Below, piece after piece: positions 1-64,000 of a DNA stretch of 64,000 nt (its first letter is position 1; every line of letters begins with the position of its first letter). The notes below the pieces were generated by a model. The model saw only the letters and a program-made list of their open reading frames with translations, made no database searches and was not told where the DNA came from. Origin of the DNA: Cyclobacteriaceae bacterium (lineage in GTDB: Bacteria > Bacteroidota > Bacteroidia > Cytophagales > Cyclobacteriaceae). The translations under genes were made by a program, and so were the position numbers. The stretch spans positions 62,001 to 126,000 of the forward strand of contig JAFIEV010000040.1 of assembly GCA_020832305.1 (NCBI GenBank), written 5' to 3'.

Positions 1-2411
1 AGGCTGTCTTCTGACTGTACAATTTGCGCGACGGGATAAATAGGGTGATCTGTTACAACGAATGAATAGGGTTTGCTAATGCAAGCAGAGGCAATGTGCT
101 GCAAAACCAGTCGGTAATTACCCGCCATCAATTGAAGGATTTCCGGGTTTCTTCCAATGGCCGTTGAAGTGTCAGCATTACTAAACCCTGAAAGCCAAAA
201 GTATCGGTAATCAGGGTAAGAGGCTTCATCAAGAACCACAATGGCAGACCCATTGTACCCGTTGGTACAAAAATTATTAGGACGGGTTTGCACGTCAAAA
301 AGAAACTCAAAAGGTTCAAATTCAATATTAAAGGCAAGTTCTGTCATGCAGCCCGATACCAGATCTGTCACCTCAAGGGTATAGTCTCCATCTTTTAAAT
401 GCCTGGCTTCCAAAAAGTTGTTAAGCTCTGCCAATTGCTCCCAATCGTCTGTATACCAGATTATTTGAGCATCATCAGCATTTTGCAGTCCTGACAAACT
501 GAAGCCAATAGATCCGCTGTATCCCTGTTCGTCAGGGAGGCAGCGCGAATTTTTTATTCTATATTCGATTTCCAGCTCAGGAAGAATGATTTCATCCAAT
601 ATTTGTACCTGCAATGGATTTGAAGATGTCAGCTGATTAGTTTTATCCCTGGCAATAAAAAAATACTGCCCTCCGCCCAGAGAAGAAAACTCCATCCCTG
701 AAAATAACATAATGCCGGCGGTGTCGTAGGCTTCGATTACATATTCTACGTCACTTTTACTAAGAACAAAATCCTTTACCTGCCCATTAAATGGTGAACA
801 GGCAGTATTGTTGGCCGAAATAAATGATTCAATTTTTAATTCAGGCGACGCTCCTTCAACATCAAAATCGTATACATACCAGTACATACAGCCCGTTGAA
901 ATATGATTAAAACGGACCGAAAATCCTGTTGAGGTTGTAGGTTTTTCAACTTCCAGCATAATGTCATTCGACAAAACATTATCTATTAGTGGGAAACGTC
1001 CTTCGTACCAGGTAATATTCCATTCAGCAGCAGCAACCTTACCATCTATGGTGAGTTTGAGACGGTCTTCATGTATGGTTCCCACTATGGTCAGACCAGG
1101 TTCAGGATTGCTGGCGGCATAAACCATAAACTCCAGGTTATCTGATTTGCAGTTGCTCATGGGATCAGTTAATATCAGGGTATATTTTCCGGCTGCCAAA
1201 CCTTCAATACGAGGCGTTGCAGCAAATGAGTTGGTTTCATTTTTGTACCATGCAAAACGGGGACTAACCCGCTGTTCTCCTATGATTATGGCCTCAGAAA
1301 CATCAATTTTACCGGTATGAATAATCCCGGGGTTACACGTTCTGTCAGGTGAAATTTTAACTTTATCAAAATCAAGCTCAGGAATCATTGGTTCATCCTT
1401 TAGCTGTATCACTAAAGTATCTGATTGGCAGTCGCTTAGATCCTCTCTGGCTACAAAAAGATATATTCCCGACTCCAGACCCGCCAAAGAGAGCCCCGAA
1501 CCAACATTTCTTTTATCAGTAGCAGATTGAATAAACCAATCTCCCTTTAATTTCAGGAGGTCAGAAAATGGCTCTGTTTTCACATCAACTTCTATGCTTC
1601 CATTTCCATTGCCGCAGTTTGTATTTTGGGTGATTGATCGAATTACCGGTGATAAAATGATGGGAGTATGCTCAATAGAACGTTGAATGGGTCCGGCAAA
1701 AAAAGTATCAGATTGATATACCTTCAATGAGTAGTTACCATCTTTCAACAGATTCAAGGTGGCGCCTCTTCCTAACTCCTGATCCTGATCGTCGAACCAG
1801 ATGTACTCAAATTTGCCTTCGCCAATACCCAGCTCAACCAATAAAGAACCAAGACTTGAGTCTTCCCTGCATGAAAAATCATTCTGAACTGTGATTTCAA
1901 AAAAATCCTCAGGCTGACTCGCAATATGAATTCCCGCAGCAATACTTTCAACAGGGACTTTATCCAAATTTTTATCACTGAATTCAATGATTAATGGATC
2001 TCCTGAAACCAAAACCTTGGAAGTTCCTTCACCGATGGTTTCAAATATTAAAGTAATGAAAACCGAATTTGGTGGTAATGATCGTGCTTGTACATCGTCG
2101 GGTGTCCATAGAAATCTCAATATGCCCTCCCCGATATCTGTAGTTCCAAGTGAACCGAGACCAAAAAATGGAAGTGCAAAATTTTTAGAGGAATGATATC
2201 TGAGTAATCGTGCATCCCAACGAATCGATCCCTGGGCTGTAAGTATTTCATCAAAGCCTTCAATTAACAGGTTTACTTCTACAAGATTTCCGGTTAAAAC
2301 ATATTTCTCTTCAGCACTTATCCGTATCCCTGCATCAGCGTTTAGAATATTTATTACAAGTCCGGAAAATGCAAAGCAAAGCTTATAAAAAAATAAAGTG
2401 ACGATTCGCAT
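1..2411 (-). CDS. Giant surface protein with N-terminal cohesin-like domain and SprB/Ig-like repeats (3' end beyond window)
   Basis: The reading frame opens at ATG 2411 and was followed to the left edge without a stop at every place checked, so at least 803 residues are visible and the C terminus is missing. A hydrophobic N terminus (about residues 1-25) looks like a signal peptide. Residues about 30-170 resemble a cohesin-type fold, with a VEVNLLIEGFDEI strand followed by GSIRWDARLLRYH. Beyond that come repeats of roughly 90-110 residues with the SprB-like signature C-x-N-G-S-I (for example NTNCGNGNGSIEVDV) and closing motifs of the type GNYSLKV or GDYTLEVTD. Such repeat proteins in Bacteroidota are usually secreted by the type IX system and act as adhesins or gliding-related surface proteins; the diagnostic C-terminal sorting domain would lie outside the window. 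It follows a DUF4864-like gene and a lectin gene on the same strand. Confidence 0.8.
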   Translation of the reverse strand, partial: MRIVTLFFYKLCFAFSGLVINILNADAGIRISAEEKYVLTGNLVEVNLLIEGFDEILTAQGSIRWDARLLRYHSSKNFALPFFGLGSLGTTDIGEGILRFLWTPDDVQARSLPPNSVFITLIFETIGEGTSKVLVSGDPLIIEFSDKNLDKVPVESIAAGIHIASQPEDFFEITVQNDFSCREDSSLGSLLVELGIGEGKFEYIWFDDQDQELGRGATLNLLKDGNYSLKVYQSDTFFAGPIQRSIEHTPIILSPVIRSITQNTNCGNGNGSIEVDVKTEPFSDLLKLKGDWFIQSATDKRNVGSGLSLAGLESGIYLFVAREDLSDCQSDTLVIQLKDEPMIPELDFDKVKISPDRTCNPGIIHTGKIDVSEAIIIGEQRVSPRFAWYKNETNSFAATPRIEGLAAGKYTLILTDPMSNCKSDNLEFMVYAASNPEPGLTIVGTIHEDRLKLTIDGKVAAAEWNITWYEGRFPLIDNVLSNDIMLEVEKPTTSTGFSVRFNHISTGCMYWYVYDFDVEGASPELKIESFISANNTACSPFNGQVKDFVLSKSDVEYVIEAYDTAGIMLFSGMEFSSLGGGQYFFIARDKTNQLTSSNPLQVQILDEIILPELEIEYRIKNSRCLPDEQGYSGSIGFSLSGLQNADDAQIIWYTDDWEQLAELNNFLEARHLKDGDYTLEVTDLVSGCMTELAFNIEFEPFEFLFDVQTRPNNFCTNGYNGSAIVVLDEASYPDYRYFWLSGFSNADTSTAIGRNPEILQLMAGNYRLVLQHIASACISKPYSFVVTDHPIYPVAQIVQSEDS

Positions 2412-2608
2412 ATAAAAAAGGCGTTAGTCGTATCAAATCACCAATTAATAGCATTCCAATGGCATAGAATTTTTCAGGCCTTTCTTAGTGAAGACCTGAC
2501 ATTTTAGCTGCCGAATGATATTCAAGCTGGAATATTATCAGATAAGAAACCTTGAATAATTATAAAAAACAGGAGGCTTGTAAGAAATTGGATAAGATTA
2601 AAGCAAAA

Positions 2609-3139
2609 TTATATTTGCAAGATGATGGTATCTTCAGAAACTTTTTCGACACTTTCGGTCATCCAACAACCATAATACGGATTTTTAGTCTGAAGCGACA
2701 GCTTAAACAGATAACTGACTTTGCGGTCATTTTTATCAATTATGTTTACAAGCTGGTAGGCATGAACACCGTAATAGCTAAGTTTCTCCCGGGTAAATGA
2801 TTTAAGATTGATGAGTGACTCATATTCAGAGGTGCGAAGTATTTTTCGGAAATTATCGAAATTTCCAGTAAAATGTTTGTTGACCGGGGATGCGAAGTTA
2901 AAGACTGTTTCTATGCCCTGATCAGTTTCATTGTTTGATTTTAGGGCACTAAGTTGAATTTCAACTACCATATCAGGACTGTAATAGGGAGAAGGTTCCA
3001 GATTATAACCTTTGAATATTTTTTCCATTTGCAGGTGGAACACCCCATAAAAAGGCGTGAGCTTCAATAATGAAAAGAAGCAAAATGCGATGATGAATAC
3101 AAATACGAAAGAAGATGAAAGTATGAGTACCTTGCGCAT
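2609..3139 (-). CDS. DUF4864-like membrane-anchored protein
   Basis: This 176-residue protein starts with a single hydrophobic segment (about residues 5-27), so it is probably anchored in or exported across the inner membrane. The remainder carries the pattern I associate with DUF4864: SPDMVVEIQLSALKSN, then a FNFASPVNK segment with TGNFDNF, and a C-terminal GCWMTESV. The molecular role of that family is unknown. I chose ATG 3139 over the in-frame TTG at 3148, which would overlap the upstream lectin stop codon (3142-3144). The tight spacing to the lectin gene suggests one transcript. An 82-residue frame on the other strand (2552-2800) is treated as a shadow. Confidence 0.72.
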   Translation of the reverse strand: MRKVLILSSSFVFVFIIAFCFFSLLKLTPFYGVFHLQMEKIFKGYNLEPSPYYSPDMVVEIQLSALKSNNETDQGIETVFNFASPVNKHFTGNFDNFRKILRTSEYESLINLKSFTREKLSYYGVHAYQLVNIIDKNDRKVSYLFKLSLQTKNPYYGCWMTESVEKVSEDTIILQI

Positions 3140-3141
3140 AA

Positions 3142-3906
3142 CTACCAATGTCTATAAGCTTCCAACGATTGAGAATGATTTAAGTTATAATCCACTGCCA
3201 GTCTTTTCAAACAAAAATATTGCAAATTATATTTTCTGCCGGTTGATGCAGTAAAGCCCCATATTACCATAGGATCACCTTTAAATATATCCTTTATCAA
3301 ATCTCTTTGTCCTTCATAAACCTTATAGCCATCTAAGTAAACGGTTATTTTTTGTATATCTGCTTTCCATTGAAACTGAAACTGGTGTAATCGACCATCC
3401 TCAAGGTTGTAGTCCGGGTCATCATTGTTCCAATAGTCAACGTGAAGATTTACACCATTTTCCAGGTAGGCCACATGGTCTGAGGGCGGATCATTTTGCC
3501 GGGGGTTTTGATAGGTATCAAACTCAATGGCAATTGAAGGTGCAATGTAAGTTCCCCAGTTTGAAAACGGATCCCAACGCCCATATCCGAGACATTCACC
3601 ATAGGTGCCATACGCCTGAAATCCCCGGGGATCTTTATGTATTACAAAGGTGATGCCATCTGCTCCCATTTCATCCTTATCACCCAGGTAAATATCAAAT
3701 GAAATTTCAAAATCAAACATCAGATTGAGCATCTGACTGCTGTAAGCAATCCCTTCGCTGTAGGGCATATCCTCGGTAAGCAGAATGCAACCATTATCCA
3801 TAGGTCTGGCATGTCCCAAAGTAACAAATTGTCCCTTTGCCTCTTGCGAACACAAAAAGGTAATAAGGCAGAGCCCGAGACTATATATTGGCTTTGAAAG
3901 GTGCAT
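3142..3906 (-). CDS. Secreted L-type (legume-lectin-like) lectin domain protein
   Basis: The 254-residue product begins with a signal peptide ending near AKG-Q at residue 25. The body is a single concanavalin-like beta-sandwich of the bacterial L-type lectin type: DFEISFDIYLGDKDEMGADG followed by ITFVIHKDP, then the metal/sugar-site-like stretch SIAIEFDTYQNPRQNDPPSDH and a strand HQFQFQWKADIQKITVYLDG. These match the conserved order of the family, in which the aspartates and asparagine hold calcium and sugar. The last 20 residues are not obviously a type IX sorting domain. The neighbouring cohesin-like giant protein suggests a shared surface or carbohydrate-binding role, which is inference. 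Confidence 0.82.
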   Translation of the reverse strand: MHLSKPIYSLGLCLITFLCSQEAKGQFVTLGHARPMDNGCILLTEDMPYSEGIAYSSQMLNLMFDFEISFDIYLGDKDEMGADGITFVIHKDPRGFQAYGTYGECLGYGRWDPFSNWGTYIAPSIAIEFDTYQNPRQNDPPSDHVAYLENGVNLHVDYWNNDDPDYNLEDGRLHQFQFQWKADIQKITVYLDGYKVYEGQRDLIKDIFKGDPMVIWGFTASTGRKYNLQYFCLKRLAVDYNLNHSQSLEAYRHW

Positions 3907-4020
3907 TTATTATGATAACCCTTTTAAGGTCAATTGGTTTGCGCCAATCTTTTGAATAATCAGCTATTTTTAAAATTTATTGACCTAAATTGTTTAATTT
4001 TTGGCAGTAATTATATTCTT

Positions 4021-4782
4021 ATGAGTCATATCAGCTTAAAAAACATGACTGCCCTCATTACCGGAGCAAGCCGGGGAATAGGACGAGCAACGGCCATTGA
4101 ATTTGTTAAGGCCGGAGCACAGGTAGCGCTGCACTATAACCGAAGTGAAAGCGCTGCCAGGCAACTTGAAGAGCAAATGGAAGGCCGGGCCATTATTGTA
4201 AAAGCAGACCTATCCCAGGCACTTGAAGTTGGTAATATGTTCAATAAAGTAATTGACCATTTTGGCAAGCTGGATGTGCTCGTTAATAATGCTGGGATCG
4301 CCGTTTCATCAAGTATAGGTACCGATGATATACAATGGATTGATGACTGGCTCAATACTATGGATATCAATCTAAACGCTGCTGCATTGTTGTGCAAAAA
4401 AGCCATTCAGCATTATTCAGAAAAAGGAGGTGGACGCATTATAAACCTTTCATCAAGGGCTGCCTTCAGAGGTGATACAGCAGAATATCTGGCTTATGCC
4501 GCTTCAAAAGGCGGACTGGTTTCTCTGACAAAATCAATCGCCCGTGCGTATGGCAAAAAAGACATCAAAGCTTTTGTGGTTGCGCCAGGCTTTGTAAAAA
4601 CCGATATGGCCAATGATTTTTTGGAAATGTATGGTGAGGATTATATTTATGGCGACATAGCTCTTAACCGTATAACCGAACCTTCTGATGTGGCCAAACT
4701 TATTGTCTTTCTGGCCAGTGGCATGGCTGACCACAGCACAGGGGCCACCTTTGATATCAATGCAGGCAGCTATATGCACTAA
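4021..4782 (+). CDS. Short-chain dehydrogenase/reductase (FabG-like)
   Basis: This 253-residue classical SDR has the cofactor motif TGASRGIG near residue 15, the structural NNAG motif, the catalytic serine in INLSSRAAFRG, and the YAASK motif (Y-x-x-x-K) that completes the active site. It ends with the usual FDINAG segment before the C terminus. The substrate cannot be told from sequence; sugar or 3-oxoacyl substrates are both possible. I prefer ATG 4021 because an in-frame TTG at 3934 would add 29 residues with no SDR homology. It is transcribed away from the lectin gene across a gap of 114 bases and converges on map. Confidence 0.88.
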   Translation: MSHISLKNMTALITGASRGIGRATAIEFVKAGAQVALHYNRSESAARQLEEQMEGRAIIVKADLSQALEVGNMFNKVIDHFGKLDVLVNNAGIAVSSSIGTDDIQWIDDWLNTMDINLNAAALLCKKAIQHYSEKGGGRIINLSSRAAFRGDTAEYLAYAASKGGLVSLTKSIARAYGKKDIKAFVVAPGFVKTDMANDFLEMYGEDYIYGDIALNRITEPSDVAKLIVFLASGMADHSTGATFDINAGSYMH

Positions 4783-4797
4783 ACGCTTGAAAGCTAC

Positions 4798-5544
4798 CTA
4801 CAAAACTGTCAGAATCTCAGGCTGACCACCGGTAATGAGTATGGTATGTTCAAACTGAGCAACAAAACTCTGGTTATGCGTTGTCATGGTCCAGCCATCT
4901 TCCATTTCAACTGCCCGGCAGGCACCGGTTGATAAATATGGCTCCAGGGCAATCACCATTCCCTCTTCAAGAAAACCTTCCTGATTGGGTTCATTATAGT
5001 TATAGATGTTTACAGGTGTAACGTGCAATGATTTCCCAACACCATGGCTGCAAAGGTTTCTGATCACAGTATATCCATGTTGCCGGGCTTCCTCCTCAAT
5101 GGTTTGGCCGATTAACTGCAATGGCCTGCCTGCCTCACAAATCGAAATGGCTTTTAGCAGCGCTGCATAGGTACAATCACAAAGATTTTGCAGTTCATCC
5201 TGGTCATTACCAACTACGGTTGAATAAGCAGCATCTGAATAAAATCCGTTTAGCTCAGCAGAAACATCAATATTTATAAGGTCACCATGTTGGAGTTTTC
5301 TGCGGTTGGGCTTGCCATGTGCTATAATGTGATTAACACTGATACATGTAGTACCGGGAAAATTATGTAATAAGGCAGGTGCTGATCTCGCCTTGTGCTG
5401 AGCGAGAATTTTTCCGGCAATCTCGTCGAGCTGCAATGTGGAAATACCCGGCTCAATCCTACTCACCATTTCGGTTAAGGTAAGTGCCACTACCTTACCG
5501 GCCTTCCTAAGGCCCTCAATCTCTTCTTCGGTATATGCCGACAT
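4798..5544 (-). CDS. map: Methionine aminopeptidase, type I
   Basis: The enzyme removes the initiator methionine from nascent cytosolic proteins. Its 248 residues match the length of the bacterial type Ia family. All five metal ligands are visible: D93 and D104 (NIDVSAELNGFYSDAAYS), H167 (CSHGVGKSLHVTP), E201 (ALEPYLS) and E232 (QFEHTILIT), together with the substrate histidine H76. The start is ATG 5544. It lies 48 bases downstream of hemH on the same strand, so co-transcription is likely. The MVIALEPYLS ligand segment departs from the common IEPM form, but no ligand is lost. Confidence 0.95.
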   Translation of the reverse strand: MSAYTEEEIEGLRKAGKVVALTLTEMVSRIEPGISTLQLDEIAGKILAQHKARSAPALLHNFPGTTCISVNHIIAHGKPNRRKLQHGDLINIDVSAELNGFYSDAAYSTVVGNDQDELQNLCDCTYAALLKAISICEAGRPLQLIGQTIEEEARQHGYTVIRNLCSHGVGKSLHVTPVNIYNYNEPNQEGFLEEGMVIALEPYLSTGACRAVEMEDGWTMTTHNQSFVAQFEHTILITGGQPEILTVL

Positions 5545-5592
5545 GCAGGAGGTTTTTATTAATAAATATTATCGATTTTTTGTCAGCCGGTT

Positions 5593-6654
5593 TTAATGTG
5601 TAACTTCAGTCACTGCTTTTTGTTCCATTTTTTCCAAAACCATTTCTTTGAGACAATCAACCCATGTATCGTCTGAGTTTAGGCTTTCAACCATTTGCCA
5701 ATGTTCGCCCCCATGCTCCTCGAATACTTCCTTGAATTCCTCTCCGATTTCAATCGTAGTTTCGAGGCAGTCTGCCACAAAAGAAGTAGAAAATGTAAGA
5801 ACACTCTTATGGCCCTTTTCAGCCAATTCTTTTATTACATTATCGGCATAGGGTTTTATCCATGGGTCGTTTCCAAGACGCGACTGAAAAACAACTGTAT
5901 ATTTCTCTTCCGGTATGTCGAGCATAGATGCCAGCAAACGGGTAGTTTGGAAACACTGTGCCCTGTAACAAAATTTATTTTTCTGATGGTATGTATTACA
6001 ACATTCTCCCAGTTTGCAATAATTGTCAACTGAACCCTTGCGTATCTGTCGTTCAGGCAGTCCGTGATAACTGAATAGAATATGATCATATGGCCTTTCA
6101 TCAAGATATTTCTTCCCGATTTGCGCAAAAGCCTTTAAAAATAAATCGTGTTCCAGAAACTGACTTACAAAACTGATATTTGGTATAATTTGCCAGGTAC
6201 GTGTAATCTCCATTACCTTGTCGATCACCGAACCTGTAGTGGCTGAAGCATACTGAGGAAACAAGGGAATGACTAATATATCAGATACAAGCTGTTCTTT
6301 CAAAAATTTCAGGGCCTTTTCAATTGATGGTTGCTGATATCTCATAGCAAGGGTAACTACATACTCATTTCCCAGTTTTGCCTGTAACTTTGTACGTACA
6401 TCCTGGCTGTGAAACATCAGGGGAGATCCGCGTTCTTCCCATAACTGCTTATATATTTTAGCTGACTTAGGAGCCCTGAAAGGGGCTATGATAAGATTAA
6501 CCAACATCCATCTGGGGATGAAAGGAAAGTCTATTACCCTTCCATCCATTAAAAACTCTCTTAGGTATTTTCTTACATCAGGCACCGATGGGCTGTCGGG
6601 AGTCCCCAGATTTACCAATAGTACACCTTTTTTTCCAGGTCTGCTCTTTTTCAT
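5593..6654 (-). CDS. hemH: Ferrochelatase
   Basis: This enzyme inserts ferrous iron into a porphyrin at the end of heme biosynthesis. The 353-residue product has the N-terminal VLLVNLGTPDSP signature, the catalytic histidine H197 in FSYHGLPER, the QSRLGNDPWIKPY segment, and the acidic E298 in the SFVADCLETTIEIGEEF helix. A cysteine cluster lies just after the catalytic histidine (C213, C218, C219, C229, C234). The start is ATG 6654, with a divergent glycosyltransferase gene 155 bases away. It is probably cotranscribed with map. Confidence 0.95.
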   Translation of the reverse strand: MKKSRPGKKGVLLVNLGTPDSPSVPDVRKYLREFLMDGRVIDFPFIPRWMLVNLIIAPFRAPKSAKIYKQLWEERGSPLMFHSQDVRTKLQAKLGNEYVVTLAMRYQQPSIEKALKFLKEQLVSDILVIPLFPQYASATTGSVIDKVMEITRTWQIIPNISFVSQFLEHDLFLKAFAQIGKKYLDERPYDHILFSYHGLPERQIRKGSVDNYCKLGECCNTYHQKNKFCYRAQCFQTTRLLASMLDIPEEKYTVVFQSRLGNDPWIKPYADNVIKELAEKGHKSVLTFSTSFVADCLETTIEIGEEFKEVFEEHGGEHWQMVESLNSDDTWVDCLKEMVLEKMEQKAVTEVTH

Positions 6655-6809
6655 GAATAATAAAAATCAATGTTTAATAATACCAATTACGCAATGGCAG
6701 GCTAATCAATGTATCTTAACCCACCGTAGTGAAAAAAGTTGGTAACAATTCAGATTTTATAAGTGAAAACTAAATTGCTTTTGTAATTTTTACGCAAAAA
6801 TGATCTTTT

Positions 6810-7760
6810 ATGGATTTTTTACCAACGGTTTCAGTAATTTGTATCTGCTACAATCAGGGCCGGTGGGTTGAAAAAGCCCTGGCTTCTGTCATGAATCAGA
6901 CTTACTCAAACCTGGAACTCATCATCGTTGACGATGCTTCTTCTGATGACAGTCGTGAACGAATTACAGAATTTATCGAAAAGCACCATTTTGGCACCTT
7001 CATATTTAACCCCGAAAATATCGGCAATTGCCGCTCCTTTAACCTGGCGCTTAAAAATGCTAAAGGGCGCTATATAATTGACCTGGCCGCTGACGATGTA
7101 CTGCTGCCTGAAAGAATTGCCAAAGGGGTTGAAATGTTTGAAAATCTCCCGCCTGAATATGCAGTACAATATACCAATGCGGCATTTATTGATGAAAATG
7201 ACTGCATTACAGGTTTTCATTATCCAATAGACCACAAGGGTAAATCGACACAAGCCATTCCCGAAGGAAATTTATATAAGATTCTACTCGAAAAATACCT
7301 GGTAAGTCCGCCCACAATGATGATCAGAAAAGAAGCCCTGGACAGTTTGGAGGGATACGACGAAGGTCTCACCTATGAAGATTTTGATTTCTGGCTAAGG
7401 TCATCGAGGCATTATCTGTATTGTTACTGCGATGAGGTATTATTGCATAAAAGGATGCTGAAAAACTCGGCATCAAACCGACAGAAAATGTACAAAAACC
7501 CGCATACCCTGAGTACTGCCATCGTTTGTGAAAAAGCGCTTAAGATGAATGTAAGTGAAGAAGAGAATGCCGCGCTATACCGACGTTTACATTATGAGGT
7601 AAAATGGGCTTTATATACTGAAAATTGGGAAGCAGCAGAGTTAATGCTCAGTTCTATGCGCAAATGCAGGAATGACAGCGGCTTCCTGGTGGGGCTATAT
7701 ACTTTATTGCTAAAAATCAGACTGCCCTATTATAAAATATTGCGCATCTTCCATAAATAA
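6810..7760 (+). CDS. Family 2 glycosyltransferase
   Basis: This 316-residue cytosolic or membrane-associated enzyme carries a GT-A fold: the start SVICICYNQGRWVEKALASV, then ELIIVDDASSDDS (UDP-sugar binding) and the metal-binding-like DLAADDVLLPERI. The acceptor-side segment YDEGLTYEDFDFWLRSSRH includes the ED motif common in GT2 enzymes. The donor and acceptor are unknown. It stands alone between hemH (divergent) and an ArsR-type gene (convergent) and is not part of an obvious polysaccharide locus. Confidence 0.88.
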   Translation: MDFLPTVSVICICYNQGRWVEKALASVMNQTYSNLELIIVDDASSDDSRERITEFIEKHHFGTFIFNPENIGNCRSFNLALKNAKGRYIIDLAADDVLLPERIAKGVEMFENLPPEYAVQYTNAAFIDENDCITGFHYPIDHKGKSTQAIPEGNLYKILLEKYLVSPPTMMIRKEALDSLEGYDEGLTYEDFDFWLRSSRHYLYCYCDEVLLHKRMLKNSASNRQKMYKNPHTLSTAIVCEKALKMNVSEEENAALYRRLHYEVKWALYTENWEAAELMLSSMRKCRNDSGFLVGLYTLLLKIRLPYYKILRIFHK

Positions 7761-7792
7761 ACACCCAGGCCAGGGGTTTAGCAAAAAACAGA

Positions 7793-8131
7793 TTAAAGCG
7801 TTTCGCATTTATTCATACACCTGAGCACGGTAATCACTTCCTCCAGTTTTATAAAATAAAAAATATTTTTGCCCAATCGTTCGCTTCCAATAATGCCCGA
7901 GAGCTTCATATTTGAAAGATGATGTGAAGTAAGGGATTGCTCTGATTGCAGCGATTCACAAATGTCGTTTACACACATTTTTTGGTTTTTAACCAACTGA
8001 CCAATTATGCGAATCCTGAGCGGATGTGCAATGGCCTTGAGAATAAATGCTATTCGCTCAAGCTTATCTGCATCGGTATGCTCTATTATCTCATAAGTTT
8101 CGGGCTGAATACTTTTTGTCGTAAGCTCCAT
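7793..8131 (-). CDS. ArsR/SmtB-family winged-helix regulator
   Basis: The 112-residue protein is a compact ArsR-type repressor. The helix LERIAFILKAIAHPLRIRII is followed by the recognition helix region SLTSHHLSNMKLSGII and a beta-wing SERLGKNIFYFI. C53 and C58 lie in MCVNDIC, close to the position of the classical metal box, and C105 and C109 lie at the C terminus, so thiol or metal sensing is possible but not shown. A perfect 8-2-8 palindrome lies 34 bases upstream of the start (8165-8182), as expected for autoregulation. The start is ATG 8131. Confidence 0.88.
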   Translation of the reverse strand: MELTTKSIQPETYEIIEHTDADKLERIAFILKAIAHPLRIRIIGQLVKNQKMCVNDICESLQSEQSLTSHHLSNMKLSGIIGSERLGKNIFYFIKLEEVITVLRCMNKCETL

Positions 8132-8164
8132 AAAAATTCAAAAATTAGGTAAAAGGCATAAACT

Positions 8165-8182
8165 TTTGATACGAGTATCAAA
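8165..8182. promoter_or_regulatory. Probable ArsR-family operator
   Basis: TTTGATAC-GA-GTATCAAA is a perfect inverted repeat of eight bases per arm. It sits in the divergent gap between the ArsR-type gene and the small gene at 8351. Operators of this family are typically such short-spaced palindromes overlapping their own promoter. Binding is inferred from position and symmetry. Confidence 0.65.
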
Positions 8183-8350
8183 CATTATTTAAAAATCCAA
8201 CAACAACCAGTGCAACAGGTTCATTGGCATATTAATAATACGCAAATACATGATCATATGTTCAGATAATATTTTTAGCTAGATTTACAACCTGAGAGGG
8301 GCCTTAAGTGTTTATAGACGAGGAAAGTTGTTTTTTAAAATTCGAATACG

Positions 8351-8548
8351 ATGTCAATTGATAATATGAGGGTAGGCAAGTCTTATTTCCTTAAAAACCA
8401 TGGTGAAATGACAAGTTTCATCATTCTTGAAAGCAGGGGTGTGGGAGATTTTTTGATAAAGGATTTGCTATCTTTGGAGGTATATCCTTTTAGCATTTTA
8501 ATGCGATATGGCCGGGGCAATGATTTTGACCTTCGCGAAATCGAATAA
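8351..8548 (+). CDS. Small conserved hypothetical protein, 65 residues
   Basis: I know no function for this protein. It begins with ATG 8351 and has the look of a compact beta-rich domain: VGKSYFLKNHGEMTSFIILE, then DFLIKDLLSLEVYPFSIL, then RYGRGNDFDLREIE. This pattern resembles small cytosolic proteins that I recall as widespread in Cytophagales, although I cannot confirm that here. No signal peptide or membrane segment is visible. It sits 21 bases upstream of the dehydratase gene on the same strand, so it is probably cotranscribed, and it faces the ArsR regulator across a gap holding that regulator's palindrome. Confidence 0.62.
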   Translation: MSIDNMRVGKSYFLKNHGEMTSFIILESRGVGDFLIKDLLSLEVYPFSILMRYGRGNDFDLREIE

Positions 8549-8569
8549 CATTTAATATTCTCTCATACT

Positions 8570-9535
8570 GTGGCACCAATAAAAGAAGAATTATTGTTCC
8601 CTGATGCTGAAGTCATTAAAAGGGCTCATACGATCATAGAACCCTTCATTCACAGAACCCCGGTTATGCATTGTGAAACCTTTGACAAGATGTTGCAGAT
8701 GCAATTATTTTTCAAATGTGAAAATTTTCAGAAAGTAGGTGCATTTAAGTACCGCGGGGCTACCTGTGCCGTTGCTTCTTTACCGAAAGAAATTTCAAAA
8801 AATGGCGTTGCCACCCATTCTTCGGGAAACCATGCTCAGGCCCTTGCCCTGGCGGCGGCAAAAGCGGGGATCAAAGCTTATATCGTAATGCCCGATTCTG
8901 CACCTGCGGTTAAAAAAGCAGCCGTGGCGGGCTACGGAGCTGAGATCATACCTTGCGCTCCCACCCTGGCAGCGCGGGAAAGTACCCTGGAAGATGTGGT
9001 AGCAAGGACAGGTGCCCATGTGATCCATCCCTACAACGACTACAGGGTCATAAGTGGGCAGGCAACCTGTGCTCTTGAATTACTGGAAGACATCCAGAAT
9101 TTAGATGTTATTATTGCTCCGGTTGGAGGCGGCGGTTTAATAAGCGGTACAGCGCTTTCTGCGCATTACTTTTCTCCTTCGACAATGGTCTACGGGGCAG
9201 AGCCGGAAGGCGCAGATGATGCGATGAGATCCTTACAGGCAGGTTATATTATCCCTTCTGAAAATCCGCAAACCATTGCCGATGGTTTGCTTACTTCATT
9301 GGGTGACAAAACATTTCCCATTATTCAAAAACATGTAAAAGATATATTTACCGCAAGTGATAAAGAAATTATCAAGTGGATGCAACTGGTATGGCAGCGT
9401 ATGAAAATTATAATAGAACCCTCCTGTGCCGTACCACTGGCAGCTTTAGCCCTGCGTGCTGACCAGTTTAAAAACAAGCGTATTGGGGTTATTTTTACAG
9501 GGGGGAATGTAGATTTCGGCCATTTGCCTTTCTGA
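8570..9535 (+). CDS. PLP-dependent threonine/serine dehydratase or serine racemase-like enzyme
   Basis: The 321-residue protein is a fold-type II PLP enzyme. K60 in the GAFKYRGA motif should form the Schiff base, SSGNHAQA (84-91) binds the carboxylate, GGGGLISG binds the PLP phosphate, and the C-terminal FTGGNVD motif is also present. There is no regulatory ACT domain, which argues for a catabolic threonine/serine dehydratase or serine racemase rather than biosynthetic IlvA. The start codon is GTG 8570; no better start exists nearby. It follows the 65-residue gene closely. Confidence 0.87.
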   Translation: MAPIKEELLFPDAEVIKRAHTIIEPFIHRTPVMHCETFDKMLQMQLFFKCENFQKVGAFKYRGATCAVASLPKEISKNGVATHSSGNHAQALALAAAKAGIKAYIVMPDSAPAVKKAAVAGYGAEIIPCAPTLAARESTLEDVVARTGAHVIHPYNDYRVISGQATCALELLEDIQNLDVIIAPVGGGGLISGTALSAHYFSPSTMVYGAEPEGADDAMRSLQAGYIIPSENPQTIADGLLTSLGDKTFPIIQKHVKDIFTASDKEIIKWMQLVWQRMKIIIEPSCAVPLAALALRADQFKNKRIGVIFTGGNVDFGHLPF

Positions 9536-9630
9536 TAATTAGCCCCGGCTGAAAATGTATGCATCTATAATATAAAATTCAGGTCAATAATATAACCCGA
9601 GAAGCCCGGCTATTTTCAGTGCTCCTTGAT

Positions 9631-9672
9631 TTTCAAAGGTTTACCAGATAAAAACCTGTTAAACCTTTGAAA
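9631..9672. terminator. Long hairpin between convergent genes, probable bidirectional terminator
   Basis: A perfect 13-base inverted repeat (TTTCAAAGGTTTA at 9631-9643 and its complement at 9660-9672) encloses a 16-base loop with a further CAG/CTG pairing. It lies between the convergent dehydratase and glutamate dehydrogenase genes, where a shared terminator would be expected. There is no immediate T run, so it could instead be a REP-like palindromic element. Confidence 0.5.
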
Positions 9673-9693
9673 TTCCATTGTTTTTTCCGGAGA

Positions 9694-11112
9694 TCAGGGG
9701 AAAATACCCATGCTCAGATAACTTGCGGCGATACGTTCAATAGCTATACTGAAACCTGCGGTTCGCAATGTTCTGATGTTTTTTTGCTTTCGCAGTCCAT
9801 TCATGGCATGATATGCGTTTACCATGGTTTCTTCCAGGCCCGACAGTACTAAATCTTGTTCACTTGCTCCTCTGGCGATGAGCAAGCGCTGCTCAGGGTT
9901 AAAGCTATGACCAGTCACTTCCTCGATATTATTTAAAAGCTTTTCGTACTTGCGCATTTCATATCGCTTTTCAAGTTTGCCAAAAGAAACGCGCGACAGG
10001 TTTTTAAGCCACTCAAAGTAGGAAACAGTCACACCCCCTGCATTTAAGTACATATCAGGAATTACCAGTACATTTTTTTCTGTGAGTATACTTTCAGCCT
10101 CTTTAGTTACTGGTCCATTGGCTGCTTCACCTATAATCTTTGCCTGTACTTTTCCCGCATTTATAGCTGTAATCTGGTTTTCCAATGCAGCTGGTATCAA
10201 AATATCACAGGGAAAGGTAAGAAGATCATTGCCCTGTTCTACAAATTTTCCCTTTTCAAAGCCTTTGAGTGTTTTTTTAAGGCTGTGGTATTCCTTAAGC
10301 GCTTTTACATTAAGTCCATCTTCATTGTAAAGTCCTCCATTCCATTCTGCTATGCCACATATGATTGCCCCGGCTTCCTGTAAATAAAGCGCTGAGTGGT
10401 AGCCGACATTACCAAAGCCCTGCACAATCACCTTTTTTCCGGCCAGGCCGGTATTCAGTCCGAGGCGCTTCATATCTTCTGTATCACTTACCGCTTCACG
10501 AATACCTATGTAAACCCCCATACCCGTTGCCTCGGTACGTCCTTTTATTCCCTGGATATGAATAGGCTTACCTGTTACACATCCACTGGCATTTACGGCT
10601 GAGGGATAAAAGGTTCGGTATGTATCCACGATCCAGGCCATTTCTCGTGCACTGGTGCCATAGTCAGGAGCAGGGACATCAATGGCCGGTCCGATAAAAT
10701 TTTTATTGATGAGCTCGGTGGTATATCTCCGGGTGATGCGTTCAAGTTGTTCATCCGTATATTTTCTGGGATCAATTTGCACCCCTCCTTTACCCCCTCC
10801 AAAAGGCACCGAAACCAGGGCACATTTAAAGGTCATTAAGGCAGCAAGACCTTTTACCTCATCTTCATTAACCAATTCACTATATCGAATTCCACCTTTT
10901 ACCGGCAGTTTATGATGTGAATGCTGAACCCTGAAACCTGTAAGCACCTGATAGGTTCCGTCTGGGTTTCTAAGGGGAAAATTAAATTTGTAAATACTGT
11001 TACATTGTTTAATCTGGTCAAGTAAACCAGGATGTATATCGAGGTACATGGCTGCTTCATCCACAAAACCACAAACCTCCTGAAATAAATTGAAGTTGAT
11101 TTGATCTGTCAT
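9694..11112 (-). CDS. Glutamate dehydrogenase (Glu/Leu/Phe/Val family)
   Basis: The 472-residue enzyme interconverts glutamate and 2-oxoglutarate plus ammonia. The signature VPFGGGKGGVQIDP contains the active-site lysine K108; K72 and K96 and the catalytic D150 in VPAPDYGT are also present. The cofactor domain carries the GFGNVG fingerprint around residue 238. The N-terminal VQHSHHKLPVKGGIRYS resembles the animal and mitochondrial-type enzymes more than the short 420-residue bacterial ones. Cofactor preference cannot be assigned. The start ATG 11112 abuts an 8-base inverted repeat in its leader. Confidence 0.93.
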   Translation of the reverse strand: MTDQINFNLFQEVCGFVDEAAMYLDIHPGLLDQIKQCNSIYKFNFPLRNPDGTYQVLTGFRVQHSHHKLPVKGGIRYSELVNEDEVKGLAALMTFKCALVSVPFGGGKGGVQIDPRKYTDEQLERITRRYTTELINKNFIGPAIDVPAPDYGTSAREMAWIVDTYRTFYPSAVNASGCVTGKPIHIQGIKGRTEATGMGVYIGIREAVSDTEDMKRLGLNTGLAGKKVIVQGFGNVGYHSALYLQEAGAIICGIAEWNGGLYNEDGLNVKALKEYHSLKKTLKGFEKGKFVEQGNDLLTFPCDILIPAALENQITAINAGKVQAKIIGEAANGPVTKEAESILTEKNVLVIPDMYLNAGGVTVSYFEWLKNLSRVSFGKLEKRYEMRKYEKLLNNIEEVTGHSFNPEQRLLIARGASEQDLVLSGLEETMVNAYHAMNGLRKQKNIRTLRTAGFSIAIERIAASYLSMGIFP

Positions 11113-11136
11113 ACAAAACGTTTTTCTTGTTTTGTA
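11112..11136 (-). promoter_or_regulatory. Inverted repeat abutting the glutamate dehydrogenase start
   Basis: TACAAAAC (11112-11119) and GTTTTGTA (11129-11136) are perfect complements separated by nine bases. On the mRNA the second arm shares the A of the AUG, so a hairpin would end exactly at the start codon. It may be a protein-binding site or a translational control element; the sequence does not decide. Confidence 0.4.
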
Positions 11137-11306
11137 CGAAATTGATACAATAAGTTTTTGCTTTTTTGTGCTAAATTGAATTTTACACCTAAACTTTGGT
11201 CTAAATCTACCTGCGTTGAATGGTTAATTCTTATCAAAGAGCGGCATTTATTACTTTCGAAACCTTTACATCTTTTTCCATTGAAATAGATTAATGATTT
11301 ATGACA

Positions 11307-12074
11307 TCAGGCCACATAAACACCCCCGTTTATATCAATGGTTGCTCCGGTAATAAAACCATCATATTCAGAAGCCAGAAATAAAACCGCCCTCGATACA
11401 TCATCTGAGGTGCCCGCACGTTTCAAGGGAATTGATGCAATGGTTTGGTCTATGGCTTCTTTGGTCGAATGCGTTGCATGAAAAGCAGTTCCAAGAATCA
11501 GGCCTGGTGCCACCGAATTTACACGAATACCCCTGTCTGCCAGCTCCACGGCAAGGGCGCGGGTCCAGGTAATTATCGCACCTTTGGAAGTAGCATAAGC
11601 CAGGGCCCCGGAATGTCCTCCCTTTCTTCCTGCCAGCGATGACATATTTACGATACTTGCCTTACCTGATTTTGAAAGCAATGGAATCAGTTCACGGGTA
11701 AGCATCATGGTTGAGTTTACATTTACCGCCATTACCCTTTCCCAATAAGCATTGTCGGTAGCTTCTACAGACCTTCGGGCGATCAGTCCACCTGCATTAT
11801 TTACCAAAATATCGAGGTTGCCAAACAATTTCTCCGCATTTTCAGCCAGGGCTTTTACTTCGGCCTCCTGGGTGAGGTCTGCCTTGAATATGTGCACCCT
11901 ATGTTCATTATTTTTTCCGTAACTCATTAGTTCAATTGCACCATCTTCACTATTGAAATATTGAACCAGCACCTCACAACCGGCATCTGATAAATCTTTG
12001 GCAATCTGAAATCCGATGCCCTGACCTGCGCCGGTAACCAGCGCTTTTTTTCCATTTAACTTTTTATGATACAT
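11307..12074 (-). CDS. Short-chain dehydrogenase/reductase (FabG-like)
   Basis: This 255-residue SDR has the TGAGQGIG cofactor loop, NNAGG, the catalytic serine in SIVNMSSLAGRKGG, and YATSK. The C-terminal half includes RVNSVAPGLILGTAF and the terminal ATIDINGG that is typical of the family. It is a distant relative of the SDR at 4021-4782 rather than a close copy. The substrate is unknown. It lies 29 bases downstream of the DinB-like gene and is probably the last gene of an FkbM-DinB-SDR transcript. Confidence 0.9.
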   Translation of the reverse strand: MYHKKLNGKKALVTGAGQGIGFQIAKDLSDAGCEVLVQYFNSEDGAIELMSYGKNNEHRVHIFKADLTQEAEVKALAENAEKLFGNLDILVNNAGGLIARRSVEATDNAYWERVMAVNVNSTMMLTRELIPLLSKSGKASIVNMSSLAGRKGGHSGALAYATSKGAIITWTRALAVELADRGIRVNSVAPGLILGTAFHATHSTKEAIDQTIASIPLKRAGTSDDVSRAVLFLASEYDGFITGATIDINGGVYVA

Positions 12075-12103
12075 ATTGCTTTGGTTTTTAAAGTTTCAAA
12101 ATA

Positions 12104-12631
12104 TTACCAATTCATTCTTTCTTTGAATTTGGTTATGTGCGCTAAATGATGATTACAATGCCAGGCGTATAATGCCAGGGTATAATCTAAGCGGAAACTT
12201 TTCTTGTGCTCGGGATGATAATAGGTTTGAGCAAATTGATGATTGCTGAGTGATTTTAGAAGTACGACCCAGCGGGCATGTATGCCTTCGATCATTTGAA
12301 GAGCCGGTTCAATGGGCATGCTACTGTCGGAAAGCTCAGCCCATTTCGCCTCCTCATAAGGTTTGATGATTGGATTATCTTCCGTAAGGGCAAGTTTAAA
12401 ACGCATCAAACTATTGGCATGGCTGTCGGCACAATGATGCACGACCTGCCGGACAGTCCAACCGCCCTGGCGATATGGCGTATCGAGTTGTTCATTATTA
12501 AGACTACTTACAGCCTTTCTAAGGTCTTCAGGAAATTGGGCAATTGCACTGTGCCATGCTGCGATAAGTGCATCTGTAATTTTTTCGGGTGCCTTAAACT
12601 TACCTATGGGATACTGCAAAGATTCATCCAT
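12104..12631 (-). CDS. DinB-superfamily YfiT-like metal-dependent protein (putative thiol S-transferase)
   Basis: The 175-residue protein closely follows the YfiT pattern: the N-terminal YPIGKFKAPEKI, then DTPYRQGGWTVRQVVHHCAD, KLALTEDNPIIKPY, and the C-terminal helix YAWHCNHHLAHI. The histidines in HHCADSH and HCNHHLAHI correspond to the metal-binding triad of the DinB fold. Characterised relatives include bacillithiol S-transferases and presumed metal hydrolases, so conjugation of an electrophile to a low-molecular-weight thiol is a reasonable guess. It starts at ATG 12631, eight bases after the FkbM-type gene ends. Confidence 0.88.
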   Translation of the reverse strand: MDESLQYPIGKFKAPEKITDALIAAWHSAIAQFPEDLRKAVSSLNNEQLDTPYRQGGWTVRQVVHHCADSHANSLMRFKLALTEDNPIIKPYEEAKWAELSDSSMPIEPALQMIEGIHARWVVLLKSLSNHQFAQTYYHPEHKKSFRLDYTLALYAWHCNHHLAHITKFKERMNW

Positions 12632-12639
12632 TATTTGAA

Positions 12640-13458
12640 TTATTTATTTTTTACAAAATAAGCATTCTTTAGAACATAACCGGCCAGCTTATAATCAAAT
12701 CGCTGCAGATGCGTGACAACATCATTTTCTGAAACCGACTTCAAATTAAAATTTTCCAACTCAAGAATAATAAGTTTTGGTTGGTACTTTTTTAAATCTA
12801 AGGACTTTAACACATTAACGTCATGTTCTTCTGCATCGATTGACAATAAATCAAATAATATAGGTGCATTATACTTATCCAGAATTTCTGTCAGGCTTTT
12901 GGTATTCAGCATTTTCTCTTTTACAGACAGGCCTTTTGCCACAGCCTCAATTGCGTTACTCTCTTCTGCACTTGACAAAACATCATTCTCAATAAAATAA
13001 AATTTTTTTGGGTTATGGTCATCAGAAACCAATGCACATTCAGCTATATCTTTTGGCCTGAACAAACTGTATTTCCTTATCAGTTTTTCATTGGCATCAA
13101 TGCATATACCCTTCCAACCTCTTCGGTAAAGGCCAAATGTGTTGGATAAAAAAACAGGGTGATTGGCACCGACTTCAACATAATATCCACAATACTGTAT
13201 TCTCCGGTTAAGAAGACCGTCAATAATTCGGTCTTCCCCGGTAAACGCATAGCTAAATTTTACACTTCTTCCTAATACCAAACGCATAAAGGAGGAAAAA
13301 CTCAAATGCAAAATTCTTAAAACACTCGTGACAGGATATTTGATGTTGAAAAATTGTGGCAACACAAACCTAAGTTCCTGGTAAACTGTCCCAAGCAGCA
13401 AAATAAATGCTCTTGATTTTGCCCTATTTCGTATTTGCCTGAATGAAAAGAAATCCAT
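12640..13458 (-). CDS. FkbM-family SAM-dependent methyltransferase
   Basis: The 272-residue protein contains the FkbM core: YVEVGANHPVFLSNTFGLYR (SAM-binding motif I with the family's Asn-Thr), GWKGICIDANEKL, LLSIDAEEHDVNVL, and PKLIILELEN. Members O-methylate sugars or polyketides; the substrate here is unknown. The first 75 residues are basic and hydrophobic and are not part of the catalytic core. The start is ATG 13458. It leads a short minus-strand group with the DinB-like and SDR genes. Confidence 0.85.
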   Translation of the reverse strand: MDFFSFRQIRNRAKSRAFILLLGTVYQELRFVLPQFFNIKYPVTSVLRILHLSFSSFMRLVLGRSVKFSYAFTGEDRIIDGLLNRRIQYCGYYVEVGANHPVFLSNTFGLYRRGWKGICIDANEKLIRKYSLFRPKDIAECALVSDDHNPKKFYFIENDVLSSAEESNAIEAVAKGLSVKEKMLNTKSLTEILDKYNAPILFDLLSIDAEEHDVNVLKSLDLKKYQPKLIILELENFNLKSVSENDVVTHLQRFDYKLAGYVLKNAYFVKNK

Positions 13459-13636
13459 AAATTTTGTATTGATCGCATTCTGGGATTATCTTCTTTATCT
13501 CGATCTCTCTATATTCATGGCTAAGAATAAATGCCAGAAAACAATTTTAAATTGCCTATAGCTTATTTTTAAATAGCAATTCACAAGCTGATATCAAGTG
13601 GCCGCACTTATTTACGCCTCTTACCATTTTTCGCAA

Positions 13637-14635
13637 TCAGCTTCCTGCGTAAATAATTAGTACAAGTCCAATGATAAAACACACAAACATGGCAGCGATT
13701 AATTGACGGGTACCCCGGTTGGCCCCTTTGAATTCTTTCCAGATAAATACGCCCCAGAAAGCTGCCACCATAGTCGCGCCCTGACCCAGGCCATAAGAAA
13801 TGGCTGGCCCTGCCTGTTCTGCCGCTATGATGCTGAAAGACATGCCAATACACCAGATAATACCTCCTAAAACACCTACGAGGTGGATGCCCGGTTTTCC
13901 GGCAAAATACATGGTATAGTTAACAGGGGCACCTTCAACAGGCCTGCGCATCATAATGGTATTGAATAGAAAATTGCTCACCAAAATACCCAGAGAAAAG
14001 ATGAATACAGCTGAGTAGGGTGTAAACATACCAGCCGCAGGATTATTAAAATCAAGTGACATAGAACGCTGTACAAAGAAATAAAATAAGGACATAAGTA
14101 ATCCACCTAACAAAGCCAGCTTCAGACCTTTGGCTGGAGGTCTTTCTGACTTGTCACTTAGTTTCCTGTATGCGAGTGCGTCTAATACTATAGCTGCCGT
14201 TACCAGTCCTACACCCAGAAAAAGAATGATTGGATCACCTTTTTGCTCTGATACGTAATTTACAATTACTCCTAGCACCAGGGCCAAGCCTATACCTACG
14301 GGAAAAGCTACCGACATACCTGCTATGGCAATAGCAGCTACCACGAGAATATTGGCAAGGTTAAAGATAACTCCACCTGAAAAGGCCATTAGATAACTAC
14401 GCATATCGGCTTGCTGCAAATCGGCCAGGAAGCTTCTTCCACCCGTGCCTGTACTTCCGAGTGTAAGCCCAAATACAAGGGAAAGTAACACTATACCTAT
14501 CACATAGTCCCAGTAAAACAGTTCAAAGCGCCAGGTAGATGCGGCCAGTTTTTGGGTGTTAGCCCAGGATCCCCAGCACAACATTGTAATAAAACAAAAA
14601 ACTACTGCCAGCGCATAAGATTGAATTATAAACAT
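13637..14635 (-). CDS. GRP/DMT-superfamily sugar transporter, ten membrane segments
   Basis: The 332-residue protein is almost wholly hydrophobic, with about ten predicted membrane helices and the GRP-like start FITMLCWGSWANTQK. Repeated Gly-rich segments such as GGVIFNLANILVVAAIAIAG and GIHLVGVLGGIIWCIGMSFS are typical of glucose/rhamnose uptake proteins of the drug/metabolite transporter superfamily. Databases often label such proteins multidrug permeases, but the GRP signatures favour a carbohydrate substrate. It starts 61 bases after glgB ends, so the two may share a transcript. Confidence 0.83.
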   Translation of the reverse strand: MFIIQSYALAVVFCFITMLCWGSWANTQKLAASTWRFELFYWDYVIGIVLLSLVFGLTLGSTGTGGRSFLADLQQADMRSYLMAFSGGVIFNLANILVVAAIAIAGMSVAFPVGIGLALVLGVIVNYVSEQKGDPIILFLGVGLVTAAIVLDALAYRKLSDKSERPPAKGLKLALLGGLLMSLFYFFVQRSMSLDFNNPAAGMFTPYSAVFIFSLGILVSNFLFNTIMMRRPVEGAPVNYTMYFAGKPGIHLVGVLGGIIWCIGMSFSIIAAEQAGPAISYGLGQGATMVAAFWGVFIWKEFKGANRGTRQLIAAMFVCFIIGLVLIIYAGS

Positions 14636-14696
14636 CTTATTTTCATTTTCAGGTAATTGTTTTTAAAAAAATATATCCCCCCAAGGGAAAACTGCA

Positions 14697-16694
14697 TTAT
14701 CGTTGCTTTTTGAGAACCAATGCCGTTCTGCAGGGCAAGTATACACTGAGCTTTTGATCCTGATCTGAAGGATACAACATTTTGGTATCCACCCGGTCGA
14801 AGCCTCCAAATTCAGCATCGTCACTGCTTAGAATGATCTTATATTTCCCCTTTTTGGGAACGTAAAAACGATAATCTGCAACACTATTGGTCGGGCTGAA
14901 ATTAAAGAGGAAAATAAGGTTGGCCCTTTCAAATATAATCACCTGATTGACTGTATCCATATTAAGCTGCTGCGCCTGTATGGCCGGCAAGACCTGGTTT
15001 TTTTTGATCAGTTGAATCATTCCCTGATCAAAATCATTAAGGTATTTATATTTTAATTTTGGGTTATCCACCAATGACCACTGTCTTCGGGCATATTTAT
15101 AGCTCCAGTTGTTCCCCTCCCTGGGAAAATCAATCCATTCAGGATGACCGAACTCATTTCCAATAAAATTAAGATAAGCTTCTCCACCCAGAGAAGCTGT
15201 ATATAGACGTATCATTTTGTGCAATGCTAAACCACGGTCAATAACCAGATTGGCATCGTCGACCTGCATGTGCCAGTACATTTCTTTGTCCATCAACCAA
15301 AATGCAACTGACTTATCACCAACAATAGCCTGGTCATGTGACTCGGCATAGGCTACGGTTTTCTCCTGATACCTGCGGTTTACCATAACGCTCCACAATT
15401 CATGGATATCCCACTCTTCATCTTTTTTATGTTTGAGATATTTAATCCAAAAATCAGGAATACCCATACCCAACCTGAAGTCGAAACCAATGCCGCCATG
15501 TTCAGGAATGCGGCACAAACCCGGCATACCACTCATATCCTCTGCAATGGTTATGGCATCAGGTTTAATCTTATGCACCAGGGCATTGGCCAGTTGCAGA
15601 TATACCAGGGAGTCCCAGTCTACATCATTAACAAAGTATTTGTCGTAATGGTCAAATTCCGTAAAGTCACCATGGTGAAAATACATCATAGAGGTAATTC
15701 CGTCGAAACGATATCCGTCGACATGAAATTCTTTGATCCAGTACTGTACGTTGGAAAGCAGAAATTGCTGTACTTCCGGTTTTCCGTAGTTAAAAAGCTT
15801 ACTGTCCCAGGCGTTGTGGTATCCTTTGCCACCCGGGTGAAAATACTGGTCATCGGAGCCGTCAAATTCGTTTAATCCTTCAGCGATATTTTTAACGGCA
15901 TGGGAGTGCACCAGGTCTATAATCACAGCTATGCCAAGGCCATGTGCCTTATTGACCAGGTATTTGAAATCTTCAATGGTTCCGAAACGACTTGAGGTTC
16001 CAAAAAAGCTCGATACATGATATCCAAAGCTACCGTAGTAAGGGTGCTCCTGAATGGCCATCAGCTGAACTGTATTATAACCCAGTTTTTTTATTCGGGG
16101 TAGTATATTATCAGCAAATTCACGGTATGTACCCAATCCCTCCCGTTCCTGCGCAATGCCCACATGGGCTTCATAAATTAAAGGACACTCCTTTATGCTT
16201 TTCAGGTCAAAATCCTGATCAGTCCAGTTAAAACCATCCTCAATGGGCGTGACTAAACCACTGAAATCGTGACTGTTTTCATCCTGTACGGCATAGCGTA
16301 TCCAGGCTGGCATTCTGTCAACTTGCCCTTTGGAAGTAATGGTGTGTACCTTTACCTTTGAGTTTTCCACAAGTTCTTTTCCCGGGACAAAAATTTCCCA
16401 CATACCATTGTCCAGGCGGGTCAAGGGATGTGATTTTCTGTTCCAGTTATTAAAATCACCTATCAAAAATAAAGATTCAGCAGCCGGGGCCCATTCCCTG
16501 TAAAACCAACCTTTCTTTTTCTTATCGTAATTCAGGCCCATCTCGCGATAGGCATGGGCAAATTTTTCAATATTTGAATGAGACTGTTCTATTTTAGATA
16601 GTGCCGACCTGAACCGCTCTATTCTACCATTGATTTCATAGGCGTAGGGTTCTAACCATGGATCGTCTTGTACGAGTTGAGGGATGTTTTGCAT
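14697..16694 (-). CDS. glgB: 1,4-alpha-glucan branching enzyme, eukaryote-like GH13 type
   Basis: This 665-residue cytosolic enzyme cuts alpha-1,4 glucan and reattaches it in alpha-1,6 linkage. A CBM48 domain (about 55-155, WAPAAESLFLIGDFNNWN) precedes the GH13 barrel. The nucleophile D331 (HVDGYRFDGITSMMYFHHG), acid/base E385 (TIAEDMSG) and D454 (ESHDQAIVGDKS) are visible, and an all-beta C-terminal domain follows. The length and the DGITSMMYFHHG and AESHDQAIVGDK motifs resemble eukaryotic branching enzymes more than the longer E. coli-type GlgB. No glycogen synthase or ADP-glucose pyrophosphorylase is adjacent. Confidence 0.93.
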   Translation of the reverse strand: MQNIPQLVQDDPWLEPYAYEINGRIERFRSALSKIEQSHSNIEKFAHAYREMGLNYDKKKKGWFYREWAPAAESLFLIGDFNNWNRKSHPLTRLDNGMWEIFVPGKELVENSKVKVHTITSKGQVDRMPAWIRYAVQDENSHDFSGLVTPIEDGFNWTDQDFDLKSIKECPLIYEAHVGIAQEREGLGTYREFADNILPRIKKLGYNTVQLMAIQEHPYYGSFGYHVSSFFGTSSRFGTIEDFKYLVNKAHGLGIAVIIDLVHSHAVKNIAEGLNEFDGSDDQYFHPGGKGYHNAWDSKLFNYGKPEVQQFLLSNVQYWIKEFHVDGYRFDGITSMMYFHHGDFTEFDHYDKYFVNDVDWDSLVYLQLANALVHKIKPDAITIAEDMSGMPGLCRIPEHGGIGFDFRLGMGIPDFWIKYLKHKKDEEWDIHELWSVMVNRRYQEKTVAYAESHDQAIVGDKSVAFWLMDKEMYWHMQVDDANLVIDRGLALHKMIRLYTASLGGEAYLNFIGNEFGHPEWIDFPREGNNWSYKYARRQWSLVDNPKLKYKYLNDFDQGMIQLIKKNQVLPAIQAQQLNMDTVNQVIIFERANLIFLFNFSPTNSVADYRFYVPKKGKYKIILSSDDAEFGGFDRVDTKMLYPSDQDQKLSVYLPCRTALVLKKQR

Positions 16695-16891
16695 ATCGTT
16701 TTCTGATGAATAATTAGATTTTCGGAAGATAATGAATAAGTCATTACAAGTAAAGCTTACAAAATTTTATCTTTGTAAATGTAATTGTTACAAGCCAAGC
16801 AGCCAAATTATGAAGGTTGTGTGTGTTATAATCAGGCATTCTTTTTATTGAGGTGCCTGCAAAAAGTAAATTTTTACAAACAGTATTTCAA

Positions 16892-16918
16892 TTTGTAAAA
16901 TATAATTTCCTATATTTG
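16892..16918 (+). promoter_or_regulatory. Promoter for rplS
   Basis: The Bacteroidota -7 box TATATTTG lies at 16911-16918 with a TTTG at 16892-16895 as a possible -33 element. The spacer of 15 bases is short for this class. The rplS ATG is 36 bases downstream. Confidence 0.55.
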
Positions 16919-16954
16919 CACTCCATTTTTGGAAGCTAAAAAAATACCCAAGTC

Positions 16955-17311
16955 ATGAACAATCTTATAAAGGAATTCGAGCAGGAGCTTCTTTCAGGAA
17001 AGAGTAAGTTCCCCGATTTTGTTGCCGGAGATACAATAAACGTTGCTGTAAAGATTAAAGAAGGAAATAAAGAACGCATTCAGAATTTTCAGGGTACTGT
17101 TATTCAAAGGCGTCATGTTGGCACAGCCGGTGAAACATTTACTGTAAGAAAGATTTCCAACAGTGTGGGTGTTGAGCGTATTTTTCCAATCCTTTCGCCA
17201 AATATTGACAGCATTACCATAATAAGAAGAGGTAAAGTGCGTCGTGCGAGACTCTACTATCTCAGAGGCAGACAAGGTAAAGCTGCAAGAATCAAAGAAA
17301 AACTCAGATAA
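16955..17311 (+). CDS. rplS: 50S ribosomal protein L19
   Basis: The 118-residue protein is a complete L19 of normal length. It shows the family order [20 protein letters not shown], then [16 protein letters not shown], the [17 protein letters not shown] signature and the basic C terminus [21 protein letters not shown]19 sits at the interface of the two ribosomal subunits. It stands apart from the usual rpsP-rimM-trmD-rplS operon here: its upstream neighbour glgB is divergent and a hairpin terminator follows at 17338. Confidence 0.97.
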
Positions 17312-17337
17312 AAATAAAAAGCTTCAGGAATATATCA

Positions 17338-17369
17338 GCCTGCTCTGTTTCGGAGCCGGCTTTTCTTTT
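17338..17369 (+). terminator. Intrinsic terminator after rplS
   Basis: GCCTGCTC and GGAGCCGGC form a stem with one mismatch around a six-base loop, followed by TTTTCTTTT. It lies 27 bases past the rplS stop codon. Confidence 0.7.
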
Positions 17370-17432
17370 ATACACCTTTACCAAAGGGGCATTTTGTTGA
17401 TAATCGATATATTTACCAAAAATTGGGCCATC

Positions 17433-18206
17433 ATGAAAATTCCATTTTACAAATATCAGGGTACGGGTAACGATTTTATCATGCTGGATGACAGGATCCA
17501 TTCTTTTGATGAAAATGACAAAGACCGTATTGCGCACTTATGTCATCGTCATTTTGGGATTGGGGCAGATGGTATAATATTGATCCGCGATCATCCGGAA
17601 TTTGATTTTGAAATGATTTATCTCAACAGTGATGGCAGCCAAAGCTTATGTGGAAATGGCAGCCGTTGCGCAGTACAATTTGCCCATGACCTTGGTATAA
17701 TTAAAAATAATGTGCGTTTTATGACCTATGCCGGCAAGCTGGAGGCTGATGTATTGCAAACGGGGATCCGTTTGAAAATGCCGGATGTATCTGAGGTTGT
17801 GTCGAAAGGTAAAGATTTTTTTATAGATACCGGTTCTCCGCACCATGTTTGTTTCGTTGAAAACGTGCATTCAGAAGACGTTACCGGTGTAGGAAAGGCC
17901 ATTCGGTATTCAGAAGAATATGCGCCGGTAGGCACCAATGTAAATTTCGCCCAGACCCTTGATGAAAATAGAATTTTTGTCAGGACTTACGAACGCGGAG
18001 TAGAAGCAGAGACTTTTTCATGTGGCACAGGGGTAACTGCATCTGCGCTTGCCTTAATGCATAAACAATCCATTACTATTGGAGCCATAGACATTCAAAC
18101 CCTGGGTGGAGCGCTCCGCATAGAAGCAGAAGCCACTGAAAACGGTGGTTTCCGCAATGTGTATCTCAGGGGGCCAGCCTTAAAGGTTTTTGAAGGCACA
18201 ATTTAA
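17433..18206 (+). CDS. dapF: Diaminopimelate epimerase
   Basis: This 257-residue enzyme interconverts LL- and meso-diaminopimelate for lysine and peptidoglycan synthesis. Both active-site cysteines are in place, in SLCGNGSRCAVQFA and ETFSCGTGVTASAL, and the N-terminal KYQGTGNDFIMLD is diagnostic. I chose ATG 17433 because the longer in-frame version from 17244 would begin inside rplS and add 63 unrelated residues. Its TAA stop (18204-18206) overlaps the TAA stop of the convergent E1 gene. Confidence 0.96.
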   Translation: MKIPFYKYQGTGNDFIMLDDRIHSFDENDKDRIAHLCHRHFGIGADGIILIRDHPEFDFEMIYLNSDGSQSLCGNGSRCAVQFAHDLGIIKNNVRFMTYAGKLEADVLQTGIRLKMPDVSEVVSKGKDFFIDTGSPHHVCFVENVHSEDVTGVGKAIRYSEEYAPVGTNVNFAQTLDENRIFVRTYERGVEAETFSCGTGVTASALALMHKQSITIGAIDIQTLGGALRIEAEATENGGFRNVYLRGPALKVFEGTI

Positions 18207-20629
18207 TGGTATATTTCAGGGTATTTTCCCGGATCAGCTTCATGCATTAGCTGATAAGCAGCATCAAAGACATCTTCGGTATTAGGTTTCGAAAAATAAT
18301 CTCCATCTGAGCCATAAGCCGTTCGGTGTTCTTTTGCTGATATAGCTACCGGTTTGGCATCGAGGAACTGATAGGCGTTTTGTTCATCCAGCACTTTTTG
18401 CATCATGTAGGCTGTTCCTCCACCCGGCACATCTTCATCGGCAAAAATAGCCCTTCCTGTCTTTCTTATAGAAGCTTCTATTATCTTAGGCAAGTCAAAG
18501 GGCACCAGGCTTTGCACATCAATCACTTCAGCCGAAATGCCAACTTCAGCGAGTTGCTGAGCCGCCTCCATAACAATTCTGCACATCGATCCATAAGTTA
18601 CAATGGTGATATGACTTCCTTGCCTGAGTATTTCGGGCACTCCCGGTTGCACTTTTATCTTTTCGATATTGTCAGGCATTTGCTCTTTAAGCCTGTATCC
18701 ATTAAGCGATTCAATAATCAATGCGGCATCATCAGATTCAAACATGGTATTGTAAAAACCCGCCGCCTGTGTCATATTTCTTGGCGTCAGTATATAAATA
18801 CCCCTCATGCTTCCCAGGATCATCGATATGGGTGAGCCGGCATGCCATACACCTTCAAGTCTGTGCCCCCTTGTTCTTATGATCATGGGTGCTTTTTGGC
18901 CCCCTTTGGTTCGGTATTGCAAAGTTGCCAGATCGTCGGTAAGGGTTTGAAGAGCGTAAACAAGGTAGTCGAGGTATTGAATTTCTGCAATAGGCCTCAG
19001 TCCACGCATCGCAAGGCCTATGCCTTGTCCGATTATGGAAGCTTCCCTGATCCCAGTATCTGTAATGCGCAATTCGCCATATTTTTTTTGCAGACCTGCA
19101 AAACCCTGGTTTACGTCCCCGATTTTACCCAGGTCCTCACCAAATGCAACGATACGATGATCTCTGGCAAAAGCCGCATCAAAGCATGCCTGCAAAATTT
19201 CCCTTCCATCCACAAGGTTTGAAATTCCTGAATATTGTGGCTCAAGTCCTTTAATACGAATGGCCGCAGAAGGCGACTCGCTGTAAATATGTGAATTGTA
19301 ATCCTCGAAATTTCTACGTTGCTTTTCCCCGAGCCATACAATCATATCCGTTCGAGCATCCGATTCAGAACCCCTTGTGATTCGCAAAGCTTTTTTGATC
19401 ACTCTGGTCATTTGATGCTTGTATGGCAGGGGTTCGTTTATCAGTTCATCTCTAAGCCCGGCGAGATCAGCATTTTGTGGAAATTCCTCGATAATAACAT
19501 CCATCAGCCTGAGAGATTCTTCTTTATCGGCTGAAAGGGTCTGAGAATAGGCTTTCCAGGCAGCATTTTTTCCTTTTAAAACCTCTGCCTGCGCTTCTTT
19601 ATCAATGGCATCAAGTTCTTCAGTACTCGCGTACTCATTTTCAAGTATCCACTCCCGAAACTTTACATTGCAATCATATTCCCGCTCCCAGTCCAGTCGC
19701 TCTTTTGACTTGTAACGTTCGTGTGAGCCTGATGTAGAGTGGCCCTGAGGCTGGGTAAGTTCGTTGACATGCACAAGGGAAGGAACATGATATTCCCTCG
19801 CAAGGTCGGCGGCCTCTTTAAAGACCCTGATTAAATTAGGATAATCCCAGCCTTTAACCTGATACATTTCAAGCCCTGACTCCTTTTCATTTCTTTGGAA
19901 ACCGTATAAAGCTTTGTAAATATCAGATTTGGCAATTTGTAAATAGTTAGGAACAGATATCCCATAATCATCATCCCAAACAGCTGTTATCATAGGAATC
20001 TGCAGTACAGCTGCAGCATTAATGGCTTCAAGGAATAAACCCTCGGCTGTTGCCGCATTTCCAATCGTGCCAAAAGCCACCTCATTTCCTTTGATGCTGA
20101 ATTTTTTCAGAGCATGCAGATCCTTGTTTTGCCTGTACAACTTAGAGGCATAAGCCAATCCTACCAGACGGGGCATCTGACCGCTTGTGGGTGATATATC
20201 TGCAGCCGTATTGTAATTACTTGTCTGCTCAATCCATTGGCCATTTTCATCGATCAGGCGACTAGCAAAATGTGCATTCATTTGTCTGCCTGCTGAAGAA
20301 GGTTCTGCGGTGACATCTGTATGCGCATACAACTGAGCAAAAAATTGTTGTATACTTAATTTACCGAGGGCCATAAAAAAAGTTTGATCGCGGTAATAAC
20401 CCGAACGAAAATCCCCCTTTTTGAAAGCCTTGGCCATAGCTATCTGGGCAATTTCTTTGCCATCACCAAAAATGCCAAATTTGGCTTTACCTAAAAAAAC
20501 CTCTTTGCGCCCAATCAGACTCGTATACCGGCTAAGCTGAGCTATTTTATAGTCGTTTAAAACTTCCTCCACCGGAATGTCAATTTCTCTGTCAAGCTTG
20601 AGTGTGTTCACTGTTTTTGGAATGTCCAT
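18203..20629 (-). CDS. Fused E1 alpha/beta subunit of a 2-oxoacid dehydrogenase complex
   Basis: The 808-residue protein joins both halves of the thiamine-dependent E1 component. The N-terminal half carries the alpha-subunit core (GTIGNAATAEGLFLEAINAA, WDDDYGISVPN and a phosphorylation-loop-like HSTSGSHERYKS). The C-terminal half carries the beta-subunit core (AFGEDLGKIGDVNQGFAGL, EIQYLDYLVYA, IADEDVPGGGTAYMMQ). Substrates may be branched-chain 2-oxoacids or pyruvate; such fused proteins are common in Bacteroidota. No E2 or E3 gene is adjacent. I prefer ATG 20629 over the in-frame TTG at 20695, which would add 22 residues without family similarity. Confidence 0.9.
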   Translation of the reverse strand: MDIPKTVNTLKLDREIDIPVEEVLNDYKIAQLSRYTSLIGRKEVFLGKAKFGIFGDGKEIAQIAMAKAFKKGDFRSGYYRDQTFFMALGKLSIQQFFAQLYAHTDVTAEPSSAGRQMNAHFASRLIDENGQWIEQTSNYNTAADISPTSGQMPRLVGLAYASKLYRQNKDLHALKKFSIKGNEVAFGTIGNAATAEGLFLEAINAAAVLQIPMITAVWDDDYGISVPNYLQIAKSDIYKALYGFQRNEKESGLEMYQVKGWDYPNLIRVFKEAADLAREYHVPSLVHVNELTQPQGHSTSGSHERYKSKERLDWEREYDCNVKFREWILENEYASTEELDAIDKEAQAEVLKGKNAAWKAYSQTLSADKEESLRLMDVIIEEFPQNADLAGLRDELINEPLPYKHQMTRVIKKALRITRGSESDARTDMIVWLGEKQRRNFEDYNSHIYSESPSAAIRIKGLEPQYSGISNLVDGREILQACFDAAFARDHRIVAFGEDLGKIGDVNQGFAGLQKKYGELRITDTGIREASIIGQGIGLAMRGLRPIAEIQYLDYLVYALQTLTDDLATLQYRTKGGQKAPMIIRTRGHRLEGVWHAGSPISMILGSMRGIYILTPRNMTQAAGFYNTMFESDDAALIIESLNGYRLKEQMPDNIEKIKVQPGVPEILRQGSHITIVTYGSMCRIVMEAAQQLAEVGISAEVIDVQSLVPFDLPKIIEASIRKTGRAIFADEDVPGGGTAYMMQKVLDEQNAYQFLDAKPVAISAKEHRTAYGSDGDYFSKPNTEDVFDAAYQLMHEADPGKYPEIYH

Positions 20630-21042
20630 ATAAAATAAATTACGATATACGGCAGTGTCAGTAAACAAAACTAAGAAAAAAATATTCTCACTCAAGACGC
20701 TTTTTTATTATCTGACAAAATTAATTTAACCCCATGTTTCGATATTAAGTCAAAAAACCTGCAAAAATTTTCTATTTTACATATAAATCAAAAGAATATT
20801 TTAGCAGAAAAGCCGCAGGGAAAATTTAAAGGGCACGTTAAAAAATATTCGCAAATGCAAAAATTATCCAATTTATCATCTTTGGTCCCCAAGGCGTCAA
20901 ATGCCCGGCTTATTTATAAACAAATGTGAGCCCAAATATTATGTAACAAATAGATAATTAAAATTTTACCTCTCAAATCCAGATAAATTTCGATGGCTCA
21001 TCACTATATTTGCAGCATACAACTATCTTAAAATAATTCAAA
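20630..21042. other. Divergent intergenic region between E1 and alanine dehydrogenase genes
   Basis: This AT-rich gap of 413 bases holds promoters for both flanking genes. CAAAATTA at 20716-20723 reads as TAATTTTG on the minus strand, a -7 box candidate for the E1 gene. TATATTTG at 21005-21012 serves the alanine dehydrogenase gene. I see no further gene, hairpin or repeat. Confidence 0.5.
21005..21012 (+). promoter_or_regulatory. -7 promoter box for alanine dehydrogenase
   Basis: TATATTTG is an exact match to the Bacteroidota TAnnTTTG consensus, 30 bases upstream of the ald ATG. No clear TTTG -33 element is seen at the expected distance. Confidence 0.5.
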
Positions 21043-22158
21043 ATGATTATAGGCGTTCCAAAAGAGATTAAGAATAATGAAAACCGGGTTGCATTAACGC
21101 CCGCAGGGGTAAAAGAAATCTCAAAGCGTGGTCATACCATTTATGTTCAAAAAGGTGCAGGCGAAAGCAGTGGATTTATTGACGAGCTGTATATTTCAGC
21201 CGGTGCCACCATTTTGCCCGGCATAGAAGATGTTTATTCCATTGCCGAAATGATTATAAAAGTTAAGGAGCCTATTGAAAGTGAATATAAACTTATTAAA
21301 GAAGGACAGCTATTATTCACTTACTTTCATTTTGCATCCTATGAGCCGCTTACAAAAGCAATGATTCAACAGAAAGCAGTTTGTCTTGCTTACGAAACGG
21401 TTGAAAAAATTGATGGAAGCCTGCCATTGCTTATACCTATGTCGGAAGTTGCCGGAAGAATGGCCATCCAGCAAGGTGCCAAATACCTCGAAAAGCCCAT
21501 GAAGGGACGAGGTATATTGCTCGGTGGCGTACCAGGCGTAAATCCTGCCAAGGTGCTTATTTTAGGTGGTGGTGTGGTAGGTACGCAGGCAGCAAAAATG
21601 GCAGCCGGACTCGGGGCAGATGTAACCATAATGGATCTGAGCCTTCCCAGGTTGCGTTATCTCGCCGATATAATGCCTGCCAATGTTACCACTTTGATGT
21701 CGAATGAATTCAACATCAGGGAACTCCTTCCAACCCATGACCTCATCGTAGGGGCAGTATTAATACCGGGTGCCAAAGCGCCTCACCTTATTACCCGCGA
21801 TATGCTGAAAGAAATGCGCCCGGGTACCGTGGTGGTAGATGTTGCCGTTGACCAGGGCGGGTGTATCGAAACCTGTAAACCCACTACGCACCAGGATCCG
21901 ATTTACATCATAGACGATGTAATTCATTATTGCGTGGCCAATATGCCAGGAGCAGTGCCTTATACTTCTACCCTGGCACTCACCAACGCTACCCTTCCCT
22001 ATGCCATTCAACTGGCCAATAAAGGTTGGAAAAAAGCATGCCAGGATAATCTTGAATTGCGCAAAGGACTCAATGCCATCAATGGAAAAATCGTTTATAA
22101 TGCCGTAGCTGAAGCTTTTGGACTGGAATTTACACCGGTAGAAGCATATTTAAATTGA
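21043..22158 (+). CDS. ald: Alanine dehydrogenase
   Basis: The 371-residue cytosolic enzyme converts L-alanine and NAD to pyruvate and ammonia, or the reverse. The N-terminal substrate-binding segment IGVPKEIKNNENRVALTPAG and the HFASYEPLT stretch are typical, and the NAD-binding loop LILGGGVVGTQAAKMAAGLG is intact. The length fits the family. A -7 promoter box lies 30 bases upstream and an intrinsic terminator follows, so it is monocistronic. Confidence 0.95.
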   Translation: MIIGVPKEIKNNENRVALTPAGVKEISKRGHTIYVQKGAGESSGFIDELYISAGATILPGIEDVYSIAEMIIKVKEPIESEYKLIKEGQLLFTYFHFASYEPLTKAMIQQKAVCLAYETVEKIDGSLPLLIPMSEVAGRMAIQQGAKYLEKPMKGRGILLGGVPGVNPAKVLILGGGVVGTQAAKMAAGLGADVTIMDLSLPRLRYLADIMPANVTTLMSNEFNIRELLPTHDLIVGAVLIPGAKAPHLITRDMLKEMRPGTVVVDVAVDQGGCIETCKPTTHQDPIYIIDDVIHYCVANMPGAVPYTSTLALTNATLPYAIQLANKGWKKACQDNLELRKGLNAINGKIVYNAVAEAFGLEFTPVEAYLN

Positions 22159-22185
22159 TATCATAATATTATTGACTAATAATTC

Positions 22186-22219
22186 AGACAGGCGCTACTA
22201 AAAGGGCCTGTCTTTTTTT
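22186..22219 (+). terminator. Intrinsic terminator after ald
   Basis: AGACAGGC (22186-22193) and GCCTGTCT (22206-22213) form a perfect eight-base stem followed by seven T residues. It lies 28 bases past the ald stop codon. Confidence 0.85.
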
Positions 22220-22324
22220 GTGATCGTTGTACTTTTTTTTGATATCTTTTAACTTAACGGGGTATTTTGCGTCAGTATAGGTAATTATAATCTTTTTTTA
22301 ATAGCTTTCGGCAAACCAAAAAAA

Positions 22325-23113
22325 ATGCAATTTTATAAAGATTTACGAAAAGCATTAGAGGCCTGGAAAAAGTCTTTTCAATACATCGAAAAGCAAAAAA
22401 TCCTTCACCTGATCTTCATTCCGGCGATCATAAGCATATTCGTTGGCATTTTTATGGTATACCTGGCCTACATGACCACTGAACAGTTCAGGGGTGTTAT
22501 TTTTACAGATTTTGGTTTTTCTGAAGAGTATGACTGGCTGCAAAAACCGCTTACCATTTTGCTGCGCATACTGCTTATGGGCATAATGCTCTTCTTTTTA
22601 ATGAAAATATACCGCTATGTACTTCTTATTATACTTGCTCCTCTCTTTCTGGCGCTTGCCGACAGAATGTACATGGAGCGGGAGCAGCGAAAAGTTTCGA
22701 GAAGTTTTCTTGCCTATTTTGTAATGGCAGTGGGAAGTTCTTTCCTCATTATTAAATGTTTTATTATTGAATTGATCATACTGGTAGTATTTGGGATAAT
22801 GATTATGCTGCTTTCATGGATGGGACCCCTCGCACCTTTTATACTACTTATTGTTGAAAGCTATTTTACAGGATACATAATGGCAGATTTTCACCTGCGA
22901 CCCAGGGGAGAATCGGTAAAATTATTAAACCATTATCGCTTGCGGCATCCGGGTAAACTTATTGGCATAGGACTCGTTTTTAATATTTCCCTGTTGGTGC
23001 CCTTATTTGGTGTTTTATTTGCCCCGGTGTTAGGTATTGTCGCCTCAGGCATTTCCTATGTAGAACCCGAAAAAGAAAATTTATATGTCTTTTCATTCAC
23101 AAAATCCATATAA
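22325..23113 (+). CDS. EI24/CysZ-like multi-pass membrane protein
   Basis: The 262-residue protein has an amphipathic N terminus and about five or six membrane segments (around 25-50, 75-110, 130-175 and 210-240). The overall plan, including the APLFLALADRMYMERE stretch and the late FHLRPRG and HPGKLIGIGL segments, fits the EI24 domain family, whose bacterial member CysZ is a sulfate permease. The substrate here is unproven. Its 3' end overlaps the aldehyde dehydrogenase gene by 29 bases, which points to translational coupling. Confidence 0.75.
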   Translation: MQFYKDLRKALEAWKKSFQYIEKQKILHLIFIPAIISIFVGIFMVYLAYMTTEQFRGVIFTDFGFSEEYDWLQKPLTILLRILLMGIMLFFLMKIYRYVLLIILAPLFLALADRMYMEREQRKVSRSFLAYFVMAVGSSFLIIKCFIIELIILVVFGIMIMLLSWMGPLAPFILLIVESYFTGYIMADFHLRPRGESVKLLNHYRLRHPGKLIGIGLVFNISLLVPLFGVLFAPVLGIVASGISYVEPEKENLYVFSFTKSI

Positions 23114-24449
23114 TTCAGAAGTATTAAAAACCCTTCCTGCCCACTCTGATGCTGATGTTATAAGCCTGATCGAACAATCCCATAAAGCATGGTTGTCATG
23201 GAAAGACGTTTCCTTTGAAGAGAAATCAAAACTAATGTTTGCCGCTGCAGACCTTCTGGATCAGCAGAAAAAAGAGCTCTCCCTGTTGATCACCCGGGAA
23301 ATGGGAAAAGTAATAAGTGAATCGTGGGCAGAAGTTGCAAAGTGCGCCAGTGTTTGCCGCTATTATGCCCAAAATGCAGAAAAATTCCTTCAAAATGAAA
23401 TGTTAAGTACCGAACAGGGCACCGCCTTTGTACAACACGAAGCCCTGGGGCCTGTCCTGGCGGTAATGCCCTGGAATTTTCCATTCTGGCAGGTATTCAG
23501 GTTCGCAGCTCCCGGACTTATGGCAGGAAACACAGGGTTGCTTAAGCATGCTTCCAATGTGCCTCAATGTGCCCTGGCAATTGAAAACATTTTCAAGGAG
23601 GCTGGTTTTCCCAAAGGCGTATTTACAACTTTGATGATCCGTGCATCACAGGTTCAAAAGGTTATTCAACATCCTTATGTAATGGCCGCAACACTTACCG
23701 GCAGTGAAGGAGCCGGAGCTTCTGTTGCCTCGGAAGCAGGTAAGCACCTGAAAAAAACGGTACTTGAACTGGGAGGTTCAGATCCCTTTATCGTAATGGC
23801 AGATGTAGACATTGACAAAGTAGCTGCTTTTGCCGTGAAATCGAGAATGATCAACGGCGGTCAGAGTTGCATAGCTGCCAAACGCTTTATTGTGGATGCC
23901 GAAATTTATCAGGATTTTAAAAAGGCTTTTATTCAGCATCTTGACAAGCTGGTAATAGGAGACCCCGAATCTGAAGAATCAGGCTATGCCTGTATGGCCA
24001 CCGCTGACCTGGCCTTCGAGCTATATGAGCAGGTAGTAAAATCGGTAGATGCCGGCGCCAATATCGCTTATGGTCTGCTAAAAAAACCGGAAGGCAGCTT
24101 TTTCGGCCCTATGGTATTGGAGGACATTCCCGTGCACAGCCCGGCATATAAGGAAGAATTTTTTGGCCCGGTAGCTTGTTTTTTTAAAGCCCGGGATGAA
24201 GAAGATATGGTGCGCATTGCCAATGACAGTGATTTTGGACTGGGTGGGAGTGTCTGGACATCCAACACTGAAAAAGGAATAGAAATTGCAAAAAAAGTAT
24301 CATCTGGTGCGGTATATGTAAACCGAATGATGGCATCAGATCCCGCCATACCATTTGGCGGCATAAAAAAATCGGGGTATGGCAGAGAATTGGCAAGGCA
24401 TGGCATTATGGAATTTGTAAATCAAAAATCTATCTGGACGGCCGGCTGA
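23085..24449 (+). CDS. NAD(P)-dependent aldehyde dehydrogenase (succinate-semialdehyde type)
   Basis: This 454-residue ALDH has the oxyanion asparagine in PWNFPFWQ, the general base glutamate in LELGGSDPFIV, the catalytic cysteine in NGGQSCIAAKRF and the late EEFFGPVACFFKA motif. The compact length and motif forms are most like the succinate-semialdehyde dehydrogenase clade, but the true aldehyde is unknown. It overlaps the membrane-protein gene by 29 bases and shares one base with the start of the hydrolase gene (TGATG at 24447-24451). Confidence 0.92.
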   Translation: MSFHSQNPYNSEVLKTLPAHSDADVISLIEQSHKAWLSWKDVSFEEKSKLMFAAADLLDQQKKELSLLITREMGKVISESWAEVAKCASVCRYYAQNAEKFLQNEMLSTEQGTAFVQHEALGPVLAVMPWNFPFWQVFRFAAPGLMAGNTGLLKHASNVPQCALAIENIFKEAGFPKGVFTTLMIRASQVQKVIQHPYVMAATLTGSEGAGASVASEAGKHLKKTVLELGGSDPFIVMADVDIDKVAAFAVKSRMINGGQSCIAAKRFIVDAEIYQDFKKAFIQHLDKLVIGDPESEESGYACMATADLAFELYEQVVKSVDAGANIAYGLLKKPEGSFFGPMVLEDIPVHSPAYKEEFFGPVACFFKARDEEDMVRIANDSDFGLGGSVWTSNTEKGIEIAKKVSSGAVYVNRMMASDPAIPFGGIKKSGYGRELARHGIMEFVNQKSIWTAG

Positions 24450-25255
24450 TGCGTAGTTTTTTATTCTTCATTTTACTGCTGAGTATATTGTATGTCCTTG
24501 TGTGCCTGCTGCTGTACACAATCCAGGAAAAGCTGATTTTCTTTCCTCAAAAGCTGAAAAAAGACCATGTTTTTCGCTTTGCCGAAAATTTCACTGAGGT
24601 ATTTGTACCTGGCTATGACAGTACGCTCTTGCATGCCTTGTGGTTTAAGGCAGAAAAACCCAGGGGCGTTATTTTATATTTCCATGGCAATGCCGGTTCT
24701 CTCGATGGCTGGGGGCAGGTAGCTGGCGTCTACACAGATTTACAATACGATGTACTGATTCCCGACTACCGCGGATTTGGTAAAAGTGAAGGGAATATTT
24801 TCAGTGAAGAACAGATGTATCAGGATGCACAAAGCATGTACAACTTTTTGATAAATAATTATCAGGAAAACGAAATCATAGTAATAGGTTATTCCATTGG
24901 CACCGGTATGGCATCATGGGTTTCAGCGAATTATCCGTTGTCTGCACTGATTCTGGAGACGCCTTACTATAATCTCGCGAATTTGGTAAAGTCTAAGCTG
25001 CCTTTTGTGCCCACTTTTTTATTAAAATATCGTTTTGACAATGCCTTGCATTTGCAAAAATGCAAAGTGCCCGTGATGATAGTTCATGGTAAAAATGATG
25101 ATCTGATACCCCACACTTCCTCCTTGCTTTTGGAAAAATACCTTAAAGAAGATGATCAGCTTATTTTACTGGAGGATCAGGGGCATAATGGCATCACCTG
25201 GCATCCGGAATATGCAGCGCATGTAGCAGGTTTCTTGCGAAAAATCAACCTTTAG
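24449..25255 (+). CDS. Membrane-anchored alpha/beta hydrolase (BEM46-like)
   Basis: The 268-residue protein has an N-terminal membrane helix (about 3-24) and a BEM46-like hydrolase core. The oxyanion loop is YFHGNAGSLDG, the nucleophile S149 is in IGYSIGTG, and the later acid and histidine sit in HGKNDDLIP and DQGHNGITW. The substrate is unknown. It ends a three-gene operon. A decayed fragment similar to its 3' end lies at 28785-28883, beyond the AraC-hydrolase-methyltransferase cassette. Confidence 0.86.
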   Translation: MRSFLFFILLLSILYVLVCLLLYTIQEKLIFFPQKLKKDHVFRFAENFTEVFVPGYDSTLLHALWFKAEKPRGVILYFHGNAGSLDGWGQVAGVYTDLQYDVLIPDYRGFGKSEGNIFSEEQMYQDAQSMYNFLINNYQENEIIVIGYSIGTGMASWVSANYPLSALILETPYYNLANLVKSKLPFVPTFLLKYRFDNALHLQKCKVPVMIVHGKNDDLIPHTSSLLLEKYLKEDDQLILLEDQGHNGITWHPEYAAHVAGFLRKINL

Positions 25256-25612
25256 CCTTAATACTTTAGCAGCACTAAAGAGCCAGCATAAATGAGCAAA
25301 AAGAAAGAATAAATAGAAAATATGAACCTGAACACACAAAATCTACAATCTATCATCAACTTTATCTGGACAGTTTCTCCAAATTTAAATTTCGCAATTA
25401 GTTATATGGACTATCGCCGGGGGACTGTTTTCCTTTAATTCGCTTCTTTTTTGCCAAAATTTCTATATATTTATACTTATTGAGCTGTATTTAACAATGG
25501 CCGGAGTTTTTTGTCAGACTGATTTACCGCAATGTGTTTCAGACAGGGTTGACTGTACTGAGTTTATCTATAACCTATATAAATGAAAGGACAGAAACGA
25601 AAAAAATGACTT
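25256..25612. other. Intergenic region before the AraC-type gene
   Basis: This AT-rich gap of 357 bases has no gene I can support. A small inverted repeat (CTTTAG, five bases, CTAAAG at 25264-25280) follows the hydrolase stop but has no T run. No clear -7 box is visible near the AraC-type start. Confidence 0.4.
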
Positions 25613-26524
25613 ATGGAGCCGGATTCTGAAATAAAGACCTACCATAATTTCAACGACTATTATGCCGATGCCAATGCTGTAATACGGGCGAAGTACGAAA
25701 ACTTTCATGTATTTCGTTTCAGCGATGCCGGTGATGATATAATACCAAAGATGGGTCCTTTCCGCAAAACCTACTATCATTTTGCCCTGGGTCGGGTTCT
25801 TTCTGCAAAGGTCGGGGTTTTTGATACAAGAACTGTAACCGAAAAGTATTCAATGGTGGTGTATCTGCCCGGACAGATCATTCATTGGGAAAAAACCGGA
25901 GACTGGGACGGCTATCTGATCAATGTAAAGGAAAGTTTTTTAAACCTGGGAAGTATTTCACACCTTACTGAAAGCTATGGTTTTCTGCATCGTATGCAGC
26001 CTTTGGTTTTTAACCTGCGCAAATCGGATTACCACGTTTTAAGCAATTTTTTCGAACTCATGCTTCTTGAACAGCGGGAGATGAAAGAAGAAAACCTGGT
26101 GGTGATACGAAATCTTATGCAGGTAATGATAGTGTATATCAACCGCATTGTATCGCAAATGAAAACCACCGGTAGCTTTGTGGAGTTGCAGTATCAGAAA
26201 GTTGCCACAAGATTTAAAAGTCTGGTTTTTGAACACTACATAAAAAATAAGACGGTAGCCTATTATGCTTCCCTGCTAGGCGTAACCCCGGCCTATCTTG
26301 GCGAAGCAGTAAAGAAGGTTTACCATTCCACCCCCAAAGACATCATCAACGAGATCATTTTTCTACATGCCAAGACCCTGCTGTCCGGAACCGATACCGG
26401 CATCAAAGAGCTGGCCTGGTCATTAAATTTTGATGATTACAGTCATTTCGTGAAGTTTTTCAAAAAAATGAGTGGTGTATCACCAGCTGAATTTCGGAAG
26501 CAGGTGAAGAAGCAGATGAATTAA
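25613..26524 (+). CDS. AraC-family transcriptional regulator
   Basis: This 303-residue regulator has an N-terminal ligand or cupin-like region (about 1-190, including KTYYHFALGRVLSAKVGVF and YLPGQIIHW) and a C-terminal double helix-turn-helix. The first helix pair is in VAYYASLLGVTPAYLGEAVK and the second ends in SHFVKFFKKMSGVSPAEF, the standard AraC signature. The adjacent hydrolase gene 141 bases downstream is the obvious target. Its first bases (ATGGAGCCGGAT) recur almost unchanged at 28915. Confidence 0.9.
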   Translation: MEPDSEIKTYHNFNDYYADANAVIRAKYENFHVFRFSDAGDDIIPKMGPFRKTYYHFALGRVLSAKVGVFDTRTVTEKYSMVVYLPGQIIHWEKTGDWDGYLINVKESFLNLGSISHLTESYGFLHRMQPLVFNLRKSDYHVLSNFFELMLLEQREMKEENLVVIRNLMQVMIVYINRIVSQMKTTGSFVELQYQKVATRFKSLVFEHYIKNKTVAYYASLLGVTPAYLGEAVKKVYHSTPKDIINEIIFLHAKTLLSGTDTGIKELAWSLNFDDYSHFVKFFKKMSGVSPAEFRKQVKKQMN

Positions 26525-26580
26525 CCGTAAGTAGCGGAATGCTTTGTACGTTTCTGATTCCTTGAATTTTTACCAAACTA

Positions 26581-26605
26581 ACCATATTTTTTACTAAAAC
26601 CATAT
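26581..26605. promoter_or_regulatory. Candidate regulatory site upstream of FrsA-like hydrolase
   Basis: ACCATAT occurs twice with an 18-base period. The first 14 bases, ACCATATTTTTTAC, are identical to one strand of the palindrome adjoining the LacI-type gene at 43841-43863. This may be a site for that regulator or for the adjoining AraC protein. Confidence 0.3.
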
Positions 26606-26665
26606 CTCTTTTTGTACGCAAATTTGTAGTGATACAAGGAATAAATCGCTCAAAATCACAAAAAG

Positions 26666-27985
26666 ATGAAAACACAAAATGATTCCCGAAACAAATCCTC
26701 TTCCAAAAAGAAGAAAGAGAAAAACCAACCCTTGGTTGGGCGCATGAAGTTTTACTACAAGAATCCTATTGTGGATAGCTATTTTGCCAATGTACTGGCT
26801 TTTGGCACTCGCGGGGGTGCCGACCTGGGAGAAGCCTATGCTGCCGCAGGGCATGTTTCGCAATACGATACCGAAGCATGGGTACGTGAGTTTACCAATA
26901 TGGGTGAAAAGGTTGCTGCTATGGCCGATGAAGCCATGGCCAAAGGCCATCTTGTCACCGCCCGTGACCGCTACCTGAGAGCCTATGCCCTGGAGCGTGC
27001 CGCATTGTTCCAGCTCAGTCCGTTGAAATATATCGACCGCTATAAAAAGCACAGGTTAAGCTCACAAGATCGCTTTCGCAAAGCCATTTCCCTTTTTAGC
27101 CATCCGGTGGAAGTACTTGAAATTCCTTTTGAAGGTAAAACCCTTCCCGGCTATTTTATGAAGCCCGACAACAGCATGGCTAAACGACCCACCTTAATTG
27201 CTTTAGGCGGTGGCGACTCTGTATGTGAGGATATTTGCCTGGTATTCGGACTGAACGATCAGGACAGAGGCTATAATATTGTAACGGTTGACTTGCCGGG
27301 CATGGGAAGCACTGCCCTGGACGGCATGTTGATGACCCCAAGGCCAGAAAAGGCCATGTCGGTCGTGATTGATTATATCCTTGCCCGTCCCGATGTGGAT
27401 CCAGACAGACTTGCCCTTTGGGGTGGAAGTCTCGGCGGGTACAACGTTCCCAGGGTGGCCGTACACGATAATAGGATTAAGGCAGTTATTGCCAACAGCA
27501 TCATATTGAATCTCCACGAGTATTTTGTACAGGTAAAAGAAGTGGAGACCCTGGCTAAATATGAAAATACTTTTTGGTTCAGCATGGTGGCAAAGCTTTT
27601 TGGTTCCTGGCTTGCCGGACTGTACAACGTAATGGACACCTGGAAGTGGAAGTGGGGGGTCAATACCCTGGCAGAATGGCTTGAAGTGTGCAAGGAATAC
27701 GTCTTTGATCCCTCTGAAATTGATGTCCCCATCCTTATGCTTGTGGGAGAGGATGAACTGGCATTCCCCAACAGCAAGTGTTTCCACGAAGATGCCATGG
27801 CTAAAATAAAGCATCCCCAAAAGAAATTGGTTGTAGGAAGTGCTTCCCTGGGTGCCGGAGGGAAAAACATGTTGCCCAATTTCAGCCTGATCAGAGAAAC
27901 CACTTTCGATTGGTTGGACGAACTGTTCAGTGAAAAAAAGGAAGGGATAAACAACAATACACGTGCACAGTGCGAGCTGACTTAA
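26666..27985 (+). CDS. FrsA-like alpha/beta hydrolase lacking the expected catalytic histidine
   Basis: The 439-residue protein begins with a lysine-rich tail (residues 1-20), then a helical N-terminal region and an alpha/beta hydrolase domain similar to FrsA/DUF1100 and pseudooxynicotine-type hydrolases. The nucleophile S255 is in WGGSLGGYN and an acidic residue, D363, is in VGEDELAFP. The segment where relatives have GAG-x-HC reads GAGGKNMLPN, so lysine 400 occupies the place of the histidine. No other C-terminal histidine is well placed. The gene could be a specialised lyase, a binding protein or an inactive enzyme. It looks more GC-rich than its surroundings, which also produces a long antisense shadow frame. 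Confidence 0.83.
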   Translation: MKTQNDSRNKSSSKKKKEKNQPLVGRMKFYYKNPIVDSYFANVLAFGTRGGADLGEAYAAAGHVSQYDTEAWVREFTNMGEKVAAMADEAMAKGHLVTARDRYLRAYALERAALFQLSPLKYIDRYKKHRLSSQDRFRKAISLFSHPVEVLEIPFEGKTLPGYFMKPDNSMAKRPTLIALGGGDSVCEDICLVFGLNDQDRGYNIVTVDLPGMGSTALDGMLMTPRPEKAMSVVIDYILARPDVDPDRLALWGGSLGGYNVPRVAVHDNRIKAVIANSIILNLHEYFVQVKEVETLAKYENTFWFSMVAKLFGSWLAGLYNVMDTWKWKWGVNTLAEWLEVCKEYVFDPSEIDVPILMLVGEDELAFPNSKCFHEDAMAKIKHPQKKLVVGSASLGAGGKNMLPNFSLIRETTFDWLDELFSEKKEGINNNTRAQCELT

Positions 27986-28015
27986 TGCACTAACTTCAGA
28001 AATTATGCAACCACC

Positions 28016-28756
28016 ATGGTCGATTACTTTATTGAATTCTATAAAAGACTCGACCGGCAAGGCCCGGGCGATGACAAGTACACTGGGATGGCCTTTCGTC
28101 TCCTGGAACCCTTGCCCCACAACCCACGCATACTTGATGTGGGTTGTGGCTCGGGTCGTCAGACGCTTGCATTAGCTCGTATGTCTTTCTGTGAGATCAC
28201 CGCAGTGGATGTTTATGATTGCTTTCTGGATAAGCTCAAAGAAAATGCAAACTGTGAAACGCTTAAAGGATCCATTACCACATTAAATGCCTCCATGTGC
28301 CGGTTACCCTTCGATAACCATCAGTTTGATCTCATCTGGTCTGAGGGTTCTATTTACATTATGGGTTTTGAAAAAGGGTTGAAAGAATGGAAACGCTTAC
28401 TGAAGCCTGGTGGTTACCTGGTGGTGTCAGAAATTTCCTGGCTACAAAGAGAAGTCCCTGCTGAGATCCGTGACTTCTGGAATACTGCCTACCCCGAAAT
28501 CGGCACCGTATCTGAAAAGCTACGTGTGATAGAAAAATGCGGCTATCGTCCGCTGGCTCATCTCACCTTGCCCGAATACGGCTGGCAACAGAACTACTAC
28601 CACCTGATGAAAGCAGAAAAACATGAATTCCTGAAGCTTTATGGCCACCTTGAGGAAGCCCGCAAGGTGTTGGAAACCGAGATGGAACTGGAAATGAGTT
28701 TATACAACAAGTACAAAGCGTACTACAGCTATGTGTTTTATGTAATGATCGGGTAG
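28016..28756 (+). CDS. Class I SAM-dependent methyltransferase
   Basis: This 246-residue protein has the SAM-binding motif ILDVGCGSGRQTLALA, an acidic motif II ITAVDVYD, and motif IV FDLIWSEGSIYIMG followed by LLKPGGYLVVSE. The fold is the Methyltransf_11/25 type and the acceptor is unknown. It follows the FrsA-like hydrolase by 30 bases and so probably shares its transcript. An upstream ATG at 28005 is out of frame. The C terminus is rich in charged helices and lacks an added domain. Confidence 0.88.
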   Translation: MVDYFIEFYKRLDRQGPGDDKYTGMAFRLLEPLPHNPRILDVGCGSGRQTLALARMSFCEITAVDVYDCFLDKLKENANCETLKGSITTLNASMCRLPFDNHQFDLIWSEGSIYIMGFEKGLKEWKRLLKPGGYLVVSEISWLQREVPAEIRDFWNTAYPEIGTVSEKLRVIEKCGYRPLAHLTLPEYGWQQNYYHLMKAEKHEFLKLYGHLEEARKVLETEMELEMSLYNKYKAYYSYVFYVMIG

Positions 28757-28784
28757 AAACTGAGATGGGTACTGCATTTCGAAA

Positions 28785-28883
28785 TTGGATGATCAGGGGG
28801 ATATTGGCATCAACTGACATCCGGAATATGCAGCCTATGCAGCGGGTGTTCTGCGAAAGAATGTCGGTTACCAGTTAATATGA
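28785..28883 (+). pseudogene. Decayed 3' fragment of an alpha/beta hydrolase gene
   Basis: Read in frame from 28785 this stretch encodes L-D-D-Q-G-D-I-G-I-N, a stop (28815-28817), then HPEYAAYAAGVLRKN. It aligns without gaps to the C terminus of the intact hydrolase at 24449-25255 (DQGHNGITWHPEYAAHVAGF), with the TGG codon changed to TGA and the catalytic histidine changed to aspartate. About four fifths of the bases agree over 80 positions. No upstream remainder of the gene is visible before the methyltransferase stop. Confidence 0.82.
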
Positions 28884-29028
28884 TTTACCTGGATAAGTCA
28901 AAACAAAGAGTACTATGGAGTCGGATCATAAGGAATTATTTCCTAAATTGATCAACAGTAAAGGACATTTTCAGAATACCCTTCTGAAATTGAGTTGAAT
29001 TAAACAATTTTCAAGATCAGATTAACCC

Positions 29029-30276
29029 ATGTTAAAAGTATTAATCATCACCCTGAGAAAGGGATACTTAACTGCCATCCTTTCAGCCTTGCTATTTCAG
29101 GCAGTAGCACAATCTCCCATTCCTCCGAAAGGCACAGTTTTCAACGAATCGGAAATGTTGGCAGATTCTGTAACTGGCAGGGCTTTACTGAGGCTCACAC
29201 AATACAGAGATTTCAACCAAACGCCCACATACCACATACATACCGGGTTTTCAGCTGACAGCAAAACAATGGTTTTCGCATCCTGGAATACAGATGGAGA
29301 ATCGGCACTGATGCAAGGAAATGTGGAAACCGGAGATATAAAGGTAATTGCTGTTGTGCCAAAAGAAGATCATGGACATTTTAACGGCAATAACATATGC
29401 ATGGTCCCCGCTACAAATATGGCTGCGGCTGTCAGGGGCGGCAAGCTTTATGTGTATGACCTCAAAACGCTTGAGGAGAGGATGCTTCTGGAAGCAGGAG
29501 ATGGTTTTGGTTTAGGCCATCCAACCGGTAGTACAGATGGAAAAACCCTTTACGTGACAAAAATGCCACGCTACAGGCGTGATATCGATGACCCCTATCC
29601 GGCTGCCTCATCGGTTTACTTTGCGGTGGATATTGAATCCGGTAAAAGCAAAGAGTTATTCAGAGATAATAGCCGAAACAACCACACTATTGTGTGTCCT
29701 ACAAATCCCGATCTGCTATTGATAGACAGGGATCTGCCACCCAGATTTGGCCATGGGGGAGATCACGGAAAAACCACCAGGGTGTGGTTGCTGAATATTA
29801 AAACAAAAGAGCTTACAGAAATCAGACCTCTCAATCCGAACCGTTTCCAGATACACAGCAACTGGAGTCCGGATGGCAAATATGTCTATTACCATGGCAG
29901 GTCAGAACATCATACCTTTCCTGAGGGCTTCAGTGGAAGACCGCATTACATAGGGGTTGCCGACCAGGGTGGCAAAGTACTCTGGGAGCAAATCTTTCCA
30001 AATTTTAGCTATGGACATATTTCTTCACATACCACCAGAAATACCATCATTACAGATGGTTTGTTTTTCAACAATATGATCTCAGAAATTTTTTGGGAAA
30101 ACATTAATAGTCAGGGGATACCCGATATTCATATCCTTGGGGCCCACAACAGCGGCAGTCACACATTCGGACAACACGCTCACCCGCACTGCATTATGTC
30201 GCCCAACGGAAGGTTTTTATCTTACAACAGGGGCACACAGTACAGGTCAGATGTATACATACTGCGAACAGACTGA
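29029..30276 (+). CDS. Oligogalacturonate lyase (PL22 family)
   Basis: The 415-residue protein has a signal peptide (about 1-28) and a seven-bladed propeller. PL22 lyases cleave oligogalacturonates from pectin by beta elimination using a manganese site. The ligands of that site are visible: H276 in QIHSNWSPDG and Q382, H385 and H387 in QHAHPHC. Other family stretches are PTYHIHTGFSADSK and GHGGDHGKTTRVW. The signal peptide implies periplasmic or outer-membrane action. No SusC/D pair is adjacent; the GH88 gene at 57764 and the hybrid regulator at 60804 are the only other uronate-type genes here. Confidence 0.9.
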   Translation: MLKVLIITLRKGYLTAILSALLFQAVAQSPIPPKGTVFNESEMLADSVTGRALLRLTQYRDFNQTPTYHIHTGFSADSKTMVFASWNTDGESALMQGNVETGDIKVIAVVPKEDHGHFNGNNICMVPATNMAAAVRGGKLYVYDLKTLEERMLLEAGDGFGLGHPTGSTDGKTLYVTKMPRYRRDIDDPYPAASSVYFAVDIESGKSKELFRDNSRNNHTIVCPTNPDLLLIDRDLPPRFGHGGDHGKTTRVWLLNIKTKELTEIRPLNPNRFQIHSNWSPDGKYVYYHGRSEHHTFPEGFSGRPHYIGVADQGGKVLWEQIFPNFSYGHISSHTTRNTIITDGLFFNNMISEIFWENINSQGIPDIHILGAHNSGSHTFGQHAHPHCIMSPNGRFLSYNRGTQYRSDVYILRTD

Positions 30277-30463
30277 CATTGGCAGACAAATTAAGAAAAA
30301 GGCTATTTCAAATTATTCAACCTTTCACGTAGACAAGTCTTTGTCTTTGCTAGTCATTATGGATTCTAAAACGTTCATGAAAGGCTTAGAGGCAGAAATT
30401 TTCAGTATAACAAGGGAGAAATAGCTTTTGCGCAGACAAAAAAATTCGGATGAAGCAACACCC

Positions 30464-33400
30464 TCAGAATAGTGCGCTCACCTGCACATTGCCCATGTGA
30501 ATTATGTTCAGGCCTTCAGATTTTCGGCCATCGTATTGCACCATAATCTGAAGGCCATTGATCAAACGCTTCTGCATGACCAGGTTCCAGGTAAGGTTGG
30601 TGCCGGGCCTTAAGGCTTCCAGCAGGACATATCCCATAGGTGATTGTTCCTGGCCTTCAAACTGTATCTCTGCCACCCTTAAACGGCCTGTAAACATATA
30701 ATCCTTATCACCGCTGTATCTCAGCTCCATAATGGCCTCATTCCAATTGGCAAATTCGCCTTGTTCCTGAAGTGGATTAAATTTACGGGTCATCGCCAGC
30801 TGGGTGCTCAGGCGTAGTTTTGTGCCTTGCTGCCAGGCCATTTCGGGCATAAATTTTCGCTCAATCACCGTGAAATTTCTGTCACTCAAAAAGTCAGAGC
30901 CGTGATCCTCATGTCCGGCGCTCATATTGAATAAAAAATTCCACATTTGAGAAGGGTTATACCTGAACCTGAAATGGCTGTTTTCGCGGTTTCTGGCTTC
31001 AAAGCCATTGAGATGCAGCTGCCGGTTGTTGGAGAGTGAATAGCCACCCTCTGCCCCGTATCGGGTATTTCGGCGGTTAAAAAATATAATACTACGCCAA
31101 TGCGTACGCTCGTGCATTATGTTTTCATCGTCAACCGAGTTGCCCAGTGGCACCAGGCGGTTCCATATATTTTCATCGGTTACCTTGCGTGAAGCATTTA
31201 GAGCGCTCATAAGTGAAAATTTTGACATAAAAGCACTTATGCCCCCCTTTTTATCCCAGGATTTTGGCATATCGGCATTGATGCGGTAGTTCAGTTGGTT
31301 TTCATAGGCGAAAACAAACTCATCGGTGGGCATCATTATGCGTATATAGTTTCGCTCATCGGGGTTTATCGCAGGATAAAATTCGTTTAAATCCTGTATA
31401 CCATCGCCATTATCATCACGCCAGGTATGTGTTCCCTGACCGGCTGGCACCTGCACATAAAAGAAGTCCCTTCGCATTTCCCTTCCATTGCCTAAACCAT
31501 AGCTGAGCTCCGATTGCAGGTGACCTTTAAGTACATTGGCATTCCAGTTCACCCTGCCCATTACCGTTTCTTCTGAAATCCCTTCCTCGCTCAGCAGATT
31601 ATCGGCATGGCGGTAGGTAAAAAGTGCATCGAAGCTGTGGCGTGTTCCCGATTGCCTTTGCAGGCGAGCGGTAGTGGTTTTTGATCGGAAAAATGGCATG
31701 AATTCTCCCTCCTGAGGCGTTTGGTCTGTTCGAAGGCTGTAGTTGATGGCAAAAGTGGTCTTTAGGCTATCCTGGGTTTTGAGGCTGAAGATATGTTCAT
31801 CAAAATACATGGCAGACGCTTTTACATAGTCTGTGCCCGGAAGATACAAGGCATTGTGGTCCATGGCATAGGTATAGCCCGGAATAAGCCAGGCATTGTG
31901 ATAATGAATACCCGTCTGTAACCTTCGCCAGTCAGACTGCACCGCTTCGGTAGCATTATGCATCAGAAAGCCTGCGCCTGTCATACGGAAATTGCCCAGC
32001 TTCTGTGCGGCATCCATCCGATGCTGCCAGCCGTTTACCCATTCACCCCGCATACGGCTAACGGATGACCCTTTTATATAGGCCTCTGCATCTTTTTGCA
32101 GTAACAAGGCTGCGTGCCAGATGCGATCTGCATCACGCGCTGAATCCAGGGGAACTTGTACACTCCAGTCGCGGTCGAATTCAATATCCCTGAAACGGTC
32201 AATGGCACTGAAATTTCTGCTTAACCATTCAAAAGAACTTTCTCCGCTGATTTGATATTTTTTTAGCAGTGGCGCCTTCCTGGGCAAGGCCCGGTACCCG
32301 GTCTTGATGGCCATACCCTTATTATTTTCCTGATCCTGGCTTGAAAACAAATTCCGGTCATGGTCAGAAAAAGCGATTTCTGTAAAAATCTCATCCTTTT
32401 CTGTAATTTTATAGGTGCCTCCTGCGGTGACCATTTGCTTTTGATCAGGCGCTTTAAGTGGTCGCAGGGGCTCAAACCTGCCCTGGGGAACACCATTTAC
32501 CGGCTGCACCCATTCATATACCCGGCCATTGGCAATAGTATTCCTTAGCCGGTAATTACCTTGCCCCTGCCCGAGTTCATAAAAAGAAACCTGGTAGAGT
32601 GTTGCATTGCGATCGTTGCTATGCTTGTAAAATTGTATGGGCTGACCTTCGTTGTCAAGCGTATCGATGCGTTCGTACAAAACAGCTCCGGTCATATACT
32701 CCGATTCCACTGCACCAGAAGTAACCGCCTTGAGCGGGTCATTACCTGCTTCGGCCAGGATTTGCATTTGATCGAAATCGAGCGGCATACCCAGGGGTCT
32801 GAACCTATTGTCTTTCTCTTTGTAATAATTTACAAAGGCAGACCACTTTTTGGTTTGCACTTCGTGACTTGCCGTGATAATACTTCGGCTGTATTGCTGA
32901 TCAGAGTACTCAACATCGATGCGTATTCGGGTAAATCGCGTTATAAGCACACCAGGCATAAAGGTAATTTCTGCACGGTTGTAGTCTATTATATAATCAT
33001 TCTGAAAACCCCTTTGCATTCTTTTTCCATCGATAAAAACCTGCTCCGAATTTGCCAGAATAATACTGAGTGGTGATGCTCCGGGTATCCTGATTCTATA
33101 TGGCCCTGCAACACCCTCAAGTGGTTCTATTTCAAGAGAGGCAAATTTTCCTTTGGCTGCCGAAGCACCAACTCGGGTTTGTGCATTGATCCCGGGGCCA
33201 TACTTGTGCCTTGCATTAAACATAGCGCCCTGAACATTTTTATTATACCTCAGAAAGTTTGATTCATTATTGCGAAAAACTATATCTCCGGAGCTCAAAC
33301 TTAAATTATCGGTAAAGACCTCCACGAGTATGTTATCAAATTCCTGAATCCTTGCTGTATTTCCCTCTGGCTGATAGGGTATCTGCTGATCGGTTATGCT

Positions 33401-33937
33401 CGCCCTGATGCCCAGTTCATCGGTGAGCATTCCTTCCAGTTGCAGGTTTAGCGCAGATTGCACAAAAAGATTTTGTTGGTTCCCAAAACTGATTCCTCGC
33501 GATAATGCGCCGTTTTTTTGAATTTGGTCTGATGAAAACAGTTCCTCTGCCACAGGCCGCTGCGAAGCGGGATGCCCTGATCCATCAGCTGCTATATCGT
33601 ATTGTAATTCTTCATGTCCCTTTTTATATTCAGTATAGCTCTTGTGCATGTAGCTCTTGTGCAATACAATGGGGAGGGTATGGTAACAAACCTCAAGCAC
33701 TTCTCCGGGCCGGCTTTCCGGAAAAACGATTTGACCAGAGCCGGGTTCATACTGAAAGGCAATATGTTGTCCCTTAAGGTTTGTAACGACGATACTTTCA
33801 GGCCAGGCGGTAAGGCTGTCGAGGACTTGCGGGGACTCATACACTGTCATCTTTTTACATTCTTTTTCTCCTGACCGCGCAAGGAGCGGCATTGACAGAG
33901 AAAGCAATATTAGCAATAGCAGGTAGATATGTTTCAT
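30464..33937 (-). CDS. Large outer-membrane beta-barrel protein (1157 residues)
   Basis: The protein has a signal peptide (1-20), an N-terminal globular region, and a long series of amphipathic strands of the type GINAQTRVGASAAKGKFASLEI through to the end. It terminates in VSALF, the aromatic-terminal beta signal recognised by the outer-membrane assembly machinery. I cannot match it to a named transporter family, and no TonB plug is seen. Its ATG overlaps the TGA of the upstream histidine kinase gene (ATGA at 33934-33937), so the two are translationally coupled. Similar gene pairs seem to recur in Cytophagales, as far as I recall. The lower strand only yields scattered shadow frames. Confidence 0.78.
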   Translation of the reverse strand: MKHIYLLLLILLSLSMPLLARSGEKECKKMTVYESPQVLDSLTAWPESIVVTNLKGQHIAFQYEPGSGQIVFPESRPGEVLEVCYHTLPIVLHKSYMHKSYTEYKKGHEELQYDIAADGSGHPASQRPVAEELFSSDQIQKNGALSRGISFGNQQNLFVQSALNLQLEGMLTDELGIRASITDQQIPYQPEGNTARIQEFDNILVEVFTDNLSLSSGDIVFRNNESNFLRYNKNVQGAMFNARHKYGPGINAQTRVGASAAKGKFASLEIEPLEGVAGPYRIRIPGASPLSIILANSEQVFIDGKRMQRGFQNDYIIDYNRAEITFMPGVLITRFTRIRIDVEYSDQQYSRSIITASHEVQTKKWSAFVNYYKEKDNRFRPLGMPLDFDQMQILAEAGNDPLKAVTSGAVESEYMTGAVLYERIDTLDNEGQPIQFYKHSNDRNATLYQVSFYELGQGQGNYRLRNTIANGRVYEWVQPVNGVPQGRFEPLRPLKAPDQKQMVTAGGTYKITEKDEIFTEIAFSDHDRNLFSSQDQENNKGMAIKTGYRALPRKAPLLKKYQISGESSFEWLSRNFSAIDRFRDIEFDRDWSVQVPLDSARDADRIWHAALLLQKDAEAYIKGSSVSRMRGEWVNGWQHRMDAAQKLGNFRMTGAGFLMHNATEAVQSDWRRLQTGIHYHNAWLIPGYTYAMDHNALYLPGTDYVKASAMYFDEHIFSLKTQDSLKTTFAINYSLRTDQTPQEGEFMPFFRSKTTTARLQRQSGTRHSFDALFTYRHADNLLSEEGISEETVMGRVNWNANVLKGHLQSELSYGLGNGREMRRDFFYVQVPAGQGTHTWRDDNGDGIQDLNEFYPAINPDERNYIRIMMPTDEFVFAYENQLNYRINADMPKSWDKKGGISAFMSKFSLMSALNASRKVTDENIWNRLVPLGNSVDDENIMHERTHWRSIIFFNRRNTRYGAEGGYSLSNNRQLHLNGFEARNRENSHFRFRYNPSQMWNFLFNMSAGHEDHGSDFLSDRNFTVIERKFMPEMAWQQGTKLRLSTQLAMTRKFNPLQEQGEFANWNEAIMELRYSGDKDYMFTGRLRVAEIQFEGQEQSPMGYVLLEALRPGTNLTWNLVMQKRLINGLQIMVQYDGRKSEGLNIIHMGNVQVSALF

Positions 33938-36900
33938 GGTCGCTCCTCTTTCAACTCCGGCAGTTCTATATAAAAAGTAGTACCCCGGTCTGTTTCTGTT
34001 TCAAACCATATTTTTCCACCTGCGTGTTCTATACCCCGGCGTGCAATTGCCAGACCTATGCCCGTACCACTTACTTTGGTACTAAAATTTGGAATAAATA
34101 TCTTTTCCCTGATTTCCTCTGGTATCCCCAGGCCATTATCTTTTATTGACAGTAAAAGTTTTTTGTTTTTCAGGTGCACCAGTCGAATGTTGAGTTTTAC
34201 CGGCTCGCCGTCGGCTCCTGATTGAAAGCCATTTATAATAATATTGGTAATGGCCCGACCTATCCATTTGCGGTCGCCCATTACCATAAAGTTTCCCTTT
34301 TCTATTGATGTTTCAATACTGCCGCTTTCCTTGTTGTCGTACAAGGCTACGGTTTCCTTAAGCAACTGGGTAAAATCAAATTTCTCAGATCCGGGTACCG
34401 GCATTTTGGCAAATTCTGAAAAAGAAGTAGCAATATCGCTCAGGGTATTGATTTGGTGCAGCAGAGAATCAATCTGCCTCAGACGACCTTTACTTTCACT
34501 GTCTTTTTCTGCATTTATAGTACGCCGCATATGCTGCAGGGTTAACTGCATGGGGGTAAGCGGATTTTTGATTTCATGCGCCACTTGCTGGGCCATTTCG
34601 CGCCAGGCACTTTCTTTTTCACTGCGTGCCAGGGCCTTGCGACTTTCTTCGAGATTTTCAAGCATCTTATTGTATTCGCCCACCATTAACCCGATTTCAT
34701 CATCAGATTTCCATTCCAGGGGTTCATTGTAAGACAGGGTTGTACGTCTTATTTTTTGGGTTATCAGGCGCAGGGGAAAGGTGAGCCAGCGCGATGCGAA
34801 ATAGGAGGCAAATAAAAAGAGTAAAAACACAAAGGTGAAGAGGTTCATGACATTCATCAGTACATCGATTACATTCTCTTCATATTCAATTTTAAAATCA
34901 AAAAATGGAAGACTGAGTATTGCAACCAATTCACCCGTATCGGAAGACCTGATACCAAAGTAGGTGTTTTTAAAGGTAAGCTCTCCTACATTTTCATCGA
35001 GAATAACATAATTGTTCTTCAGGTGGGCTATGTGGTATAAAGCCCCGGGGTTGATTTGTTCTGAGAGCAATTCATTTTCGTAAATAAGGGGTTGGCTTGA
35101 TACAAGCAGTCTTCCGTTTGTATTAAACAAATTGATATCAAGTTCTGAATAGCCTGCAATTTCAGATATCTGAACCCTGAGTTGCTCATTGTCGAGCAAG
35201 CCATCGTCATGGCCTTTGAGTATGCCCGATAGTCGGGTACTTAAACCCCTTGCCCGGTCGAGGTATTCCTTTTCGGTTTCCTGACGGTATGATTGCAACA
35301 AAACACTTACAACTGTTATACAAACTACCAGCAGTGGCACAAAATACGCTATGTTTAAAAACATCTGTATGCGTGTGGCATAATTCTGCTTGAGGTTTTT
35401 AATTTTTACATAAATACTGGTAATGAGCAGAATAATTAAAATACTCAGCGCAAAGAGCAAAAACAGAAATGAAAAATTTGTTATGGCGCGTATACTGGGC
35501 CAGGGTTGCGAGGACACGACAATGGTTTTATCATCATCGCCATAAAAGGCCCGGTGTACAAAATCCTTCCACAATAATCCACTTCGCGAATATAATGCTG
35601 CATTATTCAGGTCAAATTCCTTTTCATAATTGAAATCGCCATAACTGTAGATCAGCCGGTTTTCACCAAAAATTCCATAACTTAGATCTTTCTGCTCCAC
35701 AATTTGAATGAATCGGTTGTCGGTAAGCAACAGCGGATATACACTATTGGGTATGATTCGTTTGAGCCGGAGGTCAAGCACTACATATCCTGCCAACTGG
35801 TTGTAACGCCTTACTTCAATAAAGCTTAAATAGCGGTTCAGCAAGCCCTCATCGTAGCGACTGATAAAGAAAATATCCGGATGTTCGGTCACATAGTCAG
35901 TGTGCCGGCTCCTGATCTGCCTGTAGTTTAATAATCCTTCATCGAAGGGTTCACCCAGGGAGTTGAAAACATAAATTTGAATATCGTAGCGGTCGAGATA
36001 GTAGTTGAGAAATACTCTTCTGATTTTCTGTCTTATAATTTCTTTGGAGGTATAGGGGCTAAAAATCCTGTTTTGTATAAATACGTCATTCTGAATTTTT
36101 TCAATCGCATCGGCCAGTAAAAATTCGGTATAGGGGTCATTCTCCGCCAGCAATTGCATAGCAAGCCTTTCTTCTTCTATGGCTTTTTGCCTGATACTAT
36201 CATTGTATATGGCATGGGCACTGATTACGGCAGAAGGCAGTCCTCCAATAAAAAGGTATACAAATGTTACATACTGAATGCGGCCTATGTTGTCGGGTAG
36301 TTGGAAAAGGTATAAAATCAGGTAATAAATAATATTCACGCTCATAATAAGGGTGAAGTTCCACCCGGCCAGTAAAGCCCATAGGGCAAATAAACCGGTG
36401 GCCGCCAAAAAATTATATAATATAGAAAGACTGTTTAGGCGGTTAATCCTGAAGAATGTTTTAAATGCTACATGGCTTATGAGAAAGTAAATGATGCCCC
36501 CCAGAAATATGATCAGATAACTTAGAAATTTAAAGCGGTTTAAACTGAGCTGATCTGTAATATCTAATGACCATTGAGAATGAAAGCACAAGCTGTACAC
36601 CAGATTATACTGAAAGGTGAGTATCAGATAGGTAATTAACACCAACATTACTGAAACCAATGACTTAACCCATGCACTGGATGTTAGCAATGTTTTAAAA
36701 ACAATGGTTTTAAAATAATGTCTGAATAAGTACCCTGCTATGGCTGTAAGGGCTGCCATATTCAGCAGTAAATCTCCAAGGGAAGGGTTCAATGCCGAAG
36801 AAGCATAATTTCTGAGATCAAATAAGTCTACCGGGAGAATAGAATAGGGAAAATCAGCTGCCAGCATAAAAAAACGCACCAGGGCCAGGCTTATACATAA

Positions 36901-37647
36901 AAAAAGAAAGCCTTTAAGATACTTATAGCGATCAATGTAAGACCATGTTCGTCGAACGAGAAAAATGATAAAGAAAATCAACGACATATACACCAGCAGA
37001 GTGATAATATGCGCCAGCCAAAAACTGTTCACTTTGTAGGCAGTCCCATACCTGATGGAAAAAAGGTATTGGGTATTGTTTAAAAAAATATCATATGCAC
37101 CTTCCTGCGGTTGCTCATACAGCTCAAACTCCTGTACATCGAAAACTGTTGAATTGAACTCCGGCTTTAGAAACTGATTGAGAATTTTAGGTTCTGAGGC
37201 CAGCAATATTAAACTTACCACCTCTCTTTTTTGTCCTTTAAAGATGTTCTCAGATCGACAAACTATGTATTTCCCTTTGGTGCCAGAAAAAAAGCGAATA
37301 GAGTCTGGGCCGGCAACATCACGGTATCTGGGTACATATCTGTAGTCAGACCAATGTACCAGTCTTCCATTTTGATAGGAAAAAAGCGGATTTGATAAAG
37401 AGGCTTCCAGTGTATTGTAGATGTCTGCACCTGAAAAAGCCTGGGAAAGCAGGTTGTAATAGAGATCCTGCTCCTTAAAAGCCTGATTTATTTGTTTTTT
37501 AAGCGCACTCTCAATTCGGGCATTAAAATATTCAGGTTGGTTATAGTATAAAGATCCCAGGTATTGCCAGATGAGAGCAATGATTAAAAAAGACAACGAT
37601 ATAAAAAAATACCGGTTTTTTCCTGATAATCTCTTACTGTTTTTCAC
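33934..37647 (-). CDS. NtrY-like multi-pass membrane sensor histidine kinase (1237 residues)
   Basis: Residue 12-30 forms a first membrane helix, followed by an extracytoplasmic region and a block of about ten further helices (about 215-470), then a second extracytoplasmic domain bounded by helices near 730 and 770. A helix and HAMP-like linker lead to the kinase. The phosphorylated histidine is H1024 in AHEIKNPLTPMQL, the NtrY/NtrB form with proline. N, G1 and G2 boxes read INGFQSG, DNGLGIPEE and GTGIGLAIA. No response regulator is adjacent. The start is GTG 37647; no ATG start suits. It is far larger than ordinary NtrY. Confidence 0.88.
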   Translation of the reverse strand: MKNSKRLSGKNRYFFISLSFLIIALIWQYLGSLYYNQPEYFNARIESALKKQINQAFKEQDLYYNLLSQAFSGADIYNTLEASLSNPLFSYQNGRLVHWSDYRYVPRYRDVAGPDSIRFFSGTKGKYIVCRSENIFKGQKREVVSLILLASEPKILNQFLKPEFNSTVFDVQEFELYEQPQEGAYDIFLNNTQYLFSIRYGTAYKVNSFWLAHIITLLVYMSLIFFIIFLVRRTWSYIDRYKYLKGFLFLCISLALVRFFMLAADFPYSILPVDLFDLRNYASSALNPSLGDLLLNMAALTAIAGYLFRHYFKTIVFKTLLTSSAWVKSLVSVMLVLITYLILTFQYNLVYSLCFHSQWSLDITDQLSLNRFKFLSYLIIFLGGIIYFLISHVAFKTFFRINRLNSLSILYNFLAATGLFALWALLAGWNFTLIMSVNIIYYLILYLFQLPDNIGRIQYVTFVYLFIGGLPSAVISAHAIYNDSIRQKAIEEERLAMQLLAENDPYTEFLLADAIEKIQNDVFIQNRIFSPYTSKEIIRQKIRRVFLNYYLDRYDIQIYVFNSLGEPFDEGLLNYRQIRSRHTDYVTEHPDIFFISRYDEGLLNRYLSFIEVRRYNQLAGYVVLDLRLKRIIPNSVYPLLLTDNRFIQIVEQKDLSYGIFGENRLIYSYGDFNYEKEFDLNNAALYSRSGLLWKDFVHRAFYGDDDKTIVVSSQPWPSIRAITNFSFLFLLFALSILIILLITSIYVKIKNLKQNYATRIQMFLNIAYFVPLLVVCITVVSVLLQSYRQETEKEYLDRARGLSTRLSGILKGHDDGLLDNEQLRVQISEIAGYSELDINLFNTNGRLLVSSQPLIYENELLSEQINPGALYHIAHLKNNYVILDENVGELTFKNTYFGIRSSDTGELVAILSLPFFDFKIEYEENVIDVLMNVMNLFTFVFLLFLFASYFASRWLTFPLRLITQKIRRTTLSYNEPLEWKSDDEIGLMVGEYNKMLENLEESRKALARSEKESAWREMAQQVAHEIKNPLTPMQLTLQHMRRTINAEKDSESKGRLRQIDSLLHQINTLSDIATSFSEFAKMPVPGSEKFDFTQLLKETVALYDNKESGSIETSIEKGNFMVMGDRKWIGRAITNIIINGFQSGADGEPVKLNIRLVHLKNKKLLLSIKDNGLGIPEEIREKIFIPNFSTKVSGTGIGLAIARRGIEHAGGKIWFETETDRGTTFYIELPELKEERP

Positions 37648-38087
37648 ACCATGTTAATGTATTGGCACTATTAAAGTTAATCCCAAAGTTATTGAAAAAC
37701 TATAACTCTTTTAAGGTAAAGTTGTAAGCTATGAATGAAAACAGCAGCTATGAATGAAAAAAGTAAAAATTGCAGAAAAATTACGACTATTCGCAAGCAG
37801 GATTATATTTTGTCACCATTTGTGCGCAGTAAAGTAAATGATCGTTTGGTGAAATCGCCGGTGGTGACCTGATGTTGAAGGGTGCAGGAAAAAAGATTGA
37901 AAACCATTTAATAGTAAATCATTGCAAAACAATTATTGGAAACACATCGCCTGTAATGAAAATTGTATCATCTTATTGCGAACACACAATCAACAATCCT
38001 TAAAAATGGGAGTATGAAAAACTAAGCTATAAATAATATATCAACAAGTGCTCAATACGCCACCGGCTCCCTGACCTTAAAAAACGA
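37648..38087. other. 440-base gap behind the kinase gene, containing a transposase relic
   Basis: The gap holds a 19-base-period direct repeat of GCTATGAATGAAAA (37728-37741 and 37747-37760), then the decayed REP-associated transposase fragment. The remainder up to the M28 peptidase gene is unremarkable AT-rich DNA. Confidence 0.55.
37776..37901 (+). pseudogene. Relic of a REP-associated tyrosine transposase (Y1/RAYT family)
   Basis: In one frame the sequence reads K-N-Y-D-Y-S-Q-A-G-L-Y-F-V-T-I-C-A-Q, then TAA (37830-37832), three bases codons later TGA (37839-37841), then F-G-E-I-A-G-G-D-L-M-L-K-G-A-G-K-K-I. Members of the IS200-like RAYT family have the order DYSQ-x-G-x-YFVTIC, a four-residue polar stretch, LFGEI, then a Leu-Asn/Lys-x-AG-x-x-I segment at the same spacing, so alignment without an insertion is possible. 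The rest of the transposase, including the HUH histidines, is absent. Two stops within 12 bases show it is dead. Confidence 0.72.
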
Positions 38088-39716
38088 CTATTCCTGCTGT
38101 GCCAGGTGCCATATATTCAAAAAGCCCAATTGCACTATGCGGGTAAATTTATCCCAGTTAATTTTTTCTGCATGGTCAGAGGGCATATGATAATCCTCAT
38201 GCAACCCTGTAAAATACCATAAAACAGGAACGCCAACCCTTGAAAAGGAAGAGTGGTCGCTACCACCACTTGGTTTATCTACCCCTGAATAATTGATTTC
38301 GAGGTTCAGGTTGTGCTTACTATTAAATTCATCATTTATCGCCCTGGTCTTATCGAGTGCATTACTGTAAACAAGGCTTACCTGTCTGCCTACTGAATCC
38401 CTTTGGCTGTTTCGTGAAATCATATCGTAATTTAGCGCTGCAACAATTTTTCTTTGATCGCCAAACTGATCAACAAAATACCTCGATCCGATAAGGCCTT
38501 TTTCTTCGGCCGTCCAGGCAGCAAAAATAAGGGTGCGTTTTGGTTTAATCCCCAACTCCTGTATGGCCCTTGCAATACTGAGTACACCTACAGTTCCTGA
38601 TGCATTATCATCGGCGCCATTCCAAACGATTCCATTATATTTCCCCAAATGATCGTAATGTGCACCAATCACAATTACTTCATCAGTGATTTCCCCTTCG
38701 ATCATGCCCAAAACATTTCGGCATTCGATGATCTCAGATTTTACCATGGTAGAAAATTCAGCCGAAAAGGGCAACTGAGATTTTGGGTTCTTTTTTCTTT
38801 CCTTCGTATTGGTGTACAATACTTCAGGTTGAATGCCCAATTCCTTTATGAGTTTTTCAGACATCCTTTTGCTAAGCCTGAATACCGGGATGTCATCAGC
38901 AGGAGGCATGAGAGCACTTTTTAATCTGAAGTCATAGGTCCAGGGCAGAGGGTCGTCTCCTTCATAGTAAGAATAATTATAGCGAAAAGGCACATTGCCA
39001 GCCCAATGGATACTGATATCCTTATGCAGATTTAGTTCAATAACAGCGATGGCTCCAAATTTGCGTGCTGCCTCATTTTTTCGGGCGTCTATGCTGAACC
39101 TCGTTCTGGCATAATTTGCTCCTGCTGTATTGGCAGCGCTGTCATCTCCAGGCATGCCAGCGATGCGCATCAGGATTTTGCCCTTAAGCGGAAGGTCTTT
39201 GAAATCATCTATACCCAGGCTTTCTTCCTGAACACCATATCCTCCAAAAACCACTCCGGCACGTGCAGATAATGGGAGATCAGATGGGGCGACATCAAAA
39301 TCTGTCTTGTAATTCAGTTGCCATTCAATGTTTTTATCGGCCGACCGCATCAACAGCCGCAAAGACTGTTCATCTGCTGGCTTATATTTGATCAGGCTAA
39401 GCGGCTGAAAATAAGAAGGTCCCGGATTATAGGAGGCTCCTTTTAGCATTTCCATTCTTCCTGGCATTTTGTCATTAAAATCGCCTGCCGGTTGTAAACC
39501 CATATATTGCATAATGCTGGCAATATAATCGGCTGACAAATAGGCCCCTTTGGTGCCGGTTTCACGGCCTTCCATCCAATCTGAGGCCAACATATTCATC
39601 TGTGCTTTTAAAGTCTGTTCATTTATGACAGACAAGGCCTTATCAATTTCCTGCTCCGTCTGGGCATAGCTTGAAAAAGCATAAAGAAATACCAGGATAA
39701 AAAGTTTTGCTTTCAA
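38088..39716 (-). CDS. Secreted M28-family zinc aminopeptidase
   Basis: The 542-residue protein has a signal peptide ending near SYAQ at residue 19. The zinc site is complete: VIGAHYDHLGKYNG (H and D), WNGADDNASG (bridging D), WTAEEKGLIGS (catalytic Glu-Glu), NYDMISRN (D) and a late DHAEKINW segment with SGGSDHSSF (H). A PA-like insertion occupies roughly residues 130-280. The start codon seems to be TTG 39716, since no ATG or GTG lies at the right place. It follows the GroES-like gene by 28 bases. Confidence 0.88.
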   Translation of the reverse strand: MKAKLFILVFLYAFSSYAQTEQEIDKALSVINEQTLKAQMNMLASDWMEGRETGTKGAYLSADYIASIMQYMGLQPAGDFNDKMPGRMEMLKGASYNPGPSYFQPLSLIKYKPADEQSLRLLMRSADKNIEWQLNYKTDFDVAPSDLPLSARAGVVFGGYGVQEESLGIDDFKDLPLKGKILMRIAGMPGDDSAANTAGANYARTRFSIDARKNEAARKFGAIAVIELNLHKDISIHWAGNVPFRYNYSYYEGDDPLPWTYDFRLKSALMPPADDIPVFRLSKRMSEKLIKELGIQPEVLYTNTKERKKNPKSQLPFSAEFSTMVKSEIIECRNVLGMIEGEITDEVIVIGAHYDHLGKYNGIVWNGADDNASGTVGVLSIARAIQELGIKPKRTLIFAAWTAEEKGLIGSRYFVDQFGDQRKIVAALNYDMISRNSQRDSVGRQVSLVYSNALDKTRAINDEFNSKHNLNLEINYSGVDKPSGGSDHSSFSRVGVPVLWYFTGLHEDYHMPSDHAEKINWDKFTRIVQLGFLNIWHLAQQE

Positions 39717-39744
39717 GGCAATTACAGTTTAGTTAAAAAAATCA

Positions 39745-40158
39745 TCAATCAAAAAGATCCTCTTCTCTTTCAACCATGAGAATGGCCGATTGGGGGACAA
39801 TATAATACTTTTCGTTTTCGTACATAACTTCGTAAGCCCCATTTTGTAAAAAAAGAGCTTTATCTCCCTCCTTTACCTGCAAAGGGATATATCTGATTTG
39901 TTCTTCCTTATCTTTCCAGGGCTCATCATTTTCTACTGGTAATGGAATAGGGAAACCCGGCCCAACCCTCATCACATATCCGGTTCTGACCTTCTCATTT
40001 TCCTGAACCCCCGGTGGCAGATACAAACCACCTTTGGTTTTTTCATCTGCTTTTGAAGGCTTCACCAAAACCCTGTCACCAATTACTAAAAGCTTTTTAA
40101 GCTTATTTTCCGCTGTCAGTTCCATATTATTGTCCGATAAAAGAGGTTTTAAGACCAT
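39745..40158 (-). CDS. GroES-like co-chaperone family protein
   Basis: The 137-residue product has the GroES core: LLVIGDRVLVKPSKADEKTK with the mobile-loop form GGLYLPPG, then VMRVGPG and the late YEVMYENEKYYIVPQSAILMV. It is longer than GroES (about 95), with a 30-residue insertion and an acidic tail EREEDLFD. No GroEL gene is adjacent, so it is probably a paralogue rather than the main co-chaperone. ATG 40158 or ATG 40125 could be the start. It faces the cyclase gene across a 318-base gap. Confidence 0.82.
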   Translation of the reverse strand: MVLKPLLSDNNMELTAENKLKKLLVIGDRVLVKPSKADEKTKGGLYLPPGVQENEKVRTGYVMRVGPGFPIPLPVENDEPWKDKEEQIRYIPLQVKEGDKALFLQNGAYEVMYENEKYYIVPQSAILMVEREEDLFD

Positions 40159-40476
40159 TAAACCTTACAACCACACAAAATGTGTGCTGTTATTAATTTT
40201 ATATCATTTTTTGCCACAAAGTTTATCAAAAACTTTCAAATTGACAGGCTCTCATTATGATTCAGGTAATACTGTCATAATTTCAAGGTACAACGGCAGA
40301 TGGCTTTGTCTTGCTGAAAGTATTTTGTTGTTTTGCCATACTCCTTCATTTCGTTTGCGCCCAAGAACACCTAAATACATGGTAAAGTTAGTTTTTATAT
40401 GGCTATAAATAGTCTGCTACATTTAGCTATATTGCAATATATAAACGTTGTATACTTTTAACCTGTTGCCCATAAC
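40159..40476. other. Divergent gap between GroES-like and cyclase genes
   Basis: This AT-rich gap of 318 bases contains a small inverted repeat (CACAC, five bases, GTGTG at 40172-40186) near the GroES-like start and a 14-base palindrome at 40428 near the cyclase start. A 124-residue frame (40034-40408) crosses it but overlaps the GroES-like gene and is not convincing. Confidence 0.45.
40428..40441. promoter_or_regulatory. 14-base perfect palindrome upstream of the cyclase gene
   Basis: TATATTGCAATATA is a perfect palindrome 35 bases upstream of the GTG start, where a promoter or operator would lie. The bound factor is unknown. Confidence 0.35.
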
Positions 40477-42786
40477 GTGATACGAAGGCTTGTCGCTATA
40501 ATGTTTACCGATATTGAAGGTTATTCGGCTGTAATGCAGAATAATGAGAAGGAGGCTTTTTCATGGCGCAGCAAACACAGAGAAATTTTTAGCCGTTTCA
40601 CAGCACAATATCATGGTGAGATTTTACAATACTACGGCGATGGCACGCTAAGTATTTTTTCAAGTGCCATAGATGCCGTAGAATGTGCCCTGGCTATTCA
40701 AAAAGCTATGCTAATAGCGCCTAAGGTTCCTCTTAGAATCGGCATACACTCAGGAGATATAATATACAATCAGGAAGAAATCATTGGTGACAGTGTAAAT
40801 ATTGCCTCCCGCATAGAGGGCCTGGCTCAAGCAGGCAGTATTTTAATCAGCGAAAAAATTTACGACGAAATCAGCAATCATCCCGACTTTAAGGTAAAGA
40901 GCCTGGGTAGCTACTTATTGAAAAATATGGTCAGGAAACAGGCATTGTATGCATTGATTGACAAAGACATAGTTATTCCTGACAGATCTTACATTCAGAA
41001 GCGTTTGGCTCTCACTGGCAATGGAGAAAAACATAAAGCAAAAAACACACTGGTATTTTCTATGTTTTTTGTAATCGTCATTATGATAATCGCATCATAC
41101 TATTTCTACAGCAACCAAAAAGAAAGTCCCTTGCCATCGGAGCTGGTTAGTGAAAATATAAGCCGGCGAGATCGTTTTACAGAAGAAAGGTCTATTGCCG
41201 TTTTGCCATTCAGAAATTTAAGCAATGACGAAGATCAGTTGTTTTTTGCCCAGGGTGTCGCTGAGATGATTCGAAACAGTCTGTCACAAGCGCGTGATTT
41301 GAAGGTTACTTCTATGCGCTCTGTTTTACAATATCAGGAATCAGATAAAACCATCCCTCAAATAGGCCGTGAGCTCAATGTTAATTTCATACTCGATGGC
41401 AGCATACTTAAAGATGGAGACCATGTGCGTATGATTGTTCAGTTGATCAATACCCAAACCGACAAATTACTGTGGTCACATACCTTCGACAGGCAGATTT
41501 CGCAGATACTTTCCATACAGTCTGAGATCGCAATGGAAATCACCAATGAACTACAGGCCAAACTAAGCAGGGATCGCAACCGGCAAATGCATTATATATT
41601 CTCATCAGACATTTCGGTATATGAGTATTTTCTCAGTGCAAATCACCATCTGCGAAAATATGCCGAAAGCCATGAAAAAGACTTTAATGAAAAGGCAATT
41701 GAGATATTGTTTAAGGCATTGGCCAAGGATCATGAAAATCCAATAATTCTCAGCAGACTGGGTGATGCCTATTTAAACCGGGTGAGGTATGGTTATGGTG
41801 AACAATGGCTCGATTCTGCTGCCTTACTAAGTATGAAGGTTTCAAGTGAACATCCGGAGGTAAGCCAGGGCTGGTATTTGAGTGGTAGGGTTCAATTTCT
41901 AAAAGGCAATCTGAAAGATGCAAAAATTCATTTTAATAAAACCCTGGAGCTTATGCCCAATCATTCAGATGCATTGGAACAGCTGAGTTTTATTTTAGTA
42001 AATGAAGAGGATTACAAAACGGGTATCCCTATGATGATCCGGTCACTCAGGCTTGACCCTCGGAATTATCAAAGACTTGAAAGCCTGTATGGCAATATGG
42101 GATATTTTCTTTCAGCTGCCGGGCTTTTCGATAAAGCTGAAGCTTTATATAAAAGACAAATTATGTTGTACCCCGACCGCTTCGACAGCTATGTGAGATA
42201 TCCGAAATTGCTATTTCTGATGGGACGTTACGAAGATGCTCGGGAAATTATTGCCAAACAGGCATCGTTGGCACGCAATGATTTTTCATCTCAGGATTTA
42301 CTTGCATTTAATTACTGGCTGCTGGGTGATTATGAAAAAGCAGAAAAAATTTATGTGGAACTTATGCGCATGATCGAAGAAGGCTTTGAAGAAGTTTCAC
42401 TGCATCCCAATTTCAGACACAGACTTGCATATATATGGTGGAAAAACGGCGAGCATCAGAAAGCCCGCAAATTATTCAGAATGCATATTCAACGACTCAT
42501 GCAGGAAAGGCAAAACCCGGCATTATTCGGAGGAAATGAATATGATATTGCAGCAAGTTATGCAGTAATAGGTCAACACGCACTGGCTGTAGAATGGTTA
42601 GAAAAAGTACGCTTTAACCCATTATTACGTATTTTAATTCAATACGATCAGTTATTTGACAGTTTGAGAGCACGTGATGATTTTCAAAATATATTGAATG
42701 AGTCAAAAAAAATATCTGATAAGCTCAGGGAGGTGCTTGAAGACAAGGGTATTCAAGATGAAATGCAGTGGATTTTTCAGCACTAA
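40477..42786 (+). CDS. Class III nucleotide cyclase with membrane helix, TolB-like region and TPR repeats
   Basis: The 769-residue protein begins with a class III cyclase domain (about 4-165). Metal-binding D12 (FTDIEGY) and D55 (YYGDGT) and the catalytic N108 and R112 (GDSVNIASR) are present. The purine-specifying pair is unusual: Q51 replaces the usual lysine and E101 the aspartate. A membrane helix (about 190-212) follows, then a TolB-amidohydrolase-like segment (SIAVLPFRNLSNDED) and several TPR repeats to the C terminus. The start is GTG 40477, kept because RRLVAIMFTDIEG is conserved. Its TAA overlaps the TAG of the convergent LacI gene. Confidence 0.9.
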   Translation: MIRRLVAIMFTDIEGYSAVMQNNEKEAFSWRSKHREIFSRFTAQYHGEILQYYGDGTLSIFSSAIDAVECALAIQKAMLIAPKVPLRIGIHSGDIIYNQEEIIGDSVNIASRIEGLAQAGSILISEKIYDEISNHPDFKVKSLGSYLLKNMVRKQALYALIDKDIVIPDRSYIQKRLALTGNGEKHKAKNTLVFSMFFVIVIMIIASYYFYSNQKESPLPSELVSENISRRDRFTEERSIAVLPFRNLSNDEDQLFFAQGVAEMIRNSLSQARDLKVTSMRSVLQYQESDKTIPQIGRELNVNFILDGSILKDGDHVRMIVQLINTQTDKLLWSHTFDRQISQILSIQSEIAMEITNELQAKLSRDRNRQMHYIFSSDISVYEYFLSANHHLRKYAESHEKDFNEKAIEILFKALAKDHENPIILSRLGDAYLNRVRYGYGEQWLDSAALLSMKVSSEHPEVSQGWYLSGRVQFLKGNLKDAKIHFNKTLELMPNHSDALEQLSFILVNEEDYKTGIPMMIRSLRLDPRNYQRLESLYGNMGYFLSAAGLFDKAEALYKRQIMLYPDRFDSYVRYPKLLFLMGRYEDAREIIAKQASLARNDFSSQDLLAFNYWLLGDYEKAEKIYVELMRMIEEGFEEVSLHPNFRHRLAYIWWKNGEHQKARKLFRMHIQRLMQERQNPALFGGNEYDIAASYAVIGQHALAVEWLEKVRFNPLLRILIQYDQLFDSLRARDDFQNILNESKKISDKLREVLEDKGIQDEMQWIFQH

Positions 42787-43832
42787 TGCTTTTTATACCG
42801 TGTTGAATCTCTGATTATCAATTCTGTACCAAAAACTCTGGTTTCCGGCAAAGCCGGTTTACCCTTTTCTATATATTGAATAAGCAACTTTGTAGCTTCT
42901 TCTCCTATTTGCAACATGGGCTGTGAAACCGTTGTCAGCTTAGGTTCTATAAGCCTCGCAAAAGGTTCATTGGTAAAGCCTACTATAGAGACTTCTTCAG
43001 GTATTTTAATACCCACTTCTTTCATAGCAGCAATGGCACCATACGCTACAGGATCATTGACGGCAAAAACACCATCAATAGCTTTTCCCGAACTGATTAA
43101 ATTTTTCATCGCTTCATAACCACTGTCAATGGTAAAGTCTGTATCTAAAATCAAGCTTGTATCTACCTTAAGCCCCTGACGGGTAATTGCATCAGCAAAG
43201 CCCTTTTGACGCTGCCTTGAAATTTCGAGGTTGGGTGGACCACTGAGATGAGCCAGGTTACGACAACCACAATCAATGAGATGGCTTGTCGCCATGAGCC
43301 CTCCTTCATAATCATTGATCAATACTTTTGAAGCGGCAATTTCCTCACTCATTCTATTGAAAATGATAACCGGTATATTTTGCCTTATGATTTGATTGAT
43401 GTGATCAAACTTTTGAGTCTCACGAGATAATGCAAAAATAAGGCCATCGACCCGGTTAGAAACTAGAGCCTGTACCGACTTTATTTCAGCAGTATACGAC
43501 TCATTGGTCTGAGAAACCATCACATTATATCCTGCTTCATTCGCTGCTTTAAAAATTCCGGAAAGGGCTGAAGCAAAAAAGTGAATTCTAAAATCAGGTA
43601 TAACTACACCTATGTTGAAGGATCGTTTTTTTACAAGACCCTGGGCAATGGTGTTAGGTTGATATTCAAGTTTTGTGGCAAGCTTTTTTACAGCTTCCCT
43701 CGTTTCTTTTTTGACATCGGGTAAATCACGTAGCGCCCTCGAAACTGTAGAAGGGGAAATTTTCAAGTGTCTGGCTATGTCTTTGATGGTTACCGGACCT
43801 TGCAACATAAAAGAATTATCTGCTTCCTGCAT
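42783..43832 (-). CDS. LacI-family transcriptional regulator
   Basis: The 349-residue regulator has an N-terminal helix-turn-helix with hinge (VTIKDIARHLKISPSTVSRA) and a periplasmic-binding-protein-like sugar domain (NIGVVIPDFRIHFFASALSG through VSIVGFTNEPFARLIEP). The ligand is probably a sugar. A 9-5-9 palindrome lies eight bases upstream of the start and may be its own operator. No sugar catabolic gene is adjacent, so it may act elsewhere; a matching half-site occurs upstream of the FrsA-like hydrolase at 26581. The start is ATG 43832. Confidence 0.92.
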   Translation of the reverse strand: MQEADNSFMLQGPVTIKDIARHLKISPSTVSRALRDLPDVKKETREAVKKLATKLEYQPNTIAQGLVKKRSFNIGVVIPDFRIHFFASALSGIFKAANEAGYNVMVSQTNESYTAEIKSVQALVSNRVDGLIFALSRETQKFDHINQIIRQNIPVIIFNRMSEEIAASKVLINDYEGGLMATSHLIDCGCRNLAHLSGPPNLEISRQRQKGFADAITRQGLKVDTSLILDTDFTIDSGYEAMKNLISSGKAIDGVFAVNDPVAYGAIAAMKEVGIKIPEEVSIVGFTNEPFARLIEPKLTTVSQPMLQIGEEATKLLIQYIEKGKPALPETRVFGTELIIRDSTRYKKH

Positions 43833-43840
43833 TTTATAAA

Positions 43841-43863
43841 ACCATATTTGTAAAAAATATGGT
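43841..43863. promoter_or_regulatory. Probable LacI-family operator
   Basis: ACCATATTT, five bases, AAATATGGT is a perfect inverted repeat just upstream of the LacI-type start codon. Autoregulation is the simplest reading. It lacks the central CG that typical LacI operators have. Confidence 0.55.
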
Positions 43864-43959
43864 CAAAAATAATCATTAATTACAAAGTCCAAGCTTTTTT
43901 ACCGTAATATGTAATAAACAAAGACATCAGAAAGCGTAATTAACACACTTGTGATCTTT

Positions 43960-44406
43960 TTACCTGACTTTTTCCCAATACGTGGTTTTGCCAATTAAAG
44001 AAATACCTACATATCCCCTTACCTGAAGCACATTATTCTTTTCAAGTTTCAGATATGAATTATAGGTTTTACCATTTCTGGGATCGTAGATGCTGCCGTT
44101 TTTCCATTCACCGTTCACATATTCAAAATTTTTCAATAAATCGAGCCCCATGAGTGGCCGTTCTCTCAAATTTTTATCGGGATTATTTTCATCAAGATGA
44201 TCTTCATTTTCAATTAACCAGACAATTTTTCCATGAAACTTGCCTTCTTCTTTATAAATTTCAATTTTGGCTGACTTCTCTTCATTATACCATTTACCGA
44301 GAATGCGCTCCGGGTTGTTGTTTATTGCAACACTTGTGCTACCGAGCAGCGCCTGTATCAAAACCAGCATCGACACATTTACAAGAAAACTTTTAATTTT
44401 GAACAT
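43960..44406 (-). CDS. DUF2147-family exported protein
   Basis: The 148-residue protein has a signal peptide (about 1-28) and the DUF2147 pattern: RILGKWYNEEKSAKIEIYKE, then GKFHGKIVWL, LMGLDLLKNF, GSIYDPRNGKTYNSYLKLE and a terminal LIGKTTYWEKV. Members are small beta-rich proteins of unknown role, sometimes reported as envelope stress or lipid-associated. It is divergent from pdeM and lies just downstream of the LacI-type gene's promoter region on the same strand side. Confidence 0.85.
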   Translation of the reverse strand: MFKIKSFLVNVSMLVLIQALLGSTSVAINNNPERILGKWYNEEKSAKIEIYKEEGKFHGKIVWLIENEDHLDENNPDKNLRERPLMGLDLLKNFEYVNGEWKNGSIYDPRNGKTYNSYLKLEKNNVLQVRGYVGISLIGKTTYWEKVR

Positions 44407-44480
44407 TTTATAAATCCCGGTTAAAATCTTAAGTGTAAAATTTTATAACCCTATTCTTTGCATTGGGTTTTCAAATAAGC

Positions 44481-45128
44481 ATGGCAAATATAAATAGTGT
44501 TGAATTTCTTTTTCTGGATCAGGTATTATACTTGCATCCATACCATGCCGTATATTGGAAAGATAAAAATATGCTTTGGTTGGCAGATGTGCATTTGGGA
44601 AAAGCTGCTCATTTCAGAAAATCGGGTGTACCCATTCCAAATTCGGTACACATGGAAGATTATCGGAAAATGGAAAGGCTTATTGAAGAATATATGCCAG
44701 AAAAAATACTCTTCCTCGGTGATTTATTTCATAGTTCACTTAATAACGAGTGGATTTATTTCAAAAAATGGATAAAAAAATACACTGATATAAAGTTTTC
44801 ATTGATTTCTGGCAATCACGATATTCTCGAAATCGGTGAATACAGTGGTCTGGAATGGATACCGGAATATTTAATGATGCCTCCATTCTTATTTAGCCAT
44901 AAACCCATTAATATCAATGATTTATATAATGTGTGTGGCCATTTGCATCCCGGTGTTGTTTTAAAAAGCGAGGCCATGAATCATATACGCATACCGTGCT
45001 TTTATTTTGGAAAAAGTACCGGAATCTTACCTGCGTTTGGCAATTTTACAGGTTGTACGACTATGGATTATGATCTTGATGACAATATTTTTATTATTGC
45101 AGAAGAACAGGTTGTTAAATGGGTTTAA
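44481..45128 (+). CDS. pdeM: Ligase-associated DNA damage response endonuclease PdeM
   Basis: The 215-residue metallophosphoesterase has the two-metal motifs LADVHLGKAAHFRKSG, FLGDLFHSSLN, SGNHDILE and VCGHLHPG. The order and the VHLGKAAHFR form match PdeM, a nuclease normally encoded with an ATP-dependent ligase, an exonuclease and a helicase. None of these partners is adjacent here. I use ATG 44481 rather than the in-frame TTG 44463, which adds six residues. Confidence 0.85.
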   Translation: MANINSVEFLFLDQVLYLHPYHAVYWKDKNMLWLADVHLGKAAHFRKSGVPIPNSVHMEDYRKMERLIEEYMPEKILFLGDLFHSSLNNEWIYFKKWIKKYTDIKFSLISGNHDILEIGEYSGLEWIPEYLMMPPFLFSHKPININDLYNVCGHLHPGVVLKSEAMNHIRIPCFYFGKSTGILPAFGNFTGCTTMDYDLDDNIFIIAEEQVVKWV

Positions 45129-45232
45129 CAGCAAAGTAAAACCAAAATCAATATAAGGGCTTAATTTTTTTGTAAATTTCTTTTAACTGAAGGGTTACAA
45201 AATTTGTTTAAACAGTATTAAAAAATGAGGGC

Positions 45233-45772
45233 ATGAGAGACAGCGAAATTATTGCTAAGATCAGCCAAGGCGATGAAAAAGCCCTCGAATACCTGTATCG
45301 AAAATATTTTTCAATGATGAAAAGAAGCATTTTGAAAAATAATGGTACAGAAGATGAAGCTAAAGACATTTTTCAGGATGCGCTCATTGTTTTTTGGCAA
45401 AAAGTGACCAGTGGTAATCTCGTTTTGAGCTCAAAGATCAGTACTTATTTGTACAGCATCTGTCAAAATCTCTGGCGAAAAGAGCTAGATCGAAAGAAGC
45501 GCTTATCCAATGAAGAAAAAGACGAAGAGGTCTATATTAAAAACGATGAAGAAGAAAGATTGAAAATAGTTACAGATTGCATCAACCAACTGGGAGATAC
45601 CTGTAAAAAATTATTGACATACCATTATTTTGATGGTCTGCCAATGTCGGAAATTGCAGATAAATTGGGCTTTAGCAATACCGATACAGCAAAAACTAAA
45701 AAATATAAATGTAAACAGCGTTTGTATGAGTTAATCAGGTCTAAGTACTCTAAAAGTGATTTTCTGGATTAA
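45233..45772 (+). CDS. ECF-type RNA polymerase sigma factor
   Basis: The 179-residue factor has sigma-70 region 2 (about 20-75: YLYRKYFSMMKRSILKNNG and AKDIFQDALIVFWQ) and region 4 (about 115-165: CKKLLTYHYFDGLPMSEIAD). It starts at ATG 45233. Its stop and the next ATG are separated by two bases, so it is coupled to a membrane-bound partner that probably acts as its anti-sigma factor. The signal and regulon are unknown. Confidence 0.9.
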   Translation: MRDSEIIAKISQGDEKALEYLYRKYFSMMKRSILKNNGTEDEAKDIFQDALIVFWQKVTSGNLVLSSKISTYLYSICQNLWRKELDRKKRLSNEEKDEEVYIKNDEEERLKIVTDCINQLGDTCKKLLTYHYFDGLPMSEIADKLGFSNTDTAKTKKYKCKQRLYELIRSKYSKSDFLD

Positions 45773-45774
45773 AC

Positions 45775-46659
45775 ATGACGAACCACCACGAAATTGAAAA
45801 AATTGTAAGTCGCTACATCGATGGTGACATGTCTGAGATTGAGAAACTCGATTTTCAATCAAGGCTTGTTACTGATCCTGTTTTACAGGAAGAATACAGC
45901 CTGCAAAAAGATATGGTCGAAGCCATCAAAATTTACCGCAGGGCTGAACTCAAAAGTAAATTATCGCATGTTCAACTGCCGACTACAGCCTGGTATCAAA
46001 CCCTGGGCGGACAAATTGCAGCTACGGCCTCTATAACCGCAATGGTAGGGCTTGGAGCATATCTGTATTTTAGCCAACCATCTGAAGTATTTTCTGTAGT
46101 TGAAATTGATGCCTTAACATATGCACAAAATCTTCAGGGTGATGTACCTGAAATGCCAATTGCATATATACAGGAATCTGAACATGCCGACCAAAATCTT
46201 ATTTCTGATGTGACGCATGATGATGAAGTTCCCGCAAATCATGAAATATCAAATGATGCTATAGCTCAGATACGTGAACTGCCAAAGCCAGAAATAATTG
46301 TACCTGAACTGGCAATAATAGATGATGGCCGTGATTTTGAAGCACCGGATGGTGGTTTCGAAAGTTCCGTAAGCAGCTTTGAGAAATTAAGTGAAAAAGT
46401 TGCCGTAGAAACCCTGAAAGGTGTTAAAAAAGGCTTGCATTACAGGTTTACTGGAAATAAATTATTTTTGTACGGAGATTTTGGTGATCAAACCTATGAG
46501 ATAATTGAAATTAATACTCAAAAAGGAAGGCGTTTTTATCTGTTGTTTGATGGTAACTTCTTCCAGATTTTACAAAACCAGACAGATATAGCCCCACTTG
46601 AAAGAATTAAGGATGAAGAAATTATAAATGATCTGGAAATAATGCTCCGTAACAAATAA
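45775..46659 (+). CDS. Probable anti-sigma factor, single-pass membrane protein
   Basis: The 294-residue protein has a cytoplasmic N terminus typical of anti-sigma domains (VSRYIDGDMSEIEKLDFQSR), a membrane helix (about 82-100, IAATASITAMVGLGAYLYF), and a long acidic extracytoplasmic region followed by a small beta-rich C-terminal domain (about 215-290). No zinc motif is visible. Position directly after the ECF sigma gene supports the call. A strong terminator follows at 46688. Confidence 0.78.
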   Translation: MTNHHEIEKIVSRYIDGDMSEIEKLDFQSRLVTDPVLQEEYSLQKDMVEAIKIYRRAELKSKLSHVQLPTTAWYQTLGGQIAATASITAMVGLGAYLYFSQPSEVFSVVEIDALTYAQNLQGDVPEMPIAYIQESEHADQNLISDVTHDDEVPANHEISNDAIAQIRELPKPEIIVPELAIIDDGRDFEAPDGGFESSVSSFEKLSEKVAVETLKGVKKGLHYRFTGNKLFLYGDFGDQTYEIIEINTQKGRRFYLLFDGNFFQILQNQTDIAPLERIKDEEIINDLEIMLRNK

Positions 46660-46687
46660 TGGCAGGCAATTAAGCTCATTTATTAAA

Positions 46688-46723
46688 ACAGGCTGTCTCA
46701 AATAAGGCAGTCTGTTTTTTTTT
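46688..46723 (+). terminator. Intrinsic terminator after the sigma/anti-sigma operon
   Basis: ACAGGCTGTCT and AGGCAGTCTGT pair over 11 bases with two G-T wobbles around a six-base loop, followed by nine T residues. Confidence 0.88.
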
Positions 46724-46911
46724 AACTGCCAGAAATTGTGTCACATTTAAACAGTTTTTGATTCTATCCTAAAAATATCTAGCCTAAACTCAACAATTTC
46801 AGGTGATAAGAAAATCAAATCAGGCAACAAATAATGAATAATCACCTGTAAAACCCTTGTGTTATGTAAGGCATCAAGGTATTCTTTTTACCTGTCTAAA
46901 GTTTTTTATGT

Positions 46912-46919
46912 TAAATTTG
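46912..46919 (+). promoter_or_regulatory. -7 promoter box for the UpxY-type gene
   Basis: TAAATTTG matches the TAnnTTTG consensus 85 bases upstream of the UpxY start, leaving a leader that an antiterminator could use. A good -33 TTTG is not seen. Confidence 0.4.
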
Positions 46920-47003
46920 TAATTCAGTTATTGAAGAGCCAATAACAATATGATGATTTCTGCGTTTGTTTAGCGTTTTGGAAATTGTAATCTTAATTAT
47001 TAG

Positions 47004-47531
47004 ATGTCGAGTACGAAAAAGTGGCATGTAGTCTATACGCTACCCAGGAATGAAAAAAAAGTAGCGGAAAGACTTCAGGAAAAAGGATATACAGTTTATT
47101 GTCCCTTGATAAAAACACTCAGGCAATGGAGTGATCGTAAAAAAATGATCACCGTGCCTATGTTTAATTCCTATGTGTTTGTCAATATTGAAGATACAGA
47201 TAGGGTTTCGGTACTAAAGATAAATGGAATCAGAAATTTTGTATACTGGTTGGGCAATCCCGCAATTGTAAAAGATTATGAAATTGAGGCAATAAAGCTC
47301 ATCAGTACAGAGGCTGAAGATATAAAGGTCACCAGTCTTAAAATAGCTGAAGGAGATACTGTATGTATTACGGAAGGCCCATTTAAAGGAATCCATGGTG
47401 TAGTAGGTGAGGTAAATAAAAGCAATGTGGTTTTGTATATCCCACAGCTTGGTATGAAAATTCAGTTTAAAAGCACTAAACGCTTTTTAACTACCAAAGA
47501 AAATGTACATGCTGATGACCTGCAAAGCTGA
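47004..47531 (+). CDS. UpxY-family transcription antiterminator (NusG paralogue)
   Basis: The 175-residue protein has the NusG N-terminal domain (WHVVYTLPRNEKKVAERLQE, then LKTLRQWSDRKKM as in UpxY, and MFNSYVFVNI) and a KOW domain (about 110-160, GDTVCITEGPFKGIHGVVGE). In Bacteroidota, UpxY proteins are made by the first gene of a polysaccharide operon and prevent premature termination in its leader. The following genes are Wzc- and Wza-like, as expected. No UpxZ gene is present. Confidence 0.9.
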   Translation: MSSTKKWHVVYTLPRNEKKVAERLQEKGYTVYCPLIKTLRQWSDRKKMITVPMFNSYVFVNIEDTDRVSVLKINGIRNFVYWLGNPAIVKDYEIEAIKLISTEAEDIKVTSLKIAEGDTVCITEGPFKGIHGVVGEVNKSNVVLYIPQLGMKIQFKSTKRFLTTKENVHADDLQS

Positions 47532-47707
47532 ATTATAAGACAAATCACACAATTACACGTTTTCTTTAGGTTGATATATTGATTTTATTAAATAACTTCG
47601 TCTTTTTGAATTGAAAAGATGTTGGCTTTACATGATGCCGGATACCAAAAAGATATTCTATATTACTTTTATTAATCCAGGTTTCAGTATTCTAAAGATA
47701 TGAATCT

Positions 47708-50119
47708 GTGACGCAAAATAATAACTGGGAACAAACAGACAACCTGGCAGAAGTTAAAAAATTTCTTGGCCGCGTACTGCAAAAGTGGTATTGGATAGTT
47801 TTGTTATTTACATTATCCATAACCATTGCCTGGCTTTTTGCCCGCTATGAAGACCCTGTGTATGTAATAAACGCTTCATTCATATCAAAAAAATGGGAAG
47901 AAAGTTCTGCCGGCCTTACCGGTATGCTCGAAGGATCGGCCTTCAGACAAAGAACAGAAGTCTGGCAGGAAATACCTTATCTCAAATCAGAGAGCAGGAT
48001 CAGGGAAACCCTGCGCCGGCTCGAATTCGACATTTCTTTTTTTGTTGAAGGTCGGTTCAAAACCACCGAAATTTACAAAAATTTTACTTTTAAAATATTA
48101 ATTGATCCTGTATCTACCAATCTTCCTTTTGGCACCCCCATTTATATCAAACCTGAAAACAATAATTACTACAGTCTTTACTCCGATAATTCGACAATAC
48201 AACAGCACTTCAATGGCAGAAGGTTAAGGTTTGGGGTATCTGAAACTATACATACCTGGAAGATGAACATCCAGGCACCCAGAGAAAGTGTCAATGGCGG
48301 AGTAAACAGCTACTTTTTTATCATCAATAATCCAAACAGCCTGGTTTCTGAATATCGGCGAAAACTCAGCATAACATGGGCACAAAAAGGCTCAGCCATC
48401 TTAAATGCTTCCGTTCAAAGTAAATTACCTGAAAAAGACCTCGATTTTGTTAAAACCTATCTCGATGTAGTCATCGAAAAAGGCCTGGAAGATAAAAACG
48501 AACACCTTACCAATACCATCGATTTTATCAATGAATACATGGTAAATATTTCTGATACCTTAATGAGATATCAGAATCGAATAGATAAATTCAGATTAAA
48601 CAATCGTGAAGTACTTAATGGAAGTTCGTTCGTCTTGACAAAATTGAATGAGCTTGATGAAAAAAAGGCTGAATTGATGGTGCAAAACCAATATTATGAT
48701 TACATAGCTGACTACGTTAAAAATCAAAAACAATCTGAAATTTTTGCCCCCAATCTTATCGGTATCAACGCTGCACCTTTAAATGAGCTCATTCAGCAAT
48801 ATCTCGAAATTAAGTGGGAAGATAAAATCGCATTAAAGGAAGAAAACCTGAAAAATCCGCTTGTTAACCGAAGTAACCGGGCTTATGAACGTATTGAAAA
48901 AAATATATTTGAAGCATTGCAAAATCTAAAGTCGTTTAATGACCAACGCATGCGTGAGCTAAACGACCAGGCCAGGTTTTTCTATAGTTCGATTGAAAAT
49001 ATGCAATTCGAAAACCGGCAATATGCCGAAATGCAAAGAATGCTGGGTTTATATGAAAATATTTTTAATGATTTACTGTCTCGTCGAACCAACGCATATA
49101 TTGCAAAGGCTTCAACAACCTCAGATTATCAGATAGTAACCTCCCCTTCTTTTAGTAGTATTCCGGTTTATCCAGATACCAAAAAAATCTATTTGATTGC
49201 ACTGATTGCCGGTTTGGGACTGCCACTTGGGCTGATCTATCTTACAGATTTGTTAAATACCAGGGTAATAAGTAAAGATGACCTTGTTAAAAACACCAAT
49301 ATTCCCATCATTGGCAGTGTAGGGCATAGCCTGGCAAATTCGGCCAAGGTTATGATTCACAAACCCAAATCTCATGTCGCTGAGGCCTTCAGAGGTATAA
49401 GAGCTAATTTGCAGTACCTTAATCAGGGCAAGCCCGAAGCCAATGTTTTTCTCATAACTTCTTCTATCAGTGGTGAAGGAAAAACGTTTTGCTCCATAAA
49501 CCTGGCCTTTACTTTTGCCATGTCGGGCAAAAAAACCGTACTTATTGGTGCAGATATGAGACGCCCCTCGCTAAGCGATCATTTTAATCTCAGGGATTCT
49601 ACCGGTCTCAGCCGATATCTTGCAGGTTTTGAAGAAATAGATAATGTAATTTTCGAAACAGAAAAAGACCTTTTGTCTTTAATTCCGGCAGGAAATATCC
49701 CGCCAAACCCGGCTGAGCTTATTACTACACCCAGAATGCAGGAACTGATACAGCGGCTCAAAAAAGATTTCGACATAATTGTAATTGATACCCCGCCAAT
49801 CGGCCTGGTATCTGACACAATAGAGCTGCTCAGGTACTCAGATACTAATTTGTTGATCGTAAGACAAAACAGAAGTTATAAGAAATCACTGAATGCCATA
49901 ACTCAAATGTATAATGAAGGTAAGATAAGCCGTTTGGGTATTCTGTTTAATGACATCGACTACCGGAAATATGAATATGGCCAGGGCTATGGATACAGCA
50001 ACTCATATGGTTATGGATATGGCTATGGCTATGGTTACGGCTATTATGAGGAAGAGCAGGAAAGTGGCAACATGATTCAAAAATTATTGAGTAAATTACC
50101 ATTTATTAAAAGGAAGTGA
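47708..50119 (+). CDS. Wzc-like polysaccharide copolymerase with BY-kinase domain
   Basis: The 803-residue inner-membrane protein has a first membrane helix (about 30-46), a periplasmic Wzz-like and coiled-coil region, a second helix (about 495-515), and a cytoplasmic BY-kinase. Walker A is SGEGKT (588-593), the acidic A' motif is LIGADMRRP and Walker B is IIVIDTPP. The C terminus is a tyrosine-glycine tract (about 752-780, YGYGYGYGY). Autophosphorylation of such a tract regulates chain length and export. The start codon is GTG 47708. Its stop overlaps the next gene's start (GTGA). Confidence 0.93.
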   Translation: MTQNNNWEQTDNLAEVKKFLGRVLQKWYWIVLLFTLSITIAWLFARYEDPVYVINASFISKKWEESSAGLTGMLEGSAFRQRTEVWQEIPYLKSESRIRETLRRLEFDISFFVEGRFKTTEIYKNFTFKILIDPVSTNLPFGTPIYIKPENNNYYSLYSDNSTIQQHFNGRRLRFGVSETIHTWKMNIQAPRESVNGGVNSYFFIINNPNSLVSEYRRKLSITWAQKGSAILNASVQSKLPEKDLDFVKTYLDVVIEKGLEDKNEHLTNTIDFINEYMVNISDTLMRYQNRIDKFRLNNREVLNGSSFVLTKLNELDEKKAELMVQNQYYDYIADYVKNQKQSEIFAPNLIGINAAPLNELIQQYLEIKWEDKIALKEENLKNPLVNRSNRAYERIEKNIFEALQNLKSFNDQRMRELNDQARFFYSSIENMQFENRQYAEMQRMLGLYENIFNDLLSRRTNAYIAKASTTSDYQIVTSPSFSSIPVYPDTKKIYLIALIAGLGLPLGLIYLTDLLNTRVISKDDLVKNTNIPIIGSVGHSLANSAKVMIHKPKSHVAEAFRGIRANLQYLNQGKPEANVFLITSSISGEGKTFCSINLAFTFAMSGKKTVLIGADMRRPSLSDHFNLRDSTGLSRYLAGFEEIDNVIFETEKDLLSLIPAGNIPPNPAELITTPRMQELIQRLKKDFDIIVIDTPPIGLVSDTIELLRYSDTNLLIVRQNRSYKKSLNAITQMYNEGKISRLGILFNDIDYRKYEYGQGYGYSNSYGYGYGYGYGYGYYEEEQESGNMIQKLLSKLPFIKRK

Positions 50120-51069
50120 AAATATATACTTTGCCCGAAAAGCTTAAAAACCTTGCAGGGTTTTTAATACTACTGAGTGTACTTGCACCATGGTTTTACG
50201 CCTGTGTCCCCAATAAGCGGCTGGTATATCTTCAACATCAGGGAGACATTAAAACCATAAACCCGGTTGATACTGTTCTGAGAAGTTATAACCTCAAAAG
50301 AGAACCTTATACATTAAAAGCCGAAGATATTATATCTCTCAGGGTAGCCAGCGTAACTGAAACCGAATTTAATTTTATCAGAAGATACGAAACCGAACTG
50401 GGTATCATTAGAAAATTAAACCAGTACAAGCAGGGCGAACAGGATTTAGTAGGAAGAGGGGGGCTTAACAACCAAATGATGATGGGTGGTGGCGGTATGC
50501 GTGGGCAATCAGATGATGGAGGACTCTCTTCAATTATTCTCGACCGTATGAATTCTGGTTTTGTGCTTGACCTGAAAGGTGAAATGGAACTCCCTGAGAT
50601 AGGTCGGCTAAAGCTCGCCGGGCTTACTATTCCAGAAGCTGAAGCTTTGGTAAAAAATTCTCTCACAGGATATTATGAAACCCCAATGGTGAGAATTCAA
50701 TTGCTCAACTTTCACTATACCATATTGGGCGAAGTAAATAATGAAGGAAGGTATACAAGCTTTGATCCTGAATTAACCATATTCGATGCTATAGCGCTTG
50801 CCGGAAATCTAAGTGAATTTGCCGACAGGTCAAACATAAAAATCGTGCGGCGTGAAGGAGGTGAGGCTAAAATTATCTACCTTAATACCCTTGATGAACG
50901 TATGCTCAATGCTGAAAATTTTTATCTGAAACGCGATGACCTGATCATTGTGCCCCCCTTGCAGGCACGTACTGCCAGTATGTACACTTTACCGCGTACA
51001 AGTTCATTATTCGGTATTGTTGGTGGTGCTTTGTCATTAATAGCCATTATAATATCACTAACCCGTTGA
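50116..51069 (+). CDS. Wza-like polysaccharide export lipoprotein
   Basis: The 317-residue protein has a lipoprotein-type signal ending at C30, a poly_export domain (PYTLKAEDIISLRV) and SLBB-type segments (TILGEVNNEGRYT). A glycine/methionine-rich insert lies near residues 113-136. A C-terminal membrane helix (about 295-315) is unusual for a Wza-type outer-membrane channel but common in Bacteroidota homologues. The GTG start overlaps the kinase stop. It should form the export channel for the polysaccharide chain handled by the Wzc-like protein. Confidence 0.9.
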   Translation: MKIYTLPEKLKNLAGFLILLSVLAPWFYACVPNKRLVYLQHQGDIKTINPVDTVLRSYNLKREPYTLKAEDIISLRVASVTETEFNFIRRYETELGIIRKLNQYKQGEQDLVGRGGLNNQMMMGGGGMRGQSDDGGLSSIILDRMNSGFVLDLKGEMELPEIGRLKLAGLTIPEAEALVKNSLTGYYETPMVRIQLLNFHYTILGEVNNEGRYTSFDPELTIFDAIALAGNLSEFADRSNIKIVRREGGEAKIIYLNTLDERMLNAENFYLKRDDLIIVPPLQARTASMYTLPRTSSLFGIVGGALSLIAIIISLTR

Positions 51070-51138
51070 TCTGATTTAAAGATCCGGGCTTACAAAAAGG
51101 TAATTTTCGAGCACCGAATTTTAAAAATGACCCATAGG

Positions 51139-52293
51139 TTAAGAGCCGGCATAGTCATCGGCATCTTTATGGTCATCCGGCTTAAAAATCAGGCGACTTT
51201 CTGACTTTAAAAATGCTATGTAATACGACTTTAGTAAAAAGGTGGCAGGTAAAGCTATGAGAAGACCAAATATCCCTAAAAGTTTACCCCAAACCGATAA
51301 TGACAATAAAATAAGTGCAGGATTGAGCCCTGTGGCATTACCCATTATTTTTGGAATCAAAAAACCATCTTGTATCAATTGCACTACGGTATATACTAAA
51401 AGTACCGTTCCTAAATAAAAAAGATAACTGGTGCCGGTATCAAGGGAATAAATGAGTGCCAGTAATGCCGCAGGTATAAATGAAATAAGTTGCAGGTAGG
51501 GCACCAGATTTAGAATGCCGACAAATAATCCGAAGATAATGCCCAATGGCAAACTTATTATGCTGAATCCAATAGCAAAAAGCACTCCTACAATAGAAGC
51601 AATAAGGGTTTGCGCCCTGAAGTAAGCACTCATGGCCATTCTGAAATCTTCAACAAAGGTTGTAACCTGAACTTTGATTTTGGGATGAAGGTATTCTTTC
51701 CAGCCTTGCATAATGTTTCTGTAGTCAAGAAGAATAAAAATCAAATAAAGAAATATTATCCCCATACCTACGAATCCTATAAAAAATGAAATCGTGCCTG
51801 AAAAAATATTCCAAATTCCAGGAAGGACTTTCTGGCTGAGTTCAAGTATGGTTTCTCCAAGCTTTTCCCTATCGAAAATTCCTTGAAAATCAGTGTCTCT
51901 GGTAATCTCTACCAAATACAGGTACAACCATTCGGGAATGTATTCCTGATAATTTCGCCTCACTTCTATGGTTCTTGCAAGATCCCTCATCAAGGCTCCC
52001 ATATGTTGTACCTCAGCACTAATCATAGGTACAAGAAGGGCCACCAAGCCGGTAAGCAAGCCAACGATAATCAGCAAGGCGATGGCTATAGACAATACCC
52101 TGCTCTTGAGTCGTGCCTTTAGCTGTAAAAAAGATACAAAAGGTTCAATCAGATAAGCCATCAGCATTGCTATGGCAAATGGAATGAGTACATCCTTTAA
52201 AAAATCAAGCAGAATATATACAATTACAATAACTGCAATGATGAAAAGTGCGCGAGCTACGCGTTCAAAAGTAAAAGGTCTGTCTAAAAACAT
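51139..52293 (-). CDS. AI-2E/PerM-family multi-pass transporter
   Basis: The 384-residue protein shows the family pattern of an N-terminal helix pair (ALFIIAVIVIVYILLDFL, IPFAIAMLMAYLIEPFVSFL), a periplasmic region, and four to five C-terminal helices with PLGIIFGLFVGILNLVPYL and GKLLGIFGLLIALPATFLL. Members export small molecules or ions; the AI-2 role is not general. I use ATG 52293 rather than the in-frame TTG 52332, which adds 13 residues. It converges on the wza-like gene. Confidence 0.88.
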   Translation of the reverse strand: MFLDRPFTFERVARALFIIAVIVIVYILLDFLKDVLIPFAIAMLMAYLIEPFVSFLQLKARLKSRVLSIAIALLIIVGLLTGLVALLVPMISAEVQHMGALMRDLARTIEVRRNYQEYIPEWLYLYLVEITRDTDFQGIFDREKLGETILELSQKVLPGIWNIFSGTISFFIGFVGMGIIFLYLIFILLDYRNIMQGWKEYLHPKIKVQVTTFVEDFRMAMSAYFRAQTLIASIVGVLFAIGFSIISLPLGIIFGLFVGILNLVPYLQLISFIPAALLALIYSLDTGTSYLFYLGTVLLVYTVVQLIQDGFLIPKIMGNATGLNPALILLSLSVWGKLLGIFGLLIALPATFLLKSYYIAFLKSESRLIFKPDDHKDADDYAGS

Positions 52294-52663
52294 CTTTTTG
52301 ATCTGGTGAATGTGGCTTTTATATAAAAACAAAGATAAAATATTTAATCTGATTACAATTCGTTTTTCAATCCTCGTTACTACTCCTGTTTAGTGCATAC
52401 TTTTTCCCTGCACAGGGTAGATCCTATCAAATTACCATCACACCATAAACCGTAAAACAGGTCATTATGAACCCTGGATTTTGAATTTTTTGTACAGGCT
52501 ATTGGGTAGATGTAAAAACGTCGTTATGTAATTTTAATATTCATACATAATTTATTGCGAGTATATCATTCCGTATTTTTGCTGTATTATTCCAGAAGGA
52601 AAAAAATCTGAATATTAGAAACGATTTTGCCTTCATAAGTTTTTTTAGACTCTTGCATCAACC
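52294..52663. other. Divergent gap before the giant AsmA-like gene
   Basis: The 370-base gap contains a small CCCTG-CA-CAGGG inverted repeat (52406-52417) and a promoter for the 1457-residue gene at 52555-52581. I see no gene or recognisable relic. Confidence 0.45.
52555..52581 (+). promoter_or_regulatory. Promoter for the AsmA-like gene
   Basis: TATTTTTG at 52574-52581 fits the -7 consensus and a TTG at 52555-52557 may be the -33 element, with a 16-base spacer. Confidence 0.4.
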
Positions 52664-55600
52664 ATGAAACCAGAAGAAACGAATTATACCAGACGCAATC
52701 AAAGGAGGATATTATTCAGATATCTATATTTTAGCCTGGGTACGATTGCAGTGATGGTTGTTTTTTATTTTATAATCAAATCTGCTACTGAAAATTTGAC
52801 CTTGCGCATTTTGCAGGATCTGGTGCACAATCAATCTGGTGGTTTGTATCAGTTAAACAGTGAAAAGATTGGCGTACAACTTGCGAGAAAAAAAATGAGC
52901 TTGTACAACGCAGACTTTTCACTTAGCGATGCAGCAGTATCCGACACAAGCTCAATGCTGAAGACCCGGGAAAGTACCTATGATGCCCACTTAACTGAAT
53001 TGCATATAAATGTAGAGAGCTTATGGGATGTGTATTTCAGGAAAGAGCTTAAAATCGTATCTGTGAGTGCAATTGCCCCTCATTTGGATGTCTTTTATCT
53101 GCCAGATACCATAGAACGTACCGATATCTCGTTCAGAACAGGAAATTTGTACAACCTTATATCTGATTACCTTAATTTGTTTAAAGTCAATGATTTTGAG
53201 CTAATAGATGGCAGTTTTAATTTTATTGCTCTTACAGAAAAAGGCCAGGGTGTTTTTTCAATCAACAATATATCATTTTGGTTCAAAAATTTCCTGATCG
53301 CTCCGGAATCATTCGAAGATGAAGACAAGTTTTTGTACTCCGATGATTTTACAGTTTCTATTAAAAATCAATTGGTTGAACTGCCCGATAGCATAAATGT
53401 ACTCACCTTCGACCAACTTGATGTTTCAACCGCAGACTCTGCAATATATATACAAAACCTGCGATTACGTACACGTGACATTCTTGCTGATAAAGATCAG
53501 CAATCAGAGTTATATGATGTGCATGTGCCCATTCTTAAACTCGATGGCGTTGATTTTCTCGGTGCCTATCATCAAAACCGTTTGAATGTTGACCGGGTAA
53601 AACTTGAATCGCCAAATATTATTACAGAACAAACGCCCAGAGAAGTTCCGGTTGAAGAAGCCGCCATTAAAAACAGAATTGCCAGGTTGGCCAATGACTT
53701 TTTTGAGCAGATCGCGGTTGAAAGTTTTGAAGTCAAAAATGCACAACTCGATCTACTTGACTGGAAAAAGCTGAGAAGCCGACACTTCACCTTCGATAGC
53801 CTTGATTTTAAACTTAGCCGCTTACTTATTGATAGTTCAAACTATCAAACCAACAATAGAGTATATGCCTTTAACTCGGTTGAACTCACAATAAGAAATT
53901 ACCACCAGAGGCTTGCCGACAGCATTCATGCAATAAGTGTTGAAATTGCTACCGCGAATACCGCTACACAAACCATTAGTGCAGAAAATTTTGTTCTGGC
54001 CCCATTTAGAAAATTAACCGGTCAAACAAATGAAAATATGCAGAAAAACGACATTTTTCATGTAACCATACCGCACTTTTTACTTTCTGGTTTTGATTTG
54101 AAAAAAATTCTTTATGAAGATACCGTAAGGATACAAAATGCTATTTTTACCGACCCCGATGTGGAGTTTTATCATAATCCGGGCCAAAAACGACGAAAGG
54201 AAGATACTCCGCAAAATATCAGAGATATTTATGCGCCGGCAGAAGAGCTGGGCTTATCAATTTACCTGGGGAATATCGACCTCAGAAATGGTAAATACAG
54301 ACATTTTGTAAGCAACCGTGAGAAAGCAGTGGTAAGTCTTGAAGGCATGAACTTACAGTTGCTCAACCTTGCATTCGATTCACTTATGATTCATGGTGAA
54401 AGAAGCAGAAGAAGAGAATTACTCAGGTTTCAGATTGCCGCTGGCAATGTCAATCTCTATCAACGAAATAAAAATTTACATTTTGAAAATCTCAGATATA
54501 CCACCCGTGGTGAAACCATGTCGATAGGTCAAATCAATTTGCAGCAAGAACCAGATGGAAATAATAATAATGATAAATTGCCTTTTCAATTGGAAGGCGC
54601 TTCTGCCCGAATTGCCGGATTAAATCTTCCGGTTTTAATTTATGATCAAAAAATTGAAGCTGATACACTTTTTATAGATCTTCCTCTGCTCAGCATCGAG
54701 GCTGATCCGCCAGGTTATTCACAAAATGGAAGAAGACCTGATCTTGGCAAGCCCATTCTTATTCCGGAAGATTTATTTGTGAGAACTTATGTTGCCGGTT
54801 TCAATACAGCGCAAATCACACATGAAAAACATACATGGTTGAGCATCTCCCATGGAAAGGTAATTTCTTCAGGGATCAACAGAGCGCCCGATGACATAGA
54901 GCTTAATTTATTTGAAGGGGATTTTAAAATAGAAGGTAAAAGTTTTAAGTATAACAGTCCATGGGATTTTCTCACCCTTCAAGGAGAAGAATTCATTTTC
55001 AGCAAATCAGACTCTAGTATTTCTATTCAAAATACCAGTTTAAAGGATGTATTTTACCTGGATAATAAAAAATTTGAGTTGAATGCGCATCTACCGGAAT
55101 TGCTAATTGGCGGATTTGATTCTGAATCGGCCATTCATAAAAACCAAATTGATATTGATGAAATTTTTACAAGAGGTGCCCTGGTTACATTTAAGCCACT
55201 GCCAAATGACCGGCGCTTTAACATAAAACCAAAAGCCAGGCCTGCTAAGAATAAATCTGACAAAGTCGATGATACAGGAAGCTTTGTTAACATTAAGAAG
55301 ATTTCCATCGAAAAAACCAGCATACATGCCCATGATCCCCCGCATATAAATGTAGAGACCTCTATTCAAAATCTGCACATTCGGGATATCGCCTTTTCCA
55401 CACATGAACTAAAGCTCGAAAATCTCAACATTATCTTTAATAATTATTCTACCAACATAGATTTTTTAAAGTATTCAGATGCAGAAAAATCAATAGTGAA
55501 TATTAAAAATATTTCTTTTGACTCAGAGCGCGATGAATTTATTACAGGAGCTATCTCTTATTACCCCATTGAAAAAAATGAGGAACAAGTTTTTACAATT

Positions 55601-57037
55601 GATAACATATACATCCCCGGTATAAAGATCAATGGATTAAATCCACTCAATGGTGTTATAAATAAGTCCTGGCAATTTGCGCATGCCGATTTGCAAAATC
55701 CTGAAATAGCCCTTACACTCAGGCCTGATAAAAAAAGAAAAACCGATAATCATAAACCTGTAAAAACCGCAAGCAGCATAAAGTCAAATACAATTAGCGG
55801 TGATTTGAATTTTATAAACGGAAAATTAAACCTTGCTCTGTCACTGGATTCAGGGGAAATGAAATTTCAAATGGATTACTTCAGCCTTTCGTTAGATGAC
55901 CTCAATCTTTCCAATGTCTCTCAATACGATCAACAACAATTATTCTTTTCAAGGAATTCAATACTTGCACTAAAAAACATCTCGCTTGACCTCCCCGATA
56001 GTTTGAATACGCTCAGTATCGGGGCACTGGATTTTGCACAGGAAGATTCCCTTATGATAATCAACCATATTTGTTTAATGCCCCGCTATGACAAAATGGA
56101 ATATGCAATAAAAGCTGGTAAAGAAGCAGACTGGATCAATTTAAAAAGCAGTGAAGTGGTTTTACAGGGCCTTGATCTACCCAGACTGATACATGATGCA
56201 GCACTGTATTGCCGGCGTATAGATATCGACAGTCTATATGTTGAAGCCTTTAGGAATAAACAAGTCCCATGGCCTGACACTTTATTTAAGCCTATGCCAC
56301 AAGAAACGATATCCCAAATTGCCAATAAATTTGCAGTTGATCAGATATCCATTAAGAATTCGTACATCAGTTATGAAGAACTGCCTGTTGAAGGAACCAA
56401 AGCCGGTAAAATCTATTTTACAGATGTAAATGCCACCATAGGTCCCTTAACCAATGACGACAGTTTACGTACAATAGGTGAAGGATATGCTTTTTCAACC
56501 CTTAATCTAAAAGGGAAACTCATGGGTGAAGGAAATATTTCATCGGTCATGAGGTATGACATGGTTCATGCAGATCAAAATTTTTTAATGACTGCATCAA
56601 TGGGGCCTATCCAACTCGACAAGCTTGAACCTGTGTTGTTGCCTCTGGTATTCATTAATATTCCATCTGGTAAAATGGAGTCTTTACAACTTAGAGTTAA
56701 TGCGAATCGTTATTATGCGGTAGGTGAAATGAGAATGAGATATCATAACCTCAGGGTACAATTTGTCAACCAGCAAAACTATGAATCATCTGGAATGGGT
56801 CCTGCACTGATGACTTTTTTTGCCAACACATTTGTGATAAGAAAAAATAACAACCGGGCACTACTCGTAAGAAAAGGTGATGTATTTTTTGAAAGGGATG
56901 AAACGAGATCTATCTTTAATTACTGGACTAAAATAATCCTCAGTGGAGTGGTAAGCAGTGTTGGCGCCAAAAATCATAGAAAAGAATTGAAACAAATTCA
57001 GGACCAAAGAATTGAAAATATAACAGCAGAACCTTAA
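52664..57037 (+). CDS. Giant AsmA-like/lipid-bridge-like membrane protein (1457 residues)
   Basis: A single N-terminal helix (about 20-42) anchors the protein in the inner membrane; the rest is repetitive amphipathic beta structure, with recurrent units such as FSINNISFWFKNFLIAP and LQLLNLAFDSLMI. The last 150 residues (GPIQLDKLEPVLLPLVFIN to the end) resemble the C-terminal part of DUF748/AsmA-type proteins. Such proteins may span the periplasm and pass lipid along a groove. This assignment rests on architecture and not on a clear family match. The coiled-coil gene follows after 12 bases and shares the terminator at 57698. Confidence 0.72.
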   Translation: MKPEETNYTRRNQRRILFRYLYFSLGTIAVMVVFYFIIKSATENLTLRILQDLVHNQSGGLYQLNSEKIGVQLARKKMSLYNADFSLSDAAVSDTSSMLKTRESTYDAHLTELHINVESLWDVYFRKELKIVSVSAIAPHLDVFYLPDTIERTDISFRTGNLYNLISDYLNLFKVNDFELIDGSFNFIALTEKGQGVFSINNISFWFKNFLIAPESFEDEDKFLYSDDFTVSIKNQLVELPDSINVLTFDQLDVSTADSAIYIQNLRLRTRDILADKDQQSELYDVHVPILKLDGVDFLGAYHQNRLNVDRVKLESPNIITEQTPREVPVEEAAIKNRIARLANDFFEQIAVESFEVKNAQLDLLDWKKLRSRHFTFDSLDFKLSRLLIDSSNYQTNNRVYAFNSVELTIRNYHQRLADSIHAISVEIATANTATQTISAENFVLAPFRKLTGQTNENMQKNDIFHVTIPHFLLSGFDLKKILYEDTVRIQNAIFTDPDVEFYHNPGQKRRKEDTPQNIRDIYAPAEELGLSIYLGNIDLRNGKYRHFVSNREKAVVSLEGMNLQLLNLAFDSLMIHGERSRRRELLRFQIAAGNVNLYQRNKNLHFENLRYTTRGETMSIGQINLQQEPDGNNNNDKLPFQLEGASARIAGLNLPVLIYDQKIEADTLFIDLPLLSIEADPPGYSQNGRRPDLGKPILIPEDLFVRTYVAGFNTAQITHEKHTWLSISHGKVISSGINRAPDDIELNLFEGDFKIEGKSFKYNSPWDFLTLQGEEFIFSKSDSSISIQNTSLKDVFYLDNKKFELNAHLPELLIGGFDSESAIHKNQIDIDEIFTRGALVTFKPLPNDRRFNIKPKARPAKNKSDKVDDTGSFVNIKKISIEKTSIHAHDPPHINVETSIQNLHIRDIAFSTHELKLENLNIIFNNYSTNIDFLKYSDAEKSIVNIKNISFDSERDEFITGAISYYPIEKNEEQVFTIDNIYIPGIKINGLNPLNGVINKSWQFAHADLQNPEIALTLRPDKKRKTDNHKPVKTASSIKSNTISGDLNFINGKLNLALSLDSGEMKFQMDYFSLSLDDLNLSNVSQYDQQQLFFSRNSILALKNISLDLPDSLNTLSIGALDFAQEDSLMIINHICLMPRYDKMEYAIKAGKEADWINLKSSEVVLQGLDLPRLIHDAALYCRRIDIDSLYVEAFRNKQVPWPDTLFKPMPQETISQIANKFAVDQISIKNSYISYEELPVEGTKAGKIYFTDVNATIGPLTNDDSLRTIGEGYAFSTLNLKGKLMGEGNISSVMRYDMVHADQNFLMTASMGPIQLDKLEPVLLPLVFINIPSGKMESLQLRVNANRYYAVGEMRMRYHNLRVQFVNQQNYESSGMGPALMTFFANTFVIRKNNNRALLVRKGDVFFERDETRSIFNYWTKIILSGVVSSVGAKNHRKELKQIQDQRIENITAEP

Positions 57038-57049
57038 AATCTCATCGAA

Positions 57050-57676
57050 ATGGAAGACAAAAAAAACCGAACCATCGAAGAAATCCAGCATGAATTGGAA
57101 AGCCTTGAAAATTATCTACAGTTGGGAGAGAAAAAATTTTTAGAGGCATATGGTAAAAATAAGGAGCGATTCGCTGAACTCCTGAAGCAGGTACACGAAT
57201 ATGTTTCAAAAATTGAAAAAGGTGGTAGTGATAAAATAAAGGAGTTTAAAGAAAGCTCTGAATACTTGTTGCAAACCCTCGAAACTGATTTTGATATTTC
57301 ATACATCGAATACAGCAACGAGCCACAGGATATTCTTAAAGCTTTGGAAAGTTTTGAGGAAGTGTTAAAAAATCATTATGATGAAATAACTTCTGAAGCT
57401 GGTAAAAAGAAAGAAGATTTTAAATCAGAAATGTTGAAAGGCATACAAAAGTTTAAATCTGAACTTGCCATTCAACAAGTACATTTAGATCATCATAAAA
57501 GAGAAGCGCTCGATGATTTTGAAGGCTGGAAACAGGAAAGATTGCATCAAATAAAAGATTTAAAATCAAAACTCGATAGCAATGTAAAAACCGCTGAGCA
57601 AAAGTTTGAATTGTTTACTCACGACATAGGAGAAGCTTATGATGCCTTAAAAAAAGCTTTTTTACGCCTTAAGTGA
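57050..57676 (+). CDS. Coiled-coil protein, function unknown
   Basis: The 208-residue product is nearly all charged helix, with heptad-like patterning (about 8-60 and 105-200), no signal peptide and no membrane segment. Lysine and glutamate are abundant. I do not recognise a family. Position 12 bases behind the AsmA-like gene suggests a joint role, perhaps as a cytosolic partner at the base of that protein, but this is inference. A perfect hairpin terminator lies just past the stop. Confidence 0.7.
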   Translation: MEDKKNRTIEEIQHELESLENYLQLGEKKFLEAYGKNKERFAELLKQVHEYVSKIEKGGSDKIKEFKESSEYLLQTLETDFDISYIEYSNEPQDILKALESFEEVLKNHYDEITSEAGKKKEDFKSEMLKGIQKFKSELAIQQVHLDHHKREALDDFEGWKQERLHQIKDLKSKLDSNVKTAEQKFELFTHDIGEAYDALKKAFLRLK

Positions 57677-57697
57677 TTTCGCCACAGATAAAAAATT

Positions 57698-57737
57698 AAA
57701 AGCCAGGGCATATGTAAAAATGACCCTGGCTTTTTTT
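57698..57737. terminator. Bidirectional intrinsic terminator
   Basis: AAAAGCCAGGG-type and CCCTGGCTTTT arms pair perfectly around a 15-base loop, with T on one side and A on the other, between the convergent coiled-coil and GH88 genes. Confidence 0.87.
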
Positions 57738-57763
57738 GCTCTTTTCTTTCAACAATTTAATGA

Positions 57764-58951
57764 TTATAAAAACCTTTGCTTCCAACGCAAAAGTGCTTCA
57801 ATAAAATAATAATCTGCATAGGTAAGCGGAACATCCACCTCAGAATTACCCGGTAAGTGCCCTACCGAATGCCGTAAGATAAAATTTCCATTTTCACCTG
57901 GTCTGGCAAGGTAGGCCTCCGACGCCAATGCTTTTAACTGATTTTCAGCTACCTTTATATAATTTTTTGACTTTTCACCTAAGTTGTAGTCAGACAATTC
58001 TATGAGGGCAGAGGCTATGATCGCACCTGCCGAGGCATCTCTTTTGGCGTCAGGTATATTGGGAGCGTTAAAATCCCAATATGGGATCATATCTTCAGGC
58101 ATAGAAGGATGATTGATTATGAAATCAGCAATATTTATTGCATGATCGAGGTATTTTTGTTGCTTGGTTTCCCGGTACATCACTACATATCCATAAAGTC
58201 CCCAAGCTTGTCCTCTGGCCCATGCAGATTCATCGTTATACCCTTGAAAGGTTTGCTTAATATGTGGTTCTCCGCTTATGGTATCATACGAAACAACATG
58301 ATAGCAACTGTAATCATCCCTGTAATGATGATTGATGGTTTTATCGGCGTGAGCTACAGATAATTCTGTAAAAAAGGGGTCTCCAGATTCTTTACTTGCC
58401 CAGAACATTAATTCGAGGTTCATCATATTGTCAATGATCACAGGGTATTGCCACAGATGTTTATTGAAATCCCAGCTGCGAATCAATTGTATTTTTTCAT
58501 TGTAACGGGTTGACAGGGATTTTGCCCCGGTTAGCAATACTTCTTTATAGCTTTCTTCTCCGATAATCCTCAGGCCATTTCCAAAACTGCAATAAAGCAT
58601 AAACCCTACATCGTGATTGTCGGTGGTGTATTTTTCACGCTCAACTCTTTGGGTATACAATTTAGCGTATCTCAGCAAATCATCATTATTAGTGTATTCA
58701 TATAGATACCAGAGTGTTCCGGGGAAAAAACCACTGGTCCACCACCTTGAATCCGAGGTCTTAAATTCGCCGTTTTCATAGGTTCTCGGCAATCGGCCTT
58801 CCTCTGATTCGAGTTTGTTTGCCATTTCAAAATATTGTCTGGCAGAAATATCCATTACGGTTTCAATCAGATCAGACATAGAATTTTTTTCAACCTCTTT
58901 TGAGCAAGCGGAAAAAGTAAAAATTAATACAATTAAAAGTAATTTTTTCAT
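57764..58951 (-). CDS. GH88 unsaturated glucuronyl/galacturonyl hydrolase lipoprotein
   Basis: The 395-residue enzyme hydrolyses the unsaturated uronic acid at the end of oligosaccharides made by polysaccharide lyases. The catalytic aspartates are D114 in DNHDVGFM and D174 in IDNMMNLE. A lipoprotein-type signal ends at C16 (FTFSACS), so it is tethered in the envelope. Product unsaturated oligogalacturonates from the PL22 lyase at 29029 would be a fitting substrate. The start is ATG 58951. It lies 46 bases past the end of the small barrel-like gene. Confidence 0.9.
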   Translation of the reverse strand: MKKLLLIVLIFTFSACSKEVEKNSMSDLIETVMDISARQYFEMANKLESEEGRLPRTYENGEFKTSDSRWWTSGFFPGTLWYLYEYTNNDDLLRYAKLYTQRVEREKYTTDNHDVGFMLYCSFGNGLRIIGEESYKEVLLTGAKSLSTRYNEKIQLIRSWDFNKHLWQYPVIIDNMMNLELMFWASKESGDPFFTELSVAHADKTINHHYRDDYSCYHVVSYDTISGEPHIKQTFQGYNDESAWARGQAWGLYGYVVMYRETKQQKYLDHAINIADFIINHPSMPEDMIPYWDFNAPNIPDAKRDASAGAIIASALIELSDYNLGEKSKNYIKVAENQLKALASEAYLARPGENGNFILRHSVGHLPGNSEVDVPLTYADYYFIEALLRWKQRFL

Positions 58952-58997
58952 GTAAATAAGAGAGTTAGAATTAGCGTAAAAAAATATCTGCGACTAT

Positions 58998-59570
58998 TTA
59001 GGGTCCTCGATGAATTGGAATATTAATTCCAAAGCTAATATCAGGATAAATGGCTCTTTCAATCACCAAACCAGCCCTGAGTTGCACCGATTTCCTTCTA
59101 TGTACGCCCATAAATTTCGTCCAGGCCAATTCCGGAGCCCATGCGAAACCATTGTATTCGTCTTCAAAAATATAGCGGTAAATTCTATGGTATCGTACAC
59201 CTGCCGAAACATTCTGACCCAGATAAATACCGGCAGCTCCATTTACCGAATTAATAATTAAAGTAGTTTGCAAGGCCCCTTCGAGAAACAAAACTGGTCT
59301 GTTATTGTAAAAATAAATGTAGGTAAGATTGACTCCCGCAACAAACACGCCCCCAAGACGACTTCCCAGGTATAAAGTGCTTTTACCTGAAGGAACAATC
59401 TTTGTATCAAAAGCTTCTGAATAAAAAATAATATCAGTTGAGTCGGCGGCAACCGGCACCCATTCATATCTGCTGTTTTGCGCATGCAAAAAAGATATTC
59501 CTGGTAATCCAACCAATATCAACAAAACCAAACGTAAAAAAATCGATCCGTACATAGGCATACAAATCAT
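58998..59570 (-). CDS. Small exported beta-rich protein, possible outer-membrane barrel
   Basis: The 190-residue protein has a signal peptide (about 1-30, ending near LHAQ) and alternating strands such as LYLGSRLGGVFVAGVNLTYI and AGIYLGQNVSAGVRYHRIYR. This resembles a small outer-membrane barrel of eight strands or so, but I cannot name a family. Start ATG 59570 is used; ATG 59561 is equally possible. It lies upstream of the GH88 gene on the same strand. Confidence 0.62.
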   Translation of the reverse strand: MICMPMYGSIFLRLVLLILVGLPGISFLHAQNSRYEWVPVAADSTDIIFYSEAFDTKIVPSGKSTLYLGSRLGGVFVAGVNLTYIYFYNNRPVLFLEGALQTTLIINSVNGAAGIYLGQNVSAGVRYHRIYRYIFEDEYNGFAWAPELAWTKFMGVHRRKSVQLRAGLVIERAIYPDISFGINIPIHRGP

Positions 59571-59913
59571 TTAGCGAGTAAAGATATATAAAATTATAAA
59601 ATATATAGGACAATGATAATCAATATTTCAAGCATCCAAAATAAATTTGCAAAATTCTCAAAATTTTCAGTTTAACCAGGAGACAAATTGTATTTAGTGA
59701 TCTTCTTCGATAAAATTGTTTTTTAGAATCTCTGTACTTTTACAATAAAAACGTTTTAAAAATGCTAATCTGACATTATATTGTTACGTAAATATCTTAA
59801 GAGAGATGTATCTCAAAATGTGGCCAGAGCGTTTGTAAAGCCATTGGTACGCCAATTATATTTGTGAGTATGGAAATCGAAAATATTCCTGTTACCTATA
59901 ATTAAATTTACAC
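59571..59913. other. Divergent gap with a strong promoter for the kinase-like gene
   Basis: The 343-base gap holds a promoter for the plus-strand gene at 59832-59864, a second TAAATTTG at 59642-59649, and a short GAGAT-GT-ATCTC inverted repeat near 59803. I see no gene. Confidence 0.5.
59832..59864 (+). promoter_or_regulatory. Promoter for the cytidylate-kinase-like gene
   Basis: TTTG (59832-59835), 21 bases, TATATTTG (59857-59864) is a near-ideal Bacteroidota -33/-7 pair, 49 bases upstream of the ATG. Confidence 0.68.
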
Positions 59914-60621
59914 ATGAAAAACTCTTTGCTGGATTACATGGAAAAAAGGTTGCATCCTGAAATCAACCAGACAGGATCAACTGTCGGAAGCTTGCCTGTG
60001 ATTACTTTATCCAGACAATATGGTTGTCCGGCGAAAAAACTAGCCGCTAATCTCACACTTGCACTCAATAAAGTACAAATCGTTCATGAAAACAAACCAA
60101 AATGGAATTGGATTGGCAAGGAAATCCTGGAAGAGTCAGCTAAATCATTGAAAATTGAAGCCAAAGAAGTGCGTGAGGCCGTCGCCAATGAAAGTTCACT
60201 TATAAACGATTTATTGCAGTCATTTACCCATAAATATTATCCTACTGAAGTTAAAATTAAAAAAACCATTGCAGAGGTTATAAGACTTAATGCTGAGAAG
60301 GGTAATATTGTAATTGTAGGACGGGCTGCCGCTGCCATTTGCCGGGATATCCCCAATTCACTGCATATCCGATTGGTTGCCCCCAAAGACTGGAGAATTC
60401 ATCATGTTGCCAAAGAATACAATCTCACACTGGAAGAAGCATCAAAGCGAATAGCTGATATTGACCACAAAAGAGACTTGCTATTACAGTTCTACATCGG
60501 TAAAAAAGCTGACGAAACTTTATTTGACGTTATTTTTAATTATATGACTACCTCTGAAGAGGAAATCATTCAGGCAGTGATCAAAGTTCTGCAGGTGAGA
60601 AAAATGCTCCCTGGTAGCTAA
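59914..60621 (+). CDS. Cytidylate-kinase-like family protein
   Basis: The 235-residue protein resembles the cytidylate kinase-like family (AAK/PF13189 type). The P-loop-like segment VITLSRQYGCPAKKLAANLT, then VGRAAAAICRD, LHIRLVAPKDWRIHHVAK and DHKRDLLLQFYIG follow the order of that family. The P loop departs from the usual G-x-x-G-x-GK(S/T), so nucleotide phosphoryl transfer should not be assumed. The gene has its own promoter and converges on the hybrid regulator. Confidence 0.82.
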   Translation: MKNSLLDYMEKRLHPEINQTGSTVGSLPVITLSRQYGCPAKKLAANLTLALNKVQIVHENKPKWNWIGKEILEESAKSLKIEAKEVREAVANESSLINDLLQSFTHKYYPTEVKIKKTIAEVIRLNAEKGNIVIVGRAAAAICRDIPNSLHIRLVAPKDWRIHHVAKEYNLTLEEASKRIADIDHKRDLLLQFYIGKKADETLFDVIFNYMTTSEEEIIQAVIKVLQVRKMLPGS

Positions 60622-60803
60622 ACAAGCCAGGGCCTGATGAAAAAAGTATGCATCTGCAATATGAATTCAGGATATTAAAACAGACCTGCAAGACAGTTGG
60701 TTTTCAGCTCACCTTATCTTTTTTTTTCAAAGTGCATAGCTTACCATTGATTTAGCTCATTGATAAAAAGGACATCAAAGGCATTGCCATACATGATCAA
60801 ATT

Positions 60804-63800
60804 TTAATTTTTAACGGCTCTGTTTTGATTTGCAAATTCTGAGGGGGTTTGGCCAAATTGTTTTGAAAAACATTTGGAAAAATACTGAGGATCATTGAAA
60901 CCTACATCTGATGATACTTCAGTGATGGTACAATTGGTTTTTTTAAGCAGCTGCGCCGCCCTTTTGAGACGAATTAGACGAATAAATTCATTGGCAGACT
61001 GATTGGTTACTGCCTGCAATTTTCTGTAAAGTACCGAACGGGACATTCCGATTTCTCTCACAAATCTCCTTACATCAAAATCGGGGTCTGAAATATTATC
61101 TTCTACTATTTTCACTGCCTTTATTACGAACTGTTCATCAGCAGATTCAATGGCAATCTCTGTTGGTTCGAGTAATAAATTCTTTTTAAATAATTCTCTT
61201 AACCTTTTTCGGCTTGCAATGAGATTCTGTACCCTTGCCAAAAGAATACTGCTGTCAAAAGGTTTTGTAATGTAATCATCCCCTCCAATCTGATATCCTG
61301 CCAAATGCCTTTCCCTGCTATCCCATGCCGTCAACAATATCACAGGTATGTGGCTGGTTTCTTCCTTTTCTTTGATTTTGCTACATAATTCTATTCCATT
61401 TATTCCTGGCATCATAATATCGCTTATTATGAGATCCGGAATGTATCTGGCTGCAATGTCTAAACCAGACCTGCCATTATCTGCCTCAATTATACAGTAA
61501 TTCTCTTCCAGACACATCCTGATAAATTTCCTGATATCCCGGTTGTCATCAACCACAAGTACAATGGGTTTATTTGTTTGGATTGAATCATTTTCATGTA
61601 TAAGTTCATCATCTGCCATTTGATGCAAAGGTTCCTCGTCCAGAAAATTCATCAATTTGTTTTTAAGGTCAGCTTGCTCAAGAGAATGATTTTCGACAAA
61701 ATCCTCAGAATTAAATAAGGTCTTGTCAAGAGGAAGGCTTACTACAAATTTACTGCCTTTTCCCTCTTCGCTTTCAACCAGAATACTGCCATTGTGCATT
61801 TCTATCAATTCACGGGTATGCGAAAGACCTATTCCACTGCTTTCAAGTGCAATGGTTTTTCGCAACTTTTCATCAGGGCTTATTTTGTAGAAGCGATCAA
61901 AGATTTTAGTCATCCGCTCGCGTGATATCCCAATACCATTATCCTGAACGCTGATTTGCACATTTGAATCCTGGGGTCTATATTCAATTTCTACCAATAT
62001 ACGACCTCCGTCTGGTGTAAATTTAAAGGCATTTGAAAGAAGATTATAAAATATTTTATCAAGTTTATCTACGTCACAATACATCCACAATTCTTCACAA
62101 TTACTCCTGAAAGTGTAATTCATTTTGTGTTGAAGTGCAAAATCATCAAAAGCTTCTTTGATGTTTTTAATGAAAGAGATGATATTTTCCTGTTTGAGGG
62201 TCAGGTCCATTTTACCTTTTTCCATTTTCCTGAATTCCATTAGCTGATTGACCATTCTCAACAAGCGCATGGAATTTCTATGCATAATAGAAATATGACT
62301 TTTATAATTTTGCGTAACCGCATGATCTTCCATGAGTTTTTCAAGTGGGCCAATGATCAGTGTAAGCGGAGTCCTTAATTCGTGGGATATATTGGTAAAA
62401 AACCTGAGTTTCATTTGGGCTACTTCATCTATTTTTTGTTTTTCAAGCTCCTTAATTCGGATATTATTCTTCATTTGAGCCCTGTCATTGGCAAATTTCC
62501 GGAATGAATACAATAGAAAAATAAAGGTCATAGTGTATATAAGGTAGGCCCATGATGTTTTCCAAGGAGGAGGCAACACTTTGATATGAATAAAAGCCCC
62601 TTCATCATTCCATACTCCATCGTTATTGGAAGCTTTTACCCTGAATACATAATCCCCCGAATGGAGGTTTGTATAGGTAACCATCCTGCGGGTACCGGCA
62701 TGTGTCCATTCCGGCATAAAACCTTCCATCATGTAGGCATATTGATTTTTTTCCGATGAAATAAAATTAAGTGCTGTATATTCAATAGAAATTACCGATT
62801 GTTTATGAGTGAGTGTAATATGCCTGGTCTCACTGATATGTTGTGTAAGCGGACTATTTTCTGAGCCTATTTCAAGTGGTTTATTATTAACATGAAAGCC
62901 AGTTATATATACTTTGGGTTGAATTGGATTTTCCTGTATCGATAATGGATTAAAAACATTGAATCCATTTACACCTCCAAAATACATTTCACCATTCCTG
63001 GTTTTCCAGGAAGCATTATATGAAAATTCATTGCTCTGTAGCCCGTCACTTCGCTCAAAATTTTTAAAAGTCATTTTCTCAGGATTAAACCTGCATAAAC
63101 CCTTATTGGTGCTCAGCCATAAATTTCCATTGTTATCTTCCTGTATACTATGTATGGCATCATTTGGCAAACCATCATAGGCGTTGTAAACCCTGAAACT
63201 TTTTTCATCTGGCATCAGCAAATTGAGCCCCCCTCCTTCAGTTCCTATCCATATCCGGTTTTTTTTATCCTGAAAAATACATCTCACATCGTTGCTGCTC
63301 AGGGAATGTTCGTCATCGGGATTATGCCAAAAACTACTAAACTCCAAAGTTTCAGGATTCATACGGCTAAGACCTGTGCCTCCTACCCATATATTGCCTC
63401 TTATATCCTCAGTTAGACAGGTTACCCGGTGCACAAATTTTTCAGGCTGATTGATACTAAATCTCAAGGGCAGAAAATCATCAGTTTCATTGCGATAAAG
63501 ATGTAAACCTCCATTCAGCGACCCGATCCAAATTCTCGACCTGGAATCTTTGAGCAAGGCCCAGATATGTTCACCTTGCAAGGCATTTGGAAGTCGTGGA
63601 TTGGCATCACAGCGTCGAAAAATGCCGGATTTGGCATTTAATATATTTAAGCCCCCCTGATAAGTGCCTATCCAAAGCTCTTCTTCATTTACCGACAGCA
63701 GGGAAGTAACGGCGTTGCTGCTCAGGGAATTTGGATCGGTGGCATTATGCTGATAATGAGTAAATTTCTGACTTACCGGATCAAATGCATTAAGTCCTCC

Positions 63801-64000
63801 ACCGTCAGTTCCAATCCAAATCATTCCAGAAGGATCTTCATGTATTGACAGCACTGCTTTGTGACTCAAACTATAATTTTTAACCGGATGATGCCAGAAA
63901 TGCCTGAATTGCTGATTCTGACTGTGGTGTAAATTAATGCCGGCACCAAAAGTCCCCACCCACATAATGTTTTCATCGTCTTCATAAAGACTGTAAACCG
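60804..64000 (-). CDS. Hybrid two-component system regulator (HTCS), 5' end beyond window
   Basis: The frame continues past the right edge (upstream of the first internal ATG at 63965 it still encodes VYSLYEDDENI), so the N terminus is missing. Visible in order: a Reg_prop beta-propeller (many WIGT repeats such as RIWIGSLNGGLHLY), a Y_Y_Y domain, a membrane helix, HisKA with H in FTNISHELRTPLT, HATPase (DNGIGISRE, SSGIGLSHT), a receiver domain with the phosphoacceptor D in LIISDIMMPG, and a C-terminal AraC helix-turn-helix. Such proteins sense oligosaccharides in the periplasm and control polysaccharide-utilisation loci. GH88 nearby may belong to its regulon. Confidence 0.93.
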   Translation of the reverse strand, partial: VYSLYEDDENIMWVGTFGAGINLHHSQNQQFRHFWHHPVKNYSLSHKAVLSIHEDPSGMIWIGTDGGGLNAFDPVSQKFTHYQHNATDPNSLSSNAVTSLLSVNEEELWIGTYQGGLNILNAKSGIFRRCDANPRLPNALQGEHIWALLKDSRSRIWIGSLNGGLHLYRNETDDFLPLRFSINQPEKFVHRVTCLTEDIRGNIWVGGTGLSRMNPETLEFSSFWHNPDDEHSLSSNDVRCIFQDKKNRIWIGTEGGGLNLLMPDEKSFRVYNAYDGLPNDAIHSIQEDNNGNLWLSTNKGLCRFNPEKMTFKNFERSDGLQSNEFSYNASWKTRNGEMYFGGVNGFNVFNPLSIQENPIQPKVYITGFHVNNKPLEIGSENSPLTQHISETRHITLTHKQSVISIEYTALNFISSEKNQYAYMMEGFMPEWTHAGTRRMVTYTNLHSGDYVFRVKASNNDGVWNDEGAFIHIKVLPPPWKTSWAYLIYTMTFIFLLYSFRKFANDRAQMKNNIRIKELEKQKIDEVAQMKLRFFTNISHELRTPLTLIIGPLEKLMEDHAVTQNYKSHISIMHRNSMRLLRMVNQLMEFRKMEKGKMDLTLKQENIISFIKNIKEAFDDFALQHKMNYTFRSNCEELWMYCDVDKLDKIFYNLLSNAFKFTPDGGRILVEIEYRPQDSNVQISVQDNGIGISRERMTKIFDRFYKISPDEKLRKTIALESSGIGLSHTRELIEMHNGSILVESEEGKGSKFVVSLPLDKTLFNSEDFVENHSLEQADLKNKLMNFLDEEPLHQMADDELIHENDSIQTNKPIVLVVDDNRDIRKFIRMCLEENYCIIEADNGRSGLDIAARYIPDLIISDIMMPGINGIELCSKIKEKEETSHIPVILLTAWDSRERHLAGYQIGGDDYITKPFDSSILLARVQNLIASRKRLRELFKKNLLLEPTEIAIESADEQFVIKAVKIVEDNISDPDFDVRRFVREIGMSRSVLYRKLQAVTNQSANEFIRLIRLKRAAQLLKKTNCTITEVSSDVGFNDPQYFSKCFSKQFGQTPSEFANQNRAVKN

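Follow-up and report, generated by a model that had tools for sequence, protein, structure and literature searches.

An overlapping pair of genes for a histidine kinase and a SprA-related outer-membrane barrel in a Cyclobacteriaceae bacterium

The stretch of DNA analysed here, referred to as the window, comprises 64,000 nucleotides of contig JAFIEV010000040.1 from a Cyclobacteriaceae bacterium (GenBank assembly GCA_020832305.1). Two tandem genes on the reverse strand, encoding a histidine kinase followed by a predicted outer-membrane barrel protein, overlap by four bases (Table 1). A preliminary description of this DNA had given the positions and lengths of both open reading frames, the ATGA overlap and the VSALF terminus of the barrel protein; all of these were confirmed, the overlap by reading the junction itself. 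The identical −4 overlap occurred in 12 of 56 related loci, and 23 of these 56 loci, all from named genomes and with the two genes side by side, had junctions of −4 to +4 bases. The same description had stated that no response regulator lies nearby, and this held for the ORFs scanned: none within 23 kb of the pair contained a receiver domain. The nearest one found in the window belongs to a self-contained hybrid regulator (60804–63965), 23 kb away. Seven strong matches to sigma-54 activators were present in the genome, on other contigs and none beside the pair. Neither the kinase nor the barrel matched plasmid records.

Table 1. Features of the kinase and barrel genes in the window
Feature	Position in window	Strand	Evidence and remarks
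Histidine kinase gene	33934..37647	-	1237 aa, GTG start; HisKA, HATPase_c, weak HAMP; catalytic residues the same in all 40 relatives compared
Kinase extracytoplasmic domain 1, residues 36-208, between TM1 and TM2	37024..37542	-	AlphaFold2 model, pLDDT 84; match to 4zr7_B over residues 51-150 (Z 10.5)
Kinase TM2-TM9 bundle, residues 209-480	36208..37023	-	Hydropathy and model; conserved YASSxxxPSLGDLLLN and SQxxLDIT motifs in periplasmic loops
Kinase extracytoplasmic domain 2, residues 481-722	35482..36207	-	Model
Kinase extracytoplasmic domain 3, residues 787-928, Cache/PAS-like	34864..35289	-	VIA-align to WalK extracellular domain and CitA
HAMP, residues 951-1001	34645..34797	-	Pfam PF00672, E 0.0011, under curated cut-off
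HisKA with phospho-acceptor H1024	34423..34605	-	Pfam PF00512, E 2.8e-8; H1024 invariant in relatives
HATPase_c	33955..34278	-	Pfam PF02518, E 4.6e-21
ATGA stop/start overlap of kinase and barrel genes	33934..33937	-	Junction ...gaggagcgaccATGAaacat
Outer-membrane barrel gene	30464..33937	-	1157 aa, ATG start; AlphaFold2 model, pLDDT 79, pTM 0.61
Signal-peptide-like N terminus, hydrophobic, about residues 1-21	33875..33937	-	Sequence
N-terminal beta domain, residues 34-88, second copy of SprA-shared domain	33674..33838	-	hhalign
SprA-shared segment, residues 159-345, with DG..RG..DYxIDYxxAEITF motif	32903..33463	-	hhalign E 2.8e-6, reversed controls E >=0.25; TIGR04189 positions 604-656
Predicted barrel, residues 139-1157, 36 strands of >=9 residues	30467..33523	-	AlphaFold2 model, strands from DSSP
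C-terminal beta signal VSALF	30467..30481	-	Sequence; terminal Phe in 91/94 relatives

The HisKA and HATPase_c matches of the kinase exceeded the Pfam cut-offs, and the HAMP match was weak. H1024, N1135/N1139 and the D-x-G-x-G region were unchanged across 40 relatives, and these intact motifs suggest that the kinase is catalytically active. Hydropathy and the AlphaFold2 model, which covers residues 1–940 (mean pLDDT 84, pTM 0.73), were concordant in giving about 12 membrane helices, in line with the 12-helix scale named in the preliminary description. With the HAMP and catalytic domains placed in the cytoplasm, the model gives three extracytoplasmic regions (about residues 36–208, 481–722 and 787–928) instead of the two described earlier. 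The third aligned with the extracellular domain of WalK (4ywz_B; Z 12.6, 138 residues aligned, rmsd 2.9) and with CitA (Z about 12) in VIA-align comparisons, and is predicted to have the Cache/PAS kind of small-molecule sensor fold; part of domain 1 was similar to 4zr7. A Pfam search of 36 sensor regions from the family yielded weak ArlS_N and sCache matches in a few members only. The protein had also been called oversized; family members range from about 1190 to 1310 residues, and its length is typical among them. The kinase query had a single match in its own genome.

NtrY-type/NtrB-like transmembrane kinases (NtrYX) resemble this protein in having a HAMP domain, a HisKA domain of the VAHEIKNPLTPM type, a HATPase_c domain and a large extracytoplasmic region, and the kinase differs from NtrY in its 12 helices and three extracytoplasmic domains. 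In NtrY, HAMP and HisKA are separated by a PAS domain. In the kinase, 13 residues separate the end of HAMP (1001) from the start of HisKA (1015), which leaves no room for a PAS domain; we therefore rejected the kinase as an NtrY orthologue and regard it as NtrY-like. No NtrX-type regulator was found beside the kinase among the scanned neighbours. The earlier comparison with NtrY is apt for the HAMP/HisKA/HATPase_c core and fails for the PAS domain and the neighbouring NtrX-type regulator. The WalK/CitA-type Cache-PAS sensor kinases match the fold of domain 3 (Z about 12), whereas in the kinase this domain is preceded by two other extracytoplasmic domains and a bundle of eight helices.

Relatives of the barrel protein are 1082–1271 residues long, and the barrel query had a single match in its own genome. 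The protein encoded in the window matched no Pfam or NCBIfam model, a search of 30 family members against both collections gave nothing above chance, and single-sequence and profile searches of PDB chains gave no useful match. Assignment as a TonB-dependent transporter was rejected on finding no plug or TonB-dependent profile match (Pfam, NCBIfam; E ≤1) in these 30 members, and assignment as a porin on finding only Porin_4 (E 0.54) and OMP_b-brl (E 0.0037), each in one of the 30. The proposal in the preliminary description presupposed that the barrel belongs to neither of these families, and the scan of the 30 members agrees with this. The usher (FimD) family profile likewise had no match in the 30 members. 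FimD, AlgE and OprD porins share a general barrel fold with the protein, their sequence families being unmatched above chance, and the similarity of FimD (Z 17.5, 346 residues) is part of this general likeness. FimD also has an inserted beta domain.

The first-ranked Foldseek match of the barrel model was SprA (8gl6_A, E 2.6e-8), with Z 15.8 over 511 residues in VIA-align. FimD, AlgE and OprD-type porins reached Z 16–17.5 over shorter stretches than SprA, and because these values are similar, fold similarity is insufficient by itself to establish that the barrel is related to SprA. Sequence profiles were more informative. A search of the order with TIGR04189 matched eight barrel-family members (E 1.8e-6 to 4.7e-4), always at model positions 604–656, with scores of about 18–26 bits compared to a curated cut-off of 200 bits. 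When an 84-sequence barrel profile was compared by hhalign with a SprA alignment containing sequences from 23 genomes, region 136–420 was aligned at E 2.8e-6, and a further colinear patch gave E 0.003. With reversed controls E was never below 0.25, and when six shuffled versions of the SprA profile were compared with the complete barrel profile, the lowest E was 0.018. Residues 34–88 of the barrel protein matched its own internal copy of the domain (E 3.2e-6) as well as SprA (E 2.5e-5). No sequence match to SprA was found by hhalign for the C-terminal 740 residues, two thirds of the protein. The genome also encodes a separate true SprA. These profile comparisons indicate partial homology of the barrel to SprA and place it outside the SprA family.

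SprA/Sov, the type 9 secretion translocon (TIGR04189; PDB 8gl6, 6h3j), is likewise located in the outer membrane, and its DYxxDYxxGxITF domain lies within the N-terminal segment common to the two proteins. The SprA barrel consists of 36 strands (PMC10994853). Our barrel is predicted to be an outer-membrane protein; the model, with a pTM of 0.61, gives it about 36 strands, a provisional count. SprA contains about 2400 residues (2300–2500 in the family) whereas the barrel, at about 1160, is half as long, and unlike SprA it has an extra N-terminal copy of the common beta domain.

The distribution of both genes was determined in an evenly drawn sample of 118 genomes from the order. The kinase was present in 94, the barrel in 80 and both in 76. 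The two genes were adjacent on one strand in 29 of these 76 genomes, representing 8 families, and apart in the other 47. Some separated pairs were megabases apart on one contig; a few of the 47 were on different contigs of fragmented assemblies, and the neighbourhoods of the fetched loci agreed with the separation. Thus, the expectation that homologues would be steady neighbours was not borne out. The kinase occurred without the barrel in 18 genomes and the barrel without the kinase in four, such that the barrel was found in 76 of 94 kinase-bearing compared to 4 of 24 kinase-less genomes, an association inflated by several very small genomes among those lacking both genes.

A sample of 296 genomes covering the phylum contained the barrel in 175 and a strong kinase match in 29. 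The barrel was present in 16 of these 29 and in 159 of the other 267, indicating no association (Fisher p 0.69). When weaker kinase matches were included (57 genomes), many of them partial, a modest positive association with the barrel was obtained (p 0.016). SprA was found in 228 of the 296 genomes and accompanied the barrel in 174 of 175. This co-occurrence reflects few independent events, and the SprA-bearing relatives of some SprA-less groups also lack the barrel. As phylogeny accounts for part of the pattern, it is no proof that the barrel depends on SprA.

Cytochrome-oxidase genes were located upstream of the kinase gene in 31 of 89 loci from 9 families. The cluster encodes subunits III and IV, an SCO-like protein, DUF420, an 85-residue cysteine protein and DUF983, the products being named by eye from sequence and DUF420 by profile. 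Among genomes with both genes, an adjacent barrel was accompanied by the oxidase cluster in 17 and not in 9, while a barrel located elsewhere was combined with a cluster at the kinase in 9 and with none in 36. The pair remained intact in nine loci in which the kinase had left the oxidase genes, including the window, which neutral linkage alone would not require. In the present genome the DUF420 gene, oxidase-linked elsewhere, is on another contig, and the kinase and barrel genes still overlap. In three family-mates, counted among the 18 genomes that have the kinase alone, the oxidase cluster, the kinase and the Mla-type transporter genes downstream are all in place, and the slot of the barrel is empty. 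Two Pedobacter genomes have the pair downstream of FolE- and FabD-like genes, and in a relative of these genomes that lacks the barrel the kinase keeps the same FolE-/FabD-like neighbours. On the kinase tree (FastTree, with a weak backbone) kinase-barrel adjacency underwent at least eight changes of state and oxidase linkage ten. Adjacent pairs in 8 families of the order go beyond coincidence, and their presence in Pedobacter too, among very unlike flanking genes, shows the arrangement to be old. The simplest reading is an ancestral association of the kinase and barrel genes that was disrupted again and again.

No general conserved neighbour of the barrel was found at loci away from the kinase. 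The most common was a coiled-coil protein of 300 residues with a single membrane span and a conserved C-terminal domain; its gene and the barrel gene are convergent at 8 of 64 loci from several lineages. The gene for the same protein is convergent to the kinase gene in one family without the barrel, and in the genome of the window it is carried by a different contig. The protein may point to an ancestral neighbourhood of three genes.

We conclude that the locus combines a kinase of known kind with a new family of SprA-related barrels. Our preferred explanation, to which we give somewhat better than an even chance, is an ancestral operon of separately conserved proteins, in which a multi-sensor kinase signals to a distal regulator and a co-expressed SprA-related barrel acts on its own across most of the phylum. 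The inner-membrane kinase would most likely read the envelope or respiratory state and would phosphorylate a response regulator encoded elsewhere. The barrel would most likely be a large outer-membrane channel, gated or plugged, or else an assembly platform, operating in type 9 secretion cells with or without the kinase, and probable co-transcription together with coupled translation would lead to co-expression of the two proteins in this organism. The strand count and sensor folds that enter this explanation come from predictions, with a pTM of 0.61 for the barrel. Functional linkage of the two proteins is possible.

What such linkage might consist of can be judged from the same data. The preliminary description had envisaged one trans-envelope sensory device. 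In such a device the barrel would take a surface signal and pass it to the extracytoplasmic domains of the kinase. The conserved tandem order with its many −4, −1 and +2 junctions, the departure of the pair from the oxidase genes as a unit and the association within the order are all in its favour. However, adjacency has been lost in most genomes with both genes, each gene is found alone, the association within the order is inflated and that across the phylum is absent, and sensor domains of 140–240 residues would be unlikely to span the periplasm unaided. Since the co-occurrence expected of an obligate device is missing, and the three family-mates lack the barrel, we consider a device of this kind quite unlikely. 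In a regulatory link without physical contact, the kinase would act through a distal response regulator to control the barrel along with further genes of the envelope or of respiration. NtrYX-type systems are reported to regulate the cell envelope (PMC7240162), which suits a regulatory link better than a physical one. The overlap of the tandem genes, the oxidase-cluster context of the kinase and the sigma-54 activators elsewhere in the genome point in the same direction, whereas many genomes without the kinase have the barrel; such a link is a reasonable candidate, if still on the unlikely side.

At the other extreme, adjacency could be functionally meaningless, an inherited neighbourhood in decay in which coupled translation arises incidentally. 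The linkage of kinase and barrel has changed with about the same frequency as that of kinase and oxidase genes, and the two genes are unassociated phylum-wide, as this reading would have it. Nevertheless, near-zero spacing has survived in 8 families and a second order despite other rearrangements, and the window keeps the pair though its DUF420 gene is on another contig, leaving mere inheritance an unlikely account. We regard as improbable a further proposal, that the barrel represents a second class of SprA-derived giant outer-membrane translocon whose activity, in lineages with the pair, would be read by the three-sensor kinase, perhaps via the coiled-coil protein, to monitor the translocon.

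The preliminary description had put the pair forward as a candidate for an undescribed system. A linked operon and a barrel without a named family are supported, while an obligate two-part device is not. Open-access literature searches on kinase-barrel pairs, SprA paralogues and Cytophaga kinase phenotypes gave no paper that treats these genes in its title or abstract. A barrel found in more than half of the sampled Bacteroidota genomes and covered by no Pfam or NCBIfam model constitutes an annotation gap for Bacteroidota envelopes. If the barrel is a channel or assembly factor acting alongside type 9 secretion, it would bear on our understanding of Bacteroidota surface proteins, and its linkage to the kinase provides a testable handle on its function.

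Among the 296 Bacteroidota genomes of the phylum-wide sample, only one (G376, a single contig of 3.3 Mb) contained the SprA-related barrel and lacked a full match to SprA, the type 9 secretion translocon. In some relatives the kinase and barrel ORFs, whose starts were chosen automatically, overlap by 67–197 bases; these overlaps are probably artefacts of start choice.

A coiled-coil protein of ~300 aa, with a single membrane span and a conserved C-terminal domain, was a neighbour of the barrel or of the kinase depending on lineage. Some lineages have its gene convergent to the barrel gene; in another lineage, which has no barrel, the kinase gene is its convergent neighbour.

In the window, the two polysaccharide-export genes overlap by 4 bases, and the sigma factor-like gene with its possible anti-sigma neighbour lies ~8 kb from the kinase. 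A Pfam search with the 1457-aa protein gave no match; by eye, this protein reads like a large repeat protein of the AsmA/TamB type.

Features in the window and in loci (L-numbers) fetched from relatives' genomes around the kinase or barrel
Feature	Location	Strand
ECF-type sigma factor-like gene, directly followed by possible anti-sigma gene (by eye)	window 45233-46659	+
Wzc-like ATPase protein and Wza-like Poly_export/SLBB protein (polysaccharide-export pair)	window 47708-51069	+
1457-aa protein, N-terminal membrane helix	window 52664-57037	+
Hybrid two-component regulator (propeller repeats, HisKA, HATPase, receiver, AraC-type HTH)	window 60804-63965	-
Coiled-coil protein	L174, L178, L267, L284, L113, L118, L126, L135	
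67–197-base kinase/barrel overlaps	L087, L088, L097, L099, L103, L117, L123, L124	
CAMCRAxxEN protein	L071:5944-6195; L104:5920-6171; others similar	

The cytochrome-oxidase cluster of many Cytophagales encodes a secreted-looking protein of 85 aa with a CAMCRAxxEN motif, the gene order being DUF420, this small protein and then the kinase. The small protein was found upstream of the kinase in 28 of the 89 kinase loci.
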